A stretch of DNA of 64,000 nucleotides from Chthoniobacteraceae bacterium (lineage in GTDB: Bacteria; Verrucomicrobiota; Verrucomicrobiia; Chthoniobacterales; Chthoniobacteraceae): positions 62,001 to 126,000 of the forward strand of contig CANIWM010000002.1 in the NCBI GenBank assembly GCA_947471505.1. Reading direction: 5' to 3'. Position 1 is the first letter of the stretch; each line of letters begins with the position of its first letter. Of the stretch, positions 1 to 64,000 are shown in pieces. The translations under genes were made by a program, and so were the position numbers. The notes beneath the pieces were generated by a model. That model ran no database searches, had not been told where the DNA came from, and saw only the letters and a list, made by a program, of their open reading frames with translations.

Positions 1-285
1 AGCGAAACCGGCCAGACGCCAGCTCCCCTGCTTTGTCTTGCACCGCGGAAGGTTTATCGTGCCCCGCTGATTACTCAGCGGGCGGTGGGCTCTTACCCCG
101 CCTTTTCACCCTTACCGAGCTTGCGCCCGGCGGTTTGTTTTCTGTGACACTGTCTGTCGCCTTTCGCTTTCGCGAAAAGCGCCCGCATGTTCTCTGTGGT
201 CCGCTGTCTAGTGGTGTCCGGACTTTCCTCCCGCAGGCAAAAATGCTGCGGGCGACTGCCGATCGTCCGTGGGCTTAGTAGCTCG
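1..285 (-). ncRNA. rnpB: RNase P RNA (bacterial type A), 5' part, truncated by window edge
   Basis: This is the catalytic RNA of ribonuclease P, which matures tRNA 5' ends. Read on the minus strand it carries the universal GAGGAAAGTCCGGAC block (near 225-240), then ACAGAAAACAAACCGCC, GGTAAGGGTGAAAAGG and GTAAGAGCCCACCGC, in the order found in type A RNase P RNAs. The 3' third (including the final pairing with the 5' end) lies beyond position 1. The 5' boundary is estimated from where the P1-like sequence should begin and may be off by about 10 bases. Apparent ORFs in this stretch are spurious. Confidence 0.93.
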
Positions 286-358
286 CAGGAGTGGGGATGT
301 CCAATGTTATGGGACGGATGGTTGCACTCTCGCGAGTTCTCCGCTCATGCTCGCGCAA

Positions 359-1534
359 ATGAAAACGCTCCTTCTCCTTGCCACAGCAACCGCCGCCGTC
401 ATCGCCGCGCCGCCAGAACCGAAGTTCACCGCCCAAGACTTAGACCGCACCGTGAAAATCGGCTACGGCACCGCCATCGCCGATGTGGATGGCGACAAGC
501 TCCCCGACATCCTCCTCGCCGATGCGCGGCAGATTCGCTGGTATAAAAACCCCGGCAAACGCGGCGCAGACTGGCCCCGTTACGTCATCGCTGAGGAGCT
601 GACGAAGAACGACAACGTCTGCATCGCCGCGCAGGACATTGACGGCGACGGCAAATGCGAAGTCGCCATCGGAGCCGAGTGGAACCCAGGCGATACGGAG
701 AAAAGCGGCGCAGTTTTTTACCTCATCCCGCCCGCCGACCGGACGCAGAAGTGGGAGCCAGTGAAATTCCCCAGCGTCGAGCCGACGACGCACCGGATGA
801 AGTGGGTGGAATTTGGCGACAAGCAATGGTGGCTCGTGGTGTTGCCTCTCCACGGTCGCGGCAACAAGAATGGCGAAGGGGCTGGCGTGAAAGTACTTCG
901 TTACCAAAAGCCCGAGGACGTGAAGGCGAAATGGAAAAGCGAGGTCATGAGTGACTCGATGCACGCGACGCACAACTTTGAGCGCAGGGATTTTGAGAAA
1001 ATGAAGGTTGGCGGGCGCGAAGGAATTCTCGTTCACCGACAGATCGATGGCCAGTGGCAGAGTTTTCTTGGCATTCGGAACGAGGGGAAACCTGGCGGAT
1101 GTCGCGGTGTCGGTGAACTGAGAGCTGGGCTGTTCGCGGACAAGGCCCCATTTCTAGCGACTATCGAGCCGATGCACGGGAACGAACTGGCGGTTTACAC
1201 GGGGCTCCCGATTCAACAAGGCGAGGAAGCCTCGCGCCGCGTCCTCACCGACAAACTCAACCAAGGCCACGCCCTCGCCTGCGGCGACTTGCTCGGCCTC
1301 GGCAGCGACCAAATCACCGTCGGTTGGCGCGGCGCGAAGCCCGACGACAGCGTCGGCCTCGCTGTCTGGACGGCGCTCGACGACAAAGGCGAGCAATGGC
1401 GCGAAACCATCGTGGACAAAGAAACCGCCTGCGAAGACCTCGCCCTCGCCGACCTCGATGGCGACGGCAAGCTCGACATCATCGCCGCCGGTCGCGCCTC
1501 GCACAATCTGCGCATCCTCTGGAACGACCGCTGA
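359..1534 (+). CDS. Secreted FG-GAP/VCBS-repeat protein
   Basis: A predicted exported protein of 391 residues. A short signal peptide (residues 1-17, MKTLLLLATATAAVIAA) is followed by FG-GAP/VCBS-like repeats with calcium-binding DxDxDG loops: ADVDGDKLPD near residue 42, DIDGDGK near 95 and DLDGDGKLD near 366. Such repeats form beta-propeller blades in extracellular proteins. The start at 359 is chosen because it places the signal peptide at the N-terminus; upstream in-frame starts (269, 347) would add non-hydrophobic residues. It is divergent from rnpB, with about 70 bases between them. The stop codon lies two bases before a palindromic element. Its substrate or partner is unknown. Confidence 0.82.
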   Translation: MKTLLLLATATAAVIAAPPEPKFTAQDLDRTVKIGYGTAIADVDGDKLPDILLADARQIRWYKNPGKRGADWPRYVIAEELTKNDNVCIAAQDIDGDGKCEVAIGAEWNPGDTEKSGAVFYLIPPADRTQKWEPVKFPSVEPTTHRMKWVEFGDKQWWLVVLPLHGRGNKNGEGAGVKVLRYQKPEDVKAKWKSEVMSDSMHATHNFERRDFEKMKVGGREGILVHRQIDGQWQSFLGIRNEGKPGGCRGVGELRAGLFADKAPFLATIEPMHGNELAVYTGLPIQQGEEASRRVLTDKLNQGHALACGDLLGLGSDQITVGWRGAKPDDSVGLAVWTALDDKGEQWRETIVDKETACEDLALADLDGDGKLDIIAAGRASHNLRILWNDR

Positions 1535-1536
1535 AG

Positions 1537-1817
1537 AGGGGTGTGACCGGGAGGTGCTGTCGAAAGGCGGGAGACGACCTTGTAGTGCGGTGGCAAGCGA
1601 GGAACGAGCGCGACACCGCCCTGTAAGCGCCCCGTTGTGCCACGAGCGCGTGTGCCTTCCTCGGTGGACACGGGTGCTTGGTAGTCTGCACCGTCGCACG
1701 CCATGCGAAGGCGGCGTGGCGCTCGTTCCTCGCTTCCCGCCGCACTACAAGATCGCGCCTTGTGAATGCGAAATCTCACTGCTAGGTCGAAATACATCAG
1801 GCAGCGGTCACACCCCT
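1537..1817. mobile_element. MITE-like palindromic element with nested inverted repeats
   Basis: This 281-bp non-coding block begins with AGGGGTGTGACCG (1537-1549) and ends with its exact complement CGGTCACACCCCT (1805-1817). Inside, a second inverted repeat of about 42 bp pairs 1579-1620 with 1710-1751 with few mismatches. The internal arm contains GCGAGGAACGAGCGC, a core also present in the elements near 56.7 kb, and CCCTGTAAG, also shared with them. It encodes no protein. It fills the gap between a plus-strand gene and a convergent minus-strand gene and could also act as a bidirectional terminator. Confidence 0.72.
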
Positions 1818-1867
1818 GAAAAGTTTGAACGCTGCCTCCCAGATGTATGAAAGGGAGGGAGACGCCG

Positions 1868-2764
1868 CTACTTCGCTGGCTCGGGCGCTTTCGGCGCGTC
1901 GGCGGGCTTGGCTGGCTCAACCGGAGCCGGCGCTGCGGGCGGCGCTGGGACTGCGGGTGCAGGAGTGACGACTGGTGCGGCGGGTGCCGGTGTGACGGCT
2001 GCGGGAGGGGTGTTCGGGGCTCCGGGCGTCGGCGCGGGAGCCTCTGGCGGAGCGGGTGGTGCGGGCCGCGGGGTGCCACCGGTCTTGCGTGCATTTGGAT
2101 TTTTGAGGGCAGCTTGCATTTGCATGGCTTCGGAGGTGAAGCCGCCGGGGCCCGTGGAGCCGGCGCGCTGGATGATGGTGTCGAGGGTTTTGATGGCTTC
2201 GTCGGTCTTGCCTTGGGCGGCTTGGATGCGGGCGATGCCGATGAGTGCGATGGCGAAGTGGCCGCTGTTGGCGTAGCTGGACTGGATGCGCTGGTACGTA
2301 GCAAGCGCGTCATCGGTCTTGCCTGCAATCTCGAACGTCTGGGCGAGGCTGGCGATGGAGCCTGCTACGAGCGGGTGCGTGGGATTCTTCGTCGCGAAGT
2401 CGCGGTATTCTTTGACGGCTTCGTCGTATTTCTTCTCTTTCCGAAGTTCGTCGGCGACGCGGAATTGCGCGGTCGCGGCTGCAGCGGTGCCGGCCCATTC
2501 GGTGGTCACTTTACGCAGCTCGTCTGCGGTCTTTGCGGTGGCGAGAGCGGTCTGGGAGCCTTTCTCTTTGCGCGTCTCCATATACATGTAGGCGGTCCAG
2601 AGAATGCCTCCGAGGATGGCGAGATTGACGCAGCGGATGATGAGCTTGCGGTTCTGAATCCAGAACGCCAGTAGGTCAAACTCCTGCGGCGGCGGCGGCG
2701 CAGTTGGTGTGACGGTGGCTTTTAGTGGCTGTGGTTTATCGGACCCCGATGTGGTTTCGGACAT
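1868..2764 (-). CDS. Membrane-anchored TPR protein with Pro/Ala-rich tail
   Basis: A protein of 298 residues: a short cytoplasmic N-terminus, one membrane helix at about 41-62, a helical TPR-like region at about 75-215 (repeated motifs such as [14 protein letters not shown] and [13 protein letters not shown]), then a very Pro/Ala-rich tail from about 225 to the end. The architecture resembles YfgM/BamD-like tetratricopeptide proteins, which act as scaffolds at the inner membrane or periplasm. The specific role here is unknown. The tail is low complexity, which makes homology calls there unreliable. It is divergent from the downstream sulfatase, with about 100 bases between the starts. Confidence 0.8.
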
Positions 2765-2866
2765 AGGGCGGCGGAAGGTGCCAGAGGCGCGATAAAAGGC
2801 AAGCGTGCTGGTGTGATATTCACGATTGCTCTTTCGCGATGTGAGCGGAGGGCGCTATTACGGGGT

Positions 2867-4201
2867 ATGATTCGCTCTTTCATCGCCCTGTTTGCCTGTC
2901 TGTCCGTATGCCACGCGAAGCCACTCAACGTGGTCGTTCTTTATGCCGACGATTGGCGGCACGATACGCTGGGCTGCGCGGGGAATCCGGTGGTAAAGAC
3001 GCCGAATCTCGACGCACTGGCGAAGGAGGGAGTGCGCTTTACCCAGAATTGCGTGACGACCTCAATCTGCGGGGTGAGCCGGGCGACTTTACTGACGGGG
3101 CAGTGGATGTCGCGGCACGGAAATAAGGCGTTCGATATGTTCAAGACCCCGTGGGCGGAGACCTACCCGGGGCTGTTGCGCGAGAGCGGGTATTGGGTCG
3201 GGCACATTGGAAAATGGCACAATGGGAAATTCCCCGCCGGGCAGTTTGACTTTGGCCGGAGCTATAGCGGGACGCACTGGATGAAGGAGCCCGACGGCTC
3301 GCTCATCCACGTCACGAAGAAAAACGAACGCGATGCGTTGGAGTTCCTAAAAACGCGACCGAAGGACAAGCCGTTCTGTCTCACGCTGGCGTTTTTCGCG
3401 ACGCACGCGGAGGACGGGAATCCGAAGCAATATCTCCCACAGCCGGAAAGCATGTCGCTTTATACGGATGTGACGGTGCCCGTGCCGGCGACGGCGGGCG
3501 ACGAGTTCTTCCACAAGCTCCCGCCGTTTGTCGCGACGGAGAAAAATGAGGGCCGGAATCGCTGGCGGTGGCGCTTCGATACGGCGGAGAAATATCAGGA
3601 ATACATGAAGAACTATTACCGCCTCGCGACGGAGGTGGACGCGACGTGCGGGCGTGTGCTGGCGGAGCTGGAGGCGCAAGGGGTGCGCGGGGAGACGCTG
3701 GTGATTTTCACCACAGACAACGGCTACTTCCACGCGGAGCACGGGTTGGCGGATAAGTGGTATCCGCACCAAGAGAGCATCCGCGTGCCGCTCATCATCC
3801 GCGACCCGCGCATGGCTGCGGCGAAGGCGGGGACGACGAATGAGGACTTCACGTTGAACGCCGATCTAGCCCCGACCATTCTCGCAGCAACGGGCGTCTC
3901 AGCACCGGCGACGATGCAAGGCCGGGACATCGCCCCGCTCTATCTCGCTGCGAAACCTCCCGTTTGGAGGACGGAGTTTTTCTACGAGCACGCGATCATC
4001 AAGAACTCGAATTTCATCCCCGCATCCGAGGCGCTGGTACGGAAAGATGCGAAGTTTATGCTGTGGCCGGATTTTCAATATGAGGAACTGTTCGACCTGA
4101 GGGCAGACCCCGGCGAGACGAAGAATGTCGTCGCTGAAAAGAAAGAGATTGCCGACCAGATGCGGCGGCGTTTTGTGGAACTAAAGGCGGCGGCGCGGTG
4201 A
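2867..4201 (+). CDS. Exported sulfatase (type I, formylglycine family)
   Basis: Arylsulfatase-superfamily hydrolase, 444 residues, predicted to remove sulfate esters from polysaccharides outside the cytoplasm. A signal peptide spans residues 1-17 (ends CHA). The metal-binding DD pair is at 28-29 and the modified cysteine is C68 in [18 protein letters not shown] near 282-287 supplies the second metal-binding Asp/Asn pair, and later [14 protein letters not shown] matches the family core. The active site is C-x-V-S-R where the canonical signature is C-x-P/S-x-R. Start at 2867 is chosen over 2813 because it gives a clean signal peptide. Sulfatases of this type are abundant in Verrucomicrobiota and Planctomycetota. 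Confidence 0.93.
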
Positions 4202-4211
4202 GGGGGCGTGA

Positions 4212-4272
4212 TTTGTGATTTGTGAAAAGTGATTTGTGGGCCGGCGACAAATCACTAATCACCAATCACAAA
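4212..4272. repeat. Nested inverted repeat after the sulfatase gene
   Basis: GTGATTTGT (4229-4237) pairs with ACAAATCAC (4247-4255) around a GGGCCGGCG loop. An outer stem pairs TTTGTGATT (4212-4220) with AATCACAAA (4264-4272). It may act as a terminator for the sulfatase gene, although no long U-run follows, or be a small interspersed repeat. No gene is present in this gap. Confidence 0.55.
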
Positions 4273-4333
4273 ATAACGCCTTTTTCTCACCTCCTCGCTT
4301 GAATGCCTGCGGAGAGCGGGCAACCTCGCGGCC

Positions 4334-5206
4334 ATGAAATCCGTCCTTCTTAGTTTATCCGCTCTGAGCGTCCTCACGCTCTCGGCCTCTGCGCAGCTCG
4401 AAGTCTCGATCGACCTCGCTCGCACGCTGTATCTGCGTGGCGAGCCTATCGAGGCCACGGTGAAGGTGCGTAATCTTGCGGGTAAAGATGTGACGCTCCG
4501 TGATGTGCCGGGACACCAGTGGTTCGGCTTTCAGATCGAGCGCGGGGCGGATAATCCAATTGGACCATTTGACCCAGAGTATCGCAATGCTCCGGTGACG
4601 ATTCTCACGGGCGAAACGCTGGAGCGGAAGGTCAACTTGCTCAAACTTTACCCCGTCAATGAGATGGGCCCCTATAAGGTGCAGGCAGCGATTTATTTCC
4701 CCGAAACCCGCAAGTATATGGTGTCGCAGCGACTCCCAGTAGAGGTAACGGACGGAAAACATCTCTGGTCGCAGACCGTCGGTGTGCCGCAGGGCAAGGA
4801 AGGCGGCGGCACTTACCGCGAGATGGAGTTGATGTCCTTTCAGCTCCCCCGGGAGCGTGCACTTTATGCTCGGGTCACAGACCAGACGACGGGCGACATT
4901 CTCGCGACCTTTCCGCTTGGCCACATGCTCGTGGGGATGAATCCTTCCACCGAGTTTGACGACCAAAACACGCTGCACGTCTTCCACATGGTCGGGCCCA
5001 ACACCTACTGGCTCTCAAAGATCGGAGTTAATGGCGAGTGGCTCGGGCAGACGATCTACACCGCCCCAAAGAGCCGTGCGATGTTGCGGAAAAAACCGGA
5101 CGGTTCACTCGTGGTCGTGGGTGCATCCCGCAAGCAGGAGGCCGCCCCAGGAGCCCCCCCAGTGCCGAAGCTGAGCGAGCGCCCCGTGGCGATCCCCGCA
5201 CAGTAA
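4334..5206 (+). CDS. Exported protein of unknown function
   Basis: A 290-residue protein with a clear signal peptide at about 1-20 (ends ASAQ). The first part (about 22-140) looks like an immunoglobulin-like beta-sandwich (alternating hydrophobic strands, phrases such as LRGEPIEATVKVRN typical of macroglobulin/intracellular-proteinase-inhibitor-like domains). I do not recognise a named family. The C-terminus (about 265-290) is Pro/Ala-rich. No catalytic motif is visible. It stands alone between the sulfatase and a small protein gene. Confidence 0.75.
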   Translation: MKSVLLSLSALSVLTLSASAQLEVSIDLARTLYLRGEPIEATVKVRNLAGKDVTLRDVPGHQWFGFQIERGADNPIGPFDPEYRNAPVTILTGETLERKVNLLKLYPVNEMGPYKVQAAIYFPETRKYMVSQRLPVEVTDGKHLWSQTVGVPQGKEGGGTYREMELMSFQLPRERALYARVTDQTTGDILATFPLGHMLVGMNPSTEFDDQNTLHVFHMVGPNTYWLSKIGVNGEWLGQTIYTAPKSRAMLRKKPDGSLVVVGASRKQEAAPGAPPVPKLSERPVAIPAQ

Positions 5207-5279
5207 CGGGAAAAGAATTGTGTGTTGAAATAAATTCCACGCTTGCTTTCCATGCCCCCGACTCGCAACGGAATCCTGC

Positions 5280-5762
5280 ATGTTAAACGATGAGCAAAAA
5301 CTAAAGGTCAGCACATGGATCGCTGACGGTGTGAAACTTTCCGATATCCAGAATCGCCTCGGCGAGGAGTGCGGTGTGCGGCTTACCTATATGGAGGTCC
5401 GCCTCTTGGTGGATGACCTCAAGCTGGTACCCCTCGACCCAGTCGTATCGGCACCGCCAGCAGCGCCCGCAGAGCCCGCAGTGCCGACCACTCCGAGCGA
5501 GGTCCCCGCACCGGAGGAAGTGCAGTTTATGCCGCCCGCGCCGAGTGGGAAAGTGACGCTGACGGTGGACACGATCGCCAAGCCGAGCACCGTGGCGAGT
5601 GGAGCGGTGACGTTTAGCGATGGAGTGACCGCTGTCTGGTACCTCGACCAGACGGGGCGCCTCGGCGTAACTGCTCCAGACCCCGGTTATCGCCCGCCGA
5701 ATGCCGATGTGCAGGAGTTCCAGATGTTGCTCGATCAACAACTGGCTAAGATGGGATTCTGA
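5280..5762 (+). CDS. Conserved small protein with HTH-like N-terminus and Pro/Ala linker
   Basis: A 160-residue protein without signal peptide. The first 45 residues read like a helix-turn-helix (DGVKLSDIQNRLGEECGVRLTYMEVRLLVDDL), followed by a Pro/Ala/Glu-rich linker at about 55-90 and a small beta-rich C-terminal domain (about 95-160: TVWYLD-like strands, GYRPPNADVQEF). I recognise this as a verrucomicrobial-style conserved hypothetical but cannot assign a function. The next gene begins 18 bases downstream, so co-transcription is likely. Confidence 0.72.
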   Translation: MLNDEQKLKVSTWIADGVKLSDIQNRLGEECGVRLTYMEVRLLVDDLKLVPLDPVVSAPPAAPAEPAVPTTPSEVPAPEEVQFMPPAPSGKVTLTVDTIAKPSTVASGAVTFSDGVTAVWYLDQTGRLGVTAPDPGYRPPNADVQEFQMLLDQQLAKMGF

Positions 5763-5780
5763 GCGAGAGTCCCGCCCTAC

Positions 5781-7166
5781 ATGATTGAATGTCTCGAATC
5801 CCGAATAGCGCCCGCTGGCCTGATCGATGTGTCCTTCTCCCACGGCAACGTCGTACTGAAAGCCGTCACCGGCAACGCGGGCGATGAGTCTGCGACGCTG
5901 ACTCTGCCTAGCGCGGACCGACTGCTCCTCACGCCGGGTGCGAACGTGGCGATTCGCTTCGAGGGCACCACGAGCGCTCCCGGCGCGGCGCTGGCGCTCG
6001 ATGGCTTTACGGGGAAATTGACGGCTTCTCTCGGCGGCGGAAATGACACGCTGACGCTGAGCGGCGGCACGTATCCCAGCGACGTGAGCATCGATCTCGG
6101 CGGCGGCGCAAATCAGTTTTTCACGGAGGCAGGCGACCTTCACGTCATGGGCAAGCTGCAAGTGCGCAGCGGCTCGGGCAGCGACCTCATCGTCTTCAAA
6201 AACCCGAAGCTCACCGTGGACGGCCCCCTCACTGTGACCTCCGGCGCGGGCAGCGACACCGTGCAATTCACGTCGGCCATCTCCGAGCTTTCCGTCGCGG
6301 GAAATGTGACTATCGCCGCCAGTGGTTCCCGTTCCGTAATCGTCGAGCAAAGCATCACCGGCGTCGGCAAAGTCGCCATCGGCGGCTCGCTCAAAATGAT
6401 CGCTGGCACCGGTGATCGCGTGCAGCAGACCGTCAGCGGCACGGCGGGTAGCTTCACCCTCGGCGGCGGCGTCACTTTTTCCGCCACGAACCCCACGGAG
6501 CACACGCAGCTCCTCGCCACGAACGGCACGGCGATGGAGATTCCCGGCGATGTGCGCATGACTTCTCGGGCGCTCGCCTCTAGCCAGACGGTATCCGTCG
6601 AAACCTCGCTGACCACCGCACTCGGCGGGCGCGTCATCCTCACCGGCGGCACGGCGGTCATCCTCTCGGTGGACGCCACGCTCGCCGATCCGGTGAGCAT
6701 CACCACATCCACCGGGCGCAACGCCAGCGTCTCCGTGGGAGACACGCACTTCGGCGGCAGCCTGCGTATTACGACGAAAGAAGCGTTCGGCTTCACCGCC
6801 AGCGTCGCGCTTGCAAACATCGAAGTGGACGGCGACCTCACCATCACCGGCGGCATCGGCGCGACGACGCTCCGGGTGAACCAAACCCACGCACACACCC
6901 GCTTCACCGCCACCCTCGGCGACGGCGCGAACCGCTTCCTCATCGAGCAAGACAATCAACCGGGCTCGTCCGTCTTCGACGGATTCGTGGAACTCACCGG
7001 CGGCATCGACGCCGACACCTTCCTCCTCGGCGGGACCGGCAACGACGCCATCCAGTTTCTCGCCGCCGTCATCGCCAACGGGCGCGGCGGCACCGACACG
7101 CTCACAGAAGGCGCAGCCTCCACGCATCCGACCGGGCTGCCGCTGGTGAAAAAGAGCATCCCTTAG
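5781..7166 (+). CDS. LESRIAP-motif exported beta-repeat protein
   Basis: A 461-residue protein that begins MIECLESRIAPAGL, an N-terminal LESRIAP motif related to the LEPR-x-LL motif seen on large exported proteins of Planctomycetes and Verrucomicrobia. The rest is a Gly/Thr/Ser/Ala/Val-rich series of short beta-strand repeats (LGGGNDTLTLSGG, SGAGSDTVQF, LGGTGNDAIQF), reminiscent of RTX-like or beta-helix folds. There is no ordinary Sec signal peptide. It is likely a surface or extracellular structural protein, and its binding partner is unknown. It lies 18 bases after the preceding small gene and 12 before the M50 protease gene. Confidence 0.8.
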   Translation: MIECLESRIAPAGLIDVSFSHGNVVLKAVTGNAGDESATLTLPSADRLLLTPGANVAIRFEGTTSAPGAALALDGFTGKLTASLGGGNDTLTLSGGTYPSDVSIDLGGGANQFFTEAGDLHVMGKLQVRSGSGSDLIVFKNPKLTVDGPLTVTSGAGSDTVQFTSAISELSVAGNVTIAASGSRSVIVEQSITGVGKVAIGGSLKMIAGTGDRVQQTVSGTAGSFTLGGGVTFSATNPTEHTQLLATNGTAMEIPGDVRMTSRALASSQTVSVETSLTTALGGRVILTGGTAVILSVDATLADPVSITTSTGRNASVSVGDTHFGGSLRITTKEAFGFTASVALANIEVDGDLTITGGIGATTLRVNQTHAHTRFTATLGDGANRFLIEQDNQPGSSVFDGFVELTGGIDADTFLLGGTGNDAIQFLAAVIANGRGGTDTLTEGAASTHPTGLPLVKKSIP

Positions 7167-7178
7167 CACCCGCGAGAC

Positions 7179-7853
7179 ATGCAGCCGAATATCACCGAAG
7201 GCATCATCTGGTACGTCGTCTTCCTCTACTCCACCGTCTTCCACGAAGCCGCCCACGCATGGGCCTCCTACAAGCTCGGCGACGACACCGCCTATCGCGG
7301 CGGGCAAGTCTCGCTCGACCCCACTCCGCACATCACCCGCGAGCCCGTGGGCATGATCCTCATGCCCCTCCTCAGCTACGTTTATTACGGCTGGATGATG
7401 GGTTTCGCGCACATCCCCTACGACCAGCACTGGGCGCTCCGCTACCCGAAGCGCGCCGCCCTCATGTCCATGGCCGGCCCAGCCGCAAACTGCATCCTCG
7501 CGCTCATCTCCGGCGCGCTCATCGTGCTCGGCACAAAAGGCGGGCACTTCGTCCCCGACATCGAGCAATCCGGGCACGACACATGGGCGCTCGTCGGCAT
7601 GGTCCTCTTCATCACCTTCAAGCTGAACACCCTCTCAGTGTTCTTCAACCTCCTGCCCCTCCCGCCGCTCGACGGCTCCGCGCTCCCCTCGTTCTTTCTT
7701 AAAGGCAGCAAGGCCGAGCAATACCAGCACTTCATCTGGCAGCCGCACATCGTCTTCCTCGGCCTGATGATCGCCTACTCCGGCGCCGGGCAGATCGCGT
7801 GGCGACTCTTCTATCACGTCCACGCGCTGCTCATTCAGCTCTGCGGCTACTAA
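7179..7853 (+). CDS. M50-type intramembrane metalloprotease (site-2 protease family)
   Basis: A 224-residue polytopic membrane protein. The zinc-binding HExxH motif is H22-EAA-H26 within the first membrane segment (STVFHEAAHAWASY). The third ligand lies in NLLPLPPLDGSAL near residue 160, the NxxPxxxLDG signature of M50 proteases. Four to five further hydrophobic segments are evident. Members cleave transmembrane segments of substrate proteins, but many short homologues like this one (without PDZ or CBS domains) have no known substrate. It probably belongs to the same transcript as the two genes upstream. Confidence 0.9.
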   Translation: MQPNITEGIIWYVVFLYSTVFHEAAHAWASYKLGDDTAYRGGQVSLDPTPHITREPVGMILMPLLSYVYYGWMMGFAHIPYDQHWALRYPKRAALMSMAGPAANCILALISGALIVLGTKGGHFVPDIEQSGHDTWALVGMVLFITFKLNTLSVFFNLLPLPPLDGSALPSFFLKGSKAEQYQHFIWQPHIVFLGLMIAYSGAGQIAWRLFYHVHALLIQLCGY

Positions 7854-8032
7854 GATTTGTCCAGCCACGGAGCGTTCCAGGCAGGAAAATAGGCTTCAGC
7901 GTCCGGCCCGCGAAGAGCGTCACTTTTCTGTTTTGCATGTAAATCCATCGTTGCCGAGTGCGCTGAGTTGCCGGAGCAAAAAAACGAACTTTCACCCATC
8001 CAATCGTTGTTCCGATTTCGATAAACGAGGGT

Positions 8033-8488
8033 ATGAACAAATTCACATTCGACGGTTCCTGGAACGAAATCAAAGGCAAGCTTCGCCAGAAATACGCCCA
8101 ACTCACCGATGACGACCTACAGTTTGCCGAAGGCAAGGCGGAGGAACTCCTCGGTCGCCTACAGTCCCTCCTCGGCGTCGGTGCGGAGCAACTGCAAAAG
8201 ACCTTGGCCGACCTAAAACTGGAGGTGGAGGATGCAGCGAAAACTGCCCATGGCAAATACGAAGCTGCGAAGCAAAAGGTCTCGGAAATCGCCGGTGATT
8301 TAAAGACCAGCGCTGCGGAAAAGGCGGAGCAATTCAAAGAAAAGGCAGGGGAAGCCTATGAAGACGCTCGGCTCAAGGCGCGCTCTTGGAACGACGAAGG
8401 CGAAGCCTACGTCCGCGAGCAACCGCGGACCGCCATGCTGACTGCACTCGTCGCCGGCGTGATGATCGGTCTTCTGATCCGGCGCTAA
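8033..8488 (+). CDS. CsbD-like protein fused to a YqjD/ElaB-like membrane-anchored tail
   Basis: A 151-residue protein in two parts. Residues about 6-50 (DGSWNEIKGKLRQKYAQLTDDDL, read in part) match the CsbD general-stress domain. Residues about 60-130 form a long Lys/Glu/Ala amphipathic helix, and the last 20 residues are a membrane helix after VREQPRTAM, as in YqjD/ElaB/DUF883 proteins, which tether ribosomes or sit at the inner membrane. It is probably a stress- or stationary-phase protein. It stands alone, with about 180 bases upstream. Confidence 0.82.
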   Translation: MNKFTFDGSWNEIKGKLRQKYAQLTDDDLQFAEGKAEELLGRLQSLLGVGAEQLQKTLADLKLEVEDAAKTAHGKYEAAKQKVSEIAGDLKTSAAEKAEQFKEKAGEAYEDARLKARSWNDEGEAYVREQPRTAMLTALVAGVMIGLLIRR

Positions 8489-8604
8489 TTCGTTCAATTG
8501 AACCGAGCGACGAAGGAACTGCGCCCAGTTTCGACGATACGAAAAAGGCAAAATTTCGATTTTACACTCTGGCATCCCGTAGATTTTTGCATACGCTCGG
8601 AGCC

Positions 8605-8871
8605 ATGAAGACTCTCGCATTCATTACGATCCTTTCGTCACTCACATTCACATCCTGCACAAGTGGACCGAGCGCTCGCACGGGCACGGTCATCGGCGCG
8701 CTTGGCGGCGCAGCAGCCGGAGGGATTATCGGCAATCAAAGTGGTCGCGGTCTCGAAGGCGCTGCGATCGGCGCCGGACTCGGCGCACTCGGAGGTAATG
8801 TGATCGGCGGCGCACAAGATGAGCGCGACGCCCGTTACGAGGATCGGCGCTACGATCGCCGTCGCTACTAG
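8605..8871 (+). CDS. Glycine-zipper lipoprotein
   Basis: An 88-residue predicted lipoprotein: signal peptide with lipobox LTFTSC (Cys at residue 17), then a glycine-zipper 2TM-like region (about 25-70, GALGGAAAGGIIG and GAGLGALGGNVIGG) and a charged Arg/Tyr/Asp tail. This resembles SlyB/Pcp-type and YMGG-like proteins of the outer membrane. The start at 8605 is chosen because it yields the signal peptide; the longer upstream reading frame is not protein-like. Confidence 0.83.
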   Translation: MKTLAFITILSSLTFTSCTSGPSARTGTVIGALGGAAAGGIIGNQSGRGLEGAAIGAGLGALGGNVIGGAQDERDARYEDRRYDRRRY

Positions 8872-9056
8872 TCGTTCTCTTTTGAACAACTCGAGGCGGA
8901 TGCAATACTACATCGGCCAGCGTTTTTGTCTTTCGCGCATGTTGCTGGTTGCGTGGCCTTACACCTAGCTTCACTACCGAACGTCCGCATTTCTGCCTTC
9001 TACCTCGCGTCGGCGCGAGGCATCCGCCTACCCGGTGAGATACGATAGTCAGGACA

Positions 9057-9848
9057 ATGCTCAGTCCTTGGCCAGCTATTCGAACCATGCTCCAGCACAT
9101 GAGCAGCATCGTATGGCTGCTCATTCACACTGTGGAGGAAATGGGCGATCGCGTCGCGCGCGGTCGCTTTCCTTTCAGATTGTCGATCTTCTTTGAGCAG
9201 ACGGAACGTACCGGCGTCGGCTCGATTCCGCTCGTGTCGCTCGTCTCGTTTTTTATCGGTCTGACGATGGCGCTGCTCACCGGTTACCAACTCCAGACGT
9301 TTGGGCAAGAGCGTCTCGTCCCCGCGCTCGTCGGTATCGCATTCACCCGGGAACTCGGACCGCTGATGACTGGCATCATGGTTGCCGCGCGAATCGGCGC
9401 GGCCTACACTGCGGAGTTGGGAACGATGACCGTCTCCGAGGAAGTGGAGGCCATCGAGGCCATGGGAATCGGCCCGCTCCGTTTCCTCGTCAGCCCGCGC
9501 GTGCTCGCGGTCTTTCTGCTTTTGCCGTGCCTCGTGGTAATCTCGGACGTCACCGCGATGACTGGTGCGGCACTGATTTCGCGCTGGGCGTTCGATATTC
9601 CTTTTCGCAGCTTTTTCGACATCGCCCTAGAGAACGTGCTGATCCGCGACATCATCGCGGGAACAGTGAAGAGTTTTCTCTTCGGTCTGATTATCGGCCT
9701 CGTGTCGTGCTACAAAGGACTCTCGGTGCGCGGCGGCGCTGCCGGAGTGGGCGATGCGACGACGTCGAGCGTAGTGACATCCATTACGACCGTCATCGGG
9801 TTCGATACGCTCTGCAACATTGTGATCGTAGCGCTTTTCGACAAATGA
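9057..9848 (+). CDS. mlaE: MlaE-family ABC permease (lipid asymmetry/MCE transport)
   Basis: Integral membrane permease of the Mla/MCE phospholipid transport system, 263 residues. It has the family core TRELGPLMTGIMVAARIGAA and the cytoplasmic EVEAIEAMGI helix (about 122-131), which couples to the ATPase. The C-terminal half carries the usual GLIIGLVSCYKG region. The stop codon overlaps the start of mlaF by ATGA (9845-9848). An internal start at 9087 is also possible. Together with the two following genes it should move lipids between inner membrane and periplasm or outer membrane. Confidence 0.95.
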   Translation: MLSPWPAIRTMLQHMSSIVWLLIHTVEEMGDRVARGRFPFRLSIFFEQTERTGVGSIPLVSLVSFFIGLTMALLTGYQLQTFGQERLVPALVGIAFTRELGPLMTGIMVAARIGAAYTAELGTMTVSEEVEAIEAMGIGPLRFLVSPRVLAVFLLLPCLVVISDVTAMTGAALISRWAFDIPFRSFFDIALENVLIRDIIAGTVKSFLFGLIIGLVSCYKGLSVRGGAAGVGDATTSSVVTSITTVIGFDTLCNIVIVALFDK

Positions 9849-10624
9849 ACGATGCCGAAAAAACCATCGTGGAGCTGCGCGATGTTCATCTCGCATTTGG
9901 GGATAACGAGATTCTCTCCGGTGTGAATCTGGCGATTCCGGAGCGTGGCCGCGTCGTCATCCTAGGCCAGTCCGGCGGTGGAAAGAGCACGATGCTGCGC
10001 CTCATCCTCGGAATTCTGAAACCCACCAGCGGCGGTGTTCTATTTAAGGGACACGACATCACTGGCATGAAACGGAGACGTTTGAACCAGATGCGGCAAC
10101 GCATGGGAATGGTCTATCAATACAGCGCGCTCATCAGCTCGTTGAGCGTGCGCGACAACCTTTCCTTGCCACTCGAAGAGCTCACTCGCAAGACACGTGC
10201 GGAGATTGATAAAGCGGTCGATGAAAAGCTCGCGATGGTCGGCATGACGGAGGCACGCGACAAGATGCCCAGCGAGCTCAGCGGCGGAATGCGCAAGCGA
10301 ATCGGCCTCGCCCGCGGAATCATCATGGACCCGCAACTCATTCTATACGACGAGCCGAGCGCCGGCCTAGATCCAGTGACGAGTTCCGTCATCAATGAGC
10401 TCATCATCTCGCTCAGCGACGCGATCGGAGCAACATCGATCATTGTCACTCACGAAATGGAAAGCGCATTTAAGATCGCGACGCACATGGCCATGCTCTT
10501 CCAAGGGAGGATCATCGCATCCGATACGCCGGAGAATTTCAAGAGCTCAACAGACCCCGTCGTGGCGCAATTCATCTCAGGCGACACAATCGGCCCAATC
10601 AACGAAGGCACTGCAAAACCATGA
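9845..10624 (+). CDS. mlaF: MlaF-family ABC ATPase
   Basis: Cytoplasmic ATPase of the MCE transporter, 259 residues. Walker A GQSGGGKST (about 39-47), signature SELSGGMRKRIGLARG (about 140-155), Walker B LILYDEPSAGLDP and the switch His in IIVTHEM are all present. The LSGGM variant and DEPSAGLDP are typical of MlaF/Ttg2A. ATGA overlaps with both neighbours point to translational coupling. Confidence 0.96.
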   Translation: MNDAEKTIVELRDVHLAFGDNEILSGVNLAIPERGRVVILGQSGGGKSTMLRLILGILKPTSGGVLFKGHDITGMKRRRLNQMRQRMGMVYQYSALISSLSVRDNLSLPLEELTRKTRAEIDKAVDEKLAMVGMTEARDKMPSELSGGMRKRIGLARGIIMDPQLILYDEPSAGLDPVTSSVINELIISLSDAIGATSIIVTHEMESAFKIATHMAMLFQGRIIASDTPENFKSSTDPVVAQFISGDTIGPINEGTAKP

Positions 10625-11619
10625 ACATTCTCCGAAACGAAATCCGCACCGGCATTCTCGTCGTGCTCTCGCTATCCGGGCTCGTAGCCCTGCTGCTTTA
10701 CCTCGGGTCTCCGGGTGTGTTCGTGGCGCAGAAATCTTTCCGGATCTATTTTGATAATGCAGCGGGGCTCGAGCCGGGAGCTCCGGTGCTCCTCGCGGGC
10801 CGAAAAATTGGGCAGGTCAGAAAACTTTATTCACCGGTGCCGTTGAAGGAGCGCCCTACCCCGAAGATGGAAACCCTCGTGGAGGTGCAGGTCAGCAAGG
10901 CGGCGCAAATCTTCGTACGCGTAAAAGCGCAGATCACACAACCCAGCTTGCTCGGTAAGCCCGTGATCGATTTCACGTCCGGCGAAGAAGACAGCGGACT
11001 CGCTCCCGACGGCACGCATTTTATCGGCGAGCGCCAGCCCGGCCTTGCCGACGCAGTTCCTGCAGTGTTGGAGAAAATCGACCCGGCCTTGATCAAAGCC
11101 GGAGCCACTCTCGACAGTCTCCAGAGGACTGCGGACAATCTCACGAAGCTCACAAGCGAAGGGTCCGCACTTCCTGCAATGATGGAGGAATTCAAGCAAT
11201 TCGGAGTTCACCTCAATCAACTCAGCGGCCCAGACGGATCGCTCCGGCGTTCGCTGCAAAACATCGAGAAGATGACCGGTGAAAACGGCAAGTTCGATAT
11301 CGCGCTCGGCCACATCGCGGACATCACGGCTCCGGGCAGCGATCTCACGAAAGCCATGTCTCACGCGGAGCAATTTACGGGGAATCTTTCCGCCAACAAA
11401 GACATCGAACTCGCGCTGCGAAATATCCGCCGCGTTTCGGAAAACATGGACCGGGAAATCAAGCGCCTCGGCGATCAATTCTCCACGGTCGGAAAGAATC
11501 TGGGCGACGCCAGCGATACCGTGAAGCGCCAGCCCTGGCGCTTGATCTGGCCTTCTACCAAGAAGTATGAGGACGAGCGCGTATCCCCTCGCCCGGTCTT
11601 CAAATCGACCAAGAAATAG
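10621..11619 (+). CDS. mlaD: MlaD-family MCE substrate-binding protein
   Basis: A 332-residue protein with one N-terminal membrane helix (about 8-30), an MCE domain (about 38-120; contains GLEPGAPVLLAGRKIGQV) and a long helical C-terminal region (about 160-310) that would form a stalk. Single-MCE proteins form hexameric rings that bind lipid. The C-terminal region is longer than in E. coli MlaD (183 residues). MlaB and MlaC homologues are not seen in the window. It ends the three-gene operon. Confidence 0.93.
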   Translation: MNILRNEIRTGILVVLSLSGLVALLLYLGSPGVFVAQKSFRIYFDNAAGLEPGAPVLLAGRKIGQVRKLYSPVPLKERPTPKMETLVEVQVSKAAQIFVRVKAQITQPSLLGKPVIDFTSGEEDSGLAPDGTHFIGERQPGLADAVPAVLEKIDPALIKAGATLDSLQRTADNLTKLTSEGSALPAMMEEFKQFGVHLNQLSGPDGSLRRSLQNIEKMTGENGKFDIALGHIADITAPGSDLTKAMSHAEQFTGNLSANKDIELALRNIRRVSENMDREIKRLGDQFSTVGKNLGDASDTVKRQPWRLIWPSTKKYEDERVSPRPVFKSTKK

Positions 11620-11644
11620 GCGGGAGATACCTCCTCAAACATCT

Positions 11645-11660
11645 TGGGGTAAAGACCCCA
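11645..11660 (+). terminator. Weak hairpin after mlaD
   Basis: TGGGG and CCCCA flank a TAAAGA loop 25 bases after the mlaD stop. Only an interrupted T-rich stretch (TATTTTCG) follows, so termination activity is uncertain. Confidence 0.3.
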
Positions 11661-11722
11661 TATTTTCGCAGCCGTGTCATTGGCAATATTCGCGTCGTTG
11701 CCCCCGCCCAACGCACAACAAT

Positions 11723-12352
11723 ATGACACAACTACTCGAATGGCCCACGCCGCCCCAAATCACTACGGATACCGAATTCAGCGACGAAGACTTGATGAAA
11801 AAGATCCAGTCTCACGACCATCGCGGTCTCGAACTTCTCCATACCCGTTACGCAGCCCTTCTCCGCACTATCAGTATGAAAGTTCTGCACAACGAGGCCG
11901 ACACCGAAGATCTGCTCCAGAACATATTCATGGAAATATGGGATCGTGCAGCGAGCTACGAACCACAAATGGGAAAGCCGCTGGCGTGGATCGCTACACT
12001 CGCCCGCCGCCGTGCGATCGATCGCCTCCGCAAACGCGAAACCTATTCGCGGGTCGAGGATCGTTATGCCGACGAGTGCGACTTGCGGGGAGAAAGCTGG
12101 ACGCATGTTCACGAAGACATCTCGCACACCGAGCAGACCGCGTGTCTAAACCGTGCTCTAGCTACTCTCCCCGAAGCGCAGCGCTCCGCCATACATCTCG
12201 CATTCCACCAGCAGATGACCCAGCGCGAAATCGCCGCACACACCGGCATACCGCTGGGAACCATCAAGACGCGCCTGGAATTGGGGCTCCGAAAAATGGC
12301 GGCATGCCTTTGCGGTCATGAGGACCTCCTCCTTGAGCGGGCATTGCGCTAG
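11723..12352 (+). CDS. ECF-type RNA polymerase sigma factor
   Basis: Sigma-70 family factor of 209 residues with region 2 (about 40-105, including ADTEDLLQNIFMEIW and LARRRAIDRLRKRE) and region 4 (about 145-195, with QREIAAHTGIPLGTIKTRL as the -35-recognising helix-turn-helix). The spacing and sequence resemble SigK/ECF-type factors. No anti-sigma factor gene follows. The start at 11723 is preferred because region 2 then begins at the expected distance, whereas upstream in-frame sequence is not protein-like. It lies directly before the glucan synthase, with 317 bases between. Confidence 0.9.
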   Translation: MTQLLEWPTPPQITTDTEFSDEDLMKKIQSHDHRGLELLHTRYAALLRTISMKVLHNEADTEDLLQNIFMEIWDRAASYEPQMGKPLAWIATLARRRAIDRLRKRETYSRVEDRYADECDLRGESWTHVHEDISHTEQTACLNRALATLPEAQRSAIHLAFHQQMTQREIAAHTGIPLGTIKTRLELGLRKMAACLCGHEDLLLERALR

Positions 12353-12669
12353 TCCGTTCTCGCTTTGATGGACTGGCCGACCCTCAGAGCCCCCAGATTC
12401 CTACGTTCGAAGGCCGTTAGCCCAGTTTGGGACCGTCCGGCCCCACAGAAGAGTCGCATGATCGTCCCGTCCGTTTCTCGCGGACGTTCATCGTAGGGTT
12501 TCACCCCATCGCAAGATTGCAGCGCAGCGTCACAATCCTAGCGACGGACACTTACTACCATTGTCCGGAATCAAATCTTTATGTCGAATCATCCTGCGTG
12601 CGAAACTCCTGCCCATCCGCTCCGTGAGGCGGCGAATGCAACCCTCTGGACGCGAGTTTATCGCTTCGC
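12353..12669. other. Intergenic region before the glucan synthase; nothing recognised
   Basis: These 317 bases hold no convincing ORF, hairpin terminator, tRNA or riboswitch that I can recognise. It should contain the promoter of the glucan synthase gene. Confidence 0.5.
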
Positions 12670-13785
12670 ATGAAGTCCGTTTCGAACTACTGGACACGCT
12701 GGATCGCTAAACTGAAAGGCCCTCCGCTTTGCCGGACGGAGGCGCAATTTAGGGGCGAGCTTTTCACTCCGGATCAACTGAGCCGTCATGCTAGGACTCT
12801 GGCGGCGAGCCATCATGTGGGGTCGCACGTTGGTCCCGACGTTTTGCTCGCGAGACTGGAGAGGAACGAAGAGGTCATTCGCGCGTTCAACGGGACAATT
12901 CTCGCCCTCGACAAGACGCGCCGGATCACGCCGGCCGCGGAATGGCTGATTGATAACTTCTACATCATCGAAGAGCAGATCCAGATGGCCCGCCTGCATT
13001 TACCAAAGGGCTACAGCCGCGAACTGCCGCGGTTGCTGGATGGCCATTCCGCAGGCGTTCCGAGGGTCTATGACATTGTGATCGAACTGATTGCCCATAC
13101 GGATGCGCAGATGGATGTCGGTTCGCTATCCGCTTTTGTCGCGGCGTATCAAAGCGTCGTTTCGCTGAAGCTGGGAGAGCTTTGGGCGATTCCGATCATG
13201 TGCCGCCTGAGCTTGATCGACAATCTCCAGTGCATCACGAGCCGCCTTGCCATTGCGCGGAAAGAGCGCGACCTCGCGCATTCGTGGGTCGAGCGTTTAC
13301 ATGAGATGGCGAAAACGAATCCGGCCCAGCTCATCGTTGTAGTCGCGGAGATGGCAAAGTCGGAGATCCCGCTCACAAGCTCATTTGTTGCGGAGTTTTG
13401 CCAGTGCCTCTCCCAACACAGTACGGTGCTGCATTTCGCGCGCACGTGGCTGGAGCAGCAGCTTTCGGAGCATGGGCTTTCTGTCGAGCAGCTCATCCAT
13501 CGCGAGAGCCAGATGCTGGCGGCGGACCAGGTCTCCGTGAGCCACTGCATCGCGAGTCTGCGACTTCTTGGGGCGATTGACTGGAAGGACTTTGTGGAAA
13601 GTCTGAGTCTGGTTGAGGCGACGCTGCGGACGGATCCCGCAGGTATCTACCCGACGATGGATTTTGCGACGAGGGATCGATATCGCCACGTCGTCGAGGC
13701 GCTCGCGCGGCACGGGGAAATGGGCGAGGCCGACGTCGCGCGGAAATCGACCGATCTGGCCGCAGTGGCCAGTCGCGCGAATTAG
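12670..13785 (+). CDS. ndvB: Cyclic beta-1,2-glucan synthase, N-terminal part (ends at in-frame amber)
   Basis: These 371 residues match the N-terminal cytoplasmic region of NdvB/ChvB/Cgs enzymes, including RITPAAEWLIDNFYIIEEQI (about 86-105) and the LPKGYSRELPRL segment. Translation ends at a TAG at 13783-13785. Reading through in the same frame continues straight into the next ORF (GHVGFYLVDKGRPELE), with no shift. Adding both parts gives about 2,872 codons, close to the roughly 2,830 residues of the rhizobial enzymes. This could be a recent nonsense mutation, a sequencing error, a genuine two-polypeptide enzyme, or amber suppression. Confidence 0.85.
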   Translation: MKSVSNYWTRWIAKLKGPPLCRTEAQFRGELFTPDQLSRHARTLAASHHVGSHVGPDVLLARLERNEEVIRAFNGTILALDKTRRITPAAEWLIDNFYIIEEQIQMARLHLPKGYSRELPRLLDGHSAGVPRVYDIVIELIAHTDAQMDVGSLSAFVAAYQSVVSLKLGELWAIPIMCRLSLIDNLQCITSRLAIARKERDLAHSWVERLHEMAKTNPAQLIVVVAEMAKSEIPLTSSFVAEFCQCLSQHSTVLHFARTWLEQQLSEHGLSVEQLIHRESQMLAADQVSVSHCIASLRLLGAIDWKDFVESLSLVEATLRTDPAGIYPTMDFATRDRYRHVVEALARHGEMGEADVARKSTDLAAVASRAN

Positions 13786-13806
13786 CCCGGATTACGAGCA
13801 GGGCAT

Positions 13807-16800
13807 GTGGGATTCTATCTCGTCGATAAAGGCCGGCCGGAACTGGAGCGGGCGGTGAACGTGAAGTGGCCGTGGCCTACGATGATCGAGCGCGGCATCC
13901 GGCGTTTTCCACTCACATTCTACATCGGGGGAATCACTCTGGTCTCGCTGCTCGCGGCGTGCGTGTACTTCCGGAGTGCGCGACCTCTTTTGATGCAGGG
14001 TTGGGCGCTCGCGGGTTTCACTCTCGTCTTTTTCCTCTGCGCCAGCCAGTTCGCAGTATCGATCTTGAACTGGCTTTCCGGGCTCCTTGTCAGTCCGCGA
14101 GTTTTACCACGGCTTGATTTCTCGGCCGAGGTCGCGCCGGATTGCCGCACGATGGTGGTCGTGCCGACGATGCTCACGAGCGACGATGGAGTGGATCACT
14201 TGATCGATGTCGTGGAGATTCACTATCTCGCAAATCGCGATCCGCGCGTTCACTTTGCGCTGCTCACGGACTTCCGGGACGCAGCGTCCGAGAATCAGCC
14301 TGAGGACGGGCGACTCCAAGAGCGAGCGCGCAAAGGCATCGCGGCGCTGAACGAGAAATATCCGTCTGCGGAGCATTCGATATTCTTTCTGTTTCATCGG
14401 CCACGCCGGTGGAACGAGAGCGAAGGCGTGTGGATGGGCTACGAGCGCAAGCGAGGCAAACTGACAGAGTTTAACGCACTGTTGCGCGGCGGTTCGCGGG
14501 AATCCTTTTCCGTTATCGAGGGCGATACGGCGATCCTGCCGCGAATCAAATACGTCATCACACTCGATACCGACACGCATCTCCCCCGGGACGCTGCGCG
14601 CAAGCTTGTCGGCACGATGGCGCACCCGCTGAACCGTCCGCAATTTCACGGAGAACACGCAACCGTGTCGGATGGATACGGCATCCTTCAGCCGCGGGTT
14701 TCAGTCAGTCTCCCGAGTTCCCGGCGCTCGTGGTTTGTGCGAATCTTTGCCGGTGAATCGGGGATTGATCCGTACACCCGCGCCGTGTCGGACGTTTATC
14801 AGGACATCTTCCAGGAAGGTTCGTTCATCGGGAAGGGGATCTATGACGTGGACGCTTTCGAGCGCGCCTTGGACGGACGGTGTCCGGACAATTCCATCCT
14901 GAGCCATGACCTGTTCGAGTCCGTCCACGCACGGTCGGCACTGGTCAGCGACGTGGAACTTTTTGAGGATCACCCGTCCCGCTTCAACGTCGAAATGGCC
15001 CGGCGTCATCGATGGATTCGTGGTGACTGGCAAATCGCGCAATGGCTCTTTCCCAGCGTTCCGGGACGCGAGGCGTGCCGCATGGCGAATCCACTCTCAG
15101 GGATTTCGCTGTGGAAAATATTCGATAATTTGAGGCGGAGTCTTGTTCCGCCCGCGCTCATCGTCTTCGTCATCGGGCACTGGCTTTTGCTGCCGACGCT
15201 GGGCAATGCGGCGATGATGCTCGTCGTAGCGATCATCATTCTACCGGGACTCGCGGCGTCGATTCTCCGTCTGGCTTCAAAGCCCGATGACCTACCGTGG
15301 GCGCTTTTCCTGCGGTCGTGGGCCGGCTCCGTCGGGAGACAGCTCGCGCAGGGAGCGCTCTCGCTGGTGTTTCTGCCGTATGACGCGTTTGTGAGTGCGG
15401 ACGCGATTGGAAAGACCGTGATTCGATTGATCGTAACAAAGAAGCGCCTGCTGGAATGGCAGACGTCGAGCGATTCGGAGAAGAACGCGCGCTCCGACGT
15501 TCCCGGGTTCTACGCCGCGATGTGGATCGCGCCGGTGGTGGCGCTTGGAACGGGCATCGCACTTGCAGTCCTCCATTCGCACCAGCTCTGGGCGGCGTTG
15601 CCGCTCCTGGCCGCATGGCTTGTCTCGCCGTGGATTGCATGGTGTATCAGCGTTCCGATTCAGTCGCCCGAATCGGAACTGACTCCTGAGCAGATTTCGT
15701 TTTTGCGCGTTACCGCGCGGAAAACCTGGCGGTTCTTTGAGCGGTTTGTGAGTGCGGAGGAGCACTGGCTGCCACCCGACAACTTCCAGGAATCACCACG
15801 CCCCGTCATCGCGTCGCGCACATCGCCGACAAATATGGGAATGGCGCTGCTGGCAAATCTCGCAGCTCGCGATTTCGGTTACATCCCATTGAGTGCCTTG
15901 CTCGACCGCACGCGGAAAACGCTCGCAACGATGCATGACCTCGAGCGGCACCGGGATCATTTCTACAATTGGTATGACACGCGAACCCTTGAGCCGCTTC
16001 GCCCGCTTTATGTTTCCAGCGTGGATAGCGGAAATCTCGCCGGCCATCTATTGACGCTCGCTTCGGGCCTCCGTGGGTTGGGCGACGAGCCGCTCTTCTC
16101 CCCGCACATGCTCAACGGGCTCGGCGACACCGTGGCGGTGCTGCAACAGTATGCCGGAAAAAACGCGAGCCTGTCGCATATCGCAGCGGAACTCCGGAAT
16201 CCACCCGTGACATTGCGCGATGCATATTCGCTGCTGGAGCGCACGGCATCCACAGCGGATGAGGTCGCCGTCTCGCTCCAGAATGAGAGCGAAGCGATCG
16301 TGGGATGGGCCGAGGCGCTGAAGCAGAACTGCGACGCGCATCTCGAAGAGCTACGCACCTTCGCGCCGTGGCTGGAAATTCCGCCGGAGGAAGCCGGCGC
16401 GGAAATCGAGGGACTACTCGGCACTCTCACTCGTCCCGTGTCATTGCGCGAGCTGGCTGCGATCGAAATCAACGAGGTGAACGACGGCATCACACGCTGG
16501 CGCAGGAATGCCCGTGAGCTGGCTGGAGAGCGCCTCCAGACGATCGTCGGCCTCGCCCGGCAGGCTGAAATGCTCGCGGCGATGGATTTCGGTTTCCTTT
16601 ACGATCCTGCGAGGGATCTTTTCACCATTGGCTTCAACGTCACGGAGCGCAGATGCGATGCGAGCTTCTACGATTTGCTGGCTTCGGAGGCCCGCCTGGG
16701 CAGCTATGTGGCCATCGCGCTCGGGCAGATTCCCCAGGATCATTGGTTCTCGATGGGACGGCTTCTCGTCGCCTCGCAGAGCGAGCCCATTTTGATTTCG

Positions 16801-19800
16801 TGGAGCGGCTCGATGTTCGAATACCTGATGCCACTGCTCGTCATGCCGAGCTACGAGAACACTCTGCTCGACCGCACTTGCAAAGCAGTGGTGGAGCAAC
16901 AAATCGGATACGGTAAATCGCGCGGCGTTCCGTGGGGGATTTCCGAATCCGGCTACAACCGGACAGACGCGCAACTGAACTACCAATACCGCGCATTCGG
17001 CGTTCCGGGTCTGGGCCTGAAGCGAGGATTGGCGGAGGATCTGGTGATTGCTCCATACGCCACGGCGATGGCGCTTATGGTCGCGCCCAAGGAGGCATGC
17101 GAGAATCTGCAATTGCTGGAAAGCCAGTCCCGGAGCGGGCCATACGGCTTCTATGAAGCCGTGGACTACACGCCGTCGCGCCTGCCTCCCGGCGAAGCAA
17201 GCGCCACGATCCTTTCGTACATGTCGCATCATCAAGGCATGAGTCTTCTCGCGCTGGTTCATCTTCTGCGGGACGCGCCCATGCAGCGGCGCTTCCTCGC
17301 ATGTCCGGCATTCAAGGCGACGGACCTGCTTTTGCAGGAACGTGTGCCAAGGACGGCGGCGAGCGTGTTCTCCGCAGATTTGGAAATGGAAACCTCGCGG
17401 ACGGTCGTGAGCGATGAGGACAGCGGCAATCGGGTTTACACCGATCCCACTCTTCCCGCGCCGGAGGTTCATCTCCTGTCCAACGGCCGCTACCATGTAG
17501 CGATTAGCAGCGCGGGCGGCGGCTACAGCCGATGGGGAGACATTGGGCTCACGCGCTGGCGCGAAGACGGAACGCGTGATTGCTGGGGAATGTTCGCCTA
17601 CATTCGCGACGTGGCGACGGGAGAGTTCTGGTCGAACGCGCACCAACCCACGCTGCGCCCGCTGAAAGGCTACGAGGCAATCTTCTCGCAGGCCCGTGCG
17701 GAATTCCGTCATCGGCATGTGGGGCTGCAGGTCCACACCGAAGTCAGCGTTTCTCCGGAGGACGATGTCGAGCTGCGGCGCATCACAATCACGAATCGCC
17801 GCGATACCGTGCGTGTCATCGAGCTGACCACTTACGCCGAGGTCGTGCTCGCGACTCCCGCCTCGGACGCGGCGCATCCCGCCTTCAGCAATCTTTTCGT
17901 GCAGACGGAGTTTGCGCATGAATCCTCCGCACTGCTCTGCACAAGGCGCGCGCGCTCCGAGCAGGAGAGGCCGCCGTGGCTGCTGCATATGATGGTAGGG
18001 CAATCCGAAGGGCCGGGTTCGCTTTCCTGCGAAACGGATCGCGTGCGATTCGTGGGAAGAGGTCGCACTCTCGCCCACCCTGCAGCGATGGATGGAATCG
18101 CACCGCTTTCCAATACGGTAGGCTCCGTTCTCGATCCTGTCGTCTCGCTTCGGCGCATGTTTACGCTGGGGCCGAACGAGACGGTGATCATCGATCTCGT
18201 GCTGGGGGCATCTGAGAGCCGTGAAGGCGCGATGACGCTCGTTGAGAGATATCAGGCCTCGCGAATGGTCGATCGTGCCTTTGACCTCGCGTGGACGCAC
18301 GGACGCGTCACGCTGCATCAACTGGATGCCACCGAGGGCGAAGCGCGGCTCTACGGGCGTCTGGCCGGCGCATTGATTTACGCAGACCCCGCGCGCCGGG
18401 CCGCTGCCACGCTGCTTCGCAGCAACAGGCGGGGACAAAGCGGGCTGTGGAGTTACGGAATCTCGGGCGATGTGCCGATCGTTGTGCTGCGAATCCGCCG
18501 TGTGGAGAATATCAACATCGTCCGCCAGTTGATTCGCGCGCATGCATACTGGCGATTGAAGGGCCTGCTGGTGGAGCTAGTCATTTTGAACGAAGACGAC
18601 TCCATCTACAGCCAACCGCTGCATGATCAGATCACGGGCGTGATTGTGTCCGGCATCGAGGCGCAACTCCTCGAGAAACCGAACGGAATCTTTGTGAGGC
18701 ATTTCGATCAAATCCCGAACGACGACATCATCCTGCTTCAATCAGTCGCGCGCATTGTACTCGATGACGAGAAGGGAACTTTGATGGAGCAATGGGAGCA
18801 TCGCAGTGTCCTCGAATCGATGGTGCCGATGCTCCGGCCTACGCGCTCGGTGTCCGCAACCACCTCCGTGCCGCTTCCTCACCGGGATCTTTTATTTTCC
18901 AATGGTCTCGGAGGATTCACGCGCGACGGACACGAGTACGTGATCACGCTCCAGGCGGGTCAAATGACGCCTGCGCCGTGGGTCAACGTCATCGCAAATC
19001 CATACTTCGGGACTGTGGTTTCAGAATGCGGTTCTGCATATACGTGGTTTGAAAACGCGCACGAGTTCCGCATCACTCCGTGGAGCAATGACCCCGTCCA
19101 GGACACAACCGGTGAGGCCCTTTACATCCGGGACGAACAGACAGGGCAGGTCTGGTCGCCCACGCCGTTGCCCGCGCGCGGGGCAACGCCTTACGTCATC
19201 CGGCATGGATTCGGGTACACTGTTTTCGAGCACATCGAGAACGGCATCGAGTCGGAGTTGTGGGTGTTCGTCGCGATGGATGCCTCCGTGAAATTCAACG
19301 TCCTGAAGCTCCGGAATGTGTCTGGTCGCCCGCGGCGCGTCTCGGCCACGTGCTATTGCGAATGGGTGCTCGGAGAACTCAGACATCAAAGCCTGCTTCA
19401 CGTGCAGACGACCGTGGACATCAAGACATCCGCGCTGCTTGCACGGAACGCTTACAATACTGAATTCCCCGGCCGTATTGTGTTTCTCGATGTGACGGAT
19501 CCCGCGCGAACAGTGACCGGCGATCGTAAGGAATTCATCGGCCGGAATGGAAGCCTCGCCGAGCCTTCCGCGCTCAAGCATGCGCGGCTTTCCGGAAAGG
19601 TCGGCGCAGGTCTCGATCCCTGCGGGGCCATGCAGCTCGCGTTTGATCTCCCGGACGGGCAGGAGCGTGAGACGACCTTCAGGCTCGGCGTCGGAAGAAA
19701 CCACGCGGAAGTCCAGAATCTGATCCTGCGTTTCCGCCGTGCAGAGTCCAGCCGCATCGCGCTGGAAGGCGTGTGGAGCTATTGGAACAAGACGCTCGGC

Positions 19801-21288
19801 GCAATCAGTGTGGACACGCCCGACCCGGCTGTGAACGTCATGGCAAACGGCTGGCTTCTTTATCAGACGATGAGCTGCCGGCTTTGGGGGCGGACGGGAT
19901 TCTATCAATCGGGCGGCGCGTTTGGATTCCGCGATCAACTTCAGGATGTGATGGCGCTCGTGCATGCGGAGCCCGCATTAACGCGTGAGCATTTGCTCCG
20001 TGCCGCGGCCCGGCAGTTCCGCGAGGGCGATGTGCAGCATTGGTGGCACCCGCCGGCGGGCCGTGGTGTGAGGACGCATTTTTCCGATGATTATTTATGG
20101 CTTCCGTTTGTGACATGCCGCTACGTCTCGTGTGTCGCGGACACCGGCGTGCTGGATGAACGGATTTCGTTCCTCGATTCCCGCCCTGTGAGACCGGAAG
20201 AGGAGGCATTCTACGACCTGCCGGGTCGCTCGGAAGAGTCGGCGACGCTCTACGAGCATTGCGTGCGTTCAATCGAGAATGGATTGAAATTTGGAGAGCA
20301 CGGCCTGCCATTAATGGGCTGTGGAGATTGGAACGACGGCATGAACATGGTCGGTAAAGATGGCCGCGGAGAAAGCGTCTGGCTTGCGTTTTTCCTATAC
20401 GATGTTCTCACCAAGTTCTCCGCAATCGCGCGCACGCGGCAGGACACCGTTTTCGCCGACCGCTGCTTGGCCGAAGCGCGGCAATTGAAGGAAAACATCG
20501 AACTCCACGCTTGGGACGGCGAGTGGTATCGCCGCGCGTATTTTGATAATGGCGATCCGCTCGGTTCCCGGACGAACGCTGAGTGTCAGATCGATTCCCT
20601 GCCGCAAAGCTGGTCGGTGCTCAGCGGTGCCGGCGATCCTGCCCGCTCGCGACTGGCGATGCAATCGGTCGAGCTTCGCCTCGTCCGGCGATACGCAGGA
20701 CTGATTCAGCTTTTTGATCCGCCGTTCGATAAATCGGCGCTCAATCCCGGCTACATCAAGGGCTACATCCCTGGCGTGCGAGAGAATGGTGGCCAATATA
20801 CGCACGGTGCAATTTGGACCGCGATGGCCGCTGCGGTCATGGGCGAGCCTGATCGCGCTTGGGAGTTGTTCACGCTGCTCAATCCGATCCATCACAGCTC
20901 CACCCCTGCGCAGGTCGCGACTTACAAAGTGGAACCCTACGTCATCGCGGCGGATGTCTATGGCGTCGTGCCGCACCTCGGTCGCGGCGGATGGACTTGG
21001 TACACCGGATCGGCAAGCTGGATGTACCGGCTCTTGATCGAGACTCTTCTGGGTGTGAATCGCGAAGGCGCAATGCTGCGGCTCGAACCGCGAATGCCGA
21101 TTACCTGGAATACGTACAAAGTCCACTACCGGTATCTGCACACGGTCTATCACATCACATTTACGAGGCTTCCCGCAGATTCTCCATGCACGGCAATCCT
21201 CGTCGTCGATGGAGCGGCACAGCGGGAAACATCGCTGCAACTCAATGACGACGGTGCCGAGCACTCGGTCGAGTATAAGTTCCGGTAG
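13807..21288 (+). CDS. ndvB: Cyclic beta-1,2-glucan synthase, main part (GT84 + GH94)
   Basis: Membrane enzyme making cyclic beta-1,2-glucan from UDP-glucose: initiation and elongation by the GT84 domain, chain-length control by the GH94 phosphorylase-like domain. Numbered from GTG 13807, two membrane helices lie at about 40-90. The sugar-nucleotide DTD is at 254-256, RRHRWIRGDWQ near 397-407 is the family hallmark, and more helices follow at 440-620. The C-terminal GH94 region holds GCGDWNDGMN (2171-2180), which contains the catalytic Asp. The GTG start is simply the first possible codon after the amber and has only a weak ribosome site. Translation might instead begin at ATG 13881 or by readthrough. 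Confidence 0.9.
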   Translation: MGFYLVDKGRPELERAVNVKWPWPTMIERGIRRFPLTFYIGGITLVSLLAACVYFRSARPLLMQGWALAGFTLVFFLCASQFAVSILNWLSGLLVSPRVLPRLDFSAEVAPDCRTMVVVPTMLTSDDGVDHLIDVVEIHYLANRDPRVHFALLTDFRDAASENQPEDGRLQERARKGIAALNEKYPSAEHSIFFLFHRPRRWNESEGVWMGYERKRGKLTEFNALLRGGSRESFSVIEGDTAILPRIKYVITLDTDTHLPRDAARKLVGTMAHPLNRPQFHGEHATVSDGYGILQPRVSVSLPSSRRSWFVRIFAGESGIDPYTRAVSDVYQDIFQEGSFIGKGIYDVDAFERALDGRCPDNSILSHDLFESVHARSALVSDVELFEDHPSRFNVEMARRHRWIRGDWQIAQWLFPSVPGREACRMANPLSGISLWKIFDNLRRSLVPPALIVFVIGHWLLLPTLGNAAMMLVVAIIILPGLAASILRLASKPDDLPWALFLRSWAGSVGRQLAQGALSLVFLPYDAFVSADAIGKTVIRLIVTKKRLLEWQTSSDSEKNARSDVPGFYAAMWIAPVVALGTGIALAVLHSHQLWAALPLLAAWLVSPWIAWCISVPIQSPESELTPEQISFLRVTARKTWRFFERFVSAEEHWLPPDNFQESPRPVIASRTSPTNMGMALLANLAARDFGYIPLSALLDRTRKTLATMHDLERHRDHFYNWYDTRTLEPLRPLYVSSVDSGNLAGHLLTLASGLRGLGDEPLFSPHMLNGLGDTVAVLQQYAGKNASLSHIAAELRNPPVTLRDAYSLLERTASTADEVAVSLQNESEAIVGWAEALKQNCDAHLEELRTFAPWLEIPPEEAGAEIEGLLGTLTRPVSLRELAAIEINEVNDGITRWRRNARELAGERLQTIVGLARQAEMLAAMDFGFLYDPARDLFTIGFNVTERRCDASFYDLLASEARLGSYVAIALGQIPQDHWFSMGRLLVASQSEPILISWSGSMFEYLMPLLVMPSYENTLLDRTCKAVVEQQIGYGKSRGVPWGISESGYNRTDAQLNYQYRAFGVPGLGLKRGLAEDLVIAPYATAMALMVAPKEACENLQLLESQSRSGPYGFYEAVDYTPSRLPPGEASATILSYMSHHQGMSLLALVHLLRDAPMQRRFLACPAFKATDLLLQERVPRTAASVFSADLEMETSRTVVSDEDSGNRVYTDPTLPAPEVHLLSNGRYHVAISSAGGGYSRWGDIGLTRWREDGTRDCWGMFAYIRDVATGEFWSNAHQPTLRPLKGYEAIFSQARAEFRHRHVGLQVHTEVSVSPEDDVELRRITITNRRDTVRVIELTTYAEVVLATPASDAAHPAFSNLFVQTEFAHESSALLCTRRARSEQERPPWLLHMMVGQSEGPGSLSCETDRVRFVGRGRTLAHPAAMDGIAPLSNTVGSVLDPVVSLRRMFTLGPNETVIIDLVLGASESREGAMTLVERYQASRMVDRAFDLAWTHGRVTLHQLDATEGEARLYGRLAGALIYADPARRAAATLLRSNRRGQSGLWSYGISGDVPIVVLRIRRVENINIVRQLIRAHAYWRLKGLLVELVILNEDDSIYSQPLHDQITGVIVSGIEAQLLEKPNGIFVRHFDQIPNDDIILLQSVARIVLDDEKGTLMEQWEHRSVLESMVPMLRPTRSVSATTSVPLPHRDLLFSNGLGGFTRDGHEYVITLQAGQMTPAPWVNVIANPYFGTVVSECGSAYTWFENAHEFRITPWSNDPVQDTTGEALYIRDEQTGQVWSPTPLPARGATPYVIRHGFGYTVFEHIENGIESELWVFVAMDASVKFNVLKLRNVSGRPRRVSATCYCEWVLGELRHQSLLHVQTTVDIKTSALLARNAYNTEFPGRIVFLDVTDPARTVTGDRKEFIGRNGSLAEPSALKHARLSGKVGAGLDPCGAMQLAFDLPDGQERETTFRLGVGRNHAEVQNLILRFRRAESSRIALEGVWSYWNKTLGAISVDTPDPAVNVMANGWLLYQTMSCRLWGRTGFYQSGGAFGFRDQLQDVMALVHAEPALTREHLLRAAARQFREGDVQHWWHPPAGRGVRTHFSDDYLWLPFVTCRYVSCVADTGVLDERISFLDSRPVRPEEEAFYDLPGRSEESATLYEHCVRSIENGLKFGEHGLPLMGCGDWNDGMNMVGKDGRGESVWLAFFLYDVLTKFSAIARTRQDTVFADRCLAEARQLKENIELHAWDGEWYRRAYFDNGDPLGSRTNAECQIDSLPQSWSVLSGAGDPARSRLAMQSVELRLVRRYAGLIQLFDPPFDKSALNPGYIKGYIPGVRENGGQYTHGAIWTAMAAAVMGEPDRAWELFTLLNPIHHSSTPAQVATYKVEPYVIAADVYGVVPHLGRGGWTWYTGSASWMYRLLIETLLGVNREGAMLRLEPRMPITWNTYKVHYRYLHTVYHITFTRLPADSPCTAILVVDGAAQRETSLQLNDDGAEHSVEYKFR

Positions 21289-21359
21289 CGCACCAACGCA
21301 GTCGCACTGGGGTGAACACCCTATTTCCCTTGGGGGACGACACGGACGATAGTGCGGTG

Positions 21360-22673
21360 ATGCATGACTCACAGAACATCGAGAGCGTTCAAATAGACAC
21401 GGCGGTCGGGAGAGGAAAGGTCGCAAGACTGCTGGTCCTTGCCGTGTCGACTGGAGTTCTCGCAGGATGCTCAAGCGGAAAGGCGGACAGGAAAACAGAC
21501 CATGCATACATCACGTATTGGCCGCCCAAAGCGGGCGACGGGCGGCTGCGCCTCGCGGTGAAAGACCTCATCGACATGAAGGGTTTGGTGACCACCGCAG
21601 GCACTGAGCATTTTACAAAAAACGGCGTGCCGGCGGCCCGCGATGCAGAGTGCCTTGCGATTGCACGGGAGCGAAATGTGCAGATCGTGGGGAAGACGAA
21701 TCTCACGGAACTCGCCTTGGGCGTGACCGGGAGAAATGCGTACTTTGGGATGCCGAAAAACCCGGTCAGCAAGAAACGCGATCTCATTTCCGGAAGCTCG
21801 TCGAGCGGCTCGGCGGTCGCGGTCGCAAATGGGACGGCCGACGTCGCGCTTGGTACCGACACTGCCGGCTCCATCCGCGTTCCGGCAGCCTGTTGCGGCA
21901 TCGCCGGCTTGAAGACGACTTTCGGACTCGTGTCCACAAAAGGTGTGTATCCAATTTCGGCGAAGCACCTCGACACGGTCGGCCCGATGGCAAAAGACGT
22001 CGCAGGTTTGGTGCAGGGCATGGACCTTTTGCAGCGTGGATTTGCTGCGAAGTACCAAGCGGCGAAATCATCAGCTCCATCGGCCCAGAGGATCACGATC
22101 GGACGACTCTACGTGGACGGAACTTCGCGTGCGGTGGATGAAGCTGTGGACGCAGAACTGAAAGCGAAGGGATTTCGAGTTGTCGCACTTACGCCGAGCT
22201 TCAAGGCGCATTGGCAACAGGCGGAAAAAGACGGACGGACCGTCGCAGTCGCGGACGGGTGGATGACCGACCGCGAGCTGAATACCGAGCCCGGAATCAC
22301 AGCCGGAACCAAGGCTGTTTTCGCACTCGGCGCATATGAGTACAACGTGAATTACCGCAATGCGCTAAAGCGGCGCCCAGCGTGGCAGCGCGAGCTCAAG
22401 CGAACTTTCCGGAAGGTCGATTTCATCGCGCTTCCGACGCTGAAAGGGCTCCCGCCGACGGTTCCTTTGTTTGGCGGCACTCCGGCGCTCGAAGCACTCA
22501 CGCTTTCTTTGCAAAACACCGTTGCGGTGAACTACGCGGGCAACCCCGCCGTGGCGATTCCACTGCCGCTCCGAGACAAGGACGGCTCGGTCACCAGCCT
22601 GCAAATCATCGGTCCCCGGCTGAGCGAGGCGCAACTTTTAAACGCCGCCCGTCTCGCTGAATCCAAACGCTAA
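21360..22673 (+). CDS. Amidase-signature lipoprotein
   Basis: Amidase-signature family hydrolase of about 437 residues. The Ser-cisSer-Lys triad is visible: K68 in RLAVKDLID, the cis-Ser in GSSSSGS (about 145-151), and the nucleophile S171 in GTDTAGSIRVP. An N-terminal hydrophobic segment ends in the lipobox LAGC (C37), so it is probably lipidated and extracytoplasmic, which is unusual for the family. Total length is near the usual 450-480. Start ATG 21360 is preferred; GTG 21312 is also in frame. The substrate cannot be deduced. It is followed six bases later by a TPR gene, likely one transcript. Confidence 0.88.
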   Translation: MHDSQNIESVQIDTAVGRGKVARLLVLAVSTGVLAGCSSGKADRKTDHAYITYWPPKAGDGRLRLAVKDLIDMKGLVTTAGTEHFTKNGVPAARDAECLAIARERNVQIVGKTNLTELALGVTGRNAYFGMPKNPVSKKRDLISGSSSSGSAVAVANGTADVALGTDTAGSIRVPAACCGIAGLKTTFGLVSTKGVYPISAKHLDTVGPMAKDVAGLVQGMDLLQRGFAAKYQAAKSSAPSAQRITIGRLYVDGTSRAVDEAVDAELKAKGFRVVALTPSFKAHWQQAEKDGRTVAVADGWMTDRELNTEPGITAGTKAVFALGAYEYNVNYRNALKRRPAWQRELKRTFRKVDFIALPTLKGLPPTVPLFGGTPALEALTLSLQNTVAVNYAGNPAVAIPLPLRDKDGSVTSLQIIGPRLSEAQLLNAARLAESKR

Positions 22674-22679
22674 GTTCCA

Positions 22680-23438
22680 ATGAACATCATTACCTTCGCT
22701 GCTGCGGCAGCTCTATTCCTTTCGCAACTGGCAGCGCTCGCCGGGCCCGTCGAAGATCTCGTCGCAAAGGGCGATGTGTTCGATCGAAAGTTTAACGCCA
22801 CCGAAGCGCTCAAGTATTACATCCCCGCGGAAAAGCTATCGCCAAGCGACGCCCGCATTCTCGTCATGATTGCCCGGCAGTACCGGCACCTCATGACCGA
22901 TGCACCAGCCAACGAAGAGAAGCTCCGCCTCGGAGCTATCGCGCTCACCTATTCAGCGCGCGCGGCCGCGCTCGCTCCGACGGATTCCGAGGCGCAACTC
23001 GCCATCGCAATCACGCACGGCAAGATGCTCGCCTATTTGGGCAACAAGGAAAAAGCCGCCGCCTCTCCGATCATCAAGGCGTCCGCCGATAAAGCGCTGG
23101 CGCTGGATCCCAAGAACGATACCGCGTGGTATATCCTGGGCCGTTGGCATCGTGCGCTCGCCGACATCGGCTCCGTGAAGCGTGCGATGTCGAGTCTGCT
23201 GTACGGCAAGCTGCCGACCACGACAAACGCCGCCGCCGTCGCGTGCTTCGAACAGGCGATAAAGATCAATCCGAACCGGCTGATGTTTTACGTCGAACTC
23301 GGCCGCACCTACGGTCAGATGGGGCAAAAAGAGGAAGCCCGTCGCTTCATCGAAAAAGCCCTCGCGATGCCCGATATGGAGAAAGATGATCCAGAGGCCA
23401 AGCAGCGCGGGCGAGAGGCGCTGGAGTCTTACAAGTAG
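22680..23438 (+). CDS. Exported TPR protein
   Basis: A 252-residue protein with a signal peptide (about 1-21, ends ALAGP) and tetratricopeptide repeats throughout, e.g. AALAPTDSEAQLAIA, ALALDPKNDTAWYILGRWH and AIKINPNRLMFYVELGRTY. It resembles mitochondrial regulator-of-microtubule-dynamics (RMD)-like TPR proteins found in many bacteria. It is probably a periplasmic scaffold, with no catalytic motif. Start at 22680 is six bases after the amidase stop. Confidence 0.85.
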   Translation: MNIITFAAAAALFLSQLAALAGPVEDLVAKGDVFDRKFNATEALKYYIPAEKLSPSDARILVMIARQYRHLMTDAPANEEKLRLGAIALTYSARAAALAPTDSEAQLAIAITHGKMLAYLGNKEKAAASPIIKASADKALALDPKNDTAWYILGRWHRALADIGSVKRAMSSLLYGKLPTTTNAAAVACFEQAIKINPNRLMFYVELGRTYGQMGQKEEARRFIEKALAMPDMEKDDPEAKQRGREALESYK

Positions 23439-23542
23439 CCGCTCCTATTCCGCAAAGAACGCAGATGCGGCGTCCCTTGTCTTGGGCGTGAAAACGGGTG
23501 TCGGCGATAAAAGATAAACGATCCCCCGCTCCGGCATAAGCG

Positions 23543-24346
23543 TCAGTGCGCATGCAGCGCTGAATTGTTTTTCACAAACGCCACCAGCTCTGCGCACTGA
23601 AAGAATCCCGTCCACATATTGTGCCCCTGCCTCGCTGGGACGATCAGTTGCATCCTTCCATGGAGCGCCTTGTATCGCTCGTTCACGAGCCCGGAATTTG
23701 CCTCCAGCGGCACCGTCTTGTCCACGTCCCCATGGATGGCGAAAAGCGGCACACCAGCTTTCGCCAATGACTCGAGGCGTTCCACCGGATTAAACTCCGC
23801 AAGCCGTGTCCTCAGCTCGTCGGCAGTAATCTCGAAGGCCCCAGCGGCCTTTTCGATACCGGGATAACTCGCAATATCGCAGACCGGATAAATTCCCGCG
23901 AATCCGCCGACTTTATCGGGATTCGACGCCGCCCACGAAAGAGTCATCAGCCCGCCGCGGCTGCGTCCGAGCAACACCGGCTTGCGCGAATACCCACGCG
24001 CCTCGGTAAGTTTCGCATAGAGCGCGGTGAAGAGCTTCTGTCCTGCCGGACTGCCGTAAGACTCCCCCACATCGATTCCCGCAACCGCGATCCCTGCATC
24101 ACGAAACTGCTCAAACATCCACTGCTCTTCCTTCCCTGGAAGATTCGGCAGAGTCGGCGCATACCACACCCACGGCTTCTCTTTTGCATCCGCATCCACT
24201 TTTCCAGCGATGAGAAAAGCGGTGTGTCCCTCGACCGAAAATACCTCACCCGGCAACGGCAAGCTTTTCGTGGGCGAAATCGGGTCTGAAGCGTACAGGG
24301 CAGTCGGCAGGGCGAGTAAGAACCTGGCAATAATAATTCGAATCAT
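23543..24346 (-). CDS. Exported alpha/beta hydrolase (prolyl-oligopeptidase-like fold)
   Basis: A 267-residue protein with a signal peptide (about 1-19, ends LYAS) and an alpha/beta hydrolase core. The nucleophile elbow is GRSRGG (about 126-131), the acid lies in AIHGDVDKTVPLE (about 206-218), and the catalytic His is probably in GHNMWTG near the C-terminus. The start at 24346 gives the signal peptide; the longer frame to 24409 is not needed. The substrate is unknown: esterase or peptidase. It is convergent with the TPR gene and downstream of the giant Calx-beta gene. Confidence 0.87.
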   Translation of the reverse strand: MIRIIIARFLLALPTALYASDPISPTKSLPLPGEVFSVEGHTAFLIAGKVDADAKEKPWVWYAPTLPNLPGKEEQWMFEQFRDAGIAVAGIDVGESYGSPAGQKLFTALYAKLTEARGYSRKPVLLGRSRGGLMTLSWAASNPDKVGGFAGIYPVCDIASYPGIEKAAGAFEITADELRTRLAEFNPVERLESLAKAGVPLFAIHGDVDKTVPLEANSGLVNERYKALHGRMQLIVPARQGHNMWTGFFQCAELVAFVKNNSALHAH

Positions 24347-24567
24347 GTTCCGATAAGCACCACAGCGTATGAGTGCGCTGCCCGGTTTGGTAAAGTGAAG
24401 AACCGCCACGACATCTTTAAAGACGAAGAGCTACTCGACCCGCTATCGCGTGAGGCAGTTCGAGGCGGAACGCCGACTAGCGGCGCGTGCGATGAATGAT
24501 CGCCGGTTCTTGATACGTCGCGTCTAGGCCATCCTCCACACAGGTTTCGTCTAATCACTCCTGCTCG

Positions 24568-27500
24568 CTACTGCACCACGTTCGCCCGGTAGAAGCGCTT
24601 TTGCGTGGTGCCGATGGGTGTGGTTTCGCGGACGGTGATTCCGGTGGTGGTTTCGCTTTCGATGATGAAGCCGGTATTTCCCCATGAGCCTGCGCCGAGT
24701 GTGATGCTCGATTGAACGGTGGTCGTGACGTCGGTCGCGGCTGGGTTTTTTGCGAATGTGATGCGGATGTAATCGCTGCCGCTGATGTTCACGTTGCTCA
24801 TGACTCCGGGGTTTGCGCTGCTGGCGTTCGGGTTTGTGCCGAGGGCGTATTCGATGAGGTTTACGAGGCCGTCGAAGTCGGGGTCGAGCAGCGGAGCGGC
24901 GTTTGGATTTGATGCGCCGCCGGAGAAGTTCACGCTCTGCCAGTTCGCAAATGCGGACGTGTAGGTGAAGCTGAGATCGTCGAACGTCGTGGCGATTCCG
25001 TCGGTGGCGGTGAGGCGCAGGGTGTAGTTGCCCACGGCGCTGAATGTCGCGCTGGTCGATGGCGATGCGGCGTTTGCGAAGCTGATCGCGCCTGCGCTGA
25101 TGGGGGCGCTCCATGTCATTGTGACGGGATCGGGCAGGCCGTCGTCGGTGACGTTTGCGGCAAGCGAGAGCGGCGATGTGATCGTGCCGGGCAGGAAGCC
25201 GGTGTCCACGATCGGCGCGGTGTTGAGCGGGACGATGCTAAGGCTCGTGAACTGCGCGACGTTGAGGCCGACGCCGGCGCCGTTGCAGACCGCTAGGCCG
25301 GCCATGACGGTAGGTGTCATGAAGACGGATTGCGGCTGTCCGAGCTGCGCCCATGTGCCGGGGACGCCCGCATTGTTCGGGGCGTGAAATGCGGTGACTT
25401 GATTGCCGCGACGGACGAGTCGCAGCCAGCGCGTTTTTTGCGTGATGCCGTTGAGCCCGCCGGTGCCGCCTTTTGCATTGGTCCGCCACACGAAAGACGA
25501 GTATGCGCCAAATGGATTGCGTCCGACGAACGCCATCGCGCCGTCGTCCATGCTATCGCGAATCATCACGCCCGAGTATGCGCTGTCGGCGCCGGAGGTT
25601 GCGTCGAGTTGCAGCACGGTGATGATGAAATCACCGCTGACTTGTTCCCCGCGGAAAATGGCCGCGGATTCCAGTCCGCCGGGTTGTCCGCTGAGCGTGT
25701 GTTTGTTTGTCGCGGAGTCGTAGGCGTAAGTGCCGGTCTGCGTTCCGTAGCCGAAATCCTCTAGCAGCACTGCGGTTCCGGCTGCTGCGGGTGTGAGTGT
25801 GAGGTTGTCGAAAACAGCGGTGGAAGGAATGGTGTCGCTGCCGCTGTTGCACGAGAGGCTGTAGTCGGCCCCGTTGTCCATATCGACGACGGTCGGCGCG
25901 CCAATCGCCACCCACGCGCCCGGTGAACCGGCGGCGTCCGGCGCGTAGGATGCAGTGATCGTGTCGGTCGCGGCATCGCGGTCGAGTTTCAGCCAAAGCG
26001 GAAGCGCGAGTCCTGCGACGCTCACGGAAGTGTCGTTCGAATTGGCCGTGATGCGTGTGCGGAAGCGGAGCGTCTGCCCGCTCGCGCTGTAGTGGAGACC
26101 GGCGCGGCGCGCGTAGCGATGCATGGTGTCGCGAATGGTGATGCCGGCTTCGGCGGCAGTCTGGCCGTTTGTATTTATTGAGGTGAGCCGTGCAACAATG
26201 GTTCCATTTCCGGAAACTTCCCGAGTGACGGTGTGGGCGCGGTCCGAGTTCGATGCGTATCCGGTTCCCGCGCCAGTGAGCACCCACGTGCCGTCGGTCG
26301 AGCCCGAGAATCCGCGGTAGGTCGCAGGGCCGATGTCGGCGCTAATCCAGTCGGACGGCGTAAGCGCGGCGGTTCCGCCGACGTTCACGGTGATTTGATC
26401 GCTCGCAGTAAACTGGCCGTCGTTCGCGGTGACGCGCAGGAGATACGTTCCCGGTGCAGAGAATGTCGCGTTTGAAACGCCGTCCGTGCTCGTCGCGGGA
26501 GTGAATGTCACAGCACCTGGACCGGTGACTTTACTCCATGTCGCAGTGGCGACTTGAGGGAGATTGTCGTCGGTCATCGTGGCCACGAGTCGCAGACCGT
26601 TTGCGGGTGAAACGACCACGCCTTGAGCGCCGGGCGAGCTGACGAAAATCGTCGGCGGCACATCGTTGTCCTGCAACGTGATGGTCGCGTATCCATCGCC
26701 CCCGATGTCGTAGGAGCCGGAGTTGATCTGCACAATCATGACTTCGGTTCCTTCCACCGCGGTGTCATTCACCGGCGCAACGGGAATCGTTCGCGAAGCC
26801 TGTCCGGCGGAAAGGACGAAGCTCGTGATAGAAGTCGGCGTCGTAGTGTAGTCCGTTCCACTGGTCGCCGTTCCGGTGACAGTCAGCGAAACCGTGAGCG
26901 ACCCAGCCGTGCTGCCGGTGCGCGAGACGGTGAGCAGACCGGAAGCGCCGCCTTCGACCGCAGTCGGAGTGGTCGCGACAATGAAGACGGTGTTTCGGTC
27001 GTCGTCCAAAATCGAGAGTGTCACCGAAGCCTGTGAACCTGCGATGTAGCCGGTTCCAGCGGTCACCGTGAAGATGGCTGTCTCGGTGCCTTCGGACGCC
27101 GTGTCCTGAACGGGGGTCAGCACGACATCCGCGCTGGCCGAGCCCGCCGGAATGATCACGCTGCCCGTCGTGCCGGTGTAATCGGTGGTGACGGTCGCAG
27201 TGCCGGTGCGTGTATAAGTCACGGTGAGCGGGCTGGTCGTCGGGCCGGTCCGGGTAAATGTCGCGGTCGCCGTCGCTCCACCTTCCGCCGCGTTCGGCGA
27301 AGCAGACGCCACGGTGACGACCGCGCTGTCGTCATCCGTGATTGTGAGCACATGCGAAGACAACGAACCGAGCGCACAATTCACCGGCGCGCTGAGGGCG
27401 ATGTTCAACGTCTCCGCAAGTTCGATTGCCCCGTCATCCGTAATAGCGACCGGAACATAAGCAACTGTCTGCCCCGCGGCAAATGTGAGCGTTCCTGTAG

Positions 27501-30500
27501 CCACGGTGAAGTCCGCCGAGTCCGCAGTTCCCGCAGTGAGCGCGTAATCGACCGATACACTCGCGGTCGGTGCGACGCTGAGCACGATCGGCACCTGCAC
27601 GGTCCCCGCAGATTCCAGCGCGGCGCTCGATGCTGCCGCGAAACCGACGAACGCCAGCGGCGGAGGCGTGTCGTCGTCCGATATTGCGACGGCGTGCTGT
27701 GTGGTCGCACCGAGCGCCGCGCCGTTTGGATTGCGCAGCGTGATTGTGATGGTTTCATCCGGCTCGGCGATCGTGTCGTTCACGATCGTGAGCGGGATGT
27801 TCTGCGAAGTAGCGCCCGGTGTGAAGGTGAGAAATCCCGAGGCCAGTGTGAAATCGATGCCCGTTCCGAGCGCAGTGCCCGTGCCCGTTTGCCGCCACAC
27901 GAACGTCGGCGCGACTCCCGCAGCGCCACCGACAAACGCCATGCGTGCGCGGCGGTCCAACGTCTGCCGGAGCATGAGCCCCGCTTGCGTGGAACCCGGT
28001 CCGGTGCTCGAAAGAATGCGCGCGGTGATCGTGAAATCGCCCGCGACGGGATGCGTGAAGAAAAAGCCGTCGTCGCCCGTCCCATTGAATCCGTCGCCCG
28101 ATGCCGAGAGCGAATAGACGCCGCCTGCTTCGCTGCCCGTTCCTTGCGTCGCCGAGAGTCCGACGGTGCGGCCTTCGAGCGAGCCGAGTGGTCCGGGTGA
28201 AAGCGTCACATTATCGATCTGCGCAGTCGCCAGCGTTCCTTCCGCGCCCGACGACATCCCGATTCCAGCGGACACTTCGACGCCCATCGCGAGCGGAATC
28301 GTGCTTCCCACTTGTGTCCAAATCGTGCCGTCGCCCGACTGAAACGCGCTCACATTTCCGCCCGTGCGCTGGAGTCGCACCCAGATATTCACCGGGGGAT
28401 TGAGCGTGATCTTCGCGTCCTGTCCGGCAGACGCGATGCGGTGATGAAACTCGAATCCCGTGGACGGTGTCGCGTTTGTATATCCGCGCATCACATTGTT
28501 CGCCGTGCTCTGGCGAATCATCACGCCGGCGGTCGCGCTGGCGTTTGTGTTGGTTTGGCTGATGACGCGCGCGGTGATTGTGCAATTCGCACTGTTTGTG
28601 ATCGGCCAATATACGAAGCGGCCCTGGTCCGTGGTGCCGGTCACGTTGTCGCCGCCGCCATTGATCGTATAGACGCTTCCGGCGAGCGACGAACTGCCTG
28701 CGGGCGTGGTCGCTCCGATATCCGCGGCGGTCTGGGCGCCCTGCGTGCCGCCGGCCGAAAGACCGGTGATGCTCACATTGTCAAACGTCGCCGCGCAAAG
28801 AGTTGAGGTGTTGTAGGAACAAACGTGCAGCCCCGCGAGATAGCTCGCTGTGGTAATGAGAACTGCCTGCGTGCCGACGACGGTCCACGCGACACCATCG
28901 GGCGAGATGGAACTCGTCACCACTCCGGCGACGAGTGATGTGCGGACCCAGTAGGGCAACGGAGGAGGTGCCGTGCCCGTCGCGCTCGCTGTATCGTGCG
29001 TGCTGCGATCTACGAGATATTCGACCGTCACCGGCGCTCCGCTCGTGGCGTTCAGCGCGACGGGAATGTTCACCGTGCCTGCGCTTTCCAAAGCAGCCGT
29101 GCTCGGTGTGGGAAACTGCACAGCGACAGCGGGTGTCTCGTTGTCCGTGATGTAAAAGGTGGCAGGTGTTCCGCGTCCGTAAGATCCGGCGGTAAGCGTG
29201 AGCGTGACGGTTTCCACGCCTTCCGCGATCGTGTCATCGGTCGGCGTGATCTGAACATCCACGCCCTGTGCGCCTGCCGGAATCGTGGCGGTGCCGCTCA
29301 CGGTGGTGTAGTCGGCGCCGTTCACCGCAGTTCCGGACATCGTGTAATTTACATCGAGCGAGGCAGTCGTGCTGCCCGTGCGCGAAAGGTAGAACACGCC
29401 GCCCGTGCTGTTCTCCGCAAAGCTCGGCGGGTAGTTTGAACTGCTGGCATCGACGTAAACCGTCGGCTGATCGTCATCGCGCAACTGGATCATCGCGCTG
29501 CTGCTCGGAGCGTAAATGCCGTAGCTCGCCGATGGTGTAATGGTGACGATGATTGACTCCAAATCTTCACCAAGCGCGTCGTTCAGCGGAGTCACTGCGA
29601 CTTCCACAATGTTGATTCCGTTTCCCGGAATGCTCACGGTGCCCGGCAGAGCAGTGAAGTCCGTGCCGCTCGTCGCGGTGCCGCTCACGGTGTAGTTCAC
29701 GGTCACCGGCGTGGCCGATGAACCCTTTAGCGAAAAGCGGAAGCGGCCCAGCGTGGGCGATGCGCCTTCGACTGCGTTATCAATCCCGATGACCTCCACA
29801 TACGGCGGATCACCCGCGTCCTGAATGGTGATGGATGCGGTGTTGTTCGCGCCAAGTTGGTAGTTGGTCGGTCCTGCGCCGAGTTGCAGCGTAACGCTCT
29901 CCGGCCCCTCGCCGATGCCGTCCCAACGCGGAATAATCGTCACTGCCGCGGTGGTCTGTCCGGCCGGAATAATCAGCACGCCGGGAAGCGTCTCGTAGTC
30001 CACGCCGTGAAGAGCGGTCGCCAATCCCCCTGAAATCGAACCCGCAACCGCATAGTAAACGGTGAGCGGCAGCGTCGTGTCGCCAGCGCGCGAAATCATG
30101 AACGTCGCCGTGTCGGCCGCAGTTCCGGGAACCGCGAGATTTCTCTCCACGGCAGTATCGTCCGTCGCAGTGAGCGCGAGCACCTGCAAATCGTCATCCA
30201 CCACGGAAACCGTCGCTGATGCGGCGCTCGGGTCGATGACGTAGGCGGCGTTCGTTGTCGTTTGTAAAGTGGCCGTCTCGAGTGTTTCGGACGCCGTGTC
30301 GTCGATTGAATTGATCGCGACTACCGCCGACTGTGAGTTTGCGGGAATCACCACCGTGCCGCTCAGCGAAGTGTAGTCCACGCCGTTCGTCGCGGTTCCG
30401 GAAATTGAGTAGTTCACACTCAGCGCCGCACCTGTCGCGCCGGTACGACTCACGGTGATCGTCGCCGGAATTCCCGATCCTTCGATGGTCTTTGCCTCGG

Positions 30501-33339
30501 CGACCACCATGCTGACTTTCGGCAGCGCAGTGTCGTTGTCATCGATGGTCACGGTCGCCGTGCCTGCTCCTGCAACCAAGTATCCATCGCCCGCTACGAG
30601 CGAGACGATCAGCGTCTCGGGGCCTTCCGCAGCCGCGTCATCGGTGGGCGCGATGAGCACTTCGAGTTGGGTTTGATTTGCTGGAATCGTCACCGTGAAT
30701 ATGCCCTGCGAGCCGGATGCAGGCGCGGGCGTCGCCGCATAGTCGCCGGAAGATGCCGTGCCGGAGAACGGCGTGAGATTGACCGTCAAAGCCTGAGAGG
30801 GATCGCCCGTCCGCGTGATGAGAAACTTCGCTGGAGTCGCATTTCCCTCGGTTGCGACCGGGACGCTCGCCGAAATGGCGACTCGCGCTGTGGTGCCTGC
30901 TTCGAAATTCGCACCCGTAAAGTTCGGCCCCACCGTGACGCTGTTGTTGAACAACTCCGCAAACGTGTAGCCGTAAGCGAGCGGCGTCATGATGTAAGTG
31001 CCGACCGCAAGGTTCGGGATCGTGTAATACCCATCCGAATCCGTCTCCACTCCGTTGCTTCCGTTCGCATTCACGATCACGCCTACGAGGCCCTGCCCGC
31101 CGAGTGTCACGCGTCCGCTGATGTTAAATTTTCCGCCGCCGCTGCCGACCGTGATGACCTGGCTGCGCGCTGCGCTGCCGCCTTTCATATCGGACACCGT
31201 GCAAGTCACGACATACGTCCCCGACGTCGGGAACGTGCGCGTGATGACCGGCGAATTCGGTGCGATGGTGCGGTAGCTGGAGTCGCCGAAGTGCTGCCAC
31301 GAATACGCGAGCGTGTCGCCGCTATCGGCGTCCGCAGCAGTTGCGGTAAAAGTGACCGGCACATTGGTCGGCACTACATTCGACGAAGCGACCATCGAAA
31401 GTGTGGGCGCATGGTTGGTGAGGAAGTCGCCGAAGTTCACCTGCACATCGACACTCTTGGGGCTTGTCGCCGTCGCTGCATTGACAGCAACCGTCGTGAT
31501 GTGAATACCCGCATCGGTATCGGAAAACGTGCGGCCAAGGCTGATGGGCGAATCCGTTTTTCCAAACGCCGAGCCCGGCGTCGTGTCGATGAGCTGGATG
31601 TTCGAGCCGCCGCCGCTCGGGTATTTCCAGCCGAGGATGAGTCCTTTGTCGGCCCACGTGTCCGTCGTGTTACCCGTGTAAAGTCCGCGGAACTCGCCCC
31701 AATAGGTCCGAAGGTTGTCCTTTTTAATCTTCAAAGCGAACCGCTTGCCCGGATCGAGGATCGCCTGATCCTGCGCGTAGATTCGGTAAAGCCCGCTCGT
31801 CGTCGTCTCGGTGACGTAGTCGTTTGGCAGCCAGCGGATCTGGTTTTTCCCCTGCGCGTTGTAGTGCCCGGTCGGCACTCCCACGCCGCCCATCACGTCG
31901 TAGTATCCGCCGTATTCACCGTTCGTTCCGACGCCGATAGCGCTCGTTCCGGCGGTGTCCCAATAGTTCGCGTGCGCTAGTCCAAAGACGTGTCCGATTT
32001 CATGCGCGGTCGTGCTGATGTCGTCGCCGTAAATCCACACGCTGCGCCCTCCGCCCCATCCGCCCGCCGGCCGCGCGCCGCCTTTAAGCCGCACCACGAT
32101 GCAGTCGTATTCGTCGTCATCAAAGCCCAACTTCCGGCACTCCGCGCGAGCGTGACTGTGCTCCAGCCCGAGCCCATCAATCGGCCCTCCGTTCGACGAA
32201 TCCTTTTGGATATACCACGCCTCGCTATGGGGAAGCGTCACGGGCGGCGTGACCGTGGAAATGAGCGTCAGCTTTCCGTACGACGCCTTTGCATAGTGGT
32301 CGCCAACATTGCGCATCATATTATAAAGCGCCGATTCCGTGGACGGCGTGTCGTTTTGATCCTGAAAGGTCATCGGGATCACGAGCACCTTGATGTTCCC
32401 AATCGAAGGCGTCGGCACCGCGGGCAAAATGCCCGTAAACGTCAGCGGTCCGCCCGATGCGCCCTCGCCGTAAATGAGCGTCTGCTGGTAAATCGTCGTG
32501 TGACTCCCGTCGCACAAATAGATAATCTCGCCATAAGCCTCCAACGCCGGAGTTGCCTCCGTGATTGGCTGGCCCTTGTCCTCATCAGGGATCGAATTTT
32601 TCCCCGAAACCGGGCAAATGGAAACCGCGACCTTGCTCGGATCAGGCCGCTCGCCCACTTCCAGAACGCGCGCCGGATTCTCGTTCACCGCGAGATCGTT
32701 ATCAATCGCCACGCCGTTCACTGAAGCATCCGCCACCCACAGCACCGACTCCGTGCGGCGCCCATAGACGTGTGCCTGGTAAGTCTTCCCGTTCTCCAAC
32801 TCCGCAACGCGGTGCGTCGGAGCCGGTCCGGAATTTTCGGGCCCCACCCCCTGATAAACCCGAATCGCGCCACGCCTATTCACTCGCTCCTCAAGCTGCG
32901 CCAGCACTTGATGAGGAAGCGCCTGCCTCACCACCATCGGCACCGCCTCACGCAGCGCCTGTTCGGGATTGGTGCGGATGATGTCCTTAAAAACGGGCCG
33001 ACGCTCCGTAGCCAGACGCACACCTTCGGCGATCAAAGCGGAACGCCCCTCGATGGAAGAGGCCATGTATCTCTTCGTCCACGCATCGAATACAGCCTGC
33101 GCGTCTTCATTGGACGCCAGAAGTTCATCCGTCGCAACTTGTTTAGCAGTAATGGTTGCCCGCCCGATTTGCGAATCACCGGATGGCACGACCGTCGAGC
33201 GCGACTCCGAGGCTGGATGCACCGCAAGCACAACCAGCGGACCCGCTCCATCGCCCCGATGCCGGAAACTCCAAACAAAGAGAGTTATTACGAAGGCTAG
33301 GGCACATAGAGAGAGGGTGGTTCTGCGAGAGTAGGTCAT
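24568..33339 (-). CDS. Giant exported metalloprotease with PKD and multiple Calx-beta domains
   Basis: A 2,923-residue protein. N-terminal signal/anchor helix at about 8-25; zincin catalytic domain with HEIGHVFGLAH (446-456; H-E-x-x-H-x-x-G-x-x-H, as in M6/M11-type metzincins); a PKD-like domain (about 640-735); a carboxypeptidase-regulatory-like beta-sandwich (about 735-815). About nine Calx-beta repeats follow, each with an acidic calcium-binding strand. A block of laminin-G/DUF1349-like modules is inserted within the sixth repeat. The C-terminus has DPDFDGLVNLIEYALG, a thrombospondin-type-3/EF-hand-like calcium loop, and ends in KRFYRANVVQ. It is probably cell-surface or secreted, calcium-stabilised, and involved in adhesion or protein degradation. 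Confidence 0.88.
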   Translation of the reverse strand: MTYSRRTTLSLCALAFVITLFVWSFRHRGDGAGPLVVLAVHPASESRSTVVPSGDSQIGRATITAKQVATDELLASNEDAQAVFDAWTKRYMASSIEGRSALIAEGVRLATERRPVFKDIIRTNPEQALREAVPMVVRQALPHQVLAQLEERVNRRGAIRVYQGVGPENSGPAPTHRVAELENGKTYQAHVYGRRTESVLWVADASVNGVAIDNDLAVNENPARVLEVGERPDPSKVAVSICPVSGKNSIPDEDKGQPITEATPALEAYGEIIYLCDGSHTTIYQQTLIYGEGASGGPLTFTGILPAVPTPSIGNIKVLVIPMTFQDQNDTPSTESALYNMMRNVGDHYAKASYGKLTLISTVTPPVTLPHSEAWYIQKDSSNGGPIDGLGLEHSHARAECRKLGFDDDEYDCIVVRLKGGARPAGGWGGGRSVWIYGDDISTTAHEIGHVFGLAHANYWDTAGTSAIGVGTNGEYGGYYDVMGGVGVPTGHYNAQGKNQIRWLPNDYVTETTTSGLYRIYAQDQAILDPGKRFALKIKKDNLRTYWGEFRGLYTGNTTDTWADKGLILGWKYPSGGGSNIQLIDTTPGSAFGKTDSPISLGRTFSDTDAGIHITTVAVNAATATSPKSVDVQVNFGDFLTNHAPTLSMVASSNVVPTNVPVTFTATAADADSGDTLAYSWQHFGDSSYRTIAPNSPVITRTFPTSGTYVVTCTVSDMKGGSAARSQVITVGSGGGKFNISGRVTLGGQGLVGVIVNANGSNGVETDSDGYYTIPNLAVGTYIMTPLAYGYTFAELFNNSVTVGPNFTGANFEAGTTARVAISASVPVATEGNATPAKFLITRTGDPSQALTVNLTPFSGTASSGDYAATPAPASGSQGIFTVTIPANQTQLEVLIAPTDDAAAEGPETLIVSLVAGDGYLVAGAGTATVTIDDNDTALPKVSMVVAEAKTIEGSGIPATITVSRTGATGAALSVNYSISGTATNGVDYTSLSGTVVIPANSQSAVVAINSIDDTASETLETATLQTTTNAAYVIDPSAASATVSVVDDDLQVLALTATDDTAVERNLAVPGTAADTATFMISRAGDTTLPLTVYYAVAGSISGGLATALHGVDYETLPGVLIIPAGQTTAAVTIIPRWDGIGEGPESVTLQLGAGPTNYQLGANNTASITIQDAGDPPYVEVIGIDNAVEGASPTLGRFRFSLKGSSATPVTVNYTVSGTATSGTDFTALPGTVSIPGNGINIVEVAVTPLNDALGEDLESIIVTITPSASYGIYAPSSSAMIQLRDDDQPTVYVDASSSNYPPSFAENSTGGVFYLSRTGSTTASLDVNYTMSGTAVNGADYTTVSGTATIPAGAQGVDVQITPTDDTIAEGVETVTLTLTAGSYGRGTPATFYITDNETPAVAVQFPTPSTAALESAGTVNIPVALNATSGAPVTVEYLVDRSTHDTASATGTAPPPLPYWVRTSLVAGVVTSSISPDGVAWTVVGTQAVLITTASYLAGLHVCSYNTSTLCAATFDNVSITGLSAGGTQGAQTAADIGATTPAGSSSLAGSVYTINGGGDNVTGTTDQGRFVYWPITNSANCTITARVISQTNTNASATAGVMIRQSTANNVMRGYTNATPSTGFEFHHRIASAGQDAKITLNPPVNIWVRLQRTGGNVSAFQSGDGTIWTQVGSTIPLAMGVEVSAGIGMSSGAEGTLATAQIDNVTLSPGPLGSLEGRTVGLSATQGTGSEAGGVYSLSASGDGFNGTGDDGFFFTHPVAGDFTITARILSSTGPGSTQAGLMLRQTLDRRARMAFVGGAAGVAPTFVWRQTGTGTALGTGIDFTLASGFLTFTPGATSQNIPLTIVNDTIAEPDETITITLRNPNGAALGATTQHAVAISDDDTPPPLAFVGFAAASSAALESAGTVQVPIVLSVAPTASVSVDYALTAGTADSADFTVATGTLTFAAGQTVAYVPVAITDDGAIELAETLNIALSAPVNCALGSLSSHVLTITDDDSAVVTVASASPNAAEGGATATATFTRTGPTTSPLTVTYTRTGTATVTTDYTGTTGSVIIPAGSASADVVLTPVQDTASEGTETAIFTVTAGTGYIAGSQASVTLSILDDDRNTVFIVATTPTAVEGGASGLLTVSRTGSTAGSLTVSLTVTGTATSGTDYTTTPTSITSFVLSAGQASRTIPVAPVNDTAVEGTEVMIVQINSGSYDIGGDGYATITLQDNDVPPTIFVSSPGAQGVVVSPANGLRLVATMTDDNLPQVATATWSKVTGPGAVTFTPATSTDGVSNATFSAPGTYLLRVTANDGQFTASDQITVNVGGTAALTPSDWISADIGPATYRGFSGSTDGTWVLTGAGTGYASNSDRAHTVTREVSGNGTIVARLTSINTNGQTAAEAGITIRDTMHRYARRAGLHYSASGQTLRFRTRITANSNDTSVSVAGLALPLWLKLDRDAATDTITASYAPDAAGSPGAWVAIGAPTVVDMDNGADYSLSCNSGSDTIPSTAVFDNLTLTPAAAGTAVLLEDFGYGTQTGTYAYDSATNKHTLSGQPGGLESAAIFRGEQVSGDFIITVLQLDATSGADSAYSGVMIRDSMDDGAMAFVGRNPFGAYSSFVWRTNAKGGTGGLNGITQKTRWLRLVRRGNQVTAFHAPNNAGVPGTWAQLGQPQSVFMTPTVMAGLAVCNGAGVGLNVAQFTSLSIVPLNTAPIVDTGFLPGTITSPLSLAANVTDDGLPDPVTMTWSAPISAGAISFANAASPSTSATFSAVGNYTLRLTATDGIATTFDDLSFTYTSAFANWQSVNFSGGASNPNAAPLLDPDFDGLVNLIEYALGTNPNASSANPGVMSNVNISGSDYIRITFAKNPAATDVTTTVQSSITLGAGSWGNTGFIIESETTTGITVRETTPIGTTQKRFYRANVVQ

Positions 33340-33556
33340 AAAGGCGACGAGACAGCTATCCGCTTTACCGGATTATACAAGTGCGAGTTACCCTCGATGA
33401 ATGGGATTCCTCCGCGTCTCGAAATTCACATCTTCGACCTCGCAAAAAGGTTCCATCGATCTGCGAGGGAGTTGCATTCGTGCCCGTCGCACTAATGAAC
33501 TGAGCGTTCACGGACCGCCAGCATCTCCCCCGCTATGCAGCCCTCTCAAATGCGAA

Positions 33557-34192
33557 TCACGCTTTCTTCGCCCCCGCAAGCAAGGCCAGAATCGACAGCA
33601 CAACCCCGCCCGCCATCATCCCCACGGAGAACGCGATCCCTTTGGGTTTCCTGCCTTCTTCCAGGATCACGACCTTGGCCGGGTCCAGATTTGGGAAAGA
33701 ACTCCGGAGCAGCTTCTCGTCTTTGGAATCGAGCTTCTCGACGTGATTCAGGATCAGCCCTTGCAGGCTGACTCCGTCGCGCATCTTGGTCGGGATCCCT
33801 CCGACCGTGCCAAACTCTTTCGTCTTCACGATCACCCCAACCGTGGATAGCGCATCATCGAGTTCCTTGTCGCTGGCGTTGCCGCTCGTCATCGCTTTGG
33901 AAAATGGATGATTCTTTGAAATAATCGGGTAGAGCGCATCGGTGATCGCCGTCGATTCCGTCGGCTTGCTGACGCTGAATTTCGACTTCTTGTAGTGGTA
34001 AACGCTGGCGGGATAAAGCGCCATCGCGTCCTTCACGACCACATGGCAATTCTCCGGAATCTTCCCCGCCTCCAAGTCGGCGGTCTTTACCTCCTCGGGC
34101 TCATCTTTCGCGTGCCGGGAGAGCGTGAGTTCCTGCCAACCGGTGTACGCGAGCATGATGCCGACGATGACTAGGATGAATCTGATGCGCAT
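33557..34192 (-). CDS. Two-helix membrane protein of unknown function
   Basis: A 211-residue protein with a membrane helix at about 3-20 and another at about 185-207, and a soluble domain between them (about 30-180) that should face the periplasm. There is no recognisable family motif. The gene lies next to the integrated element and outside its left repeat, so it is host DNA. Confidence 0.72.
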   Translation of the reverse strand: MRIRFILVIVGIMLAYTGWQELTLSRHAKDEPEEVKTADLEAGKIPENCHVVVKDAMALYPASVYHYKKSKFSVSKPTESTAITDALYPIISKNHPFSKAMTSGNASDKELDDALSTVGVIVKTKEFGTVGGIPTKMRDGVSLQGLILNHVEKLDSKDEKLLRSSFPNLDPAKVVILEEGRKPKGIAFSVGMMAGGVVLSILALLAGAKKA

Positions 34193-34225
34193 GGGATTGA
34201 AGGAGGCTGCTTACTTGTGAGGAAT

Positions 34226-34295
34226 TGAAAGTGGCGGAGAGGGAGGGATTTGAACCCTCGATACAGTTTCCCGTATGACGCTTTAGCAAAGCGTT
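34226..34295. repeat. Left attachment site: displaced tRNA-Ser 3' fragment
   Basis: Identical over 70 bp to 40258-40327. It contains the T arm, variable arm and half of the anticodon region of tRNA-Ser on the minus strand. Beyond 34295 the sequence diverges (ATCCTACACAG), so no full tRNA can form here. Confidence 0.93.
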
Positions 34296-34319
34296 ATCCT
34301 ACACAGACGCACCCCTCTT

Positions 34320-34345
34320 ACTTGGCAACTGCTTGACAAATAGAG
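34320..34345. repeat. 26-bp arm-like repeat near left att
   Basis: This 26-bp sequence (begins ACTTGGCAACTGCTTGAC) recurs at 40132-40157 in the same orientation with one mismatch. It lies 24 bases inside the left att and includes TTGACA, so it could be an integrase arm-binding site and/or part of the integrase promoter. Confidence 0.6.
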
Positions 34346-34370
34346 CCCTTTTTCATTCATTTGCGCCCCT

Positions 34371-35510
34371 ATGCGAAAGACTGCGCTCTCTATCAAAAAA
34401 ACGAAGGTCAACGGCAAGCCGTTCTGGCAAGTCACCGTCCCCAATCACGCCAACGGCGGGCGGACTCGGCGCACGTTCCGCGACAAGGGAGAAGCGGAGA
34501 CGTTTTTCCAGCTCTCCAAAGTCCAAGTCCAAAACCACGGCACGGCGGCAATGACGATCCCCGATGCCCTCCGCGTGATGGCGATGGATGGCGAGCGCCA
34601 GCTTGCACCTTTCGGAAAGAACATCCGCGACGCCGTAGGCTTCTACCTCGCGCATCTCAAAGCCGTGGCGGGCTCGAAACCCGTGGCCGACGTAGTGGCG
34701 GCGCTTCTCGCAGCAAAGGCGGCGGACGGCGCTGCCACGCGCTACCTTGGCGACCTTCGCGCACGGCTGAACCGTTTCGCCGCGACTTTCGGCGAGCGGA
34801 TGATTGCCAGCATCACCGGCAAGGAAATAGACGGCTGGCTCCGCTCGCTCAACGGCACAGGCGTTACAAGGAACACGTTCCGGCTCCGATTGTCGGCCCT
34901 CTTCACCTATGCGCGGCGCATGGAATACCTCGCGCTCTCCCCGCTCGAACACGTCGAAAAGGCAAAGGAGACTCCGCAGGCGGCGGGCATCCTCACGCCA
35001 GAGCAAATCGCACGGCTGCTAGAGACTGCGAGCGTGGCGACCCTGCCCCATTGGGCAATCGGCGCATTTGCGGGACTCAGAGCGGCGGAACTGGCGCGGC
35101 TCGATTGGGCGGAAGTGGACTTTGAGCAAGGCGTGATCGAAGTCAAAGCGGAGAAATCGAAGACGGCAACGCGCCGGACAATCACAATGGCCGACAACCT
35201 CCGCGAATGGCTCGCCCCCTATGCAGGCGAGCGCGGCCCCGTATGCCCGGCAGACTTGCGCCGCTTGACGCTCGCAGACCGCGAGCGGGCGGGACTCCGC
35301 ACCGAATGGCCGCAAAACGCCCTCCGCCACTCATTCGGCTCCTACCGCCTCGCAATCTTGCAGGATGCCGCCAAGACCGCGCATGAAATGGGGAACAGCC
35401 CCGCAATGGTTCACCGCCACTATCACAAACTCGTGAAGCCCAAAGCGGCGGCGCGGTATTGGGCAATCAGCCCCGCAATGCCCGAAAACCTAGTCTCGAT
35501 TTCTGTGTAG
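34371..35510 (+). CDS. int: Tyrosine-recombinase integrase
   Basis: Site-specific recombinase of 379 residues that would integrate and excise this element at tRNA-Ser. An N-terminal arm/SAM-like core-binding domain (about 75-195) precedes the catalytic domain. Catalytic Arg lies in AGLRAAELARLDW, the second Arg in QNALRHSFGSYRL (the usual His three residues before this Arg is Asn), and the nucleophile Tyr is in HRHYHKLVKP near 360. The GH preceding helix is GN here. These substitutions occur in some integrase lineages. The gene starts 75 bases from the left att and reads into the element. Confidence 0.93.
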   Translation: MRKTALSIKKTKVNGKPFWQVTVPNHANGGRTRRTFRDKGEAETFFQLSKVQVQNHGTAAMTIPDALRVMAMDGERQLAPFGKNIRDAVGFYLAHLKAVAGSKPVADVVAALLAAKAADGAATRYLGDLRARLNRFAATFGERMIASITGKEIDGWLRSLNGTGVTRNTFRLRLSALFTYARRMEYLALSPLEHVEKAKETPQAAGILTPEQIARLLETASVATLPHWAIGAFAGLRAAELARLDWAEVDFEQGVIEVKAEKSKTATRRTITMADNLREWLAPYAGERGPVCPADLRRLTLADRERAGLRTEWPQNALRHSFGSYRLAILQDAAKTAHEMGNSPAMVHRHYHKLVKPKAAARYWAISPAMPENLVSISV

Positions 35511-35768
35511 TGTTTTCCGCCTGAATAGCCAGAAAATGCGTGAGATACTAGTCTAAAACCCAGCGTTTTCCTACGGGTTTTCGGGCGGATTTCGGTTTTT
35601 TTTCGTTCCCAACGCACTGCAAAACAGGAGCTTGCGTAAATGTGCGCCGCTGTGCGAAAAAAGGCCTTGCCGGGATTGTATCTCTATCGCCAACTCCAAG
35701 GCGTGAAACCTATCACACTACATACACACAAAGATAACGGATGTCTAGCATCCCAGATCGGCACTGCC

Positions 35769-35963
35769 ATGCCGGACCAATGGCCGCAAGCCCTCGTAAC
35801 GACGCCAGAACTCGCAAAGATCACCAAGTTTTCGCCTCGCACGATCTCAGGGTGGATAGCCACGAAAAAAGTGCCGTTCATAAAAATCGGCTCATCCATT
35901 CGTTTCCGAGTCGCCGACGTGATGGCCGCGCTCGAAAAATTCACCGTGAAGGAGGTCCGATGA
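35769..35963 (+). CDS. Excisionase-like HTH protein
   Basis: A 64-residue protein with a winged-helix/MerR-like excisionase motif: TPELAKITKFSPRTISGW followed by KVPFIKIGSSIRFRVADV, the classical HTH_17 layout. It would bind DNA near att or an operator to direct excision. Start at 35769 places the HTH at the N-terminus; an in-frame extension to 35640 reads poorly. Its stop overlaps the next gene by ATGA (35960-35963), so it heads a coupled operon. Confidence 0.85.
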   Translation: MPDQWPQALVTTPELAKITKFSPRTISGWIATKKVPFIKIGSSIRFRVADVMAALEKFTVKEVR

Positions 35964-36448
35964 ATAGCTTTCATCGGGGCGCTCGGGGAGAAAGGGCGTG
36001 GGCGGCTCACCTCACCGAAGCAGGATACCCCGCTCGGCGCGGAGTCCAATATGCGGGCGGCCCCGACTCGCCGGACGTAGCTTGCCCCACGCTGGGAGTA
36101 TTCCATTGGGAAGTCAAAAATCAAGAGCGGGTCAACCCCTTCGCGTGGTTCGCACAGGCGGCAAGTGAGGCTGGCGCGGGGAAAATCCCCGTGGTGGCAA
36201 TGAAGAAAAACGGCACACCGTTCCTCGTCGTCATGCACTCGGCGGATTTCCTAATGCTGCTGAACGCTGGCGCTTTGGCCGAACTCAGCGAAGCACGAAA
36301 GGCGGGAGCGGAAAACAAAAACGCTCGCCCCTGCGATGCTCATCTGCAAATCACGAAGCTGTTTCTACGGCTCACCAAGGACGAATGCCGCGAAGTCCTC
36401 GCGGATATACGGCACCGGCACCCCGACTTTTGGGAGGTAGCACAATGA
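35960..36448 (+). CDS. PD-(D/E)xK-fold nuclease (Holliday-junction-resolvase-like)
   Basis: A 162-residue protein. The metal-dependent nuclease motif is visible: an early Glu (E11 in GARGERAW), SPD at 37-39, and EVK at 51-53 (FHWEVKNQ), the PD-x(n)-ExK pattern of resolvase/VRR-like enzymes encoded by phages and plasmids. It would cut branched or recombining DNA during replication or excision of the element. ATGA overlaps join it to genes on both sides. Confidence 0.8.
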   Translation: MNSFHRGARGERAWAAHLTEAGYPARRGVQYAGGPDSPDVACPTLGVFHWEVKNQERVNPFAWFAQAASEAGAGKIPVVAMKKNGTPFLVVMHSADFLMLLNAGALAELSEARKAGAENKNARPCDAHLQITKLFLRLTKDECREVLADIRHRHPDFWEVAQ

Positions 36449-37422
36449 ACCTCGACGAAGCCAAAGACCGCCTACGCATTCCCGGACTTTGGGCGATGCT
36501 CCACCTTCCCAGCGATTGCCGGAAAAATCCCTGCCACTCGCCTTTCTACGAACCCACAAGCAAGCCGTCCTTTTCCGTCTTCAATGACGGGCGGAACTTC
36601 AAAGATCAACGCACCGGGGAGAAAGGCAGCGCCGTGGATTTCCTCATTCTCGCCACGGCACTTTCTCGCTCTGCCGCGTGCGTGAAGTTCGTCGAACTCG
36701 CAGGCGGCGGGCGATGCAATGCCAGGGTTTCCACTCCGCGCCCCGCAGCGGCCCCACAAGCCCCACGGCCCGCTCCTACGCTCCCAGCGATGGACAGCGG
36801 CACCGATGACGAACTACGGCAGCTCGCGGCGCTACGGCATCTCGACTACGGCGCGCTTCACATCGCTCGCGGGGCGGGGCTCCTACGCTTCGCAACCCTC
36901 AAAGGGCATCGTGCGTGGATACTCACCGACGATGCCGCGCTCAACGCACAAGCCCGCAGGCTCGACGGCAAGCCGTGGGAACACCTCGACGGCGCAAAAG
37001 CCTACACCCTCCCGGGCTGCTGGGCAGGCTGGCCCGTGGGCGCAAAGCAGGGCGCAAACTCCCCCGCATTCACCCTCTGCGAAGGTGGCCCCGATGGACT
37101 CGCCGTGCTTCATTTCATCACGAAGGAAAAGCGACTCGCGGACGTGTTCCCGCTGGCGATGCTCGGCGCTAGTCAGAGCATCCACGAAGACGCGCTCCAA
37201 TTCCTTGCCGGAAAGAAAGTCCGCATTTACCCGCACATTGACGCCGCCGGAAAGAAGGGCGCGGAACGATGGGTGGCACAGCTTCACGCCGTCGGCGCGA
37301 GGGTGGACATTTTCGATTTCACCGGACTCCGCAAAGCAGACGGCTCACCCGTGAAAGACCTAAACGACTGCACGCAAATCCACCCCGACGACGCCGCACA
37401 ACTGGAAGGACTATTGCCATGA
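36445..37422 (+). CDS. Toprim primase-like replication protein
   Basis: A 325-residue protein. The N-terminal region (about 20-95) aligns with the DnaG/CHC2 zinc-binding fold (NPCHSPFYEPTSKPSFSV, then GSAVDFLILA), but the second Cys pair is absent. A Toprim domain occupies about 195-310, with the catalytic Glu in FTLCEGGPDGLAVL and the metal-binding Asp in YPHIDAAGKKGAERW. Such proteins make or help make primers in plasmid, phage and satellite replication. ATGA overlaps on both sides couple it to the nuclease and the ATPase. Confidence 0.83.
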   Translation: MNLDEAKDRLRIPGLWAMLHLPSDCRKNPCHSPFYEPTSKPSFSVFNDGRNFKDQRTGEKGSAVDFLILATALSRSAACVKFVELAGGGRCNARVSTPRPAAAPQAPRPAPTLPAMDSGTDDELRQLAALRHLDYGALHIARGAGLLRFATLKGHRAWILTDDAALNAQARRLDGKPWEHLDGAKAYTLPGCWAGWPVGAKQGANSPAFTLCEGGPDGLAVLHFITKEKRLADVFPLAMLGASQSIHEDALQFLAGKKVRIYPHIDAAGKKGAERWVAQLHAVGARVDIFDFTGLRKADGSPVKDLNDCTQIHPDDAAQLEGLLP

Positions 37423-38435
37423 GCAACGCACGAATCATAACGCCCGCAGAGGCGACAACCTCGGCGCCCACAGCGCCCGCGCCCTTGGACTACTCCGCCG
37501 CCTTACTCACATCACCGGAATTGAGCGGGATGGACGTTCCCAAGCGCCCGGCACTACTCGGCAAATGGCTCAAAGAAGCAGACCTCGGCTTCGTATTCGC
37601 CGCACGCGGAGTAGGCAAAACATGGATGACGATGCTCATCGCTAACGCCCTTGTGGACGGCGCTAAACTCGGCGAATGGGAAGCCGGAGAAGCCCCGCGC
37701 AAAGTCCTCTACGTAGATGGGGAAATGTCCCTCGCCGATTCACAAGAGCGGATCAACGCCATCGGCATCACCGCCCCCGGCTTTGTCTGGCTGCACCACG
37801 AACACCTTTTCCAGACGACGGAACAAACGATGAACATCGGCAAGCCGGAGTGTCAGGATGCTATATCCGCACAGCTACAAAGCGGCGACGTGCTCATTCT
37901 CGATAACCTCTCCGCGCTCTGCCGTGGCGTAGCGGAGAACGATAACGACAACTGGGAAACCCTGCTCAACTGGCTGTTCGCCTTCCGCCGTCGCCAAGTG
38001 ACGGTGATCATCGTCCACCACGCGGGGCGCAATGGAGAGATGCGCGGAGCATCCCGCCGCGAAGACGCCGCCAACTGGATTCTCCGCCTTCAAGACGACA
38101 CGGAAAATGATGACGACCGCGTAAAAGCAATCGTCTCCACGTTCGCCAAAGCGCGAGGCTGCAAACCGCAAGACGCGATGCCGCTCCGATGGGTGATCCA
38201 CATCCACGACGGCAAGCTCACCTTTACGTGCAAGCCCCATTCCGGCCCCGACGCCCTCGCCGCGCACATCCGCGCAGGCGTTGAAAGCGCCACCAAATGC
38301 GCGGAGCTTCTCGGCGTCGCAAAAGGCACCATTTCCAAGTGGGCGCAAAGACTGAAAAAGGATGGGCGCATCCGCATTGAAGGCAACAAATACCTCCCGC
38401 TCAAAGGCAGCGCCGAAGACGACGAATGCGAGTAA
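37419..38435 (+). CDS. RepA/DnaB-like AAA_25 ATPase (replicative helicase candidate)
   Basis: A 338-residue RecA-fold ATPase. Walker A ARGVGKTW (about 67-74), a beta-strand KVLYVDGEMS, Walker B DVLILDNLSAL (about 157-167), and VIIVHHAGRNGEMRGAS, typical of hexameric RepA-type helicases of plasmids. The C-terminal 60 residues contain a helix-turn-helix (AELLGVAKGTISKWAQRL) that could bind DNA. Start ATG overlaps the previous stop. The GTTTCC repeat array begins nine bases after its stop codon, consistent with an initiator/origin pair. Confidence 0.87.
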   Translation: MSNARIITPAEATTSAPTAPAPLDYSAALLTSPELSGMDVPKRPALLGKWLKEADLGFVFAARGVGKTWMTMLIANALVDGAKLGEWEAGEAPRKVLYVDGEMSLADSQERINAIGITAPGFVWLHHEHLFQTTEQTMNIGKPECQDAISAQLQSGDVLILDNLSALCRGVAENDNDNWETLLNWLFAFRRRQVTVIIVHHAGRNGEMRGASRREDAANWILRLQDDTENDDDRVKAIVSTFAKARGCKPQDAMPLRWVIHIHDGKLTFTCKPHSGPDALAAHIRAGVESATKCAELLGVAKGTISKWAQRLKKDGRIRIEGNKYLPLKGSAEDDECE

Positions 38436-38443
38436 CCCACCGC

Positions 38444-38633
38444 TCGTTTCCATCACTACATCTTAGGGCGTGCAAATGGAAACGAGAGCCGTGCCGATGC
38501 TCCTCGTTTCCATCCCGTTTCCCAAAAGCGCCCCTCGTTTCCGCTTTCGGCCCTTCGTTTCCATCTCGTTTCCATTCCCGTTTCCCGACGCATGGAAACG
38601 AGACGGGAGCAAATGGAGACAGCAAGGAAACGA
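38444..38633. repeat. Iteron-like array of GTTTCC motifs (possible replication origin)
   Basis: About ten copies of a CTCGTTTCCATC-type motif in 190 bp, in both orientations. Clear copies on the plus strand: 38444-38455, 38503-38514, 38534-38544 (variant), 38554-38565, 38565-38576. Inverted copies: 38476-38486 and 38592-38602. Shorter CCGTTTCCC copies lie at 38515-38523 and 38578-38586. This resembles iterons of plasmid origins or a multi-operator. It follows the helicase gene directly. No convincing protein is encoded here. Confidence 0.75.
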
Positions 38634-38678
38634 CACTCCACACCGCACACCCCCGGCAGAAAAATCCGCCTTCAACAC

Positions 38679-38721
38679 GTTGCTGCGCTAACGCTCGCAA
38701 GCTCGCTTATAGCGCAGCAAC
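38679..38721. repeat. Perfect 12-bp inverted repeat near the iteron array
   Basis: GTTGCTGCGCTA (38679-38690) pairs with TAGCGCAGCAAC (38710-38721) around a 19-base loop. No T-run follows, so it looks less like a terminator than a structured origin element or protein-binding site. Confidence 0.6.
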
Positions 38722-38778
38722 CCCTTCAGAGGCAAGTATTTAGGATTTTCGCTGGCGACTTAGCAAAAACGCCCCAAG

Positions 38779-39318
38779 TCACTTTTTTATGTTCATCAAT
38801 ATCGCGATGACAGTGACCGCCAATGCCAAGATTAGAAATATCAGCCCGACAAGCGACTTTTCGCCATCGGCGCTCCTTGCCGACGGAGTGGCACCGGCAT
38901 CCGCGATTACGACTAAGTGGAGGAACAGCCCCACGTATGGCAGAGCACTAGCGTAAAGCATGGCGACAAACAAAAGCGATAGAAGTCCGGCGAGCATCCT
39001 TCCACGATATAGCTGCCCAAGTCCGGGAATGAGAAACGAAAGCACAGCGGCGGTGCCCGGATTGCCTTGCTGGGGCTGAACACTCGGAGCTTTAACAATG
39101 ACGACACGCGGCGTGCGAACAGTCGGCACCGGGGCGGGAGCTTCCAGCGTATTTTGCAGCATACTCAAGGGGTGCCAATCCGGCTGGCCCGAAATACAGA
39201 ACAGGTCGGCAGCGGTAATCGCTCCATTGCACCACATTCCCCGTAGTTGAGTGATCGAAAACGGACCGTTTGTCGCGGTGGCCGTCTTGACGTAGTAGCT
39301 GACCTTGGGCGTGCTCAT
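38779..39318 (-). CDS. GYF_2 domain fused to TM2-like membrane segments
   Basis: A 179-residue membrane protein. The N-terminal 50 residues form a GYF_2/DUF4339 domain (SYYVKTATATNGPFSITQL, then GQPDWHPL), which in bacteria binds proline-rich peptides. After a Pro-rich linker comes a TM2-like unit (FLIPGLGQLYRGRML) with two or three helices, and a final helix at about 158-176. It is carried within the mobile element in the opposite orientation to the replication operon. Start at 39318 is chosen over 39420 because the GYF_2 domain begins there. The role is unknown: it might be a cargo or membrane-acting accessory gene. Confidence 0.78.
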   Translation of the reverse strand: MSTPKVSYYVKTATATNGPFSITQLRGMWCNGAITAADLFCISGQPDWHPLSMLQNTLEAPAPVPTVRTPRVVIVKAPSVQPQQGNPGTAAVLSFLIPGLGQLYRGRMLAGLLSLLFVAMLYASALPYVGLFLHLVVIADAGATPSARSADGEKSLVGLIFLILALAVTVIAILMNIKK

Positions 39319-39534
39319 ACGAAAAGGGAAGTAACGCTCCCGCCCGGCGTAAGCCAGTAAGAAGTGAAAGCAACTCGACGCGGACTTTGCAATTACTAGA
39401 AACCGCTTTCCGAAAATCACAAATTTTGTGACAAGCCCTCCCTTCGGCAGCGTGCCTCATTTACTCCCAATCAATAGATGTCTTCCGGCGTGCATCGGTT
39501 TGACGTTTCCATCGCGATAGCGTAAAAGCACCCG

Positions 39535-39849
39535 ATGGAACCGAACGCCCGATTGAGCGCAGCCCTACGGCAGAAAGCCCCGGCCAAGCCCGTAAAAGCA
39601 CCACCACAGCGCAAGAGCATAGCGCAACCCGTGAAGTGCATCAGCCTATTCCCCGCAGACCTCCAGCGCATCGAAGAAATCCGCGACACCCTCCGCGCAC
39701 ACGGGCGCACAATCAGCGCCAGCCACGCCATCCGCCTCGCACTCCGCGCCGTCGCCATAGACCTCACAACCCTCGCCCCTCTCCTCGAAGCCATGCAGAA
39801 AGAAGACGGCAGAACCCTACGCCACACAGACGCAAGCCCTGTAAAATAG
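39535..39849 (+). CDS. Small basic protein, ribbon-helix-helix candidate
   Basis: A 104-residue basic protein. A Lys/Pro-rich N-terminus (1-35) is followed by VKCISLFPADLQRIEEIRDTL and TISASHAIRLALRAV, a layout like a ribbon-helix-helix DNA-binding domain (strand, helix, turn, helix). It may repress element genes or control copy number. It lies alone near the right att, so no operon context helps. Confidence 0.62.
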   Translation: MEPNARLSAALRQKAPAKPVKAPPQRKSIAQPVKCISLFPADLQRIEEIRDTLRAHGRTISASHAIRLALRAVAIDLTTLAPLLEAMQKEDGRTLRHTDASPVK

Positions 39850-40131
39850 AGCCCCGCCGCCGACTTTCTATTTTATATGAGTTATCTTGTATGATGTTAT
39901 GACGTTACGTGACTCATAAAGCACTGATTACAAGCCGCTTACGCCGCCTCTCGCCCCGTCGCGCCATCTGCTCCCATCTCCCGCAGTCTCAATAAGGCCA
40001 TTTCGGAATGTTCCACACCGGACAATCCAAAAAATAAACACCCTCCCCGCCGTGAAAGCATCCACAAAAACGGAAACGTCGCGCCCCGCTCTGCCATTTT
40101 CCCGCATCAAACGCACATCGGGCGGAAATCC
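39850..40131. other. Non-coding stretch inside the right end of the element
   Basis: About 280 bases without a convincing gene. The first 70 are AT-rich (TATTTTATATGAGTTATCTTG) compared with the GC-rich surroundings, which could be a promoter or a recombination-accessory region. Confidence 0.4.
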
Positions 40132-40157
40132 ACTTGGCAACTGCTTGACGAATAGAG
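40132..40157. repeat. 26-bp arm-like repeat near right att
   Basis: Matches 34320-34345 with a single A-to-G change, in the same orientation. It lies 100 bases inside the right att. A pair of such sequences just inside each end suggests integrase or excisionase arm sites. Confidence 0.6.
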
Positions 40158-40257
40158 TGCGTTTTTACGCGAAAACGTGCGCGACGGTGCAAAGCGCAAT
40201 TTTTCGACACTCAGAGCGGACCCGCCCTGAAACCCTGTATTTAAGCCACTCTCAGAG

Positions 40258-40327
40258 TGAAAGTGGCGGAGAGGGAGGGATTTGAACCCTCGATACAGTT
40301 TCCCGTATGACGCTTTAGCAAAGCGTT
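40258..40327. repeat. Right attachment site within the intact tRNA-Ser gene
   Basis: 70-bp perfect copy of 34226-34295. It covers the CCA end, T arm, variable arm and anticodon arm of tRNA-Ser. The crossover must lie somewhere within it. Confidence 0.93.
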
Positions 40328-40353
40328 GCTTTCGACCACTCAGCCACCTCTCC
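40264..40353 (-). tRNA. tRNA-Ser (anticodon GCU)
   Basis: A 90-nt class II tRNA on the minus strand: acceptor GGAGAGG pairing with the 3' CCTCTCC, a D arm GCTGAGTGGTCGAAAGC, anticodon stem ACGCT/AGCGT with loop TTGCTAA (anticodon GCT), a long variable arm around CATACGGGAAACTGTATC, T arm GAGGGTTCAAATCCCTC and encoded CCA. The 5' end faces host DNA at 40353, and the 3' two thirds come from the integrated element. Confidence 0.96.
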
Positions 40354-40421
40354 AGTTACTCGGTCAGTCGCGAGATAAAACACTCCGCCCCTCTGCGTCA
40401 AAGGCTTTCTGCGGACGGCTA

Positions 40422-41183
40422 CTAAAAATCCGTATTTGCCTCGGCGATATCGAGCTCTTTGATCCACACGTTGCGGTAGCGCACGTCGTGTCCTTCGTTC
40501 TGCAGCTTCAGGCCCTGCGGCGAATCGGTGATTCCCTTTCCGCCGTCATTGCCGCCATCCACGCCGGAATTTGCGCCGCCGTGGATTTGGTTGATCTTCA
40601 CGTTCGTGTGGACCTTCTGTCCGTTGAAATACATCGAGACCAGCGGCTTCTCGGTCATCTTGCCGTCGGCGAAACGCGCCGCGCGGAATGTGATGTCGTA
40701 GCTATTCCACTTCCCGACGCCGTTGTAGGCCGCATAGGGCGAGTCGGTTTCATTGATGACGGCTCCCATGCCGTGCTTGGTCTTGTCGCCGTCGAGCACC
40801 TGAATCTCGTATCGGTTCTGCAAATACACACCGCTGTTCCCGCCGGGCTTGGTGATGAGAAATTCGACGTGCAGCCGGAAATCGCGATACGCCTTCTTCG
40901 TCACGATATCCGCCGTGCCGAACTTGCCGCCTGCGGAAACCGGATCGTCCGTCATCACCGCCGAGCCTTTATCCACGGGGTCCTCGACGATCTTCCATTT
41001 GATGGGCAGGGCGGACTTAAATCCCGGCCCCTCCCAGTAAGTCCACTTCTCATCCAGCATCGCCCGCGAACCATCGAGGACGACCTCAGCTCCGGCGATA
41101 GGTTTGGCAGCGACGCCCACTCCATCGGGTGCGGCGAATGCGGTTGCAGTGATGGTGAATGCGGCGAGTAGTGCTATTTTCAT
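40422..41183 (-). CDS. Exported DUF1080 (3-keto-disaccharide hydrolase-type) protein
   Basis: A 253-residue protein with a signal peptide (about 1-17, ends AFAAP) and a DUF1080 concanavalin-like beta-sandwich: FRLHVEFLI, GNSGVYLQNRYEIQVLD and WNSYDITFRAARF are the typical core motifs. Family members bind or cleave glycosides, some acting as 3-keto-disaccharide hydrolases. Verrucomicrobia and Planctomycetes carry many copies. The true start is ATG 41183. It is last in an operon with the mutarotase and MFS genes. Confidence 0.92.
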   Translation of the reverse strand: MKIALLAAFTITATAFAAPDGVGVAAKPIAGAEVVLDGSRAMLDEKWTYWEGPGFKSALPIKWKIVEDPVDKGSAVMTDDPVSAGGKFGTADIVTKKAYRDFRLHVEFLITKPGGNSGVYLQNRYEIQVLDGDKTKHGMGAVINETDSPYAAYNGVGKWNSYDITFRAARFADGKMTEKPLVSMYFNGQKVHTNVKINQIHGGANSGVDGGNDGGKGITDSPQGLKLQNEGHDVRYRNVWIKELDIAEANTDF

Positions 41184-41196
41184 GGTGAAATTGGTT

Positions 41197-41640
41197 TTAT
41201 GCGGTGCGGCAGCCGACGGTGAGGAGGACGTTGGCCCAGAGGGCTTGGTCGGCGGTCTGGATGGTGAGGATGTGGTCGGGGCTTTCGACGGCTTTGTAGA
41301 AGTCCCATTTCGAGACGGGCTCGATGGTGGTGACGCCGGACTCTTTGGCGAGCCGGCGAAACTCGGGCCATGCGGGGGGCTCGCCGAATTTGGCATAAGG
41401 ATCATCGGCGGGGATGCCCATGGTGTTGATGATATCGATGTTCACGACGCTGAGAATGGCCTCCAGCACTTGCGCGACGGTGGGGACGCCCGGCATGAGT
41501 TGCAGGCAGACGAGCTCGGCGTTGGGGCCCATTTTGTTGACGGCGGGGTAGTTGCCATCGGTGATGAGGATCTTCGAGTGATGTCCGCCGCGCGCGATGA
41601 CGCGCAGGATTTCGGGATGAAGGAGCGTGGTCTTGAGCAT
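41197..41640 (-). CDS. RbsD/FucU-family sugar mutarotase
   Basis: A 147-residue protein of the RbsD/FucU family, which interconverts anomers or pyranose forms of ribose or fucose. The family core is clear: LKTTLLHPEILRVIARGGHHSKILITDGNYPA contains the conserved His and Asp (H20/H21, D27 region) of the active site. The C-terminus, TIQTADQALWANVLLTVGC, carries the usual closing motif. FucU versus RbsD cannot be decided from the sequence alone. It starts three bases after the MFS stop, so it is translationally coupled. Confidence 0.9.
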   Translation of the reverse strand: MLKTTLLHPEILRVIARGGHHSKILITDGNYPAVNKMGPNAELVCLQLMPGVPTVAQVLEAILSVVNIDIINTMGIPADDPYAKFGEPPAWPEFRRLAKESGVTTIEPVSKWDFYKAVESPDHILTIQTADQALWANVLLTVGCRTA

Positions 41641-41643
41641 GGG

Positions 41644-43113
41644 TTATTCGGTATCTTCGGGGAGCGGCTGGCCTTTTGTTTCCGGCGCAAACGCCACGGT
41701 GACGAGGCCGATGAGGAAGATCAAACACATCGTCATGGCCGAGTAGCGGAGCGGCAACGGCTTCTCGAATCCGCCATAAACCTGCGTGCTGAGAATGGAA
41801 GAATAGAAGCTGCCCGCAGCAGCGGCGAACCGCCCGAAGTTGTAGCAAAAACTTGTCCCGGTGCTCCGGAGGCGGCTCGGAAAGAGCTCGGGCAAATAAA
41901 TCGCGAACCCTGCGAAGAGGCCCAATTGCGCGGCCCCCATCAAGGGCATCATCCAGTAAGCGTCGTTGGGCGATTCCATTTTCCAATATACGAAAGCCGT
42001 TACCAGCATGGCGAAAACGAACCCGCCTGCAAACGTCGGACGACGCCCGAACGCATTCGCGAGGCGGGTGAATATCCACATGCCGACTGCGGCACCAAGC
42101 ATGTTTAAAAGGTAGGCGTTCACCTTTGCCTTTTCGACCTGGGGCTTCACGATTTTATCGAGAGCGCCTTGCGCGGCTTTCGCGGCGGCTTGAAGGCCGG
42201 CGTCGTCTGCGTGGGCAGCGACGGCAACGGCGGCAGCTTTGGCTGCGGATGAAATGTCGGCGGGGGCGGTCTTCTCATAGTGCGCCTTGAAGACGTAGCT
42301 CTGGAGGTCGATGGCATACTCGCCAATCGCCCACAGCCCGACGACGCCGGTGCTGGCTATGAGCGCGCCGACGAGCAGGTTTTTGCGCCAGCGGCTTGCG
42401 CTGAGGAGGCTGGCATACGGGGCGAAGATGCTCCCTTTTGGCAGGAGCCCAGCTTCCTTGAGCTTCAGCCAAGGCTCGGGCTCTTTAAGACGTTTGCGGG
42501 TGAAGAGGATGAGAAGCGCGGGCAGGGCTCCGATGAGAAACATCCAGCGCCAGCCTTGCCCGGTGGTGATGCTTCCCGATGCTTCGAGGCTATCGAGCCC
42601 CATCTTGGCAAAACCCGCAGTCACGTTACCGATCGTGGAGAGCACTTGAAGCAGCCCAAGGCACTGCGAGCGAGCTCCGGACGGGACCGTCTCGGCGATC
42701 AACGCGACAGCGAGGCCGAATACGCCGCCGACGCCCAGGCCAGTGAGGAAGCGGAAAATCGTGAAGTCCCAGCGATTGTGGCTGAAGTAGCTCAGGCCGG
42801 TGAAAGCCGAGTAGATGAGGATGGTGATGGTGAGCATCTTCGCCCGCCCATAACGGTCGCCGAGCGCGCCGAAGATCATCCCTCCCACGCCCCAGCCGAT
42901 GAGGAACCAAGCCGTCACCACTTTTCCAAACGCCTGCACTTTTGCATCCGTCGGCGGCAGTTCCATGAGCGACGCCAGCGCGGGGATGCGGGCCAGCGAG
43001 AAGAGTCGCTGATCGAGGCAGTCGAAGAACCACGCCGCCGAAGCGACGATGAAGACGAACCAATGATATGCGGTGAGTTGTTTGTACCAGGGCAGGTTGG
43101 AATCTTGAGCCAT
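41644..43113 (-). CDS. MFS sugar transporter
   Basis: Major facilitator with twelve predicted helices, 489 residues from ATG 43113 (ATG 43128 is also possible). The loop 2-3 signature GALGDRYGRAKM and the internal AFGRRPTF repeat match the sugar/organic-acid porter group. An Ala/Lys-rich loop of about 65 residues (nucleotides 42105-42290) lies in the middle, longer than usual. Grouped with FucU/RbsD and DUF1080, it probably imports a monosaccharide or glycoside product. Confidence 0.9.
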   Translation of the reverse strand: MAQDSNLPWYKQLTAYHWFVFIVASAAWFFDCLDQRLFSLARIPALASLMELPPTDAKVQAFGKVVTAWFLIGWGVGGMIFGALGDRYGRAKMLTITILIYSAFTGLSYFSHNRWDFTIFRFLTGLGVGGVFGLAVALIAETVPSGARSQCLGLLQVLSTIGNVTAGFAKMGLDSLEASGSITTGQGWRWMFLIGALPALLILFTRKRLKEPEPWLKLKEAGLLPKGSIFAPYASLLSASRWRKNLLVGALIASTGVVGLWAIGEYAIDLQSYVFKAHYEKTAPADISSAAKAAAVAVAAHADDAGLQAAAKAAQGALDKIVKPQVEKAKVNAYLLNMLGAAVGMWIFTRLANAFGRRPTFAGGFVFAMLVTAFVYWKMESPNDAYWMMPLMGAAQLGLFAGFAIYLPELFPSRLRSTGTSFCYNFGRFAAAAGSFYSSILSTQVYGGFEKPLPLRYSAMTMCLIFLIGLVTVAFAPETKGQPLPEDTE

Positions 43114-43163
43114 AGAAGGCGCGGACATTGCCCAGCGCGTTTGCGGCGCGCAACTCCGAATCG

Positions 43164-46100
43164 CTACGGCTTCGCCACGCGATAGAATCGCTGCGGGTGC
43201 AACGCCACGTCGGGGTCGGTGTAAGTCGTGATGGGGCCGCTGGCGAGGACGGTCACGGGCGTCCAAGTGATGAGGTCTTCGCTGTGCTGAACGACGTAGC
43301 TATTTCCCGCGACGCTGGGGAAAGTGATCGTCGCTTCGGCGGGGGTGTAGCTGATCGTGGCACTCGGGCGCGAGTTCGCGTCGGTATCGCTCGTGCCGAA
43401 GTACGCCTCGGCGTCGGCATAGAAGCCGTCGGCGTCGGCATCGCGGATGACGGTGAGTTGGTCCACGAATCCGGCGTCGAGGCCGGAGCGGACGAAGTCG
43501 TCTTTGATGTAAGCCCACTTCAGCGTGTGCGTCCCGGCGGGCAGTGTGAAGTTGCGCAGCGTCCAGCCGACTTCGCCTTCGATGGCGGCTTGCTCCACAT
43601 CATCAATGTAGAACCGCAAGTAGTCGTAAGTCGCCTCCGACGACACGCCCCAATAGAACGAGCCTTTCGCCGGGCCTTCCACAGTCGTCGTCATCACGCT
43701 CTGCGAAAGGTCGCCGATCGCGCCGCTGCGCGCGGCATCCTGACCGTCGTGCGAGTAGAGCGTCTGCGGTGCCCAGAAAACAGCGCCCGTCGTCACGAAC
43801 GTCTGCCCCGGCGCATCCACCGCAGCGGCCAGCCCATCGGATAAAGAGCCGACGTTGATCGTCAGCGTCGCGCTTCCTGTGCCGAAAGTGTTCGTCGCCT
43901 GGATCGTCACAGCGTGCGTGCCGACGGCGGGCAGCGTCCCCGAGATAAGTCCGGTCGTCGGCGAAATCGCCAGCTCCACCGGCAAGCCCGTCGCCGCGAA
44001 GCTCGTCGGCGCATTCGTCCCAGTGACTTGGTAGCGGAACGGCACGCCCGCATACGCGCTCACCGTCGCGCCCGACACCACGGGCGGCGTGGTTATCGGC
44101 GTCAGCGCGACTTCATCGATCCACCCAGCATCCGAGCCCGACGTGACGATCTCATCCTTGAAATAATCGAAGTCCACATTGTGCGCGCCGGGGCCGACAG
44201 CATACGACACCGTCGCCCAATCTTGCTCGCCGCTGATGTAGGCGCGGATGACGCCATCCACGACGAAGATGAGGTAGTCGTAGTTCGCCTCCGACGACAC
44301 TTTCCAGCGGAAGGAAATCGTCGTCGGCCCGTTCACCGTCAGCTCCATCCCTGCAAATTCATTGTGCGTGATCGCGCCGCTCTGCGCCGCATCTATGCCG
44401 TCGTGCGTCGTCGTCGCTTGGGAAAACCAATTACTGTCGCCAAAAGGAACGAGCTTATCCGAGGTCGGCAACTCCACCGCCGTCGAGAGCGCAGGGTCTG
44501 CGCCGAGCACTTGAAATACCGCAAACTCCGTCGTCGTCCCCGTCGCGTTCGTCGCGCTGATGTTTCCGAAATAAACTCCTGCGCCGCCTGTCGGCTCGCC
44601 CGTGATTGCGCCCGTCGTCGTGTTCACGGTCACGCCCGGCGGCAGGCCGAGCGCGTCGTAGGCCGTGGGGAAATTCGACGCCGTGATTTGATGCGCCAGC
44701 ACCGCGCCCTCGCGCATCGCGATGCCGAGGCTCGATGTGATGACTGGCAGCGGCAGCGGCCCCGTCGCGGTCGCGCCGTAGAAAGTGATCGTCGCCGCGT
44801 CGAGCGTGCCGACATCGCCCACGGTCGCGTCCACTGCGCGCAGCGTCCAGTTTCCCTCCGAGCGTTCGCCCCAAAAGTGCGTGCTCGAAAACGTCCAGTC
44901 GAGGTTTGCCCCGCTGTCGTTCAGCCGCGAACGCGCCAGCCGCGAAGTCATCCCGCTCGGCGAAGTCAGCACCCATTCGATGTTGCCGCGATATTGATGC
45001 GTCGCATTCACATGCACCGTGACGTGCTCCACGCGCAAGCTGTCCACCGCCGCGACGGCGAACGTGTGCGAGGCTCCGGTGCTGCTGCCATCCGGGATTT
45101 CTAAAGCGAGCGCCGGGGCGGAAATGGCGTGCGTTTGCAGCGCGGCGAGATTCGTCCAGCCCACCGCCATCGTCGTCGCCGCCGTCGCGTCGATGAGCCC
45201 CGCGCCATACTTCACATTGAACTGAAACCCCGCGCCGTTCGTCGCCCAGCCGCCGTTGTCCGTGTCTATTTTCCTAGAAGTCCTCACGAGGATTTCCTGC
45301 ACGTCGCGATAGCCGAGCGCGGGGTTCGCTTCGAGCATCAAAGCCACGACGCCCGAGACGAGCGGAGTCGCCGCCGAAGTCCCGCCGAAGGTCCGCGTGA
45401 AGTCCGCGCTCGCATAGTCCGAGCCGCCGCCCGCGTTGTAGCCCGTGGTGCCCACGCGGTCTGTCGTCGTCACGCCTTGCGTGCCGCCGTTTGATGGAGC
45501 GCAGACCAAAATGTTCGCGCCCGGCTCGCTGTAATACGCCTGCCGCCCCGCGTCTGTGATTGCCGAAACCGCCATCGCGTAAGGCGAGTTTGCCCAGCCA
45601 TCGTAGTTCGAGTCATCGCCGCTTTGGTTCCCATTTCCCGCCGCCCACACGAACACCGTGCCGTGTCCGTCGCGGCCCGTCGCCGTCGCATCGGCCAGCG
45701 CAGCGATGCCCAGCGGTCCCGGCCCGCCCGCGCCGAATCCCCCATCGAACGGCCCCCAGCTATTGCTCTTCACCGCGATGATGTCCTTGTGCCAAGCATA
45801 AGCATCCGCCTCATCCAAATCCGAAATCGGCCCCGCAATCAGCCGCATCCCCACGAGCGTCGCGAGCGGCGCGGAGCCCGTCCCACCCAGCGCATTATCC
45901 CCTCGCGCCGCCGCCACACCCGCGCACGAAGTTCCGTGAAAATCCCCCGCGCCCGGCGACGGATCATTATCCAGATCATTAAAGTCACGGTCGTTCACCG
46001 TGTCCGCATTGGGCGACAAGTCCGGGTGCGCGACCTCCATTCCATCGTCCACGATCCCGATGCGGACGCCCGCGCCCTTCCACGAATCCCACGCCGTCAC

Positions 46101-46592
46101 CACGTTCGCATCAACCCCCAGCGTCCCGCCATTTTGCCCCGTGTTACGCAAGTGCCATTGATAGCCGGGGTTCGCCGCATTGTAGGAAAAGAGCGGATCA
46201 TTCGGCACGAAACGCCGAAATTGCTGCCGCGCCAGCATCGGTTCCGCCGACACCACGCCCGCCGTTTTGCGCAGCCGCGCCGCGCCGCCCAGCGCCACAT
46301 CCGCCGCGCCATCGAGCGTCACCACCGTATATTTCCCCCGCACCTCCGCCGCGACGAAACCCGGAGCCCCCGCCACGTCCACACCCGGCGCAGCCTCCAC
46401 CAGAACGCGCTTTGTCAGCCAACGACGACTCCCCTCCCCTTGCGGCGCACCCTTTGGATAAAGCACCCACTCACCCTTCTTCCCCAGCTCATTCGCAGCG
46501 CGATCATACTCCTTCCCTGCGACGACGATCTGGGCATGGGCTGAATCGCCGAGGATGATGAGAAAAAGGAGTGAAAGGAAAGAAACGCGCAT
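43164..46592 (-). CDS. Exported kexin-like subtilase with P domain and Ig-like repeats
   Basis: A 1,142-residue S8 serine protease. Signal peptide at about 1-20 (ends AHAQ). Catalytic Asp in GIVDDGMEVAHPDL (near 181), His in DFHGTSCAGVAAA (near 217), Ser in GGTSAATPLVSG (near 405), and the oxyanion Asn in VWAAGNGNQSG. A proprotein-convertase P domain follows (about 500-605; ends in WTLRAVDATVGDVGTLD). Then come putative-Ig repeats (GLPPGVTVNTTTGAITGEP) and two MAM/jelly-roll-like beta modules. The C-terminus, DADADGFYADAEAYFG...PQRFYRVAKP, resembles that of the giant Calx-beta protein. Start 46592 gives the signal peptide. Confidence 0.93.
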   Translation of the reverse strand: MRVSFLSLLFLIILGDSAHAQIVVAGKEYDRAANELGKKGEWVLYPKGAPQGEGSRRWLTKRVLVEAAPGVDVAGAPGFVAAEVRGKYTVVTLDGAADVALGGAARLRKTAGVVSAEPMLARQQFRRFVPNDPLFSYNAANPGYQWHLRNTGQNGGTLGVDANVVTAWDSWKGAGVRIGIVDDGMEVAHPDLSPNADTVNDRDFNDLDNDPSPGAGDFHGTSCAGVAAARGDNALGGTGSAPLATLVGMRLIAGPISDLDEADAYAWHKDIIAVKSNSWGPFDGGFGAGGPGPLGIAALADATATGRDGHGTVFVWAAGNGNQSGDDSNYDGWANSPYAMAVSAITDAGRQAYYSEPGANILVCAPSNGGTQGVTTTDRVGTTGYNAGGGSDYASADFTRTFGGTSAATPLVSGVVALMLEANPALGYRDVQEILVRTSRKIDTDNGGWATNGAGFQFNVKYGAGLIDATAATTMAVGWTNLAALQTHAISAPALALEIPDGSSTGASHTFAVAAVDSLRVEHVTVHVNATHQYRGNIEWVLTSPSGMTSRLARSRLNDSGANLDWTFSSTHFWGERSEGNWTLRAVDATVGDVGTLDAATITFYGATATGPLPLPVITSSLGIAMREGAVLAHQITASNFPTAYDALGLPPGVTVNTTTGAITGEPTGGAGVYFGNISATNATGTTTEFAVFQVLGADPALSTAVELPTSDKLVPFGDSNWFSQATTTHDGIDAAQSGAITHNEFAGMELTVNGPTTISFRWKVSSEANYDYLIFVVDGVIRAYISGEQDWATVSYAVGPGAHNVDFDYFKDEIVTSGSDAGWIDEVALTPITTPPVVSGATVSAYAGVPFRYQVTGTNAPTSFAATGLPVELAISPTTGLISGTLPAVGTHAVTIQATNTFGTGSATLTINVGSLSDGLAAAVDAPGQTFVTTGAVFWAPQTLYSHDGQDAARSGAIGDLSQSVMTTTVEGPAKGSFYWGVSSEATYDYLRFYIDDVEQAAIEGEVGWTLRNFTLPAGTHTLKWAYIKDDFVRSGLDAGFVDQLTVIRDADADGFYADAEAYFGTSDTDANSRPSATISYTPAEATITFPSVAGNSYVVQHSEDLITWTPVTVLASGPITTYTDPDVALHPQRFYRVAKP

Positions 46593-46684
46593 AGTTGGAG
46601 ACGAGGTAAGCGGCGCGAAGATGACACGCCGGGGAGAAAGTTCCACAGCATATTCCGGCACGTGGATTGCGCCAGCAGCCCTCC

Positions 46685-47323
46685 TCAATCTGCCGTCGCA
46701 GCTTTCAACAGCTCTCGCGCAATCTCGCGCAACTCCTTATCGGGGTCCGAAGTCACAGCTTGGCGGAGGTATGCCTTCGCGGCAGGGGTGCTAAATTGGA
46801 TGAGCCCATCAAGAGCGGCACGCCTCACATTGCGCGCTTGGCCGCTGAGAGCGCTACCGAGGAGTGCGACTTTCGCGGCGGCGTCGGTGTCATGGTCAGT
46901 CTCGGCAATGGCTCCGATGAGGGCTTCGCGGACGTTTGGGTGACGCTCGTTTTTCCACAAGCGCATGACCTCGGAGAGGGAGGCTGGAGTGTCTATGGAG
47001 ACGAGCGCGCAGATGGTCTGAGCGCGCTCGGCAGGGTCGCTGGTCTGGTGGATTTCGCGGACGAGTTCCTCCGGCGTAATGGTGGGAACGGGCGAGGCTT
47101 TCGCAGGCTGGACGTCGTCACCGCTCGTTGACTTGGGCTGGGACGCTTCGGCGATGGTCGGGGTTGGGGAAAAAGAGCGCGTGCTTTGAACTCGGCTCGC
47201 TTCCACGGGCGATGGATGAGCGGGAGGAATCGCGTCGGGCGTGAGCCACCACGCGGCGATACCGATGATCGCAACGGATGCCGCGATGAGTGCATAAATA
47301 GTAATGTTTCGGGATTGACTCAC
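46685..47323 (-). CDS. Membrane-anchored HEAT-repeat-like protein
   Basis: A 212-residue protein with an N-terminal membrane helix (about 7-27), a Pro/Ser-rich linker (about 30-80) and helical repeats from 85 on (ALVSIDTPASLSEVMRLW, HPNVREALIGAIAET, ARNVRRAALDGLIQF) that read as HEAT-like armadillo repeats. It is probably a periplasm-facing scaffold. It is divergent from the DUF4331 gene, with about 140 bases between. Confidence 0.78.
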   Translation of the reverse strand: MSQSRNITIYALIAASVAIIGIAAWWLTPDAIPPAHPSPVEASRVQSTRSFSPTPTIAEASQPKSTSGDDVQPAKASPVPTITPEELVREIHQTSDPAERAQTICALVSIDTPASLSEVMRLWKNERHPNVREALIGAIAETDHDTDAAAKVALLGSALSGQARNVRRAALDGLIQFSTPAAKAYLRQAVTSDPDKELREIARELLKAATAD

Positions 47324-47463
47324 AGTGCCTGAATAGCTCCGATTCTCGCACTCTCACAAATAAAAAGCAAACCGCCCGGCCTTCGCATCCGATACTCTAC
47401 AAGACATCACGTCTTCGCCTTTCAGAACCACTTCCCAGAACAACAACAAAACAACCAAGACCA

Positions 47464-48798
47464 ATGAAAACCAGAATACTAAAATCACTCGCTGCGGCAG
47501 CAATGCTCGGCCTCACATTCACGCCTGCCATCGTCCGCGCTTCGGACCATGCGGACTCACCGACAAACGCAGGCGACCAAGGCGCGGACCTCGCAGACCT
47601 CTACGCGTTCCTCGACCCGAACGACAACGAACAGGTCATCCTGATCAACACCATTCGCGGCTTCATCGTTCCCGGTGAAGCGGGCAACTTTGCCTTGTTC
47701 GACGAGGATGTGCGCTACACGTTCCAGATCGAGAATACGGGCGACTCCAAGCCGGATTTCTTCATTGATGTGAACTTCAACGGACGCCAAGTCCCGCCGG
47801 TGCAGGTCAAAGGAGCCGTGCCAAATATCCCAGGCTTCGACGTGCCACGCACGAGCCAAGACGCGCTCATCTCCTTCCGGGGGAAAGTGCCTGCAAATCT
47901 CGCAGGCGTAAAAGGCCGCGCCCACGCCCCCGTCACACAGCCGACGCTGGCCGCCGCACCGCTTGCGGAGACACTCACGGACCTCGCCAACGCGAAAGGC
48001 GATTCGCTGAACATCAAGTTCTTCGCAGGCGAGCAGGACGATCCGTTCTTTTTCGACATCCCGGCCTTCGTGCGGTTCGCGGTGACTGCACGGGCAGCGA
48101 CAGCGGGGACTGGTGCGCTCGACCCAACACTCCTCAACCGTGGCCGCGACACCTTCGCGGGCTACAATGTGATGTCCATCGCCATGCGGATGCCCGCCTC
48201 GATCCTTCGCGGCACGGGGACTGAAGCCCCGACGAAAATCGGCATCTCCTGCACGGCTTCCCGCAAGACGGAGCGCTCCGTGAAGGGCGATAAAGTCGGG
48301 AGCGGCGGCTACACCACGGTGGACCGCGAAGGACTTCCCGGCGTGAACGCGCTATTTATCCCATACAACCGGAAGAACGCCTTCAACGGCGGGACAACAA
48401 TTGACGACGGGAAAGGCGCATTCTACGGCGACATCGGCGGAACACTCACGGCCCTCGGCACAAACGCTGAAAACATCGGCACTCTCGCGAGTGTCGTCGG
48501 CCTGCCACCGGTATTCCCGATTCCAAAGGGCGGCGCACAGGGCGGCGGCGACATGCTGCGCCTCGAAACCGACGCCGCAGTGGCTCCGAACACAGGCTCG
48601 GGTGCAAACGGCTTCCCCAATGGCCGTCGCCCCGCAGACGACGTGATTGACATCGTGCTCGGCCTCGTGACGAACGGAGCCATCACGACGGGCGACAATG
48701 TGAACGCGAACGACGTGGCCTTCCGCACCGTCTTCCCATTCCTCGCACCGCCAAACCAGCCGCTCGCGAATGGCGCGATGGATAACACGAAAAACTAA
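47464..48798 (+). CDS. Exported DUF4331-family protein
   Basis: A 444-residue protein with signal peptide (about 1-26, ends VRASD) and the DUF4331 hallmark HADSPTNAGDQGADLADLYAFLDPND just after it, then repeated beta-strands (YTFQIENTGDSKPDFFID). The family is widespread in exported form but has no established biochemical role. It often occurs next to TPR and HupE/UreJ-type genes, exactly as here, suggesting a common function. Confidence 0.92.
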   Translation: MKTRILKSLAAAAMLGLTFTPAIVRASDHADSPTNAGDQGADLADLYAFLDPNDNEQVILINTIRGFIVPGEAGNFALFDEDVRYTFQIENTGDSKPDFFIDVNFNGRQVPPVQVKGAVPNIPGFDVPRTSQDALISFRGKVPANLAGVKGRAHAPVTQPTLAAAPLAETLTDLANAKGDSLNIKFFAGEQDDPFFFDIPAFVRFAVTARAATAGTGALDPTLLNRGRDTFAGYNVMSIAMRMPASILRGTGTEAPTKIGISCTASRKTERSVKGDKVGSGGYTTVDREGLPGVNALFIPYNRKNAFNGGTTIDDGKGAFYGDIGGTLTALGTNAENIGTLASVVGLPPVFPIPKGGAQGGGDMLRLETDAAVAPNTGSGANGFPNGRRPADDVIDIVLGLVTNGAITTGDNVNANDVAFRTVFPFLAPPNQPLANGAMDNTKN

Positions 48799-48875
48799 CT
48801 CGGCTCACTGCTGAAACCTCATCTCCGTGCCGGCTGCATTGCAATGATGCAGCCGGCACGGTCTATTTTATAGCC

Positions 48876-50081
48876 ATGAACTGCTTCCAATCTATCGCCG
48901 CGACTTTGCTGCTGCTTTCACTCCAACTACCCGCGCAGGAGGGGCTGCGTTTTTTGGAAAAGCGGATCGCCGAAGACCCGGACGACTTTGTCGCGCAGAC
49001 GCAATACGGCTCGCGCTGTCTCGATGAACTCCGCGACACAGGCCGCATGGAGTGGCTCGCCCGCGCCGAGGCGGCGAAGAGAGCGGCGTTCAAAGGAATC
49101 ACGCTGGAACAGAATCCCAGCGGCGTCTTGCTGGAAGGGAAAATCGCCCTCGCCAGCCACCGATTCGCTGATGCGCTGGCGACGGCGCGGCTGTATCGCG
49201 AATTGCAGCCGGAGAAACCGGCGGGCTTGCGGCTGCTGTTCGATGCGCAGTTCGAAACCGGCGAATACGACGCGGCGGCTGCGACGCTCGGTTTACTCGA
49301 AAAAGCCCAGCCACACAGCGTGGACGTCGCATCGCGCTGGATGCGGCTGGCGTCGATTCATGGCCGCGTGGACGACGCAGTGCGCGCGGCGGATGAGTGT
49401 ATCGCGGTGGCGAAAGCGCTGACGCCTTCGCAGCCGCAGATGCTCGCGTGGTGCCTCGTCCAACGTGGGGAGTTTGCGTTTCGCATGGGCGATTTCCCCA
49501 CAGCAGATGAGCACTACACCGCAGCACTGGCCGTCGTGCCGCGCGGGTGGTCGGCGCAGGAACACCTCGCCGAACTGCGCGCCGCACAGGAGCGCCCCGA
49601 TGAAGCACTGGCGCTGCTGGGCGAAGCCATCACGGCGACCGACCGACCGGAGTTGTTCCAGGCGGCGGGCGATGTCGCAGCGACCGCCGGGCGGGCAGAC
49701 TTAGCGGAACAATCGTATGCGCAAGCCCTCGCTCGATACGTTGCTGGCGGGACGCTCTACCGGCATCACCTCGCCGGGTTTTACTGCGATGCGAAGCCGG
49801 ACTACCCCACCGCAGTCGCGCTCGCCAAGGCAGACGTCGCGCAGCGCAAAAGTATCGCTGCATTCGACGCGCTGGCCTGGGCGCTTTATCTCAACGGGGA
49901 GCTCCAAGACGCCCGCGCTGCGGCAGAGCGCGCAATCGCCACGGGCACGCTCGACTCCCACATCCTCCGCCACGCGGGATTGATCTCCATCAGCAACGGC
50001 GACCTTGCCCGAGGGCGGGAGCTGATTCAGAAATCCGCCGCCGCAAACCCCCGGCAGCAAACTTTCCACTTCCACCGATGA
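48876..50081 (+). CDS. Exported TPR protein linked to DUF4331
   Basis: A 401-residue protein with a signal peptide (about 1-20) and about eight TPR motifs, e.g. FADALATARLYRELQPE, GRVDDAVRAADECIAVAKAL, RPDEALALLGEAITAT, NGELQDARAAAERAIATG. It is presumably a periplasmic scaffold. It starts 77 bases after the DUF4331 gene and overlaps the HupE-like gene by ATGA (50078-50081), so it belongs to the same operon. Confidence 0.87.
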   Translation: MNCFQSIAATLLLLSLQLPAQEGLRFLEKRIAEDPDDFVAQTQYGSRCLDELRDTGRMEWLARAEAAKRAAFKGITLEQNPSGVLLEGKIALASHRFADALATARLYRELQPEKPAGLRLLFDAQFETGEYDAAAATLGLLEKAQPHSVDVASRWMRLASIHGRVDDAVRAADECIAVAKALTPSQPQMLAWCLVQRGEFAFRMGDFPTADEHYTAALAVVPRGWSAQEHLAELRAAQERPDEALALLGEAITATDRPELFQAAGDVAATAGRADLAEQSYAQALARYVAGGTLYRHHLAGFYCDAKPDYPTAVALAKADVAQRKSIAAFDALAWALYLNGELQDARAAAERAIATGTLDSHILRHAGLISISNGDLARGRELIQKSAAANPRQQTFHFHR

Positions 50082-51190
50082 ACGCTCGGTTGCTCCTCCT
50101 CATTTGTCTCATCGTCGCCTCCTGCGCATCCGCCCACCCAGTCGCACAAGGGTCGATGGAACTAACGGTTCACGCCGACCGCATCGCTCTTCGCGCATAC
50201 GTTTCTAACGAACAAATCCTCGTCCACGCGGGCTTCGCAAAAGAAGCCCCAGCGACCCTCGACGCGGCATTTGCCGACCACGGCGAATACCTTCTCTCGC
50301 ACATCTCACTAGCCGCGGATGGAGCGAATCTCAAAGGAACCGTAGCGGGAAAAAACATCCCGCAGGACCGCACGGTGAAGGGATTCACGGAGTTCGACCT
50401 CACCTTTCCTATCGCCTCGCCACCCCGCGAACTTCAGCTCCGGCAGTCCATTCTCAACGAGATCGAGTTCGCGCTCGGGAATCCTTGGGAGGCCACATTC
50501 CTCATGCGAATCAGCGACGCCAGCAAGGGCGCCCCGGCGCTCGTGGCGGAAAAACTTTTCACGCACCGCGAGCCGCTCAGCGTGAGCCTCGGCACGGTGG
50601 CGAGCGGCGGGATATTTTGGGAATATCTGCGCCACGGCTTCCACCACATCCTCGCAGGCTGGGACCATCTCCTCTTCGTCACCGCCCTCGTCTTGGCCAC
50701 GCGGCGCTGGCGCGAACTCATCGCCGTCGTCTCCGTCTTTACCTTGGCGCACAGCATCACGCTCGTGCTCTCCGTGTGCGACATCGTCCGACTCTCCTCG
50801 CGCATCGTCGAGCCGATGATCGCCGCGAGCATCGTCGTCGTCGCTTTGCAAAACGCCCTGCGTCCCGCCGCCGCTCACGGCTGGTCGCGCCTCGCGCTGG
50901 CGTTTGGCTTTGGGTTGTTTCACGGACTCGGCTTTGCGGGCGGGCTACTCGATGCCATGCAGAGGCTTCCCGGTATCTCGCTCGGCGCGGCGCTCGGCGG
51001 ATTCAGCATCGGCGTGGAGCTTGGCCATCAAGCCGTTGTCATTCCCGTCTTCGCTGTGCTGCTGCTCATCCGCGCATTGGTCAAAACGGACGAGGCCCGC
51101 GAACGCTCCAGTCTCCACATCCTTCGCGGCGGCTCGGCGCTCATCGCCTTGGCCGGGACAGCCTACCTCGTTGCCGCACTGCGCGGCTAA
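50078..51190 (+). CDS. HupE/UreJ_2-family membrane protein
   Basis: A 370-residue protein: signal peptide (about 1-20), an extracytoplasmic beta-rich domain (about 22-175) and a HupE/UreJ_2 membrane domain of six or seven helices. The domain opens with GFHHILAGWDHLLFV and continues with LAHSITLVLS and FGFGLFHGLGFAGGL. The His-rich helix starts resemble metal-binding HupE/UreJ, the nickel/cobalt permease family, but the large N-terminal domain is a different architecture. Metal transport is an inference. It converges with a minus-strand gene, overlapping by four bases. Confidence 0.87.
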   Translation: MNARLLLLICLIVASCASAHPVAQGSMELTVHADRIALRAYVSNEQILVHAGFAKEAPATLDAAFADHGEYLLSHISLAADGANLKGTVAGKNIPQDRTVKGFTEFDLTFPIASPPRELQLRQSILNEIEFALGNPWEATFLMRISDASKGAPALVAEKLFTHREPLSVSLGTVASGGIFWEYLRHGFHHILAGWDHLLFVTALVLATRRWRELIAVVSVFTLAHSITLVLSVCDIVRLSSRIVEPMIAASIVVVALQNALRPAAAHGWSRLALAFGFGLFHGLGFAGGLLDAMQRLPGISLGAALGGFSIGVELGHQAVVIPVFAVLLLIRALVKTDEARERSSLHILRGGSALIALAGTAYLVAALRG

Positions 51191-53079
51191 CTCTCGGGGA
51201 GGACCTGCGAAGCGAGGCGGTCCACTCCCTCACGGGCGAAATCGCTCGCGGGGTAGAGCTTCTGCGCTTTGAGGTAATGTGAAAGGCTGGAGCCGACTTG
51301 GGACTTCTTCTCCAGCTCTTCGGCGGTGCGGATGGTCTTTACGAAATCGCTCGCCCGCGTGGTCATGTCGGCGCGGCGTTGGTTCAGCGCGCCGTCGTCG
51401 GGGAATTTCGCCCACGTCTTTTCAAGGTTCTCCCAAGCTCCGGCGTGGTTGCCTTGGCGGGCCATCTCGTCGGCAGTGAGGACGGAGCGTTCGATGGCTT
51501 CCATGTCGGCCATGATTTTCTCGAGCGTCACTTTGCGCTCCGGGTTGATGACGACGGCTGCGATGAACCGCAGCTTGTCGTTCCAAATCTGCCGATGGTT
51601 GCGCTGGCTCACGAGCTGGTCGAACTCCAGCAGCGTCTTCTGCATCACGTCGCCCTGTTTATTGAGTTGGCCGAAGACCTCTTTGTATTCCGGGTTGCCG
51701 GGCCAGATCATCGCGGCCTCGGTGAGGTTCTTTTCTAAAGCGGCCTGATCGTTGTTCAGCGCGGCTTTGCGGGCGAGGGCGAGCTTGCCGCCGGCTTCGA
51801 TCTTCGCGCCTTCGATGCGGGCGGTGGGCTTCGAGTCGTCGAAGTCTGAGGCGGCTTCCTTCATCTCCTTCACGAGCTTTTCCGCGCGCTCATAATCGCG
51901 CACATCAATCGCCGAGATGAGCTGAAATCCCTTCTGCGAAAAGCTCAGGCACTTCCGCTTTTGCTCGCGGGGGATGAGGCGCACTTCGGGCATGTATTCG
52001 CCGGTGACGAACGACTCTTGGAGCCGGTTCGTCGCGCTGTAAATCTCCCCTTTCTCCACGAGGAAAGCGAACGACCGGGAGCCTTCGCGGATGTCGCGGA
52101 TGGCTTCGTTGGCCATCGAGTCGAGGATGCTCACCGTGGGCGGAGTGCCAGTGCTTTTCTGGAAAAGGTCCATCGCATCCTTGCCGAGATTCAGCTTCGT
52201 ATCGCCATCGGTAAAAAGAGCGCGGTAGAAGCGCGAGGCCATCAGCACATGCTGGAAGCGGCGCTGGAGGAAGTACTGCACCATCAGCCCCTGGAACTCC
52301 ACTTTCGCCTGAAGCTCCGACAGCTCCCGCTTCACTTGGTTCGCCTTCGTCACCGCTTCGCCCTCGACGATGCGCTTGGTGATGGACGCCATGCGAATAT
52401 CAGAATCAGTCACGCCTGCGCTGTTCGCATTCGCCGCGCGCGGCGGCTGGTTGCCGCCTCGTGCCACGCCGCCTGCGGCCTTCGGCTGCTTCTCCAGCTC
52501 CTTGTCTTTCGCGGCCATCTGGAGGTTCCATTCCTGGCGCTTGCGCTCCGTCTCCAGCGCCTCATTGGCCATCACGAGACGGCCTTGATTGCGCTGCGAC
52601 TGCCAGACGGAATAAACCGCATCCGCCAGCGAAGAGCACAGCCGCGCATCAATGTCGTACCGCGCGGCGTAAGGCAGGAGCTTAAACGCGGCGTCCACAT
52701 TTTGCGGCGTCGCCTGGCCCGGCTGGAGCAGAGTGAGCACGCGGTCGATGTAGGCGCGGTATTCCGTATCTTCCTTCGACGTCGCCTCGGGCGCATTCAG
52801 GTATTTCTCGAACCGCGCTTGAAAGACCCGGTTGTTCGCCACGTTCCAATTCTTCCCGTTAAAAGTCATCACCTCCGAGCCGGGGTCGAGCACCGGCACC
52901 TCCTGCCCAAACGGCGACTGCGCGGGCTTCGCGCTGCTGCTGGCGGGCGGAGCCGTCTGGCCGATGGGAGCGGAAGTCGCCGCCGGAGCAGGCGAAGCGG
53001 TCGGCGCGTCGGGCACTTGCGCTTGGGCGAGGCTTGCGGCGAATACTGCGGCGAGGATGCGTGGAGCTGGGTGGTTCAT
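51187..53079 (-). CDS. Large exported helical protein of unknown function
   Basis: A 630-residue protein with a signal peptide (about 1-20, ends AQAQ), a Pro/Ala/Ser-rich stretch (20-55), then an almost entirely helical body rich in Lys, Glu and Ala with long coiled-coil stretches (about 170-260 and 390-480). I do not recognise a Pfam-type family, though the composition and neighbours fit a conserved verrucomicrobial gene set. It is preceded by a 129-residue membrane protein gene 12 bases away, probably co-transcribed. Confidence 0.78.
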   Translation of the reverse strand: MNHPAPRILAAVFAASLAQAQVPDAPTASPAPAATSAPIGQTAPPASSSAKPAQSPFGQEVPVLDPGSEVMTFNGKNWNVANNRVFQARFEKYLNAPEATSKEDTEYRAYIDRVLTLLQPGQATPQNVDAAFKLLPYAARYDIDARLCSSLADAVYSVWQSQRNQGRLVMANEALETERKRQEWNLQMAAKDKELEKQPKAAGGVARGGNQPPRAANANSAGVTDSDIRMASITKRIVEGEAVTKANQVKRELSELQAKVEFQGLMVQYFLQRRFQHVLMASRFYRALFTDGDTKLNLGKDAMDLFQKSTGTPPTVSILDSMANEAIRDIREGSRSFAFLVEKGEIYSATNRLQESFVTGEYMPEVRLIPREQKRKCLSFSQKGFQLISAIDVRDYERAEKLVKEMKEAASDFDDSKPTARIEGAKIEAGGKLALARKAALNNDQAALEKNLTEAAMIWPGNPEYKEVFGQLNKQGDVMQKTLLEFDQLVSQRNHRQIWNDKLRFIAAVVINPERKVTLEKIMADMEAIERSVLTADEMARQGNHAGAWENLEKTWAKFPDDGALNQRRADMTTRASDFVKTIRTAEELEKKSQVGSSLSHYLKAQKLYPASDFAREGVDRLASQVLPES

Positions 53080-53091
53080 ATCGTGTGATGT

Positions 53092-53481
53092 TTAAACTTT
53101 TTTCGCCTCCATTGCTTTGAGCACGCCTTTGTCGCCGACTTCGACTTTGAAAAGGAAACGCTGCCCCTTCTGGATATTCACATCCCGCAACTCAGCGGGC
53201 ACGAGCAGGCTCACGGGCTCCCCGTTCACCTCCACCGTAAACAGCCGCGCGCTCTGCACAAAGCGCAGTTGGTCCCCCACCACAGCCTCCATCTTATAGG
53301 TGTTCCCGCGCAGCGAATTCGAGTTCTGCATATAGTCGCCCACGGGGAAAACCGTCAGCGTCCGATAAGGGTCCGTCACCCCTCCCTTGAGCATAAATCC
53401 GCCCGCGATCGCCCCCGCAGCAATCACTGCAACAACGATGAACCATATTGGATTTGTGGATGAACTGGCGCGTCTAGCCAT
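53092..53481 (-). CDS. Small membrane-anchored beta protein of unknown function
   Basis: A 129-residue protein with one membrane helix (about 12-32) and a beta-rich C-terminal domain (about 38-125) containing GNTYKMEAVVGDQLRF and RFLFKVEVGDKGV. It has the outline of an OB-like or CcmE-like barrel, but no CcmE haem-binding His is seen. It lies between apaG and the 630-residue protein, all in the same orientation. Confidence 0.75.
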   Translation of the reverse strand: MARRASSSTNPIWFIVVAVIAAGAIAGGFMLKGGVTDPYRTLTVFPVGDYMQNSNSLRGNTYKMEAVVGDQLRFVQSARLFTVEVNGEPVSLLVPAELRDVNIQKGQRFLFKVEVGDKGVLKAMEAKKV

Positions 53482-53567
53482 GCCCCGACGCTATGAGCCG
53501 ATGCCGTGCTTGGCAAAAGATTTTCCCGTTATTCCGTCGCGGCGCTTCTTTACCCGTGCAAAACGCC

Positions 53568-53954
53568 CTACTCCGACTCCGGCGCGTGCATCTCGAAGCG
53601 CGGGATTTTCACCACCACCGGCTGCCCCGCCTCCGTGATGCCGATGAATGCCCCCTCCGCCGCACTGTCCACGGAAATGACGTGGTAGCTGTTGTAAGAA
53701 AAACTCTCACCCGGCTCCAGGCGCGGCGTTTTCCCCACCACGCCATCGGCTTCCACCACGATCGTCTCCCCCGCGACATCCGTGACCACCCATTTTCGCC
53801 CCCGAATCGTCACCGTCTCTGCCGACCGATTGTGAATGGAGATGAAGTAGGCGAAAGGGAACGGCTTATCCGGCGGCGCATCGAGGTGCGGCATGAACGC
53901 GACACGGTCCACGGAAACAGTAAGTCCAGTCAGTTCAGCAAACGAAGCAGGCAT
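53568..53954 (-). CDS. apaG: ApaG-family protein
   Basis: A 128-residue protein of the ApaG family (an Fn3-like beta-sandwich, linked to divalent-metal resistance and diadenosine tetraphosphate metabolism in Enterobacteria). The core is plain: FAYFISIHNRSAETVTIRGR, GVVGKTPRLEPGESFSYNS and FIGITEAGQPVVVKIPRF, matching the E. coli order. Length is near E. coli ApaG (125). Start at 53954 is chosen because the longer frame to 54179 runs through non-protein-like sequence. Confidence 0.9.
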   Translation of the reverse strand: MPASFAELTGLTVSVDRVAFMPHLDAPPDKPFPFAYFISIHNRSAETVTIRGRKWVVTDVAGETIVVEADGVVGKTPRLEPGESFSYNSYHVISVDSAAEGAFIGITEAGQPVVVKIPRFEMHAPESE

Positions 53955-54096
53955 GGGCAGCCTTATGCGCCGCGCAGCGGACCGTGGCAAGCGCGCAGGC
54001 ACTCCAGCACCCGAGCGCCCCGATTTTCGCCCATCCGGCGAAGCGATCGCCCTGCACCGTTCCTCCCGGCAAATCCCGGCATCCTCACCGCGTAAA

Positions 54097-54261
54097 CCCG
54101 AACGCCGCGAATGAAACCGCAGATGAACGCGAACCTTCGCAGAAATTGCTGTTCGCGAATGCTCTGAGGCGACGGACATTTCTCATCCGCACCAAAATTT
54201 CCAACTCCCGCTTATCTGCGTTGATTTGCGCGTATCTGCGGTTTCAAAAGCGGCGTTCCGG
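54097..54261. repeat. Inverted-repeat element, copy 1
   Basis: The left end (CCCGAACGCCGCGAATGAAACC, truncated here; then GCAGAT to 54124) pairs with the right end 54234-54261 (ATCTGCGGTTTCAAAAGCGGCG...), giving a hairpin of about 28 bp with a few mismatches and a 110-base middle. A related pair occurs at 61094-61245. It is likely a non-autonomous palindromic repeat family and encodes no protein. Confidence 0.6.
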
Positions 54262-54359
54262 CAAAAAAGCCCCCTTCCCTCCCCCATCGCCGCAAAACTA
54301 TTTTCAATTATTTTCACCCAAAGTGATACGTTTTGCCCAAAAATTTCGCATGTATAGAT

Positions 54360-54572
54360 GTGAGAACATTTATTCCGACCGAAAACTCAACCGAGCAACG
54401 CCCAAAAACTCGTGACCCATCGACCGCCGTCGGTCGCCCCCTCCCGCCGGACCCCACCCGCGAATCGCTCATCGCGACCATCGAGGCGCTGCTCATCGGG
54501 TTCGAGACCATGGCCGCCCAGCTTCAACAGCTCGAAACACAACTCAAGTCGCACGGCTCCGCCCCCCAATGA
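54360..54572 (+). CDS. Small coiled-coil candidate protein
   Basis: A 70-residue ORF from GTG 54360 (TTG 54333 also possible). After a Pro/Arg-rich start, the last 35 residues (TRESLIATIEALLIGFETMA, then AQLQQLETQLK) have a heptad pattern of hydrophobic residues. Its stop overlaps a following ATG by ATGA (54569-54572). Such overlaps with the neighbouring ORF support translation, but the start is weak. Confidence 0.5.
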   Translation: MRTFIPTENSTEQRPKTRDPSTAVGRPLPPDPTRESLIATIEALLIGFETMAAQLQQLETQLKSHGSAPQ

Positions 54573-55087
54573 CCCCACGCCTCTCCAGTTCCGCCGGGCT
54601 CTCACACGCAGTCGTCAGGCTATCACCGGCAGTCGTCAGGCTATCATCGGCAATCGTCAGGCTATCCGGCGCAGTCGTCGGGCTGTCGTCGGCAACCATC
54701 GGACAATCCGGCGCGATTGCCGGACGATGCGGCGCAGCCTCCGGACGATCCCCGGCAGTCGTTGGTCGATGCGGCGGGATTGCCGGACGATCACCTGCAA
54801 CCGTTGGGCGGTCAGGCGCAATCGCCGGACCGTCATCGGCAATCGCCGGACGCTCAGGCGGGATTGTCAAAAACCAAGGCGGGATTGCCGGAAACCAAAA
54901 CGCAGCGTCCAAACGCCAAAACGCAGTCGCCGGAAGCCCATCGACATTAGCCGGAAGTCCTCGCGCACAACACTTTACGCAAAACTCACCAAAACAACCC
55001 GGAAAAGCCTCCGAAGAATGTTCCACGTTCCACGGATGGCCGCTCCACCAACAAAAAACAAACAAACAAAACACACATCATGAATAA
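54569..55087 (+). CDS. ORF made of heptapeptide repeats (doubtful gene)
   Basis: A 172-residue ORF whose first 120 residues consist of seven-residue units like VVRLSPA, IVRLSGA, IAGRSGG, encoded by a 21-bp minisatellite (54608-54950). It overlaps the preceding ORF by four bases and the following one (55080) by eight. The region is also open in another plus frame from 54412 (223 codons) and on the minus strand, so which frame, if any, is translated cannot be settled by reading. A pattern of overlapping starts favours this one. Confidence 0.35.
   Translation: MTPRLSSSAGLSHAVVRLSPAVVRLSSAIVRLSGAVVGLSSATIGQSGAIAGRCGAASGRSPAVVGRCGGIAGRSPATVGRSGAIAGPSSAIAGRSGGIVKNQGGIAGNQNAASKRQNAVAGSPSTLAGSPRAQHFTQNSPKQPGKASEECSTFHGWPLHQQKTNKQNTHHE
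54608..54950. repeat. Degenerate 21-bp minisatellite
   Basis: About 16 tandem units of 21 bp (e.g. GCAGTCGTCAGGCTATCACC, plus one base), with 3' units more diverged. Because 21 is a multiple of three, every frame translates into a seven-residue repeat. It could be length-variable. Confidence 0.8.
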
Positions 55088-55844
55088 ACGCCTCGCCGCA
55101 AAACTCGACATGTATCGCTCCGTCGCCGACATCCGCACCGGAGCCAACGTAGCCCTTATCGGCTCCATCGCCGCCCTCAACGACAGCTTCACCTCGCACA
55201 TCGCAACCATCGCCATGATCGAGTCGCTCGACCTTGCCCGCTCCGGATTTGCCGTCGGCGGCGCCGCCGCCAAAACCCTCGCCCGCACCCAGCTCGAATC
55301 CAGCATGGGAGAAGTGGACGGCATCATCACCGCCTACGCCGCCGCCACCTCCAATGCCGACCTCCTCGCCCAAGTGAACAACGAAATCAGCGACATCGAA
55401 GCAATGGCCGACGAAACCCTGCGCGTCCACGCCACATTCCTCATCGGAAAAATCGCCGAACCCGGCCAGCCCGCCGCGCTCCTCCCCTACGGCCTGAGCC
55501 CCGCCAAAGCCACGCTCCTCGGCCAGCGCTACACCACATTCCACGGCCTCATCAACCTCCCCGACGAACGCGCCCAGCAAGAAAGCGCCTACATCCAGCT
55601 CATCGAAGCCCAGTTCGAGTCCGCCGACCTGCGCCTCGACCTCATCATGGACAAACTCATGCGCCAATTCCGCGAAACCCAACCCGCCCTCTACCTCACC
55701 TACAAAGAATCCCGAGTCATCAACGACGCCGCCGGCGGCGGTGGTGGCGGCGGCGGAAGCAGCAGCAGCTCCACCAGCAGCGAATCCAGCGGAAGCAGTG
55801 GCGAACCGTCGTCGAGTAGCGAGTCGAGCAGTAGTAGCGCATAG
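55080..55844 (+). CDS. Helical protein with Gly/Ser-rich tail, unknown function
   Basis: A 254-residue protein. Residues 1-210 are mostly helical (SVADIRTGANVALIGSIAAL, EVDGIITAYAAATSNADLL, FESADLRLDLIMDKLM); residues about 216-254 are an extreme Gly then Ser/Glu tract (GGGGGGG followed by SSSSTSSESSGSSG). There is no signal peptide. It may be the product that the upstream minisatellite region accompanies. I do not recognise a family. Confidence 0.7.
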   Translation: MNKRLAAKLDMYRSVADIRTGANVALIGSIAALNDSFTSHIATIAMIESLDLARSGFAVGGAAAKTLARTQLESSMGEVDGIITAYAAATSNADLLAQVNNEISDIEAMADETLRVHATFLIGKIAEPGQPAALLPYGLSPAKATLLGQRYTTFHGLINLPDERAQQESAYIQLIEAQFESADLRLDLIMDKLMRQFRETQPALYLTYKESRVINDAAGGGGGGGGSSSSSTSSESSGSSGEPSSSSESSSSSA

Positions 55845-55894
55845 AAGTGGACGCCATCGAATGACCGAAACGAACGATGCGCCGTGCCGCGAAC

Positions 55895-56114
55895 GGGCTG
55901 AAAGCCCAAAATGTAATAGCCCAGGGGCAGCGACGAAGGAGCGCATCCCTGGGTACGCATCCCAAACGAGTATGAGCCCTGTAAGGGCGGCATCCTCCGC
56001 GTGGCCACCATTTTAATCGCGCCCTTACAGGGCTTATCCCTTTTATCCCATGTGACCCAGGCCTGCGCTCGTGCCTCGCTTGCCTGGGCTATTACATTGC
56101 CGGGCCTTCGGCCC
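55895..56114. mobile_element. RAYT-associated palindromic element, copy A
   Basis: This 220-bp element begins with a hairpin GGGCT-GAA-AGCCC (55895-55907) followed by ATGTAATAGCCCAGG, and ends with the complement CCTGGGCTATTACAT and a hairpin GGGCC-TTC-GGCCC (56102-56114). The middle holds another inverted pair, AGCCCTGTAAGGGCG against CGCCCTTACAGGGCT. The organisation is that of a REP/BIME-like element. Confidence 0.78.
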
Positions 56115-56223
56115 TCCGTACATCGCACATCACGCGCCACACGTCGCATCTTCAAATCGCATCTCGACCCATAAACGCAAACCGATAAACACAAACGCCG
56201 ATAATCCAAACCACCAACGCACC

Positions 56224-56676
56224 ATGAGCCAATCTCTGTTCATCGTCCCCGTCCACGTCGTCTTCAGCACCAAAGGCCGCCGCCCTTTGCTCCGCGACGA
56301 AGAACGTGGCGAACTCCATGCCTATATCACCGGCATCCTGCATAACCACGATTGCCCGTTGCTGGAGATCAACTCCGTCGCCGACCACATCCACATCCTT
56401 TTCGCCCAATCCAAAAACCACGTCCCGGCCAAAATCATGGAGCATGTGAAAACGGGCTCATCGAAATGGATCAAAACGAAAGCCGCGTGGTATGGCGACT
56501 TCGCATGGCAGGGCGGATACGGCGAATTCGGCGTCTGCAACACCCACACCGAAGCCGTCCGCCAATACATCCGCAACCAACCCGAGCATCACAAAAAAGA
56601 GGATTTCCAAACCGAGTTCCGCCGCATCTGCGAGAAGAATGGCGTGGCGATTGATGAGCGGTATGTGTGGGATTGA
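56224..56676 (+). CDS. IS200-like/RAYT transposase (Y1 HUH)
   Basis: A 150-residue HUH transposase of the IS200/IS605 TnpA or REP-associated (RAYT) type. The HUH metal motif is H55-I-H57 (VADHIHILFA), and the nucleophile is Tyr115 in EAVRQYIRNQPEHHKK. Length is normal for TnpA. It is flanked by palindromic elements 110 bases upstream (copy A) and 28 bases downstream (copy B), the arrangement of RAYT genes with REPs. It should nick single-stranded DNA at hairpin feet. Its ORF is intact. Confidence 0.9.
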   Translation: MSQSLFIVPVHVVFSTKGRRPLLRDEERGELHAYITGILHNHDCPLLEINSVADHIHILFAQSKNHVPAKIMEHVKTGSSKWIKTKAAWYGDFAWQGGYGEFGVCNTHTEAVRQYIRNQPEHHKKEDFQTEFRRICEKNGVAIDERYVWD

Positions 56677-56703
56677 AACACGCCCATGAACGCAATCCGC
56701 CCA

Positions 56704-56926
56704 GCGCCGAAGGCGCGCAATGTAATAGCCCAGGCAAAGCGAGGAACGAGCGCAGGCCTGGGTCTGCGGTCCGACACGAACTATCAGCCCTGTAAGGGCG
56801 AAATTGTTCGCGTGGCTTGCGGTTTGATTTCGCCCTTTCAGGGCTCATCGCATTTCTTCGATGCGACCCAGGGATGCGCTCGTTCCTCGCTGCCCCTGGG
56901 CTTTTACATTGCCGGGCCTTCGGCCC
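56704..56926. mobile_element. RAYT-associated palindromic element, copy B
   Basis: This 223-bp element has the same design as copy A: hairpin GCGCC-GAA-GGCGC, AATGTAATAGCCCAGG, an AGCCCTGTAAGGGCG middle, CCCTGGGCTTTTACATTGCC and hairpin GGGCC-TTC-GGCCC. It carries GCGAGGAACGAGCGC, a core also found in the element at 1537-1817. Confidence 0.8.
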
Positions 56927-56946
56927 TCCGCGCCGCCGCGATTCCA

Positions 56947-57169
56947 GCGCCGAAGGCGCGCAATGTAATAGCCCAGGCAAAGCGAGGCACGAGCGCAGGC
57001 CTGGGTCTGCGCGCCCGCAAGAACCATGAGCCCTGTAAGGGCGGCATCCTTCGCGTGACTCGCGATTTGATTCCGCCCCTACAGGGCTCATCGCATTTCT
57101 TCGATGCGACCCAGGGATGCGCTCCTTCGTCGCTGCCCCTGGGCTATTACATTGCCGGGCCTTCGGCCC
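56947..57169. mobile_element. RAYT-associated palindromic element, copy C
   Basis: This 223-bp element is very similar to copy B, in tandem with it 20 bases away, with the same hairpin-bounded structure (GCGCC-GAA-GGCGC at 56947 to GGGCC-TTC-GGCCC at 57157-57169). Confidence 0.82.
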
Positions 57170-57192
57170 TCTACGCCGCCACACCGAACACC

Positions 57193-57205
57193 GGGCCTTC
57201 GGCCC
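57193..57205. repeat. Solo terminal hairpin of the same family
   Basis: GGGCC-TTC-GGCCC again, without the rest of the element, 23 bases after copy C. It looks like a partial or footprint copy. Confidence 0.6.
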
Positions 57206-57266
57206 TTCGCGACCATCACGGTTGTCCGGTGCTGCACAATCATCGTGGGCATTCGGCACTTTGCTT

Positions 57267-58130
57267 ATGACTTCACAACGACTCGACTCTCTCCCCGCTT
57301 ACGAACGCGCCGGTCGCCGCGTGGTATTCGGCGAACTGGCCGGGGAGCGCGGGCCGCTTTTTCCCAAGGCGCCGGAGTGTGGGGTGGTGGTGGGGACGTT
57401 TGCGGGGGTGGCTTATGTGCATCTGCAATTGGAGGCGCGGCGGCGGTATTATCCCGGCGTGCCGCTTCTGGTGCATGATGATGGCAGTCCGGTGTCGGGG
57501 CGACTGGCGGAGTTGTGCGAGTCGTATGGGGCGGATTTTGAGCGGAACACGTCGCGGCTTCCGCCGTGCAAGGGGGATCTGTCGGCGTTTGCGGGCGGTT
57601 TCGTCTGGGCGCGGGAGCGCGGGGTGGAGGTGCTGCTCAAGCTGAGCCGGCGGTTTGTGCCGCGGTGCGACTGGCGGGATTCGCTCGGGCGGCTGGCGCT
57701 GGCTTCGCAATACGCGACGTTTTGCTCGTGGACGACGTCGTTCAATTTCGGCTTTCGCACGGAGTGTGTGGCGATGGCGGTGGAGGAATGGTGGCGGCTG
57801 GGGCTGGTGGGGGAGGTGGCGCTGCGGATCGGGGAGCCGGGGGAGCCGTTTGTGGAGGGGTTCATGCACGATCTCGCGCGGCGGGCGGCGCGGGCGCGCT
57901 GCGCGGCGGCGCGGGAATACGATGCGCGCACGGGGGAGCGTCCGCCGGAGCGCAACGGCTACGCGGTGTGGGACTGGATGGGGACGGATCGGAAGGCGCG
58001 GACGAAGAAATTCCTGTGGCACGATTGGGCGTCGCCGGAGGATTACCGCGCGCTGGGGGCGAGGTGGGGGCTGCCGTATGGATTCGCGGAGTATGCGGAT
58101 GCGAACGGGGGATGCGGGAGCAGGGCATGA
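57267..58130 (+). CDS. Glycosyltransferase-like protein (GT-A fold candidate)
   Basis: A 287-residue cytoplasmic protein. The first 160 residues have the outline of a nucleotide-sugar-binding fold: VGTFAGVAYVHLQLEARRRY, PLLVHDDGSPVSGRLAELCE (an acidic DDG where GT-A enzymes place their metal-binding residues), then GVEVLLKLSRRFVP. I infer a glycosyltransferase from this and from its neighbour, a GT9-like gene. No exact family is assigned. The start at 57267 excludes the upstream repeat. Composition is strikingly G-rich on the coding strand. Confidence 0.68.
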   Translation: MTSQRLDSLPAYERAGRRVVFGELAGERGPLFPKAPECGVVVGTFAGVAYVHLQLEARRRYYPGVPLLVHDDGSPVSGRLAELCESYGADFERNTSRLPPCKGDLSAFAGGFVWARERGVEVLLKLSRRFVPRCDWRDSLGRLALASQYATFCSWTTSFNFGFRTECVAMAVEEWWRLGLVGEVALRIGEPGEPFVEGFMHDLARRAARARCAAAREYDARTGERPPERNGYAVWDWMGTDRKARTKKFLWHDWASPEDYRALGARWGLPYGFAEYADANGGCGSRA

Positions 58131-58221
58131 AGCCGCACTTTAGGCCCGCGAAATGCGCGAAACTGCGCGAAAGAATGGGTGCGGAAATTTTCGCGACTTT
58201 TCGCGCTTTTCGCGGGCTGCC

Positions 58222-59238
58222 ATGAAACCGCGCCGTTTGCTGCTGCGGAATCGTCAGTCGCCGGGGGATGTGGTGATGCTGACGGCGGCGGTGCGCGATT
58301 TGCATGCGCAGCATCCGGGCCGGTTCATCACGGCGGTGGATACGACGGCGATGGCGCTGTGGGACCACAATCCGCACGCGCGGCGCTGGGACCGGGTGGC
58401 GGATGCGGGGAGCTGGGAGGCGGTGGAATGCGGGTATCCGCTGATCGCGCGGAGCAATACGGGGCCGTGGCATTTCATCCACGGGTTTCATCATTTCCTC
58501 GCGGAGCGTCTGGAGGTGCGGCTGGAGCCGGGGGCGTTTCGCGGCGATGTGCATCTGTCGCCGGAGGAGAAGGCGATGCCGTCGGCGGTGCCTGTGCCGT
58601 TTTGGATCGTGGTGTCGGGCGGCAAGCGGGATTTCACGACAAAGTGGTGGGACCCGGCGCGGATGCAGGCGGTGGTGGACCATTTCGCAGGGCGCATCCT
58701 TTTTGTGCAGACGGGGGAGGCGGGGCATCATCATCCGCCGCTGCGCGGTGTGCTGGACCTGCGGGGGAAGACGGACACGCGGGAGTTTGTGCGGCTGATG
58801 TATCACGCGCAGGGCGTGGTGTGTCCGGTGACATTTGCGATGCACCTCGCGGCGGCGGTGGAAACACGCGGGCCGGGGCCGAATCGTCCGTGCGTGGTAG
58901 TGGCGGGCGGACGCGAACCGGCGCAGTGGGAGGCGTATCCGCATCACCAATACATCCATACGAACGGCGCGCTGCGCTGCTGCGACAACGGCGGCTGCTG
59001 GAAGGCGCGCACCGTGCCGCTGGGCGATGGGGATGCGAAGGACGCGAGTCTTTGCGTGGATGTGGTGGGTAATCTCCCGCGCTGCATGGATATGATTTCG
59101 GCGGAGGATGTGATCGGTCGGGTGGAGATGTATTTTCGCGGAGGGGCGGTGGAGTTCCTGACGAAGGAGCAGGCTGCGGCAAGTGCGCAAGCATTTCACT
59201 TTCCCCGCGCGCGGCGATCCGGCATTGCTGGGCGATGA
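58222..59238 (+). CDS. GT9-like glycosyltransferase (heptosyltransferase family)
   Basis: A 338-residue protein with the two-domain GT-B outline of the ADP-heptose:LPS heptosyltransferase family: N-terminal NRQSPGDVVMLTAAVRDLHA matches the family's GDxxxxxPxxxxL, the middle VVSGGKRDFTTKWWD resembles the donor-binding region, and VRLMYHAQGVVCPVTFAMHLAAAVE is the C-terminal signature. Four Cys near 262-300 (RCCDNGGC and later) are typical of related enzymes. Its stop overlaps thiD (ATGA at 59235-59238). Confidence 0.82.
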   Translation: MKPRRLLLRNRQSPGDVVMLTAAVRDLHAQHPGRFITAVDTTAMALWDHNPHARRWDRVADAGSWEAVECGYPLIARSNTGPWHFIHGFHHFLAERLEVRLEPGAFRGDVHLSPEEKAMPSAVPVPFWIVVSGGKRDFTTKWWDPARMQAVVDHFAGRILFVQTGEAGHHHPPLRGVLDLRGKTDTREFVRLMYHAQGVVCPVTFAMHLAAAVETRGPGPNRPCVVVAGGREPAQWEAYPHHQYIHTNGALRCCDNGGCWKARTVPLGDGDAKDASLCVDVVGNLPRCMDMISAEDVIGRVEMYFRGGAVEFLTKEQAAASAQAFHFPRARRSGIAGR

Positions 59239-60050
59239 ATCTACCAGTGGTGATGACGATTGCGGGCTCCGATAATAGTGCGGGAGCGGGAGCCCAAGCG
59301 GACTTGAAGGCGATGAGCGCGCTGGGCGTTTATGCCGTCACGGCCATCACTTGCGTGGTCGCGGAAGTGCCGGGGAAGGTGAGCGCCATCCAGCCCATCG
59401 ACCCCGCAATCGTGGCGGAACAAATCCGCCTCCTCTTTGAAGCATACCCCATCGCCGCGATGAAAACCGGGATGCTCTACTCGCGCGAAATCATGGAGCG
59501 CGTCGTGGGCGAACTCCGCAGCCAGCGGGCGCTGCCGCCGCTCATCGTGGACCCCGTGATGGTGGCCACCAGCGGGGCGTCGCTGCTGAAAGGGGACGCC
59601 GTCGCTTACTATAAAGAGGCGCTCTTTCCCCTCGCCACGCTGGTCACGCCGAACGTCGATGAAGCGCAAGTCCTCGTCGGGCGTCCCATTTCCACGGTCG
59701 GCGAGTTGCACGCCGCGGGCCTCGAACTCGTAGATCAATACGGCTGCGCATTTCTGATGAAAGGCGGGCACCTCCGCGGAGAGGTGGCTCTCGACTTCCT
59801 TATTACGGCCGACGGCGCGACGAGCGATTTTAGAGCGCCATTTATCCCCGGCGTGAGCACGCACGGGACGGGCTGCACGTATAGCGCGGCAATCGCGGCT
59901 GGCATTGGGTTCGGGCTCGATCTTGAGGCTGCGGTGGGAGAGGCGAAAATGCTCGTTAGCACTGCTATCGCTCGCTACCTCCGCTGGCAGCGCGCAGACG
60001 GGACAAACACGGACGCGCTGCACCATTTCGCAGGTATTTTGGGTGATTGA
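59235..60050 (+). CDS. thiD: Hydroxymethylpyrimidine/phosphomethylpyrimidine kinase
   Basis: Thiamin-pathway kinase of 271 residues that phosphorylates HMP and HMP-P. Ribokinase-fold signatures: GSDNSAGAGAQADLKAMSALG (read in part, about 11-31), VDPVMVATSGASLL, TLVTPNVDEA and the C-terminal catalytic STHGTGCTYSAAIAAG, whose Asp is replaced by Thr/Cys as in many ThiD enzymes. Length is standard. It is joined by ATGA overlap to the glycosyltransferase. Confidence 0.95.
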   Translation: MNLPVVMTIAGSDNSAGAGAQADLKAMSALGVYAVTAITCVVAEVPGKVSAIQPIDPAIVAEQIRLLFEAYPIAAMKTGMLYSREIMERVVGELRSQRALPPLIVDPVMVATSGASLLKGDAVAYYKEALFPLATLVTPNVDEAQVLVGRPISTVGELHAAGLELVDQYGCAFLMKGGHLRGEVALDFLITADGATSDFRAPFIPGVSTHGTGCTYSAAIAAGIGFGLDLEAAVGEAKMLVSTAIARYLRWQRADGTNTDALHHFAGILGD

Positions 60051-60072
60051 GCACAAAAAAGCAGAATTACGT

Positions 60073-60101
60073 TTGACACCCCTTGCGTGGGCTTCTAGGT
60101 T
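60073..60101 (+). promoter_or_regulatory. Sigma-70-type promoter of rplM-rpsI
   Basis: TTGACA (60073-60078), 17-base spacer, TAGGTT (60096-60101), about 23 bases before the rplM start at 60125. The -35 is consensus and the -10 acceptable. Confidence 0.7.
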
Positions 60102-60124
60102 CCGCGCTCTTTTTCAGAGACTAA

Positions 60125-60559
60125 ATGAGGACTATTTCAGCGAAAGCAAACGAAGTTACACGCAACTGGTGGGTCATTGACGCCGCCGATCAAATTCTTG
60201 GACGCGTCGCGGCGAAAGCTGCGAACTTGCTCCGGGGCAAAGAAAAGGCGATCTTTACGCCGCACGTAGATACCGGCGATTTTGTCGTCATTATCAATGC
60301 GGAAAAGGTCCGCCTCTCCGGCAAAAAGGAGACGGCGAAGAGCTACATGAGCTTCTCCGGCTTCGTCGGTGGCCACAAGAGCGAGACCGTAAAGGCCCGC
60401 CGCGCCCGCCGCCCCGAACTCATCGTCGAAGGTGCCATCAAGGGAATGATTCCCCACACCCGCCTCGGACGCGCCCAAATCACCAAATTGAAAGTGTATG
60501 CCGGCCCGAGCCATCCGCACGTCGCGCAGGGTCCTGTCGCCATCGCCAAAGTCCGTTAA
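60125..60559 (+). CDS. rplM: 50S ribosomal protein L13
   Basis: A 144-residue protein of the large ribosomal subunit. WWVIDAADQILGRVAAKAANLL at the N-terminus, GDFVVIINAEKVRLSGKK and AIKGMIPHTRLGR are family signatures. It is followed by rpsI 20 bases later, the standard bacterial pair. Confidence 0.98.
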   Translation: MRTISAKANEVTRNWWVIDAADQILGRVAAKAANLLRGKEKAIFTPHVDTGDFVVIINAEKVRLSGKKETAKSYMSFSGFVGGHKSETVKARRARRPELIVEGAIKGMIPHTRLGRAQITKLKVYAGPSHPHVAQGPVAIAKVR

Positions 60560-60579
60560 TCTCGAATTTTAAAAAGACA

Positions 60580-60972
60580 ATGTCCCAATCCACCATTACC
60601 GCAACCGGACGCCGCAAGACCTCCATCGCACAAGTCCGCATGAACGCAGGCACCGGCAAGATCGTCGTGAACGGTCGCCCTTATGACGAGTATTTCGCAG
60701 TCGTCGCCAACCAGAGCGCAGTCCTCCGCCCGCTCGAAGTGGCCCAGAGCCGCAACCTGTTCGACATCTCCGTGAACGCCTGCGGCGGCGGAACCTCCGG
60801 CCAAGCTGGAGCCATCAGCCTCGGCATCGCCCGCGCCCTTCTCCAAGTGAACGCAGAACTGCGCCCCGCTTTGAAGAAAGACGGCCTCCTCACCCGTGAC
60901 CCGCGTATGAAAGAGCGCAAAAAGCCCGGCCAACCCGGTGCCCGCAAGCGCTTCCAGTTCAGCAAGCGTTAA
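60580..60972 (+). CDS. rpsI: 30S ribosomal protein S9
   Basis: A 130-residue protein of the small subunit. TATGRRKTSIAQVRM at the N-terminus, GQAGAISLGIARALL in the middle and the C-terminal KKPGQPGARKRFQFSKR (S9 ends in a basic tail reaching the P-site tRNA) are all typical. It forms an operon with rplM. Confidence 0.98.
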   Translation: MSQSTITATGRRKTSIAQVRMNAGTGKIVVNGRPYDEYFAVVANQSAVLRPLEVAQSRNLFDISVNACGGGTSGQAGAISLGIARALLQVNAELRPALKKDGLLTRDPRMKERKKPGQPGARKRFQFSKR

Positions 60973-61018
60973 AAGATTTCTCCGGAACCGTTCTCACCCA
61001 ACGGATTCCTACTAGAAG

Positions 61019-61066
61019 CCCGCGTCGTGCGACCCCAAAGATTGCACGACGCGGGTTTATTTTTGT
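61019..61066 (+). terminator. Rho-independent terminator of rplM-rpsI
   Basis: CCCGCGTCGTGC (61019-61030) pairs perfectly with GCACGACGCGGG (61044-61055), followed at once by TTTATTTTTG. Confidence 0.92.
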
Positions 61067-61093
61067 ACTGATTCTTCCTCGGCAGCCGTTCAT

Positions 61094-61245
61094 CCCGAAC
61101 GCCGCGATTGTCGTCCGCAGATTGCGCAGATTCCGCAGATTTACGGAACTGGAAGCCGTTCCGAGTTGGGACGGTTTTGTCCCGCTCTTGATTGGCACAC
61201 GCCCCTCAATATCTGTAATCTGCGGACCAAAAGGCGGCGTTCGGG
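61094..61245. repeat. Inverted-repeat element, copy 2
   Basis: The left end CCCGAACGCCGCGATTGTCG, then TCCGCAGATT, pairs with the right end (AATCTGCGGACCAAAAGGCG, ending CGTTCGGG at 61245). The ends match those of the element at 54097-54261 (CCCGAACGCCGC and CGCAGAT), with a different middle. It lies between the rpsI terminator and the efflux adaptor, and the rest of this 380-base gap holds no gene. Confidence 0.6.
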
Positions 61246-61353
61246 TTCAATGCAGCGATTGTCGTTTTCCATACTAAACTCTCCTGCCCGCACTGGTTGT
61301 TCAGCGCGTGGGCGCGACTTTCACCGTCAATCGCGCTTTAAACCACATATTGA

Positions 61354-62463
61354 ATGAAGAAACTCCTTAAATTCCTGCTGCTCACCGCCGTCATCGGTGG
61401 CGCGGGTTGGTATGCCAACTCGAAGCAATGGTTCGGCCTTATCCCTGCGAAAGCCGACTCTAGCCAAACGACCGACAACCCGACCGCTCGCGCGGAGGTC
61501 CGCAGCATTGATTTCTCCGTCCAAGTCAGCGGCGATGTCTCTCCGCAGTCCCAGCTCGATGTGAAGGCCGAGGTGGGCGGCAAAGTCAAAGAACTCCATG
61601 TGATTGCCGGCGACACGGTGAAACAGGGACAACTACTCGTGGAGATTGATGACCGCGACATCCTCACAGAGATGGAGACAGCGAAAACGGAAATCGAGGG
61701 AGCCAAACTCCAGACCGAGAAAGCACGCCGGAACAACGAGCGCGGCCAAGAGCTGTTCGCGCAAAAGCTCATCAGCCAAGAAGCCTTCGACAACCTCGGG
61801 ACCGAGCACCTTCTCGCAAAAAACAGCCTCGAACGGGCCGACCGCAAAGTGCAGACCGTGCAGGATAAGCTCAACAAGACTAAAGTCACCGCGCCGAACG
61901 ATGGCACCGTGCTGACGGTGCCCGTCATCGAAGGCCAGGTCGTCATCCCCGCCGCGAGCGTGAATAGCGGCACAACACTGATGACCATCGCGAACCTCGA
62001 ACGTCTGCTCGTCGAATGCCACGTCAACCAAGTGGATGTCGCCAAGCTCAGCACCAAACAGCGGGTGAAGCTCCGCGCCGAATCCATCAAAGACGGCGAC
62101 ATGGAAGCGGAGATCTTCTTCATTGCCCCCATCGCCACCGTGAAGAGCTCGGTGAAAGGGTTTGCCGTGCAAGCGCTCATCGATAAGCCGAGTCCCTTAC
62201 TCCGCCCCGGCATGACCGTCAGTATGAGCGTCCCGATCGCCCACGCGGACGACGCGATCTCGGTGCCCATCTCTGGAGTGTTTCGCTCCGAAGGAAACAA
62301 GCGCGTTGTCTTCGTCGTGAACGGCCAGAAGACGGAGAAGCGCGAGGTCAAACTCGGCGTCTCCAATATCGAACACACTCAGATTTTGAATGGCCTACAA
62401 GTCGGGGAGGAGATCCTCCTTATCAACCCCGAGCGCGCGGTGAAAAAACGCTCCGGCGCATAG
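61354..62463 (+). CDS. RND/MacA-type periplasmic adaptor
   Basis: A 369-residue membrane-fusion protein: N-terminal helix (about 4-20), a biotin/lipoyl half (QVSGDVSPQSQLDVKAEVGG, then KVKELHVIAGDTVKQGQLLVEID), a coiled-coil hairpin (about 100-165), the second lipoyl half (VTAPNDGTVLTVPVIEGQVV) and a beta-barrel domain at the end. This is the MacA/HlyD layout. It should link an inner-membrane transporter to an outer-membrane channel. The ATPase gene follows four bases later, but no MacB-type permease is seen. Confidence 0.92.
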   Translation: MKKLLKFLLLTAVIGGAGWYANSKQWFGLIPAKADSSQTTDNPTARAEVRSIDFSVQVSGDVSPQSQLDVKAEVGGKVKELHVIAGDTVKQGQLLVEIDDRDILTEMETAKTEIEGAKLQTEKARRNNERGQELFAQKLISQEAFDNLGTEHLLAKNSLERADRKVQTVQDKLNKTKVTAPNDGTVLTVPVIEGQVVIPAASVNSGTTLMTIANLERLLVECHVNQVDVAKLSTKQRVKLRAESIKDGDMEAEIFFIAPIATVKSSVKGFAVQALIDKPSPLLRPGMTVSMSVPIAHADDAISVPISGVFRSEGNKRVVFVVNGQKTEKREVKLGVSNIEHTQILNGLQVGEEILLINPERAVKKRSGA

Positions 62464-62466
62464 GCA

Positions 62467-63165
62467 ATGGCGCTCATCGAGCTTACCGACGTCACCAAAC
62501 TCTACCGCGTGGGAGAGCAGGAAATCCGAGCCCTCGATGGCATCAACCTCACCATCGAGAGCGGCGAGTATTGCGCGATCATCGGCCCGAGCGGCAGTGG
62601 AAAAAGCACGCTGATGCACCTCCTCGGCTGCCTCGACACTCCCACCACAGGCCGCATGGTTTTGGACGGCGTGGACGTCTCCAAGGCTGGCGAAAACAAG
62701 CTCTCCGAGATGCGCAACTCGCGCATCGGCTTCGTCTTCCAAGCATTCAACCTCCTGCAAAAACTCACCGTCCTGGAGAACGTCGAACTTCCCCTGCTCT
62801 ACGCAGGCATGGGCAAAAGCGAACGTCGCAAACGTGCCCTCGCATCCATCGAGCGTGTCGGGCTGTCCAACCGCGTGAAGAACACCCCGCTCCAACTCTC
62901 CGGCGGGCAAATGCAACGCGTCGCCATCGCCCGCGCGCTCGTGAATAATCCGCGCATCGTCTTTGCCGATGAGCCCACCGGCAACCTCGACAGCCAGACC
63001 GGCGAAACCATCCTCGCCCTTTTCAAAGAACTCAACGCCCAAGGTCGCACGATCGTCCTCGTCACCCACGACAGTGAGATCGCCGCCAACGCCCCACGCC
63101 GCATCGTCATTCGCGACGGCAAAATTGCCAGCGGCGCAAATACCCTCGCAAGCGCCGTCCGCTAG
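62467..63165 (+). CDS. MacB/LolD-type ABC ATPase
   Basis: A 232-residue ABC ATPase of the MacB/LolD group. Walker A GPSGSGKST (about 39-47), Q-loop region FVFQAFNLLQKLTVLENV, signature LSGGQMQRVAIARAL, Walker B IVFADEPTGNLD and the switch His in VLVTHDSE are all present. It lacks its own membrane segment. Its partner permease is not within the window, and its 3' end overlaps the convergent gene by four bases. Confidence 0.94.
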   Translation: MALIELTDVTKLYRVGEQEIRALDGINLTIESGEYCAIIGPSGSGKSTLMHLLGCLDTPTTGRMVLDGVDVSKAGENKLSEMRNSRIGFVFQAFNLLQKLTVLENVELPLLYAGMGKSERRKRALASIERVGLSNRVKNTPLQLSGGQMQRVAIARALVNNPRIVFADEPTGNLDSQTGETILALFKELNAQGRTIVLVTHDSEIAANAPRRIVIRDGKIASGANTLASAVR

Positions 63166-64000
63166 TCGTTCCGCTGCGTCCAGCGATCACGATCTGCGTA
63201 GATGACGTAATGCCCCTTCGGCGGCAATGGTCGCCGTGCTTTGAGCGGGAAATTCGAGTGCGCGCTCGGCATTTGCATGATGAATCCCGCCCACTCTTTA
63301 TACTCGGTGCCTTCGCCTGCGACTTCGTTCAAGAGCCCTCGGTATCCGCTTTCGGGGCTGAGAAATAGGCCGGTGATACGGCTATTAAAACGATAGTCGT
63401 TCAACTCGTTGAAATCCGTAATCGTCTGCGGGAGCCATAGACTGTTGCGGTCCGCATACCACGCGGTCGCCCACGGCATGTCGGAGCAAATGATGTCGCG
63501 CTGGTCAAACCAATCGCCAAGACCCGCGATGACACGAGGATAGTACGGCGGGAAAACCACATGCGTCTTCGGCGGGTCCGTGAACGCGCCGACCATGGGC
63601 ATCACGCTGAGCAGGAAAGGGATAATCGCCAGCATGATATTGAGCAGACGGATATTGATCTCCAATTTCGACCACATCATGAGGATGAGGCTGAGCCCGT
63701 AAAACGTCATGAACGGGATGAAGAGCAGATAGATGTCGCTGGCGTGATGCGCGGTTCCATCGAGCCCGACAAACGCCATCCCCAGCAACGCAAACATCCA
63801 CATCCAGAACACCGCCCACCGGAAGGAGAGGACTTCCGGGCGCTTAAAGACTTGCAGCAAAGCGAGGAAAAAGAGCGGCGCAGCCACGATGCCGCCCATG
63901 TGCTCCAAAATCGCTCCAGACTGCATCCGGATCTGCCCTTGCGTCTTCGCGCGGCGATCCAGCGGCTCAATGCTCTCATCGGGCTTCCCGAGTTGACGCA
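63162..64000 (-). CDS. C-terminal part of a multi-pass membrane protein (runs off window)
   Basis: The frame stays open from 64000 to the stop at 63162-63164, so the gene begins outside the window; the ATG at 63926 is probably internal. At least 279 residues are visible: four or five membrane helices (FFLALLQVF, FWMWMFALLGMAFVGL, IYLLFIPFMTFYGLSLILMM, IMLAIIPFLLSVMPMVGAF), then a soluble C-terminal domain of about 140 residues (ICSDMPWATAWYADRNSLWLP). The pattern resembles dolichyl-phosphate-mannose/ArnT-like GT39-type membrane glycosyltransferases, where a periplasmic domain follows the helices. This is an inference. Confidence 0.72.
   Translation of the reverse strand, partial: RQLGKPDESIEPLDRRAKTQGQIRMQSGAILEHMGGIVAAPLFFLALLQVFKRPEVLSFRWAVFWMWMFALLGMAFVGLDGTAHHASDIYLLFIPFMTFYGLSLILMMWSKLEINIRLLNIMLAIIPFLLSVMPMVGAFTDPPKTHVVFPPYYPRVIAGLGDWFDQRDIICSDMPWATAWYADRNSLWLPQTITDFNELNDYRFNSRITGLFLSPESGYRGLLNEVAGEGTEYKEWAGFIMQMPSAHSNFPLKARRPLPPKGHYVIYADRDRWTQRND

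Follow-up and report, generated by a model that had tools for sequence, protein, structure and literature searches.

The window analyzed here, a 64,000-nucleotide stretch of a verrucomicrobial chromosome, contains a 6.03 kb element bounded by a perfect 70-bp repeat derived from tRNA-Ser(GCT), which we interpret, with a probability of roughly 0.6, as a minimal phage satellite that is integrated at a tRNA gene, carries its own replicon, and probably depends on a helper for packaging. Judging from its genes and sites, the element can probably excise and copy itself but not travel on its own: its anatomy gives good support for both excision and replication, while we infer that it is spread by a helper phage. 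The presence of terminase small subunit genes (terS) in three sister islands tips the balance toward a satellite, as was already one of the two options in the original prediction (a phage satellite or an integrative plasmid). As these islands carry a phage-packaging gene, the element is most likely carried by phage particles and would belong to a family of very small satellites that has so far gone undescribed, and its best explanation is an element that works like the phage-inducible chromosomal minimalist islands (PICMI) or PICI, yet fits neither family. To our knowledge, phage satellites have been described almost exclusively from Proteobacteria and Firmicutes, and our literature search turned up no publication on them from Verrucomicrobiota.

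Boundaries and Gene Content of the Element

The two copies of the repeat, at positions 34226–34295 and 40258–40327, are identical at 70/70 positions with a spacing of 6032 bp, just as originally described, and represent the 3′ portion of a minus-strand tRNA-Ser(GCT). ARAGORN calls two tRNAs here, an intact tRNA-Ser(GCT) at 40264–40353, within which the second copy lies, and a chimeric tRNA at 34232–34318, at the integrase-side end. An imperfect 34-bp direct repeat (34320–34353 and 40132–40165, plus strand, 88% identity) would flank attP on opposite sides in the circular form, and its copies are candidate integrase arm sites. The G+C content of the element is 0.588, compared to 0.603 and 0.624 in the flanks, and thus the element is not marked as foreign by its base composition. 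A close relative (G006) lacks the element but retains the tRNA-Ser (62/62 identity) together with the right-hand gene; as its left side comprises only 385 bp of unrelated sequence, the empty-site junction in this genome is suggested. The left-flank gene of the window (33560–34192) has no relative across 57 genomes.

The roughly 6 kb between the repeats hold seven ORFs, none of them structural in Pfam and PHROGs scans. Pfam, PHROGs and NCBIfam detect no virion, lysis, relaxase or conjugation genes among the seven proteins, in agreement with the predicted lack of virion and conjugation functions, nor any of the packaging-redirection genes terS, ppi and rpp in this copy. By these scans, the element has neither the relaxase and/or conjugation genes of an ICE or IME, nor the structural and packaging genes that a temperate prophage would carry between its att sites.

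The Integration and Replication Module

The tyrosine integrase (379 aa, 34371–35510, plus strand; Phage_integrase 4e-10, phrog_1 5e-29) retains the catalytic residues R237, R319 and Y351 in an alignment of 11 family integrases. It is followed on the same strand by xis (107 aa, 35640–35963), an HTH_17/excisionase-family protein (HTH_17 1.3e-10, phrog_66 excisionase 9e-8, and TIGR01764 excise above its cutoff) with no match to PF05930 AlpA up to E = 1, by a PDDEXK/RusA-like Holliday junction nuclease (162 aa, 35960–36448; phrog_244 2.8e-17, PDDEXK_15 6e-4, below cutoff), by a DnaG-type primase with a zinc-finger-like N-terminus and a Toprim domain (325 aa, 36445–37422), and by a RepA-like hexameric helicase, Rep, with a C-terminal winged HTH (wHTH; 338 aa, 37419–38435; AAA_25 9.5e-24). 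All five ORFs are intact and the last four are joined by ATGA overlaps at 35960, 36445 and 37419, which bears out the gene order and coupling that had been proposed.

The assignment of the primase comes from a profile (A2) that matches the DnaG structures 2au3 (1.4e-10) and 1d0q (4e-6), with E213-G214 and D217 of the Toprim domain invariant. This alignment was built from single-pass matches, because the iterated primase profile drifted into Rep, the two proteins being fused in some loci. For Rep, the top sequence and fold matches are both RSF1010 RepA, 1g8y by sequence profile (E 0.0067) and 1nlf by fold (E 7e-12, TMt 0.71), so that Rep has the RepA hexameric helicase fold of an RSF1010-type replicon. 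The Walker A residues GKT66–68 and D162 are invariant, and C-terminal helices and strands are found at 276–327. The replicon does not, however, have the separate iteron-binding RepC and RepB′ primase of the RSF1010 type, its primase being DnaG-type and its wHTH fused to the helicase; the function of RepC seems to have been taken up by the C-terminal domain of Rep. None of 72,556 plasmids matches Rep along most of its length, and of the named phages and plasmids, just one Roseobacter phage and one Nitrobacter plasmid match it, each in part. Single-sequence searches of genome and viral collections likewise return no close relatives, and the relatives discussed below were reached by alignment profile only.

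The two remaining ORFs are a 179-aa membrane protein with a GYF_2 domain (6.8e-8) and a TM2-like region (38779–39318, minus strand), and a 104-aa ribbon-helix-helix-like protein (39535–39849, plus strand; ParD_antitoxin/RHH at only 0.23). Neither has a counterpart in any related locus. The former, which had been put forward as a feature that sets the family apart, is one-off cargo and uninformative in this respect. PADLOC identifies no defense cargo, giving only cross-matches (a mad1-like HTH and an RT-associated DnaG-like match). The originally listed parts are all present, and we add to them the 34-bp repeat, the RHH-like ORF and the iteron array.

A Putative Origin Directly 3′ of the Helicase Gene

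Directly 3′ of rep, ten copies of CGTTTCC, on both strands, occur within 190 bp (38443–38632, with the array itself annotated at 38445–38632), which is the highest 7-mer density in the window; the remaining 57.9 kb of the window contain four copies and the rest of the element three. We read this array as a putative replication origin. Its putative core (38443–38486) is the inverted iteron pair CTCGTTTCCAT-[CACTACATCTTAGGGCGTGCAA]-ATGGAAACGAG, with a centre of the CTTAGG/CCTATA kind that is common to its relatives.

Dozens of contigs of verrucomicrobial, alphaproteobacterial and viral origin show the same architecture 3′ of a related helicase gene, with iterons of other sequence, such as TGTCCCA in one relative. 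At least five copies of one 7-mer are present in the 280 bp 3′ of rep in 46% of 104 related loci, compared to 0.7% of random windows. Iterons paired in inverted orientation around a CC(T)TA/CTATA-type centre occur in 20/27 and 14/19 loci, compared to 6.9 and 3.7 in shuffles, for a centre expression that was chosen after both locus sets had been read; in five new loci, three had at least five copies of one 7-mer, and the centre expression matched in two of those three. Furthermore, iteron similarity follows the wHTH of Rep beyond its ATPase domain (partial r 0.30 vs 0.13; 0/999 permutations). We know of no described origin in which variable iterons surround a conserved centre and are recognized, as seems to be the case here, by a helicase-fused wHTH.

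Sister Islands and Phage Contigs with a Related Replicon

A search for synteny at other tRNAs in Verrucomicrobiota, as had been suggested, recovers six relatives of 5–14.5 kb flanked by direct repeats of other tRNAs, so that seven islands with a related Rep, including that of the window, lie between tRNA-gene direct repeats (Ser and five other isotypes). The position of the window's Rep in the tree is poorly supported (88/39), and the islands do not form one clade there. Compact relatives include L064 (int, xis, rep and primase), a 5.4-kb island in a tRNA-Arg gene of Cephaloticoccus primus CAG34, a cultured species, and L242, with int, xis, primase and a DUF3987 helicase inside a 58-bp repeat pair; terS was not recognized in either. 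Three sister islands do encode a terminase small subunit, namely L042 (phrog_51 1.7e-17, Terminase_2 above cutoff), L022/L038 (phrog_4102 2.2e-17) and L026/L055 (phrog_57 1.1e-6), and PHROG and Pfam scans of selected genes together with local profiles found no large subunit or virion gene in them. A 149-aa post-origin gene of L041 resembles TerS by eye, but matches no family and was left out of this count.

While the predicted replication module is present, it is not confined to islands, and contigs that bear portal, capsid or TerL genes contain this combination of helicase and iterons as well. In L077, L085, L100, L102, L078 and others, its neighbours are TerS, TerL, portal or capsid genes, and int and xis frequently lie upstream of it. 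The TerL profile phrog_2 matches three of 21 IMG/VR records, but as it misses the TerL-like genes of L077 and L085, absence of TerL in those records is weak evidence. In the host genome, one TerL profile gives only two weak matches, and hence there is no visible helper prophage. The same genome holds a second element, which shares the primase at 74–76% but continues, from the identical ATGA junction, into another helicase, and this indicates module exchange among compact elements.

Comparison with Known Systems

PICMIs are islands of Vibrionaceae with an average size of 6.7 kb, and PICMI115 has been shown to require int, alpA and prim (PMC10803314). The gene order of PICMI115, int-HTH-X-prim, parallels that of the element, which shares with PICMIs the small size, the integrase, a small HTH activator- or excisionase-like gene, a single gene between HTH and primase, ATGA-type overlaps, and the absence of terS and of a capsid-remodeling gene. 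Of the co-located int, alpA and prim genes of PICMIs, the element has an int and a primase, and its HTH gene is HTH_17/excisionase and not AlpA by profile; it lies at tRNA-Ser(GCT) and not at fis, has a DnaG-type primase, a separate RepA helicase and iterons, and its host belongs to the Verrucomicrobiota.

The claim that the element is unlike PICI needs qualification. It is a site-specific island with int, an excisionase-like HTH, a primase/helicase module with an iteron origin and no virion genes, and has sister islands with terS in which terL was not found, all of which is PICI-like. It is, on the other hand, shorter than PICI/SaPI, has a separate DnaG-type primase and RSF1010-like helicase, belongs to another phylum, and in this copy has no identified stl/rpr-type repressor or terS. 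Phage P4 is likewise a tRNA-targeted satellite with a Toprim-primase, helicase and DNA-binding replication system and iterons (in part from PMC4234260), but its alpha is a single protein where the element has separate primase and helicase genes, and Pfam and PHROGs give no match to sid, psu or delta in the element. Among solved structures, RepA of RSF1010 (IncQ) is nearest to the helicase, and this replicon also shares iterons, hairpin-like sites and a dedicated primase, but differs in its RepB′ primase, its mob genes and the lack of chromosomal integration. In pRN1-type archaeal plasmids and phage BIP-1, the origin also lies directly 3′ of a replication gene with a C-terminal winged helix, but these have an AEP primase, an SF3 helicase, and a large stem-loop instead of iterons (PMC4234260). 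Tycheposons and VEIMEs, which are named in PMC10803314, are tRNA-targeted or virion-encapsidated marine satellite-like islands.

Proposed Mechanism and Alternative Explanations

The intact int beside a tRNA att pair, the HTH excisionase, and the nuclease-primase-helicase operon ending in an iteron array can be read directly from the DNA, and suggest the following cycle. Int and Xis would cut the element out as a circle of ~6 kb, the C-terminal winged HTH of the helicase would bind the iterons, and the helicase hexamer would load at the inverted pair centred on CTTAGG. The unwound strands would then be primed by the primase and copied by the host polymerase, comparable to RSF1010 (RepC/RepA/RepB′) or P4 alpha, and the nuclease may resolve junctions or concatemers. 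A phage would package the replicated DNA, and integration would restore an intact tRNA. The sister islands would share a similar excision and replication core, with terS in some presumably redirecting helper packaging; as this copy has no recognizable terS, it may, in the manner of PICMIs, be packaged from a pac/cos site or by a headful mechanism acting on concatemers. We note that the absence of terS or another known hijacking gene from this copy counts against a satellite.

This absence would be expected if the element were an integrative plasmid, or a mobilizable replicon that integrates, which excises, replicates from its iterons and moves between cells by transformation or in-trans conjugative mobilization instead of in phage particles. 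The same holds for its full set of plasmid-type replication parts (RSF1010 RepA-type helicase, primase and iterons) and for the existence of compact relatives such as L064 and L242. We nevertheless consider such a replicon unlikely, in view of the undetected relaxase and conjugation genes, a Rep that is unmatched over most of its length among plasmids, the terS of the sister islands, and a wider Rep family that sits among viral contigs. The latter association raises another alternative, since a temperate prophage that had lost its structural genes and kept its integration and replication half could look alike when the same replicon also stands beside TerL, portal and capsid genes. This is in our view quite improbable: both att sites and all ORFs are intact, no fragments of phage structural genes are seen inside the repeats, several 5–10 kb islands at different tRNAs share the compact plan, and islands that retain terS and nothing beyond it have the appearance of selected, not decayed, elements, while the second element of the host genome points to module exchange between compact elements. 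Finally, rep is single-copy in the host genome and the element is absent from nine of nine same-genus genomes, as might be seen with an immobile genomic-island fossil retained for its cargo, but the catalytic residues of the integrase, the operon, the att repeats and the origin are all intact, which makes this very improbable.

Implications

Returning to the satellite interpretation, we see an even chance that the element represents a widespread, undescribed family of minimal 5–15 kb satellites of Verrucomicrobiota, whose replicon (a DnaG-type primase, a RepA-type helicase with an iteron-reading domain of its own, and an origin whose inverted iterons flank a CC(T)TAGG/CCTATA centre) would be shared with phages of the same lineages, with interchangeable modules. 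Verrucomicrobiota are abundant in soils and waters, and their phages are barely known. If confirmed, our interpretation would extend the minimal-satellite lifestyle to this phylum, and would provide a testable replicon (rep, primase and the 190-bp origin) for genetic tools in Verrucomicrobiota. As the replicon is common to islands and phage contigs, it would offer a direct route to asking how satellites arise from phages.

Organization of the Element

A perfect 70-bp direct repeat (34226–34295 and 40258–40327) bounds the element, in agreement with the original prediction, and its sequence is that of the 3′ portion of a tRNA-Ser(GCT) on the minus strand, the intact copy of which lies at 40264–40353. 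The repeat copies enclose an integrase gene (int, 34371–35510), whose product retains both catalytic arginines and the tyrosine, and genes for an HTH_17/excisionase protein (xis, 35640–35963), a RusA/PDDEXK-like nuclease (nuc, 35960–36448), a primase (prim, 36445–37422), and a RepA-type ATPase (rep, 37419–38435), with xis, nuc, prim, and rep coupled, as had been proposed, through three ATGA overlaps. Genes for a GYF_2/TM2-like membrane protein (38779–39318, minus strand) and a small RHH-like protein (39535–39849) follow. A pair of 34-bp near-repeats (34320–34353 and 40132–40165) would flank the core on both sides in the circular form, and may provide integrase arm sites. We also noted by eye, in the neighboring DNA, a 2923-aa minus-strand open reading frame (24568–33339), rich in Calx-beta-like repeats and resembling a metalloprotease in its N-terminal part, and a 1174-aa subtilisin-like protein (43164–46688).

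Replication Proteins and Iteron Array

Across the 13 members of the Rep alignment, the Walker residues are invariant and a winged HTH (wHTH) lies at the C-terminus. The sole sequence match of this alignment to a solved structure is RSF1010 RepA (1g8y, E = 0.0067), and RSF1010 RepA structures (1nlf, 1g8y, and 1olo) occupy ranks 1–4 in the fold comparison. Because the primase alignment matches Aquifex DnaG (1.4e-10), the element primase is classed, from its sequence, as DnaG-type with a Toprim motif, too diverged to be recognized by the Pfam Toprim model alone (0.14). In several relatives, a single open reading frame covers both primase and helicase.

Directly 3′ of the rep stop codon, CGTTTCC occurs ten times in both orientations (38445–38632), an array overlooked in the original description of the element, the genes and repeat of which were otherwise borne out. 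The 57.9 kb of the window that lie outside the element hold four copies, and in a scan of the window by 280-bp stretches the array has the highest repetition of any 7-mer; CGCGAAA (six copies in 280 bp, ~57960–58400) forms the second densest cluster. The first CGTTTCC pair is inverted, CTCGTTTCCAT-[CACTACATCTTAGGGCGTGCAA]-ATGGAAACGAG (38443–38486).

In 46% of 104 loci, a single 7-mer occurs five or more times within 280 bp after rep, compared to 0.7% of random windows, and the putative origin, with its iterons after rep, is a trait of the Rep family. The iteron varies by locus (CGTTTCC, CGTTTCAC, CGTTGCA, TCTTGCA, TGTCCCA, TGTTGCG, and others). We note that TGTCCCA/TGGGACA iterons after rep are common to the alphaproteobacterial and viral loci L065, L067, L092, L093, L098, L123, and L188. 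The gap of the inverted pair carries CC(T)TA(GG) or CTATA in 20/27 and 14/19 loci (shuffling of the gaps gives expectations of 6.9 and 3.7), this expression having been picked after inspection of these same sets; among five further loci, three have at least five copies, and two of these three loci match the expression. With ATPase-domain similarity controlled for, iteron similarity still tracks that of the Rep wHTH (partial r = 0.30; reverse partial r for the ATPase domain, corrected for the wHTH, 0.13; permutation test 0/999). This supports, without proving, a model in which Rep itself would read the iterons.

Relatives and Classification

Of 147 related genomes, 10 encode Rep relatives (~40% identity), the window's own genome not being counted, and a Rep profile search retrieved 58 viral contigs and 45 genome contigs, the latter mostly from Verrucomicrobiota, together with Methylobacterium, Microvirga, Bradyrhizobium, and one Coxiellaceae contig. 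Synteny at other tRNAs, proposed as a check on the original prediction, was found at six loci in which rep lies between a tRNA and a second copy of the tRNA end: tRNA-Cys (L041, 7.2 kb), tRNA-Arg (L042, 5.1 kb), tRNA-Glu (L038, 9.7 kb), tRNA-Gly (L055, 9.2 kb), tRNA-Thr (L048, 14.5 kb), and tRNA-Arg of cultured Cephaloticoccus primus (L064, 5.4 kb); int adjoins a tRNA in several other loci. A terminase small subunit without virion genes is a mark of satellites, and L042, L038, and L055 are satellite-like in that they carry this gene 3′ of the origin, while the profiles used detected no virion genes in them.

The replicon is common to islands and phages. L085 has a recognized terminase small subunit (phrog_4102, 1.3e-11) and L077 a weaker match, both running on, by eye, into a gene resembling the large subunit (TerL), for which the sole match in L077 is a PHROG of unknown function; L102 encodes TerL (phrog_2, 9e-34), a head-tail gene is present in L071, and in L100 a portal gene (6e-106) has a protease-like and a capsid-like gene as neighbors on its two sides. 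In the Rep tree, verrucomicrobial sequences group with support of 100/99, islands and phage-like loci together; the islands spread beyond any single branch, and the window's Rep branch is long and loosely placed.

We consider the element a variant of the phage-satellite kind, with a probability of roughly 60%, as it fits the PICI plan apart from the packaging gene, missing in the window copy, and as PICMI (the integration site is not fis), a P4-like element, an ICE or IME (on gene content), and a complete prophage were rejected. Of the two origins initially offered, the satellite is favored and an integrative plasmid is kept as a rather unlikely rival, with its RSF1010-like Rep on one side and, on the other, no relative over most of the Rep length in the plasmid collection. 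The phage collection likewise yielded no such relative; a reduced prophage, with which the phage-borne replicons would agree, is less probable still. Our search of the open literature found no account of phage satellites in Verrucomicrobiota, only passing co-mentions, one in each of two papers on other subjects.

The sequence shows where the element ends, that its genes are intact, that the operon is conserved, and that an iteron array is present. We propose a mechanism for this putative satellite in which Int and Xis would cut the element out, the helicase would load at the inverted iterons via its wHTH, the DnaG-type primase would lay primers, the host polymerase would extend them, and a phage would package the element DNA. 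Such replication tasks are divided among RepC, RepA, and RepB′ in RSF1010 and fused in one protein in P4 alpha (PMC4234260), and in PICMI, of similar size, int, alpA, and prim suffice as core genes, with terS absent and concatemer packaging (PMC10803314).

Module Exchange among Compact Islands

The window's own genome holds a second related element on a 3.8-kb contig (G000:C150, L239:1–3756), with a tRNA-Cys, an unknown 357-aa gene, an HTH_17 gene, a nuclease tail, and a primase 74–76% identical to that of the window; here, a DUF3987 helicase replaces RepA, starting from the same ATGA with similar first residues. A 5.4-kb unit from another related genome (G030:C275, L242:173–5663), with 58-bp direct repeats at both ends and int, an HTH gene (xis), primase, and DUF3987 helicase as its only clear genes, is possibly the smallest member of this compact-island class. 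The 7.5-kb tRNA-Lys island of a third genome (G007:C25, L248:7625–15137), with a 58-bp repeat, encodes a Prim-Pol protein, a cargo protein with RCC1-like repeats, and an integrase that shares 61% identity with that of the window. Genome G013 has five primases related to that of the window, on contigs C111, C152, C62, C2, and C54, which suggests that this genome carries a high load of such elements. Based on the G000:C150, G030, and G007 cases, compact islands combining int and replication genes, with exchangeable parts, recur in the group.
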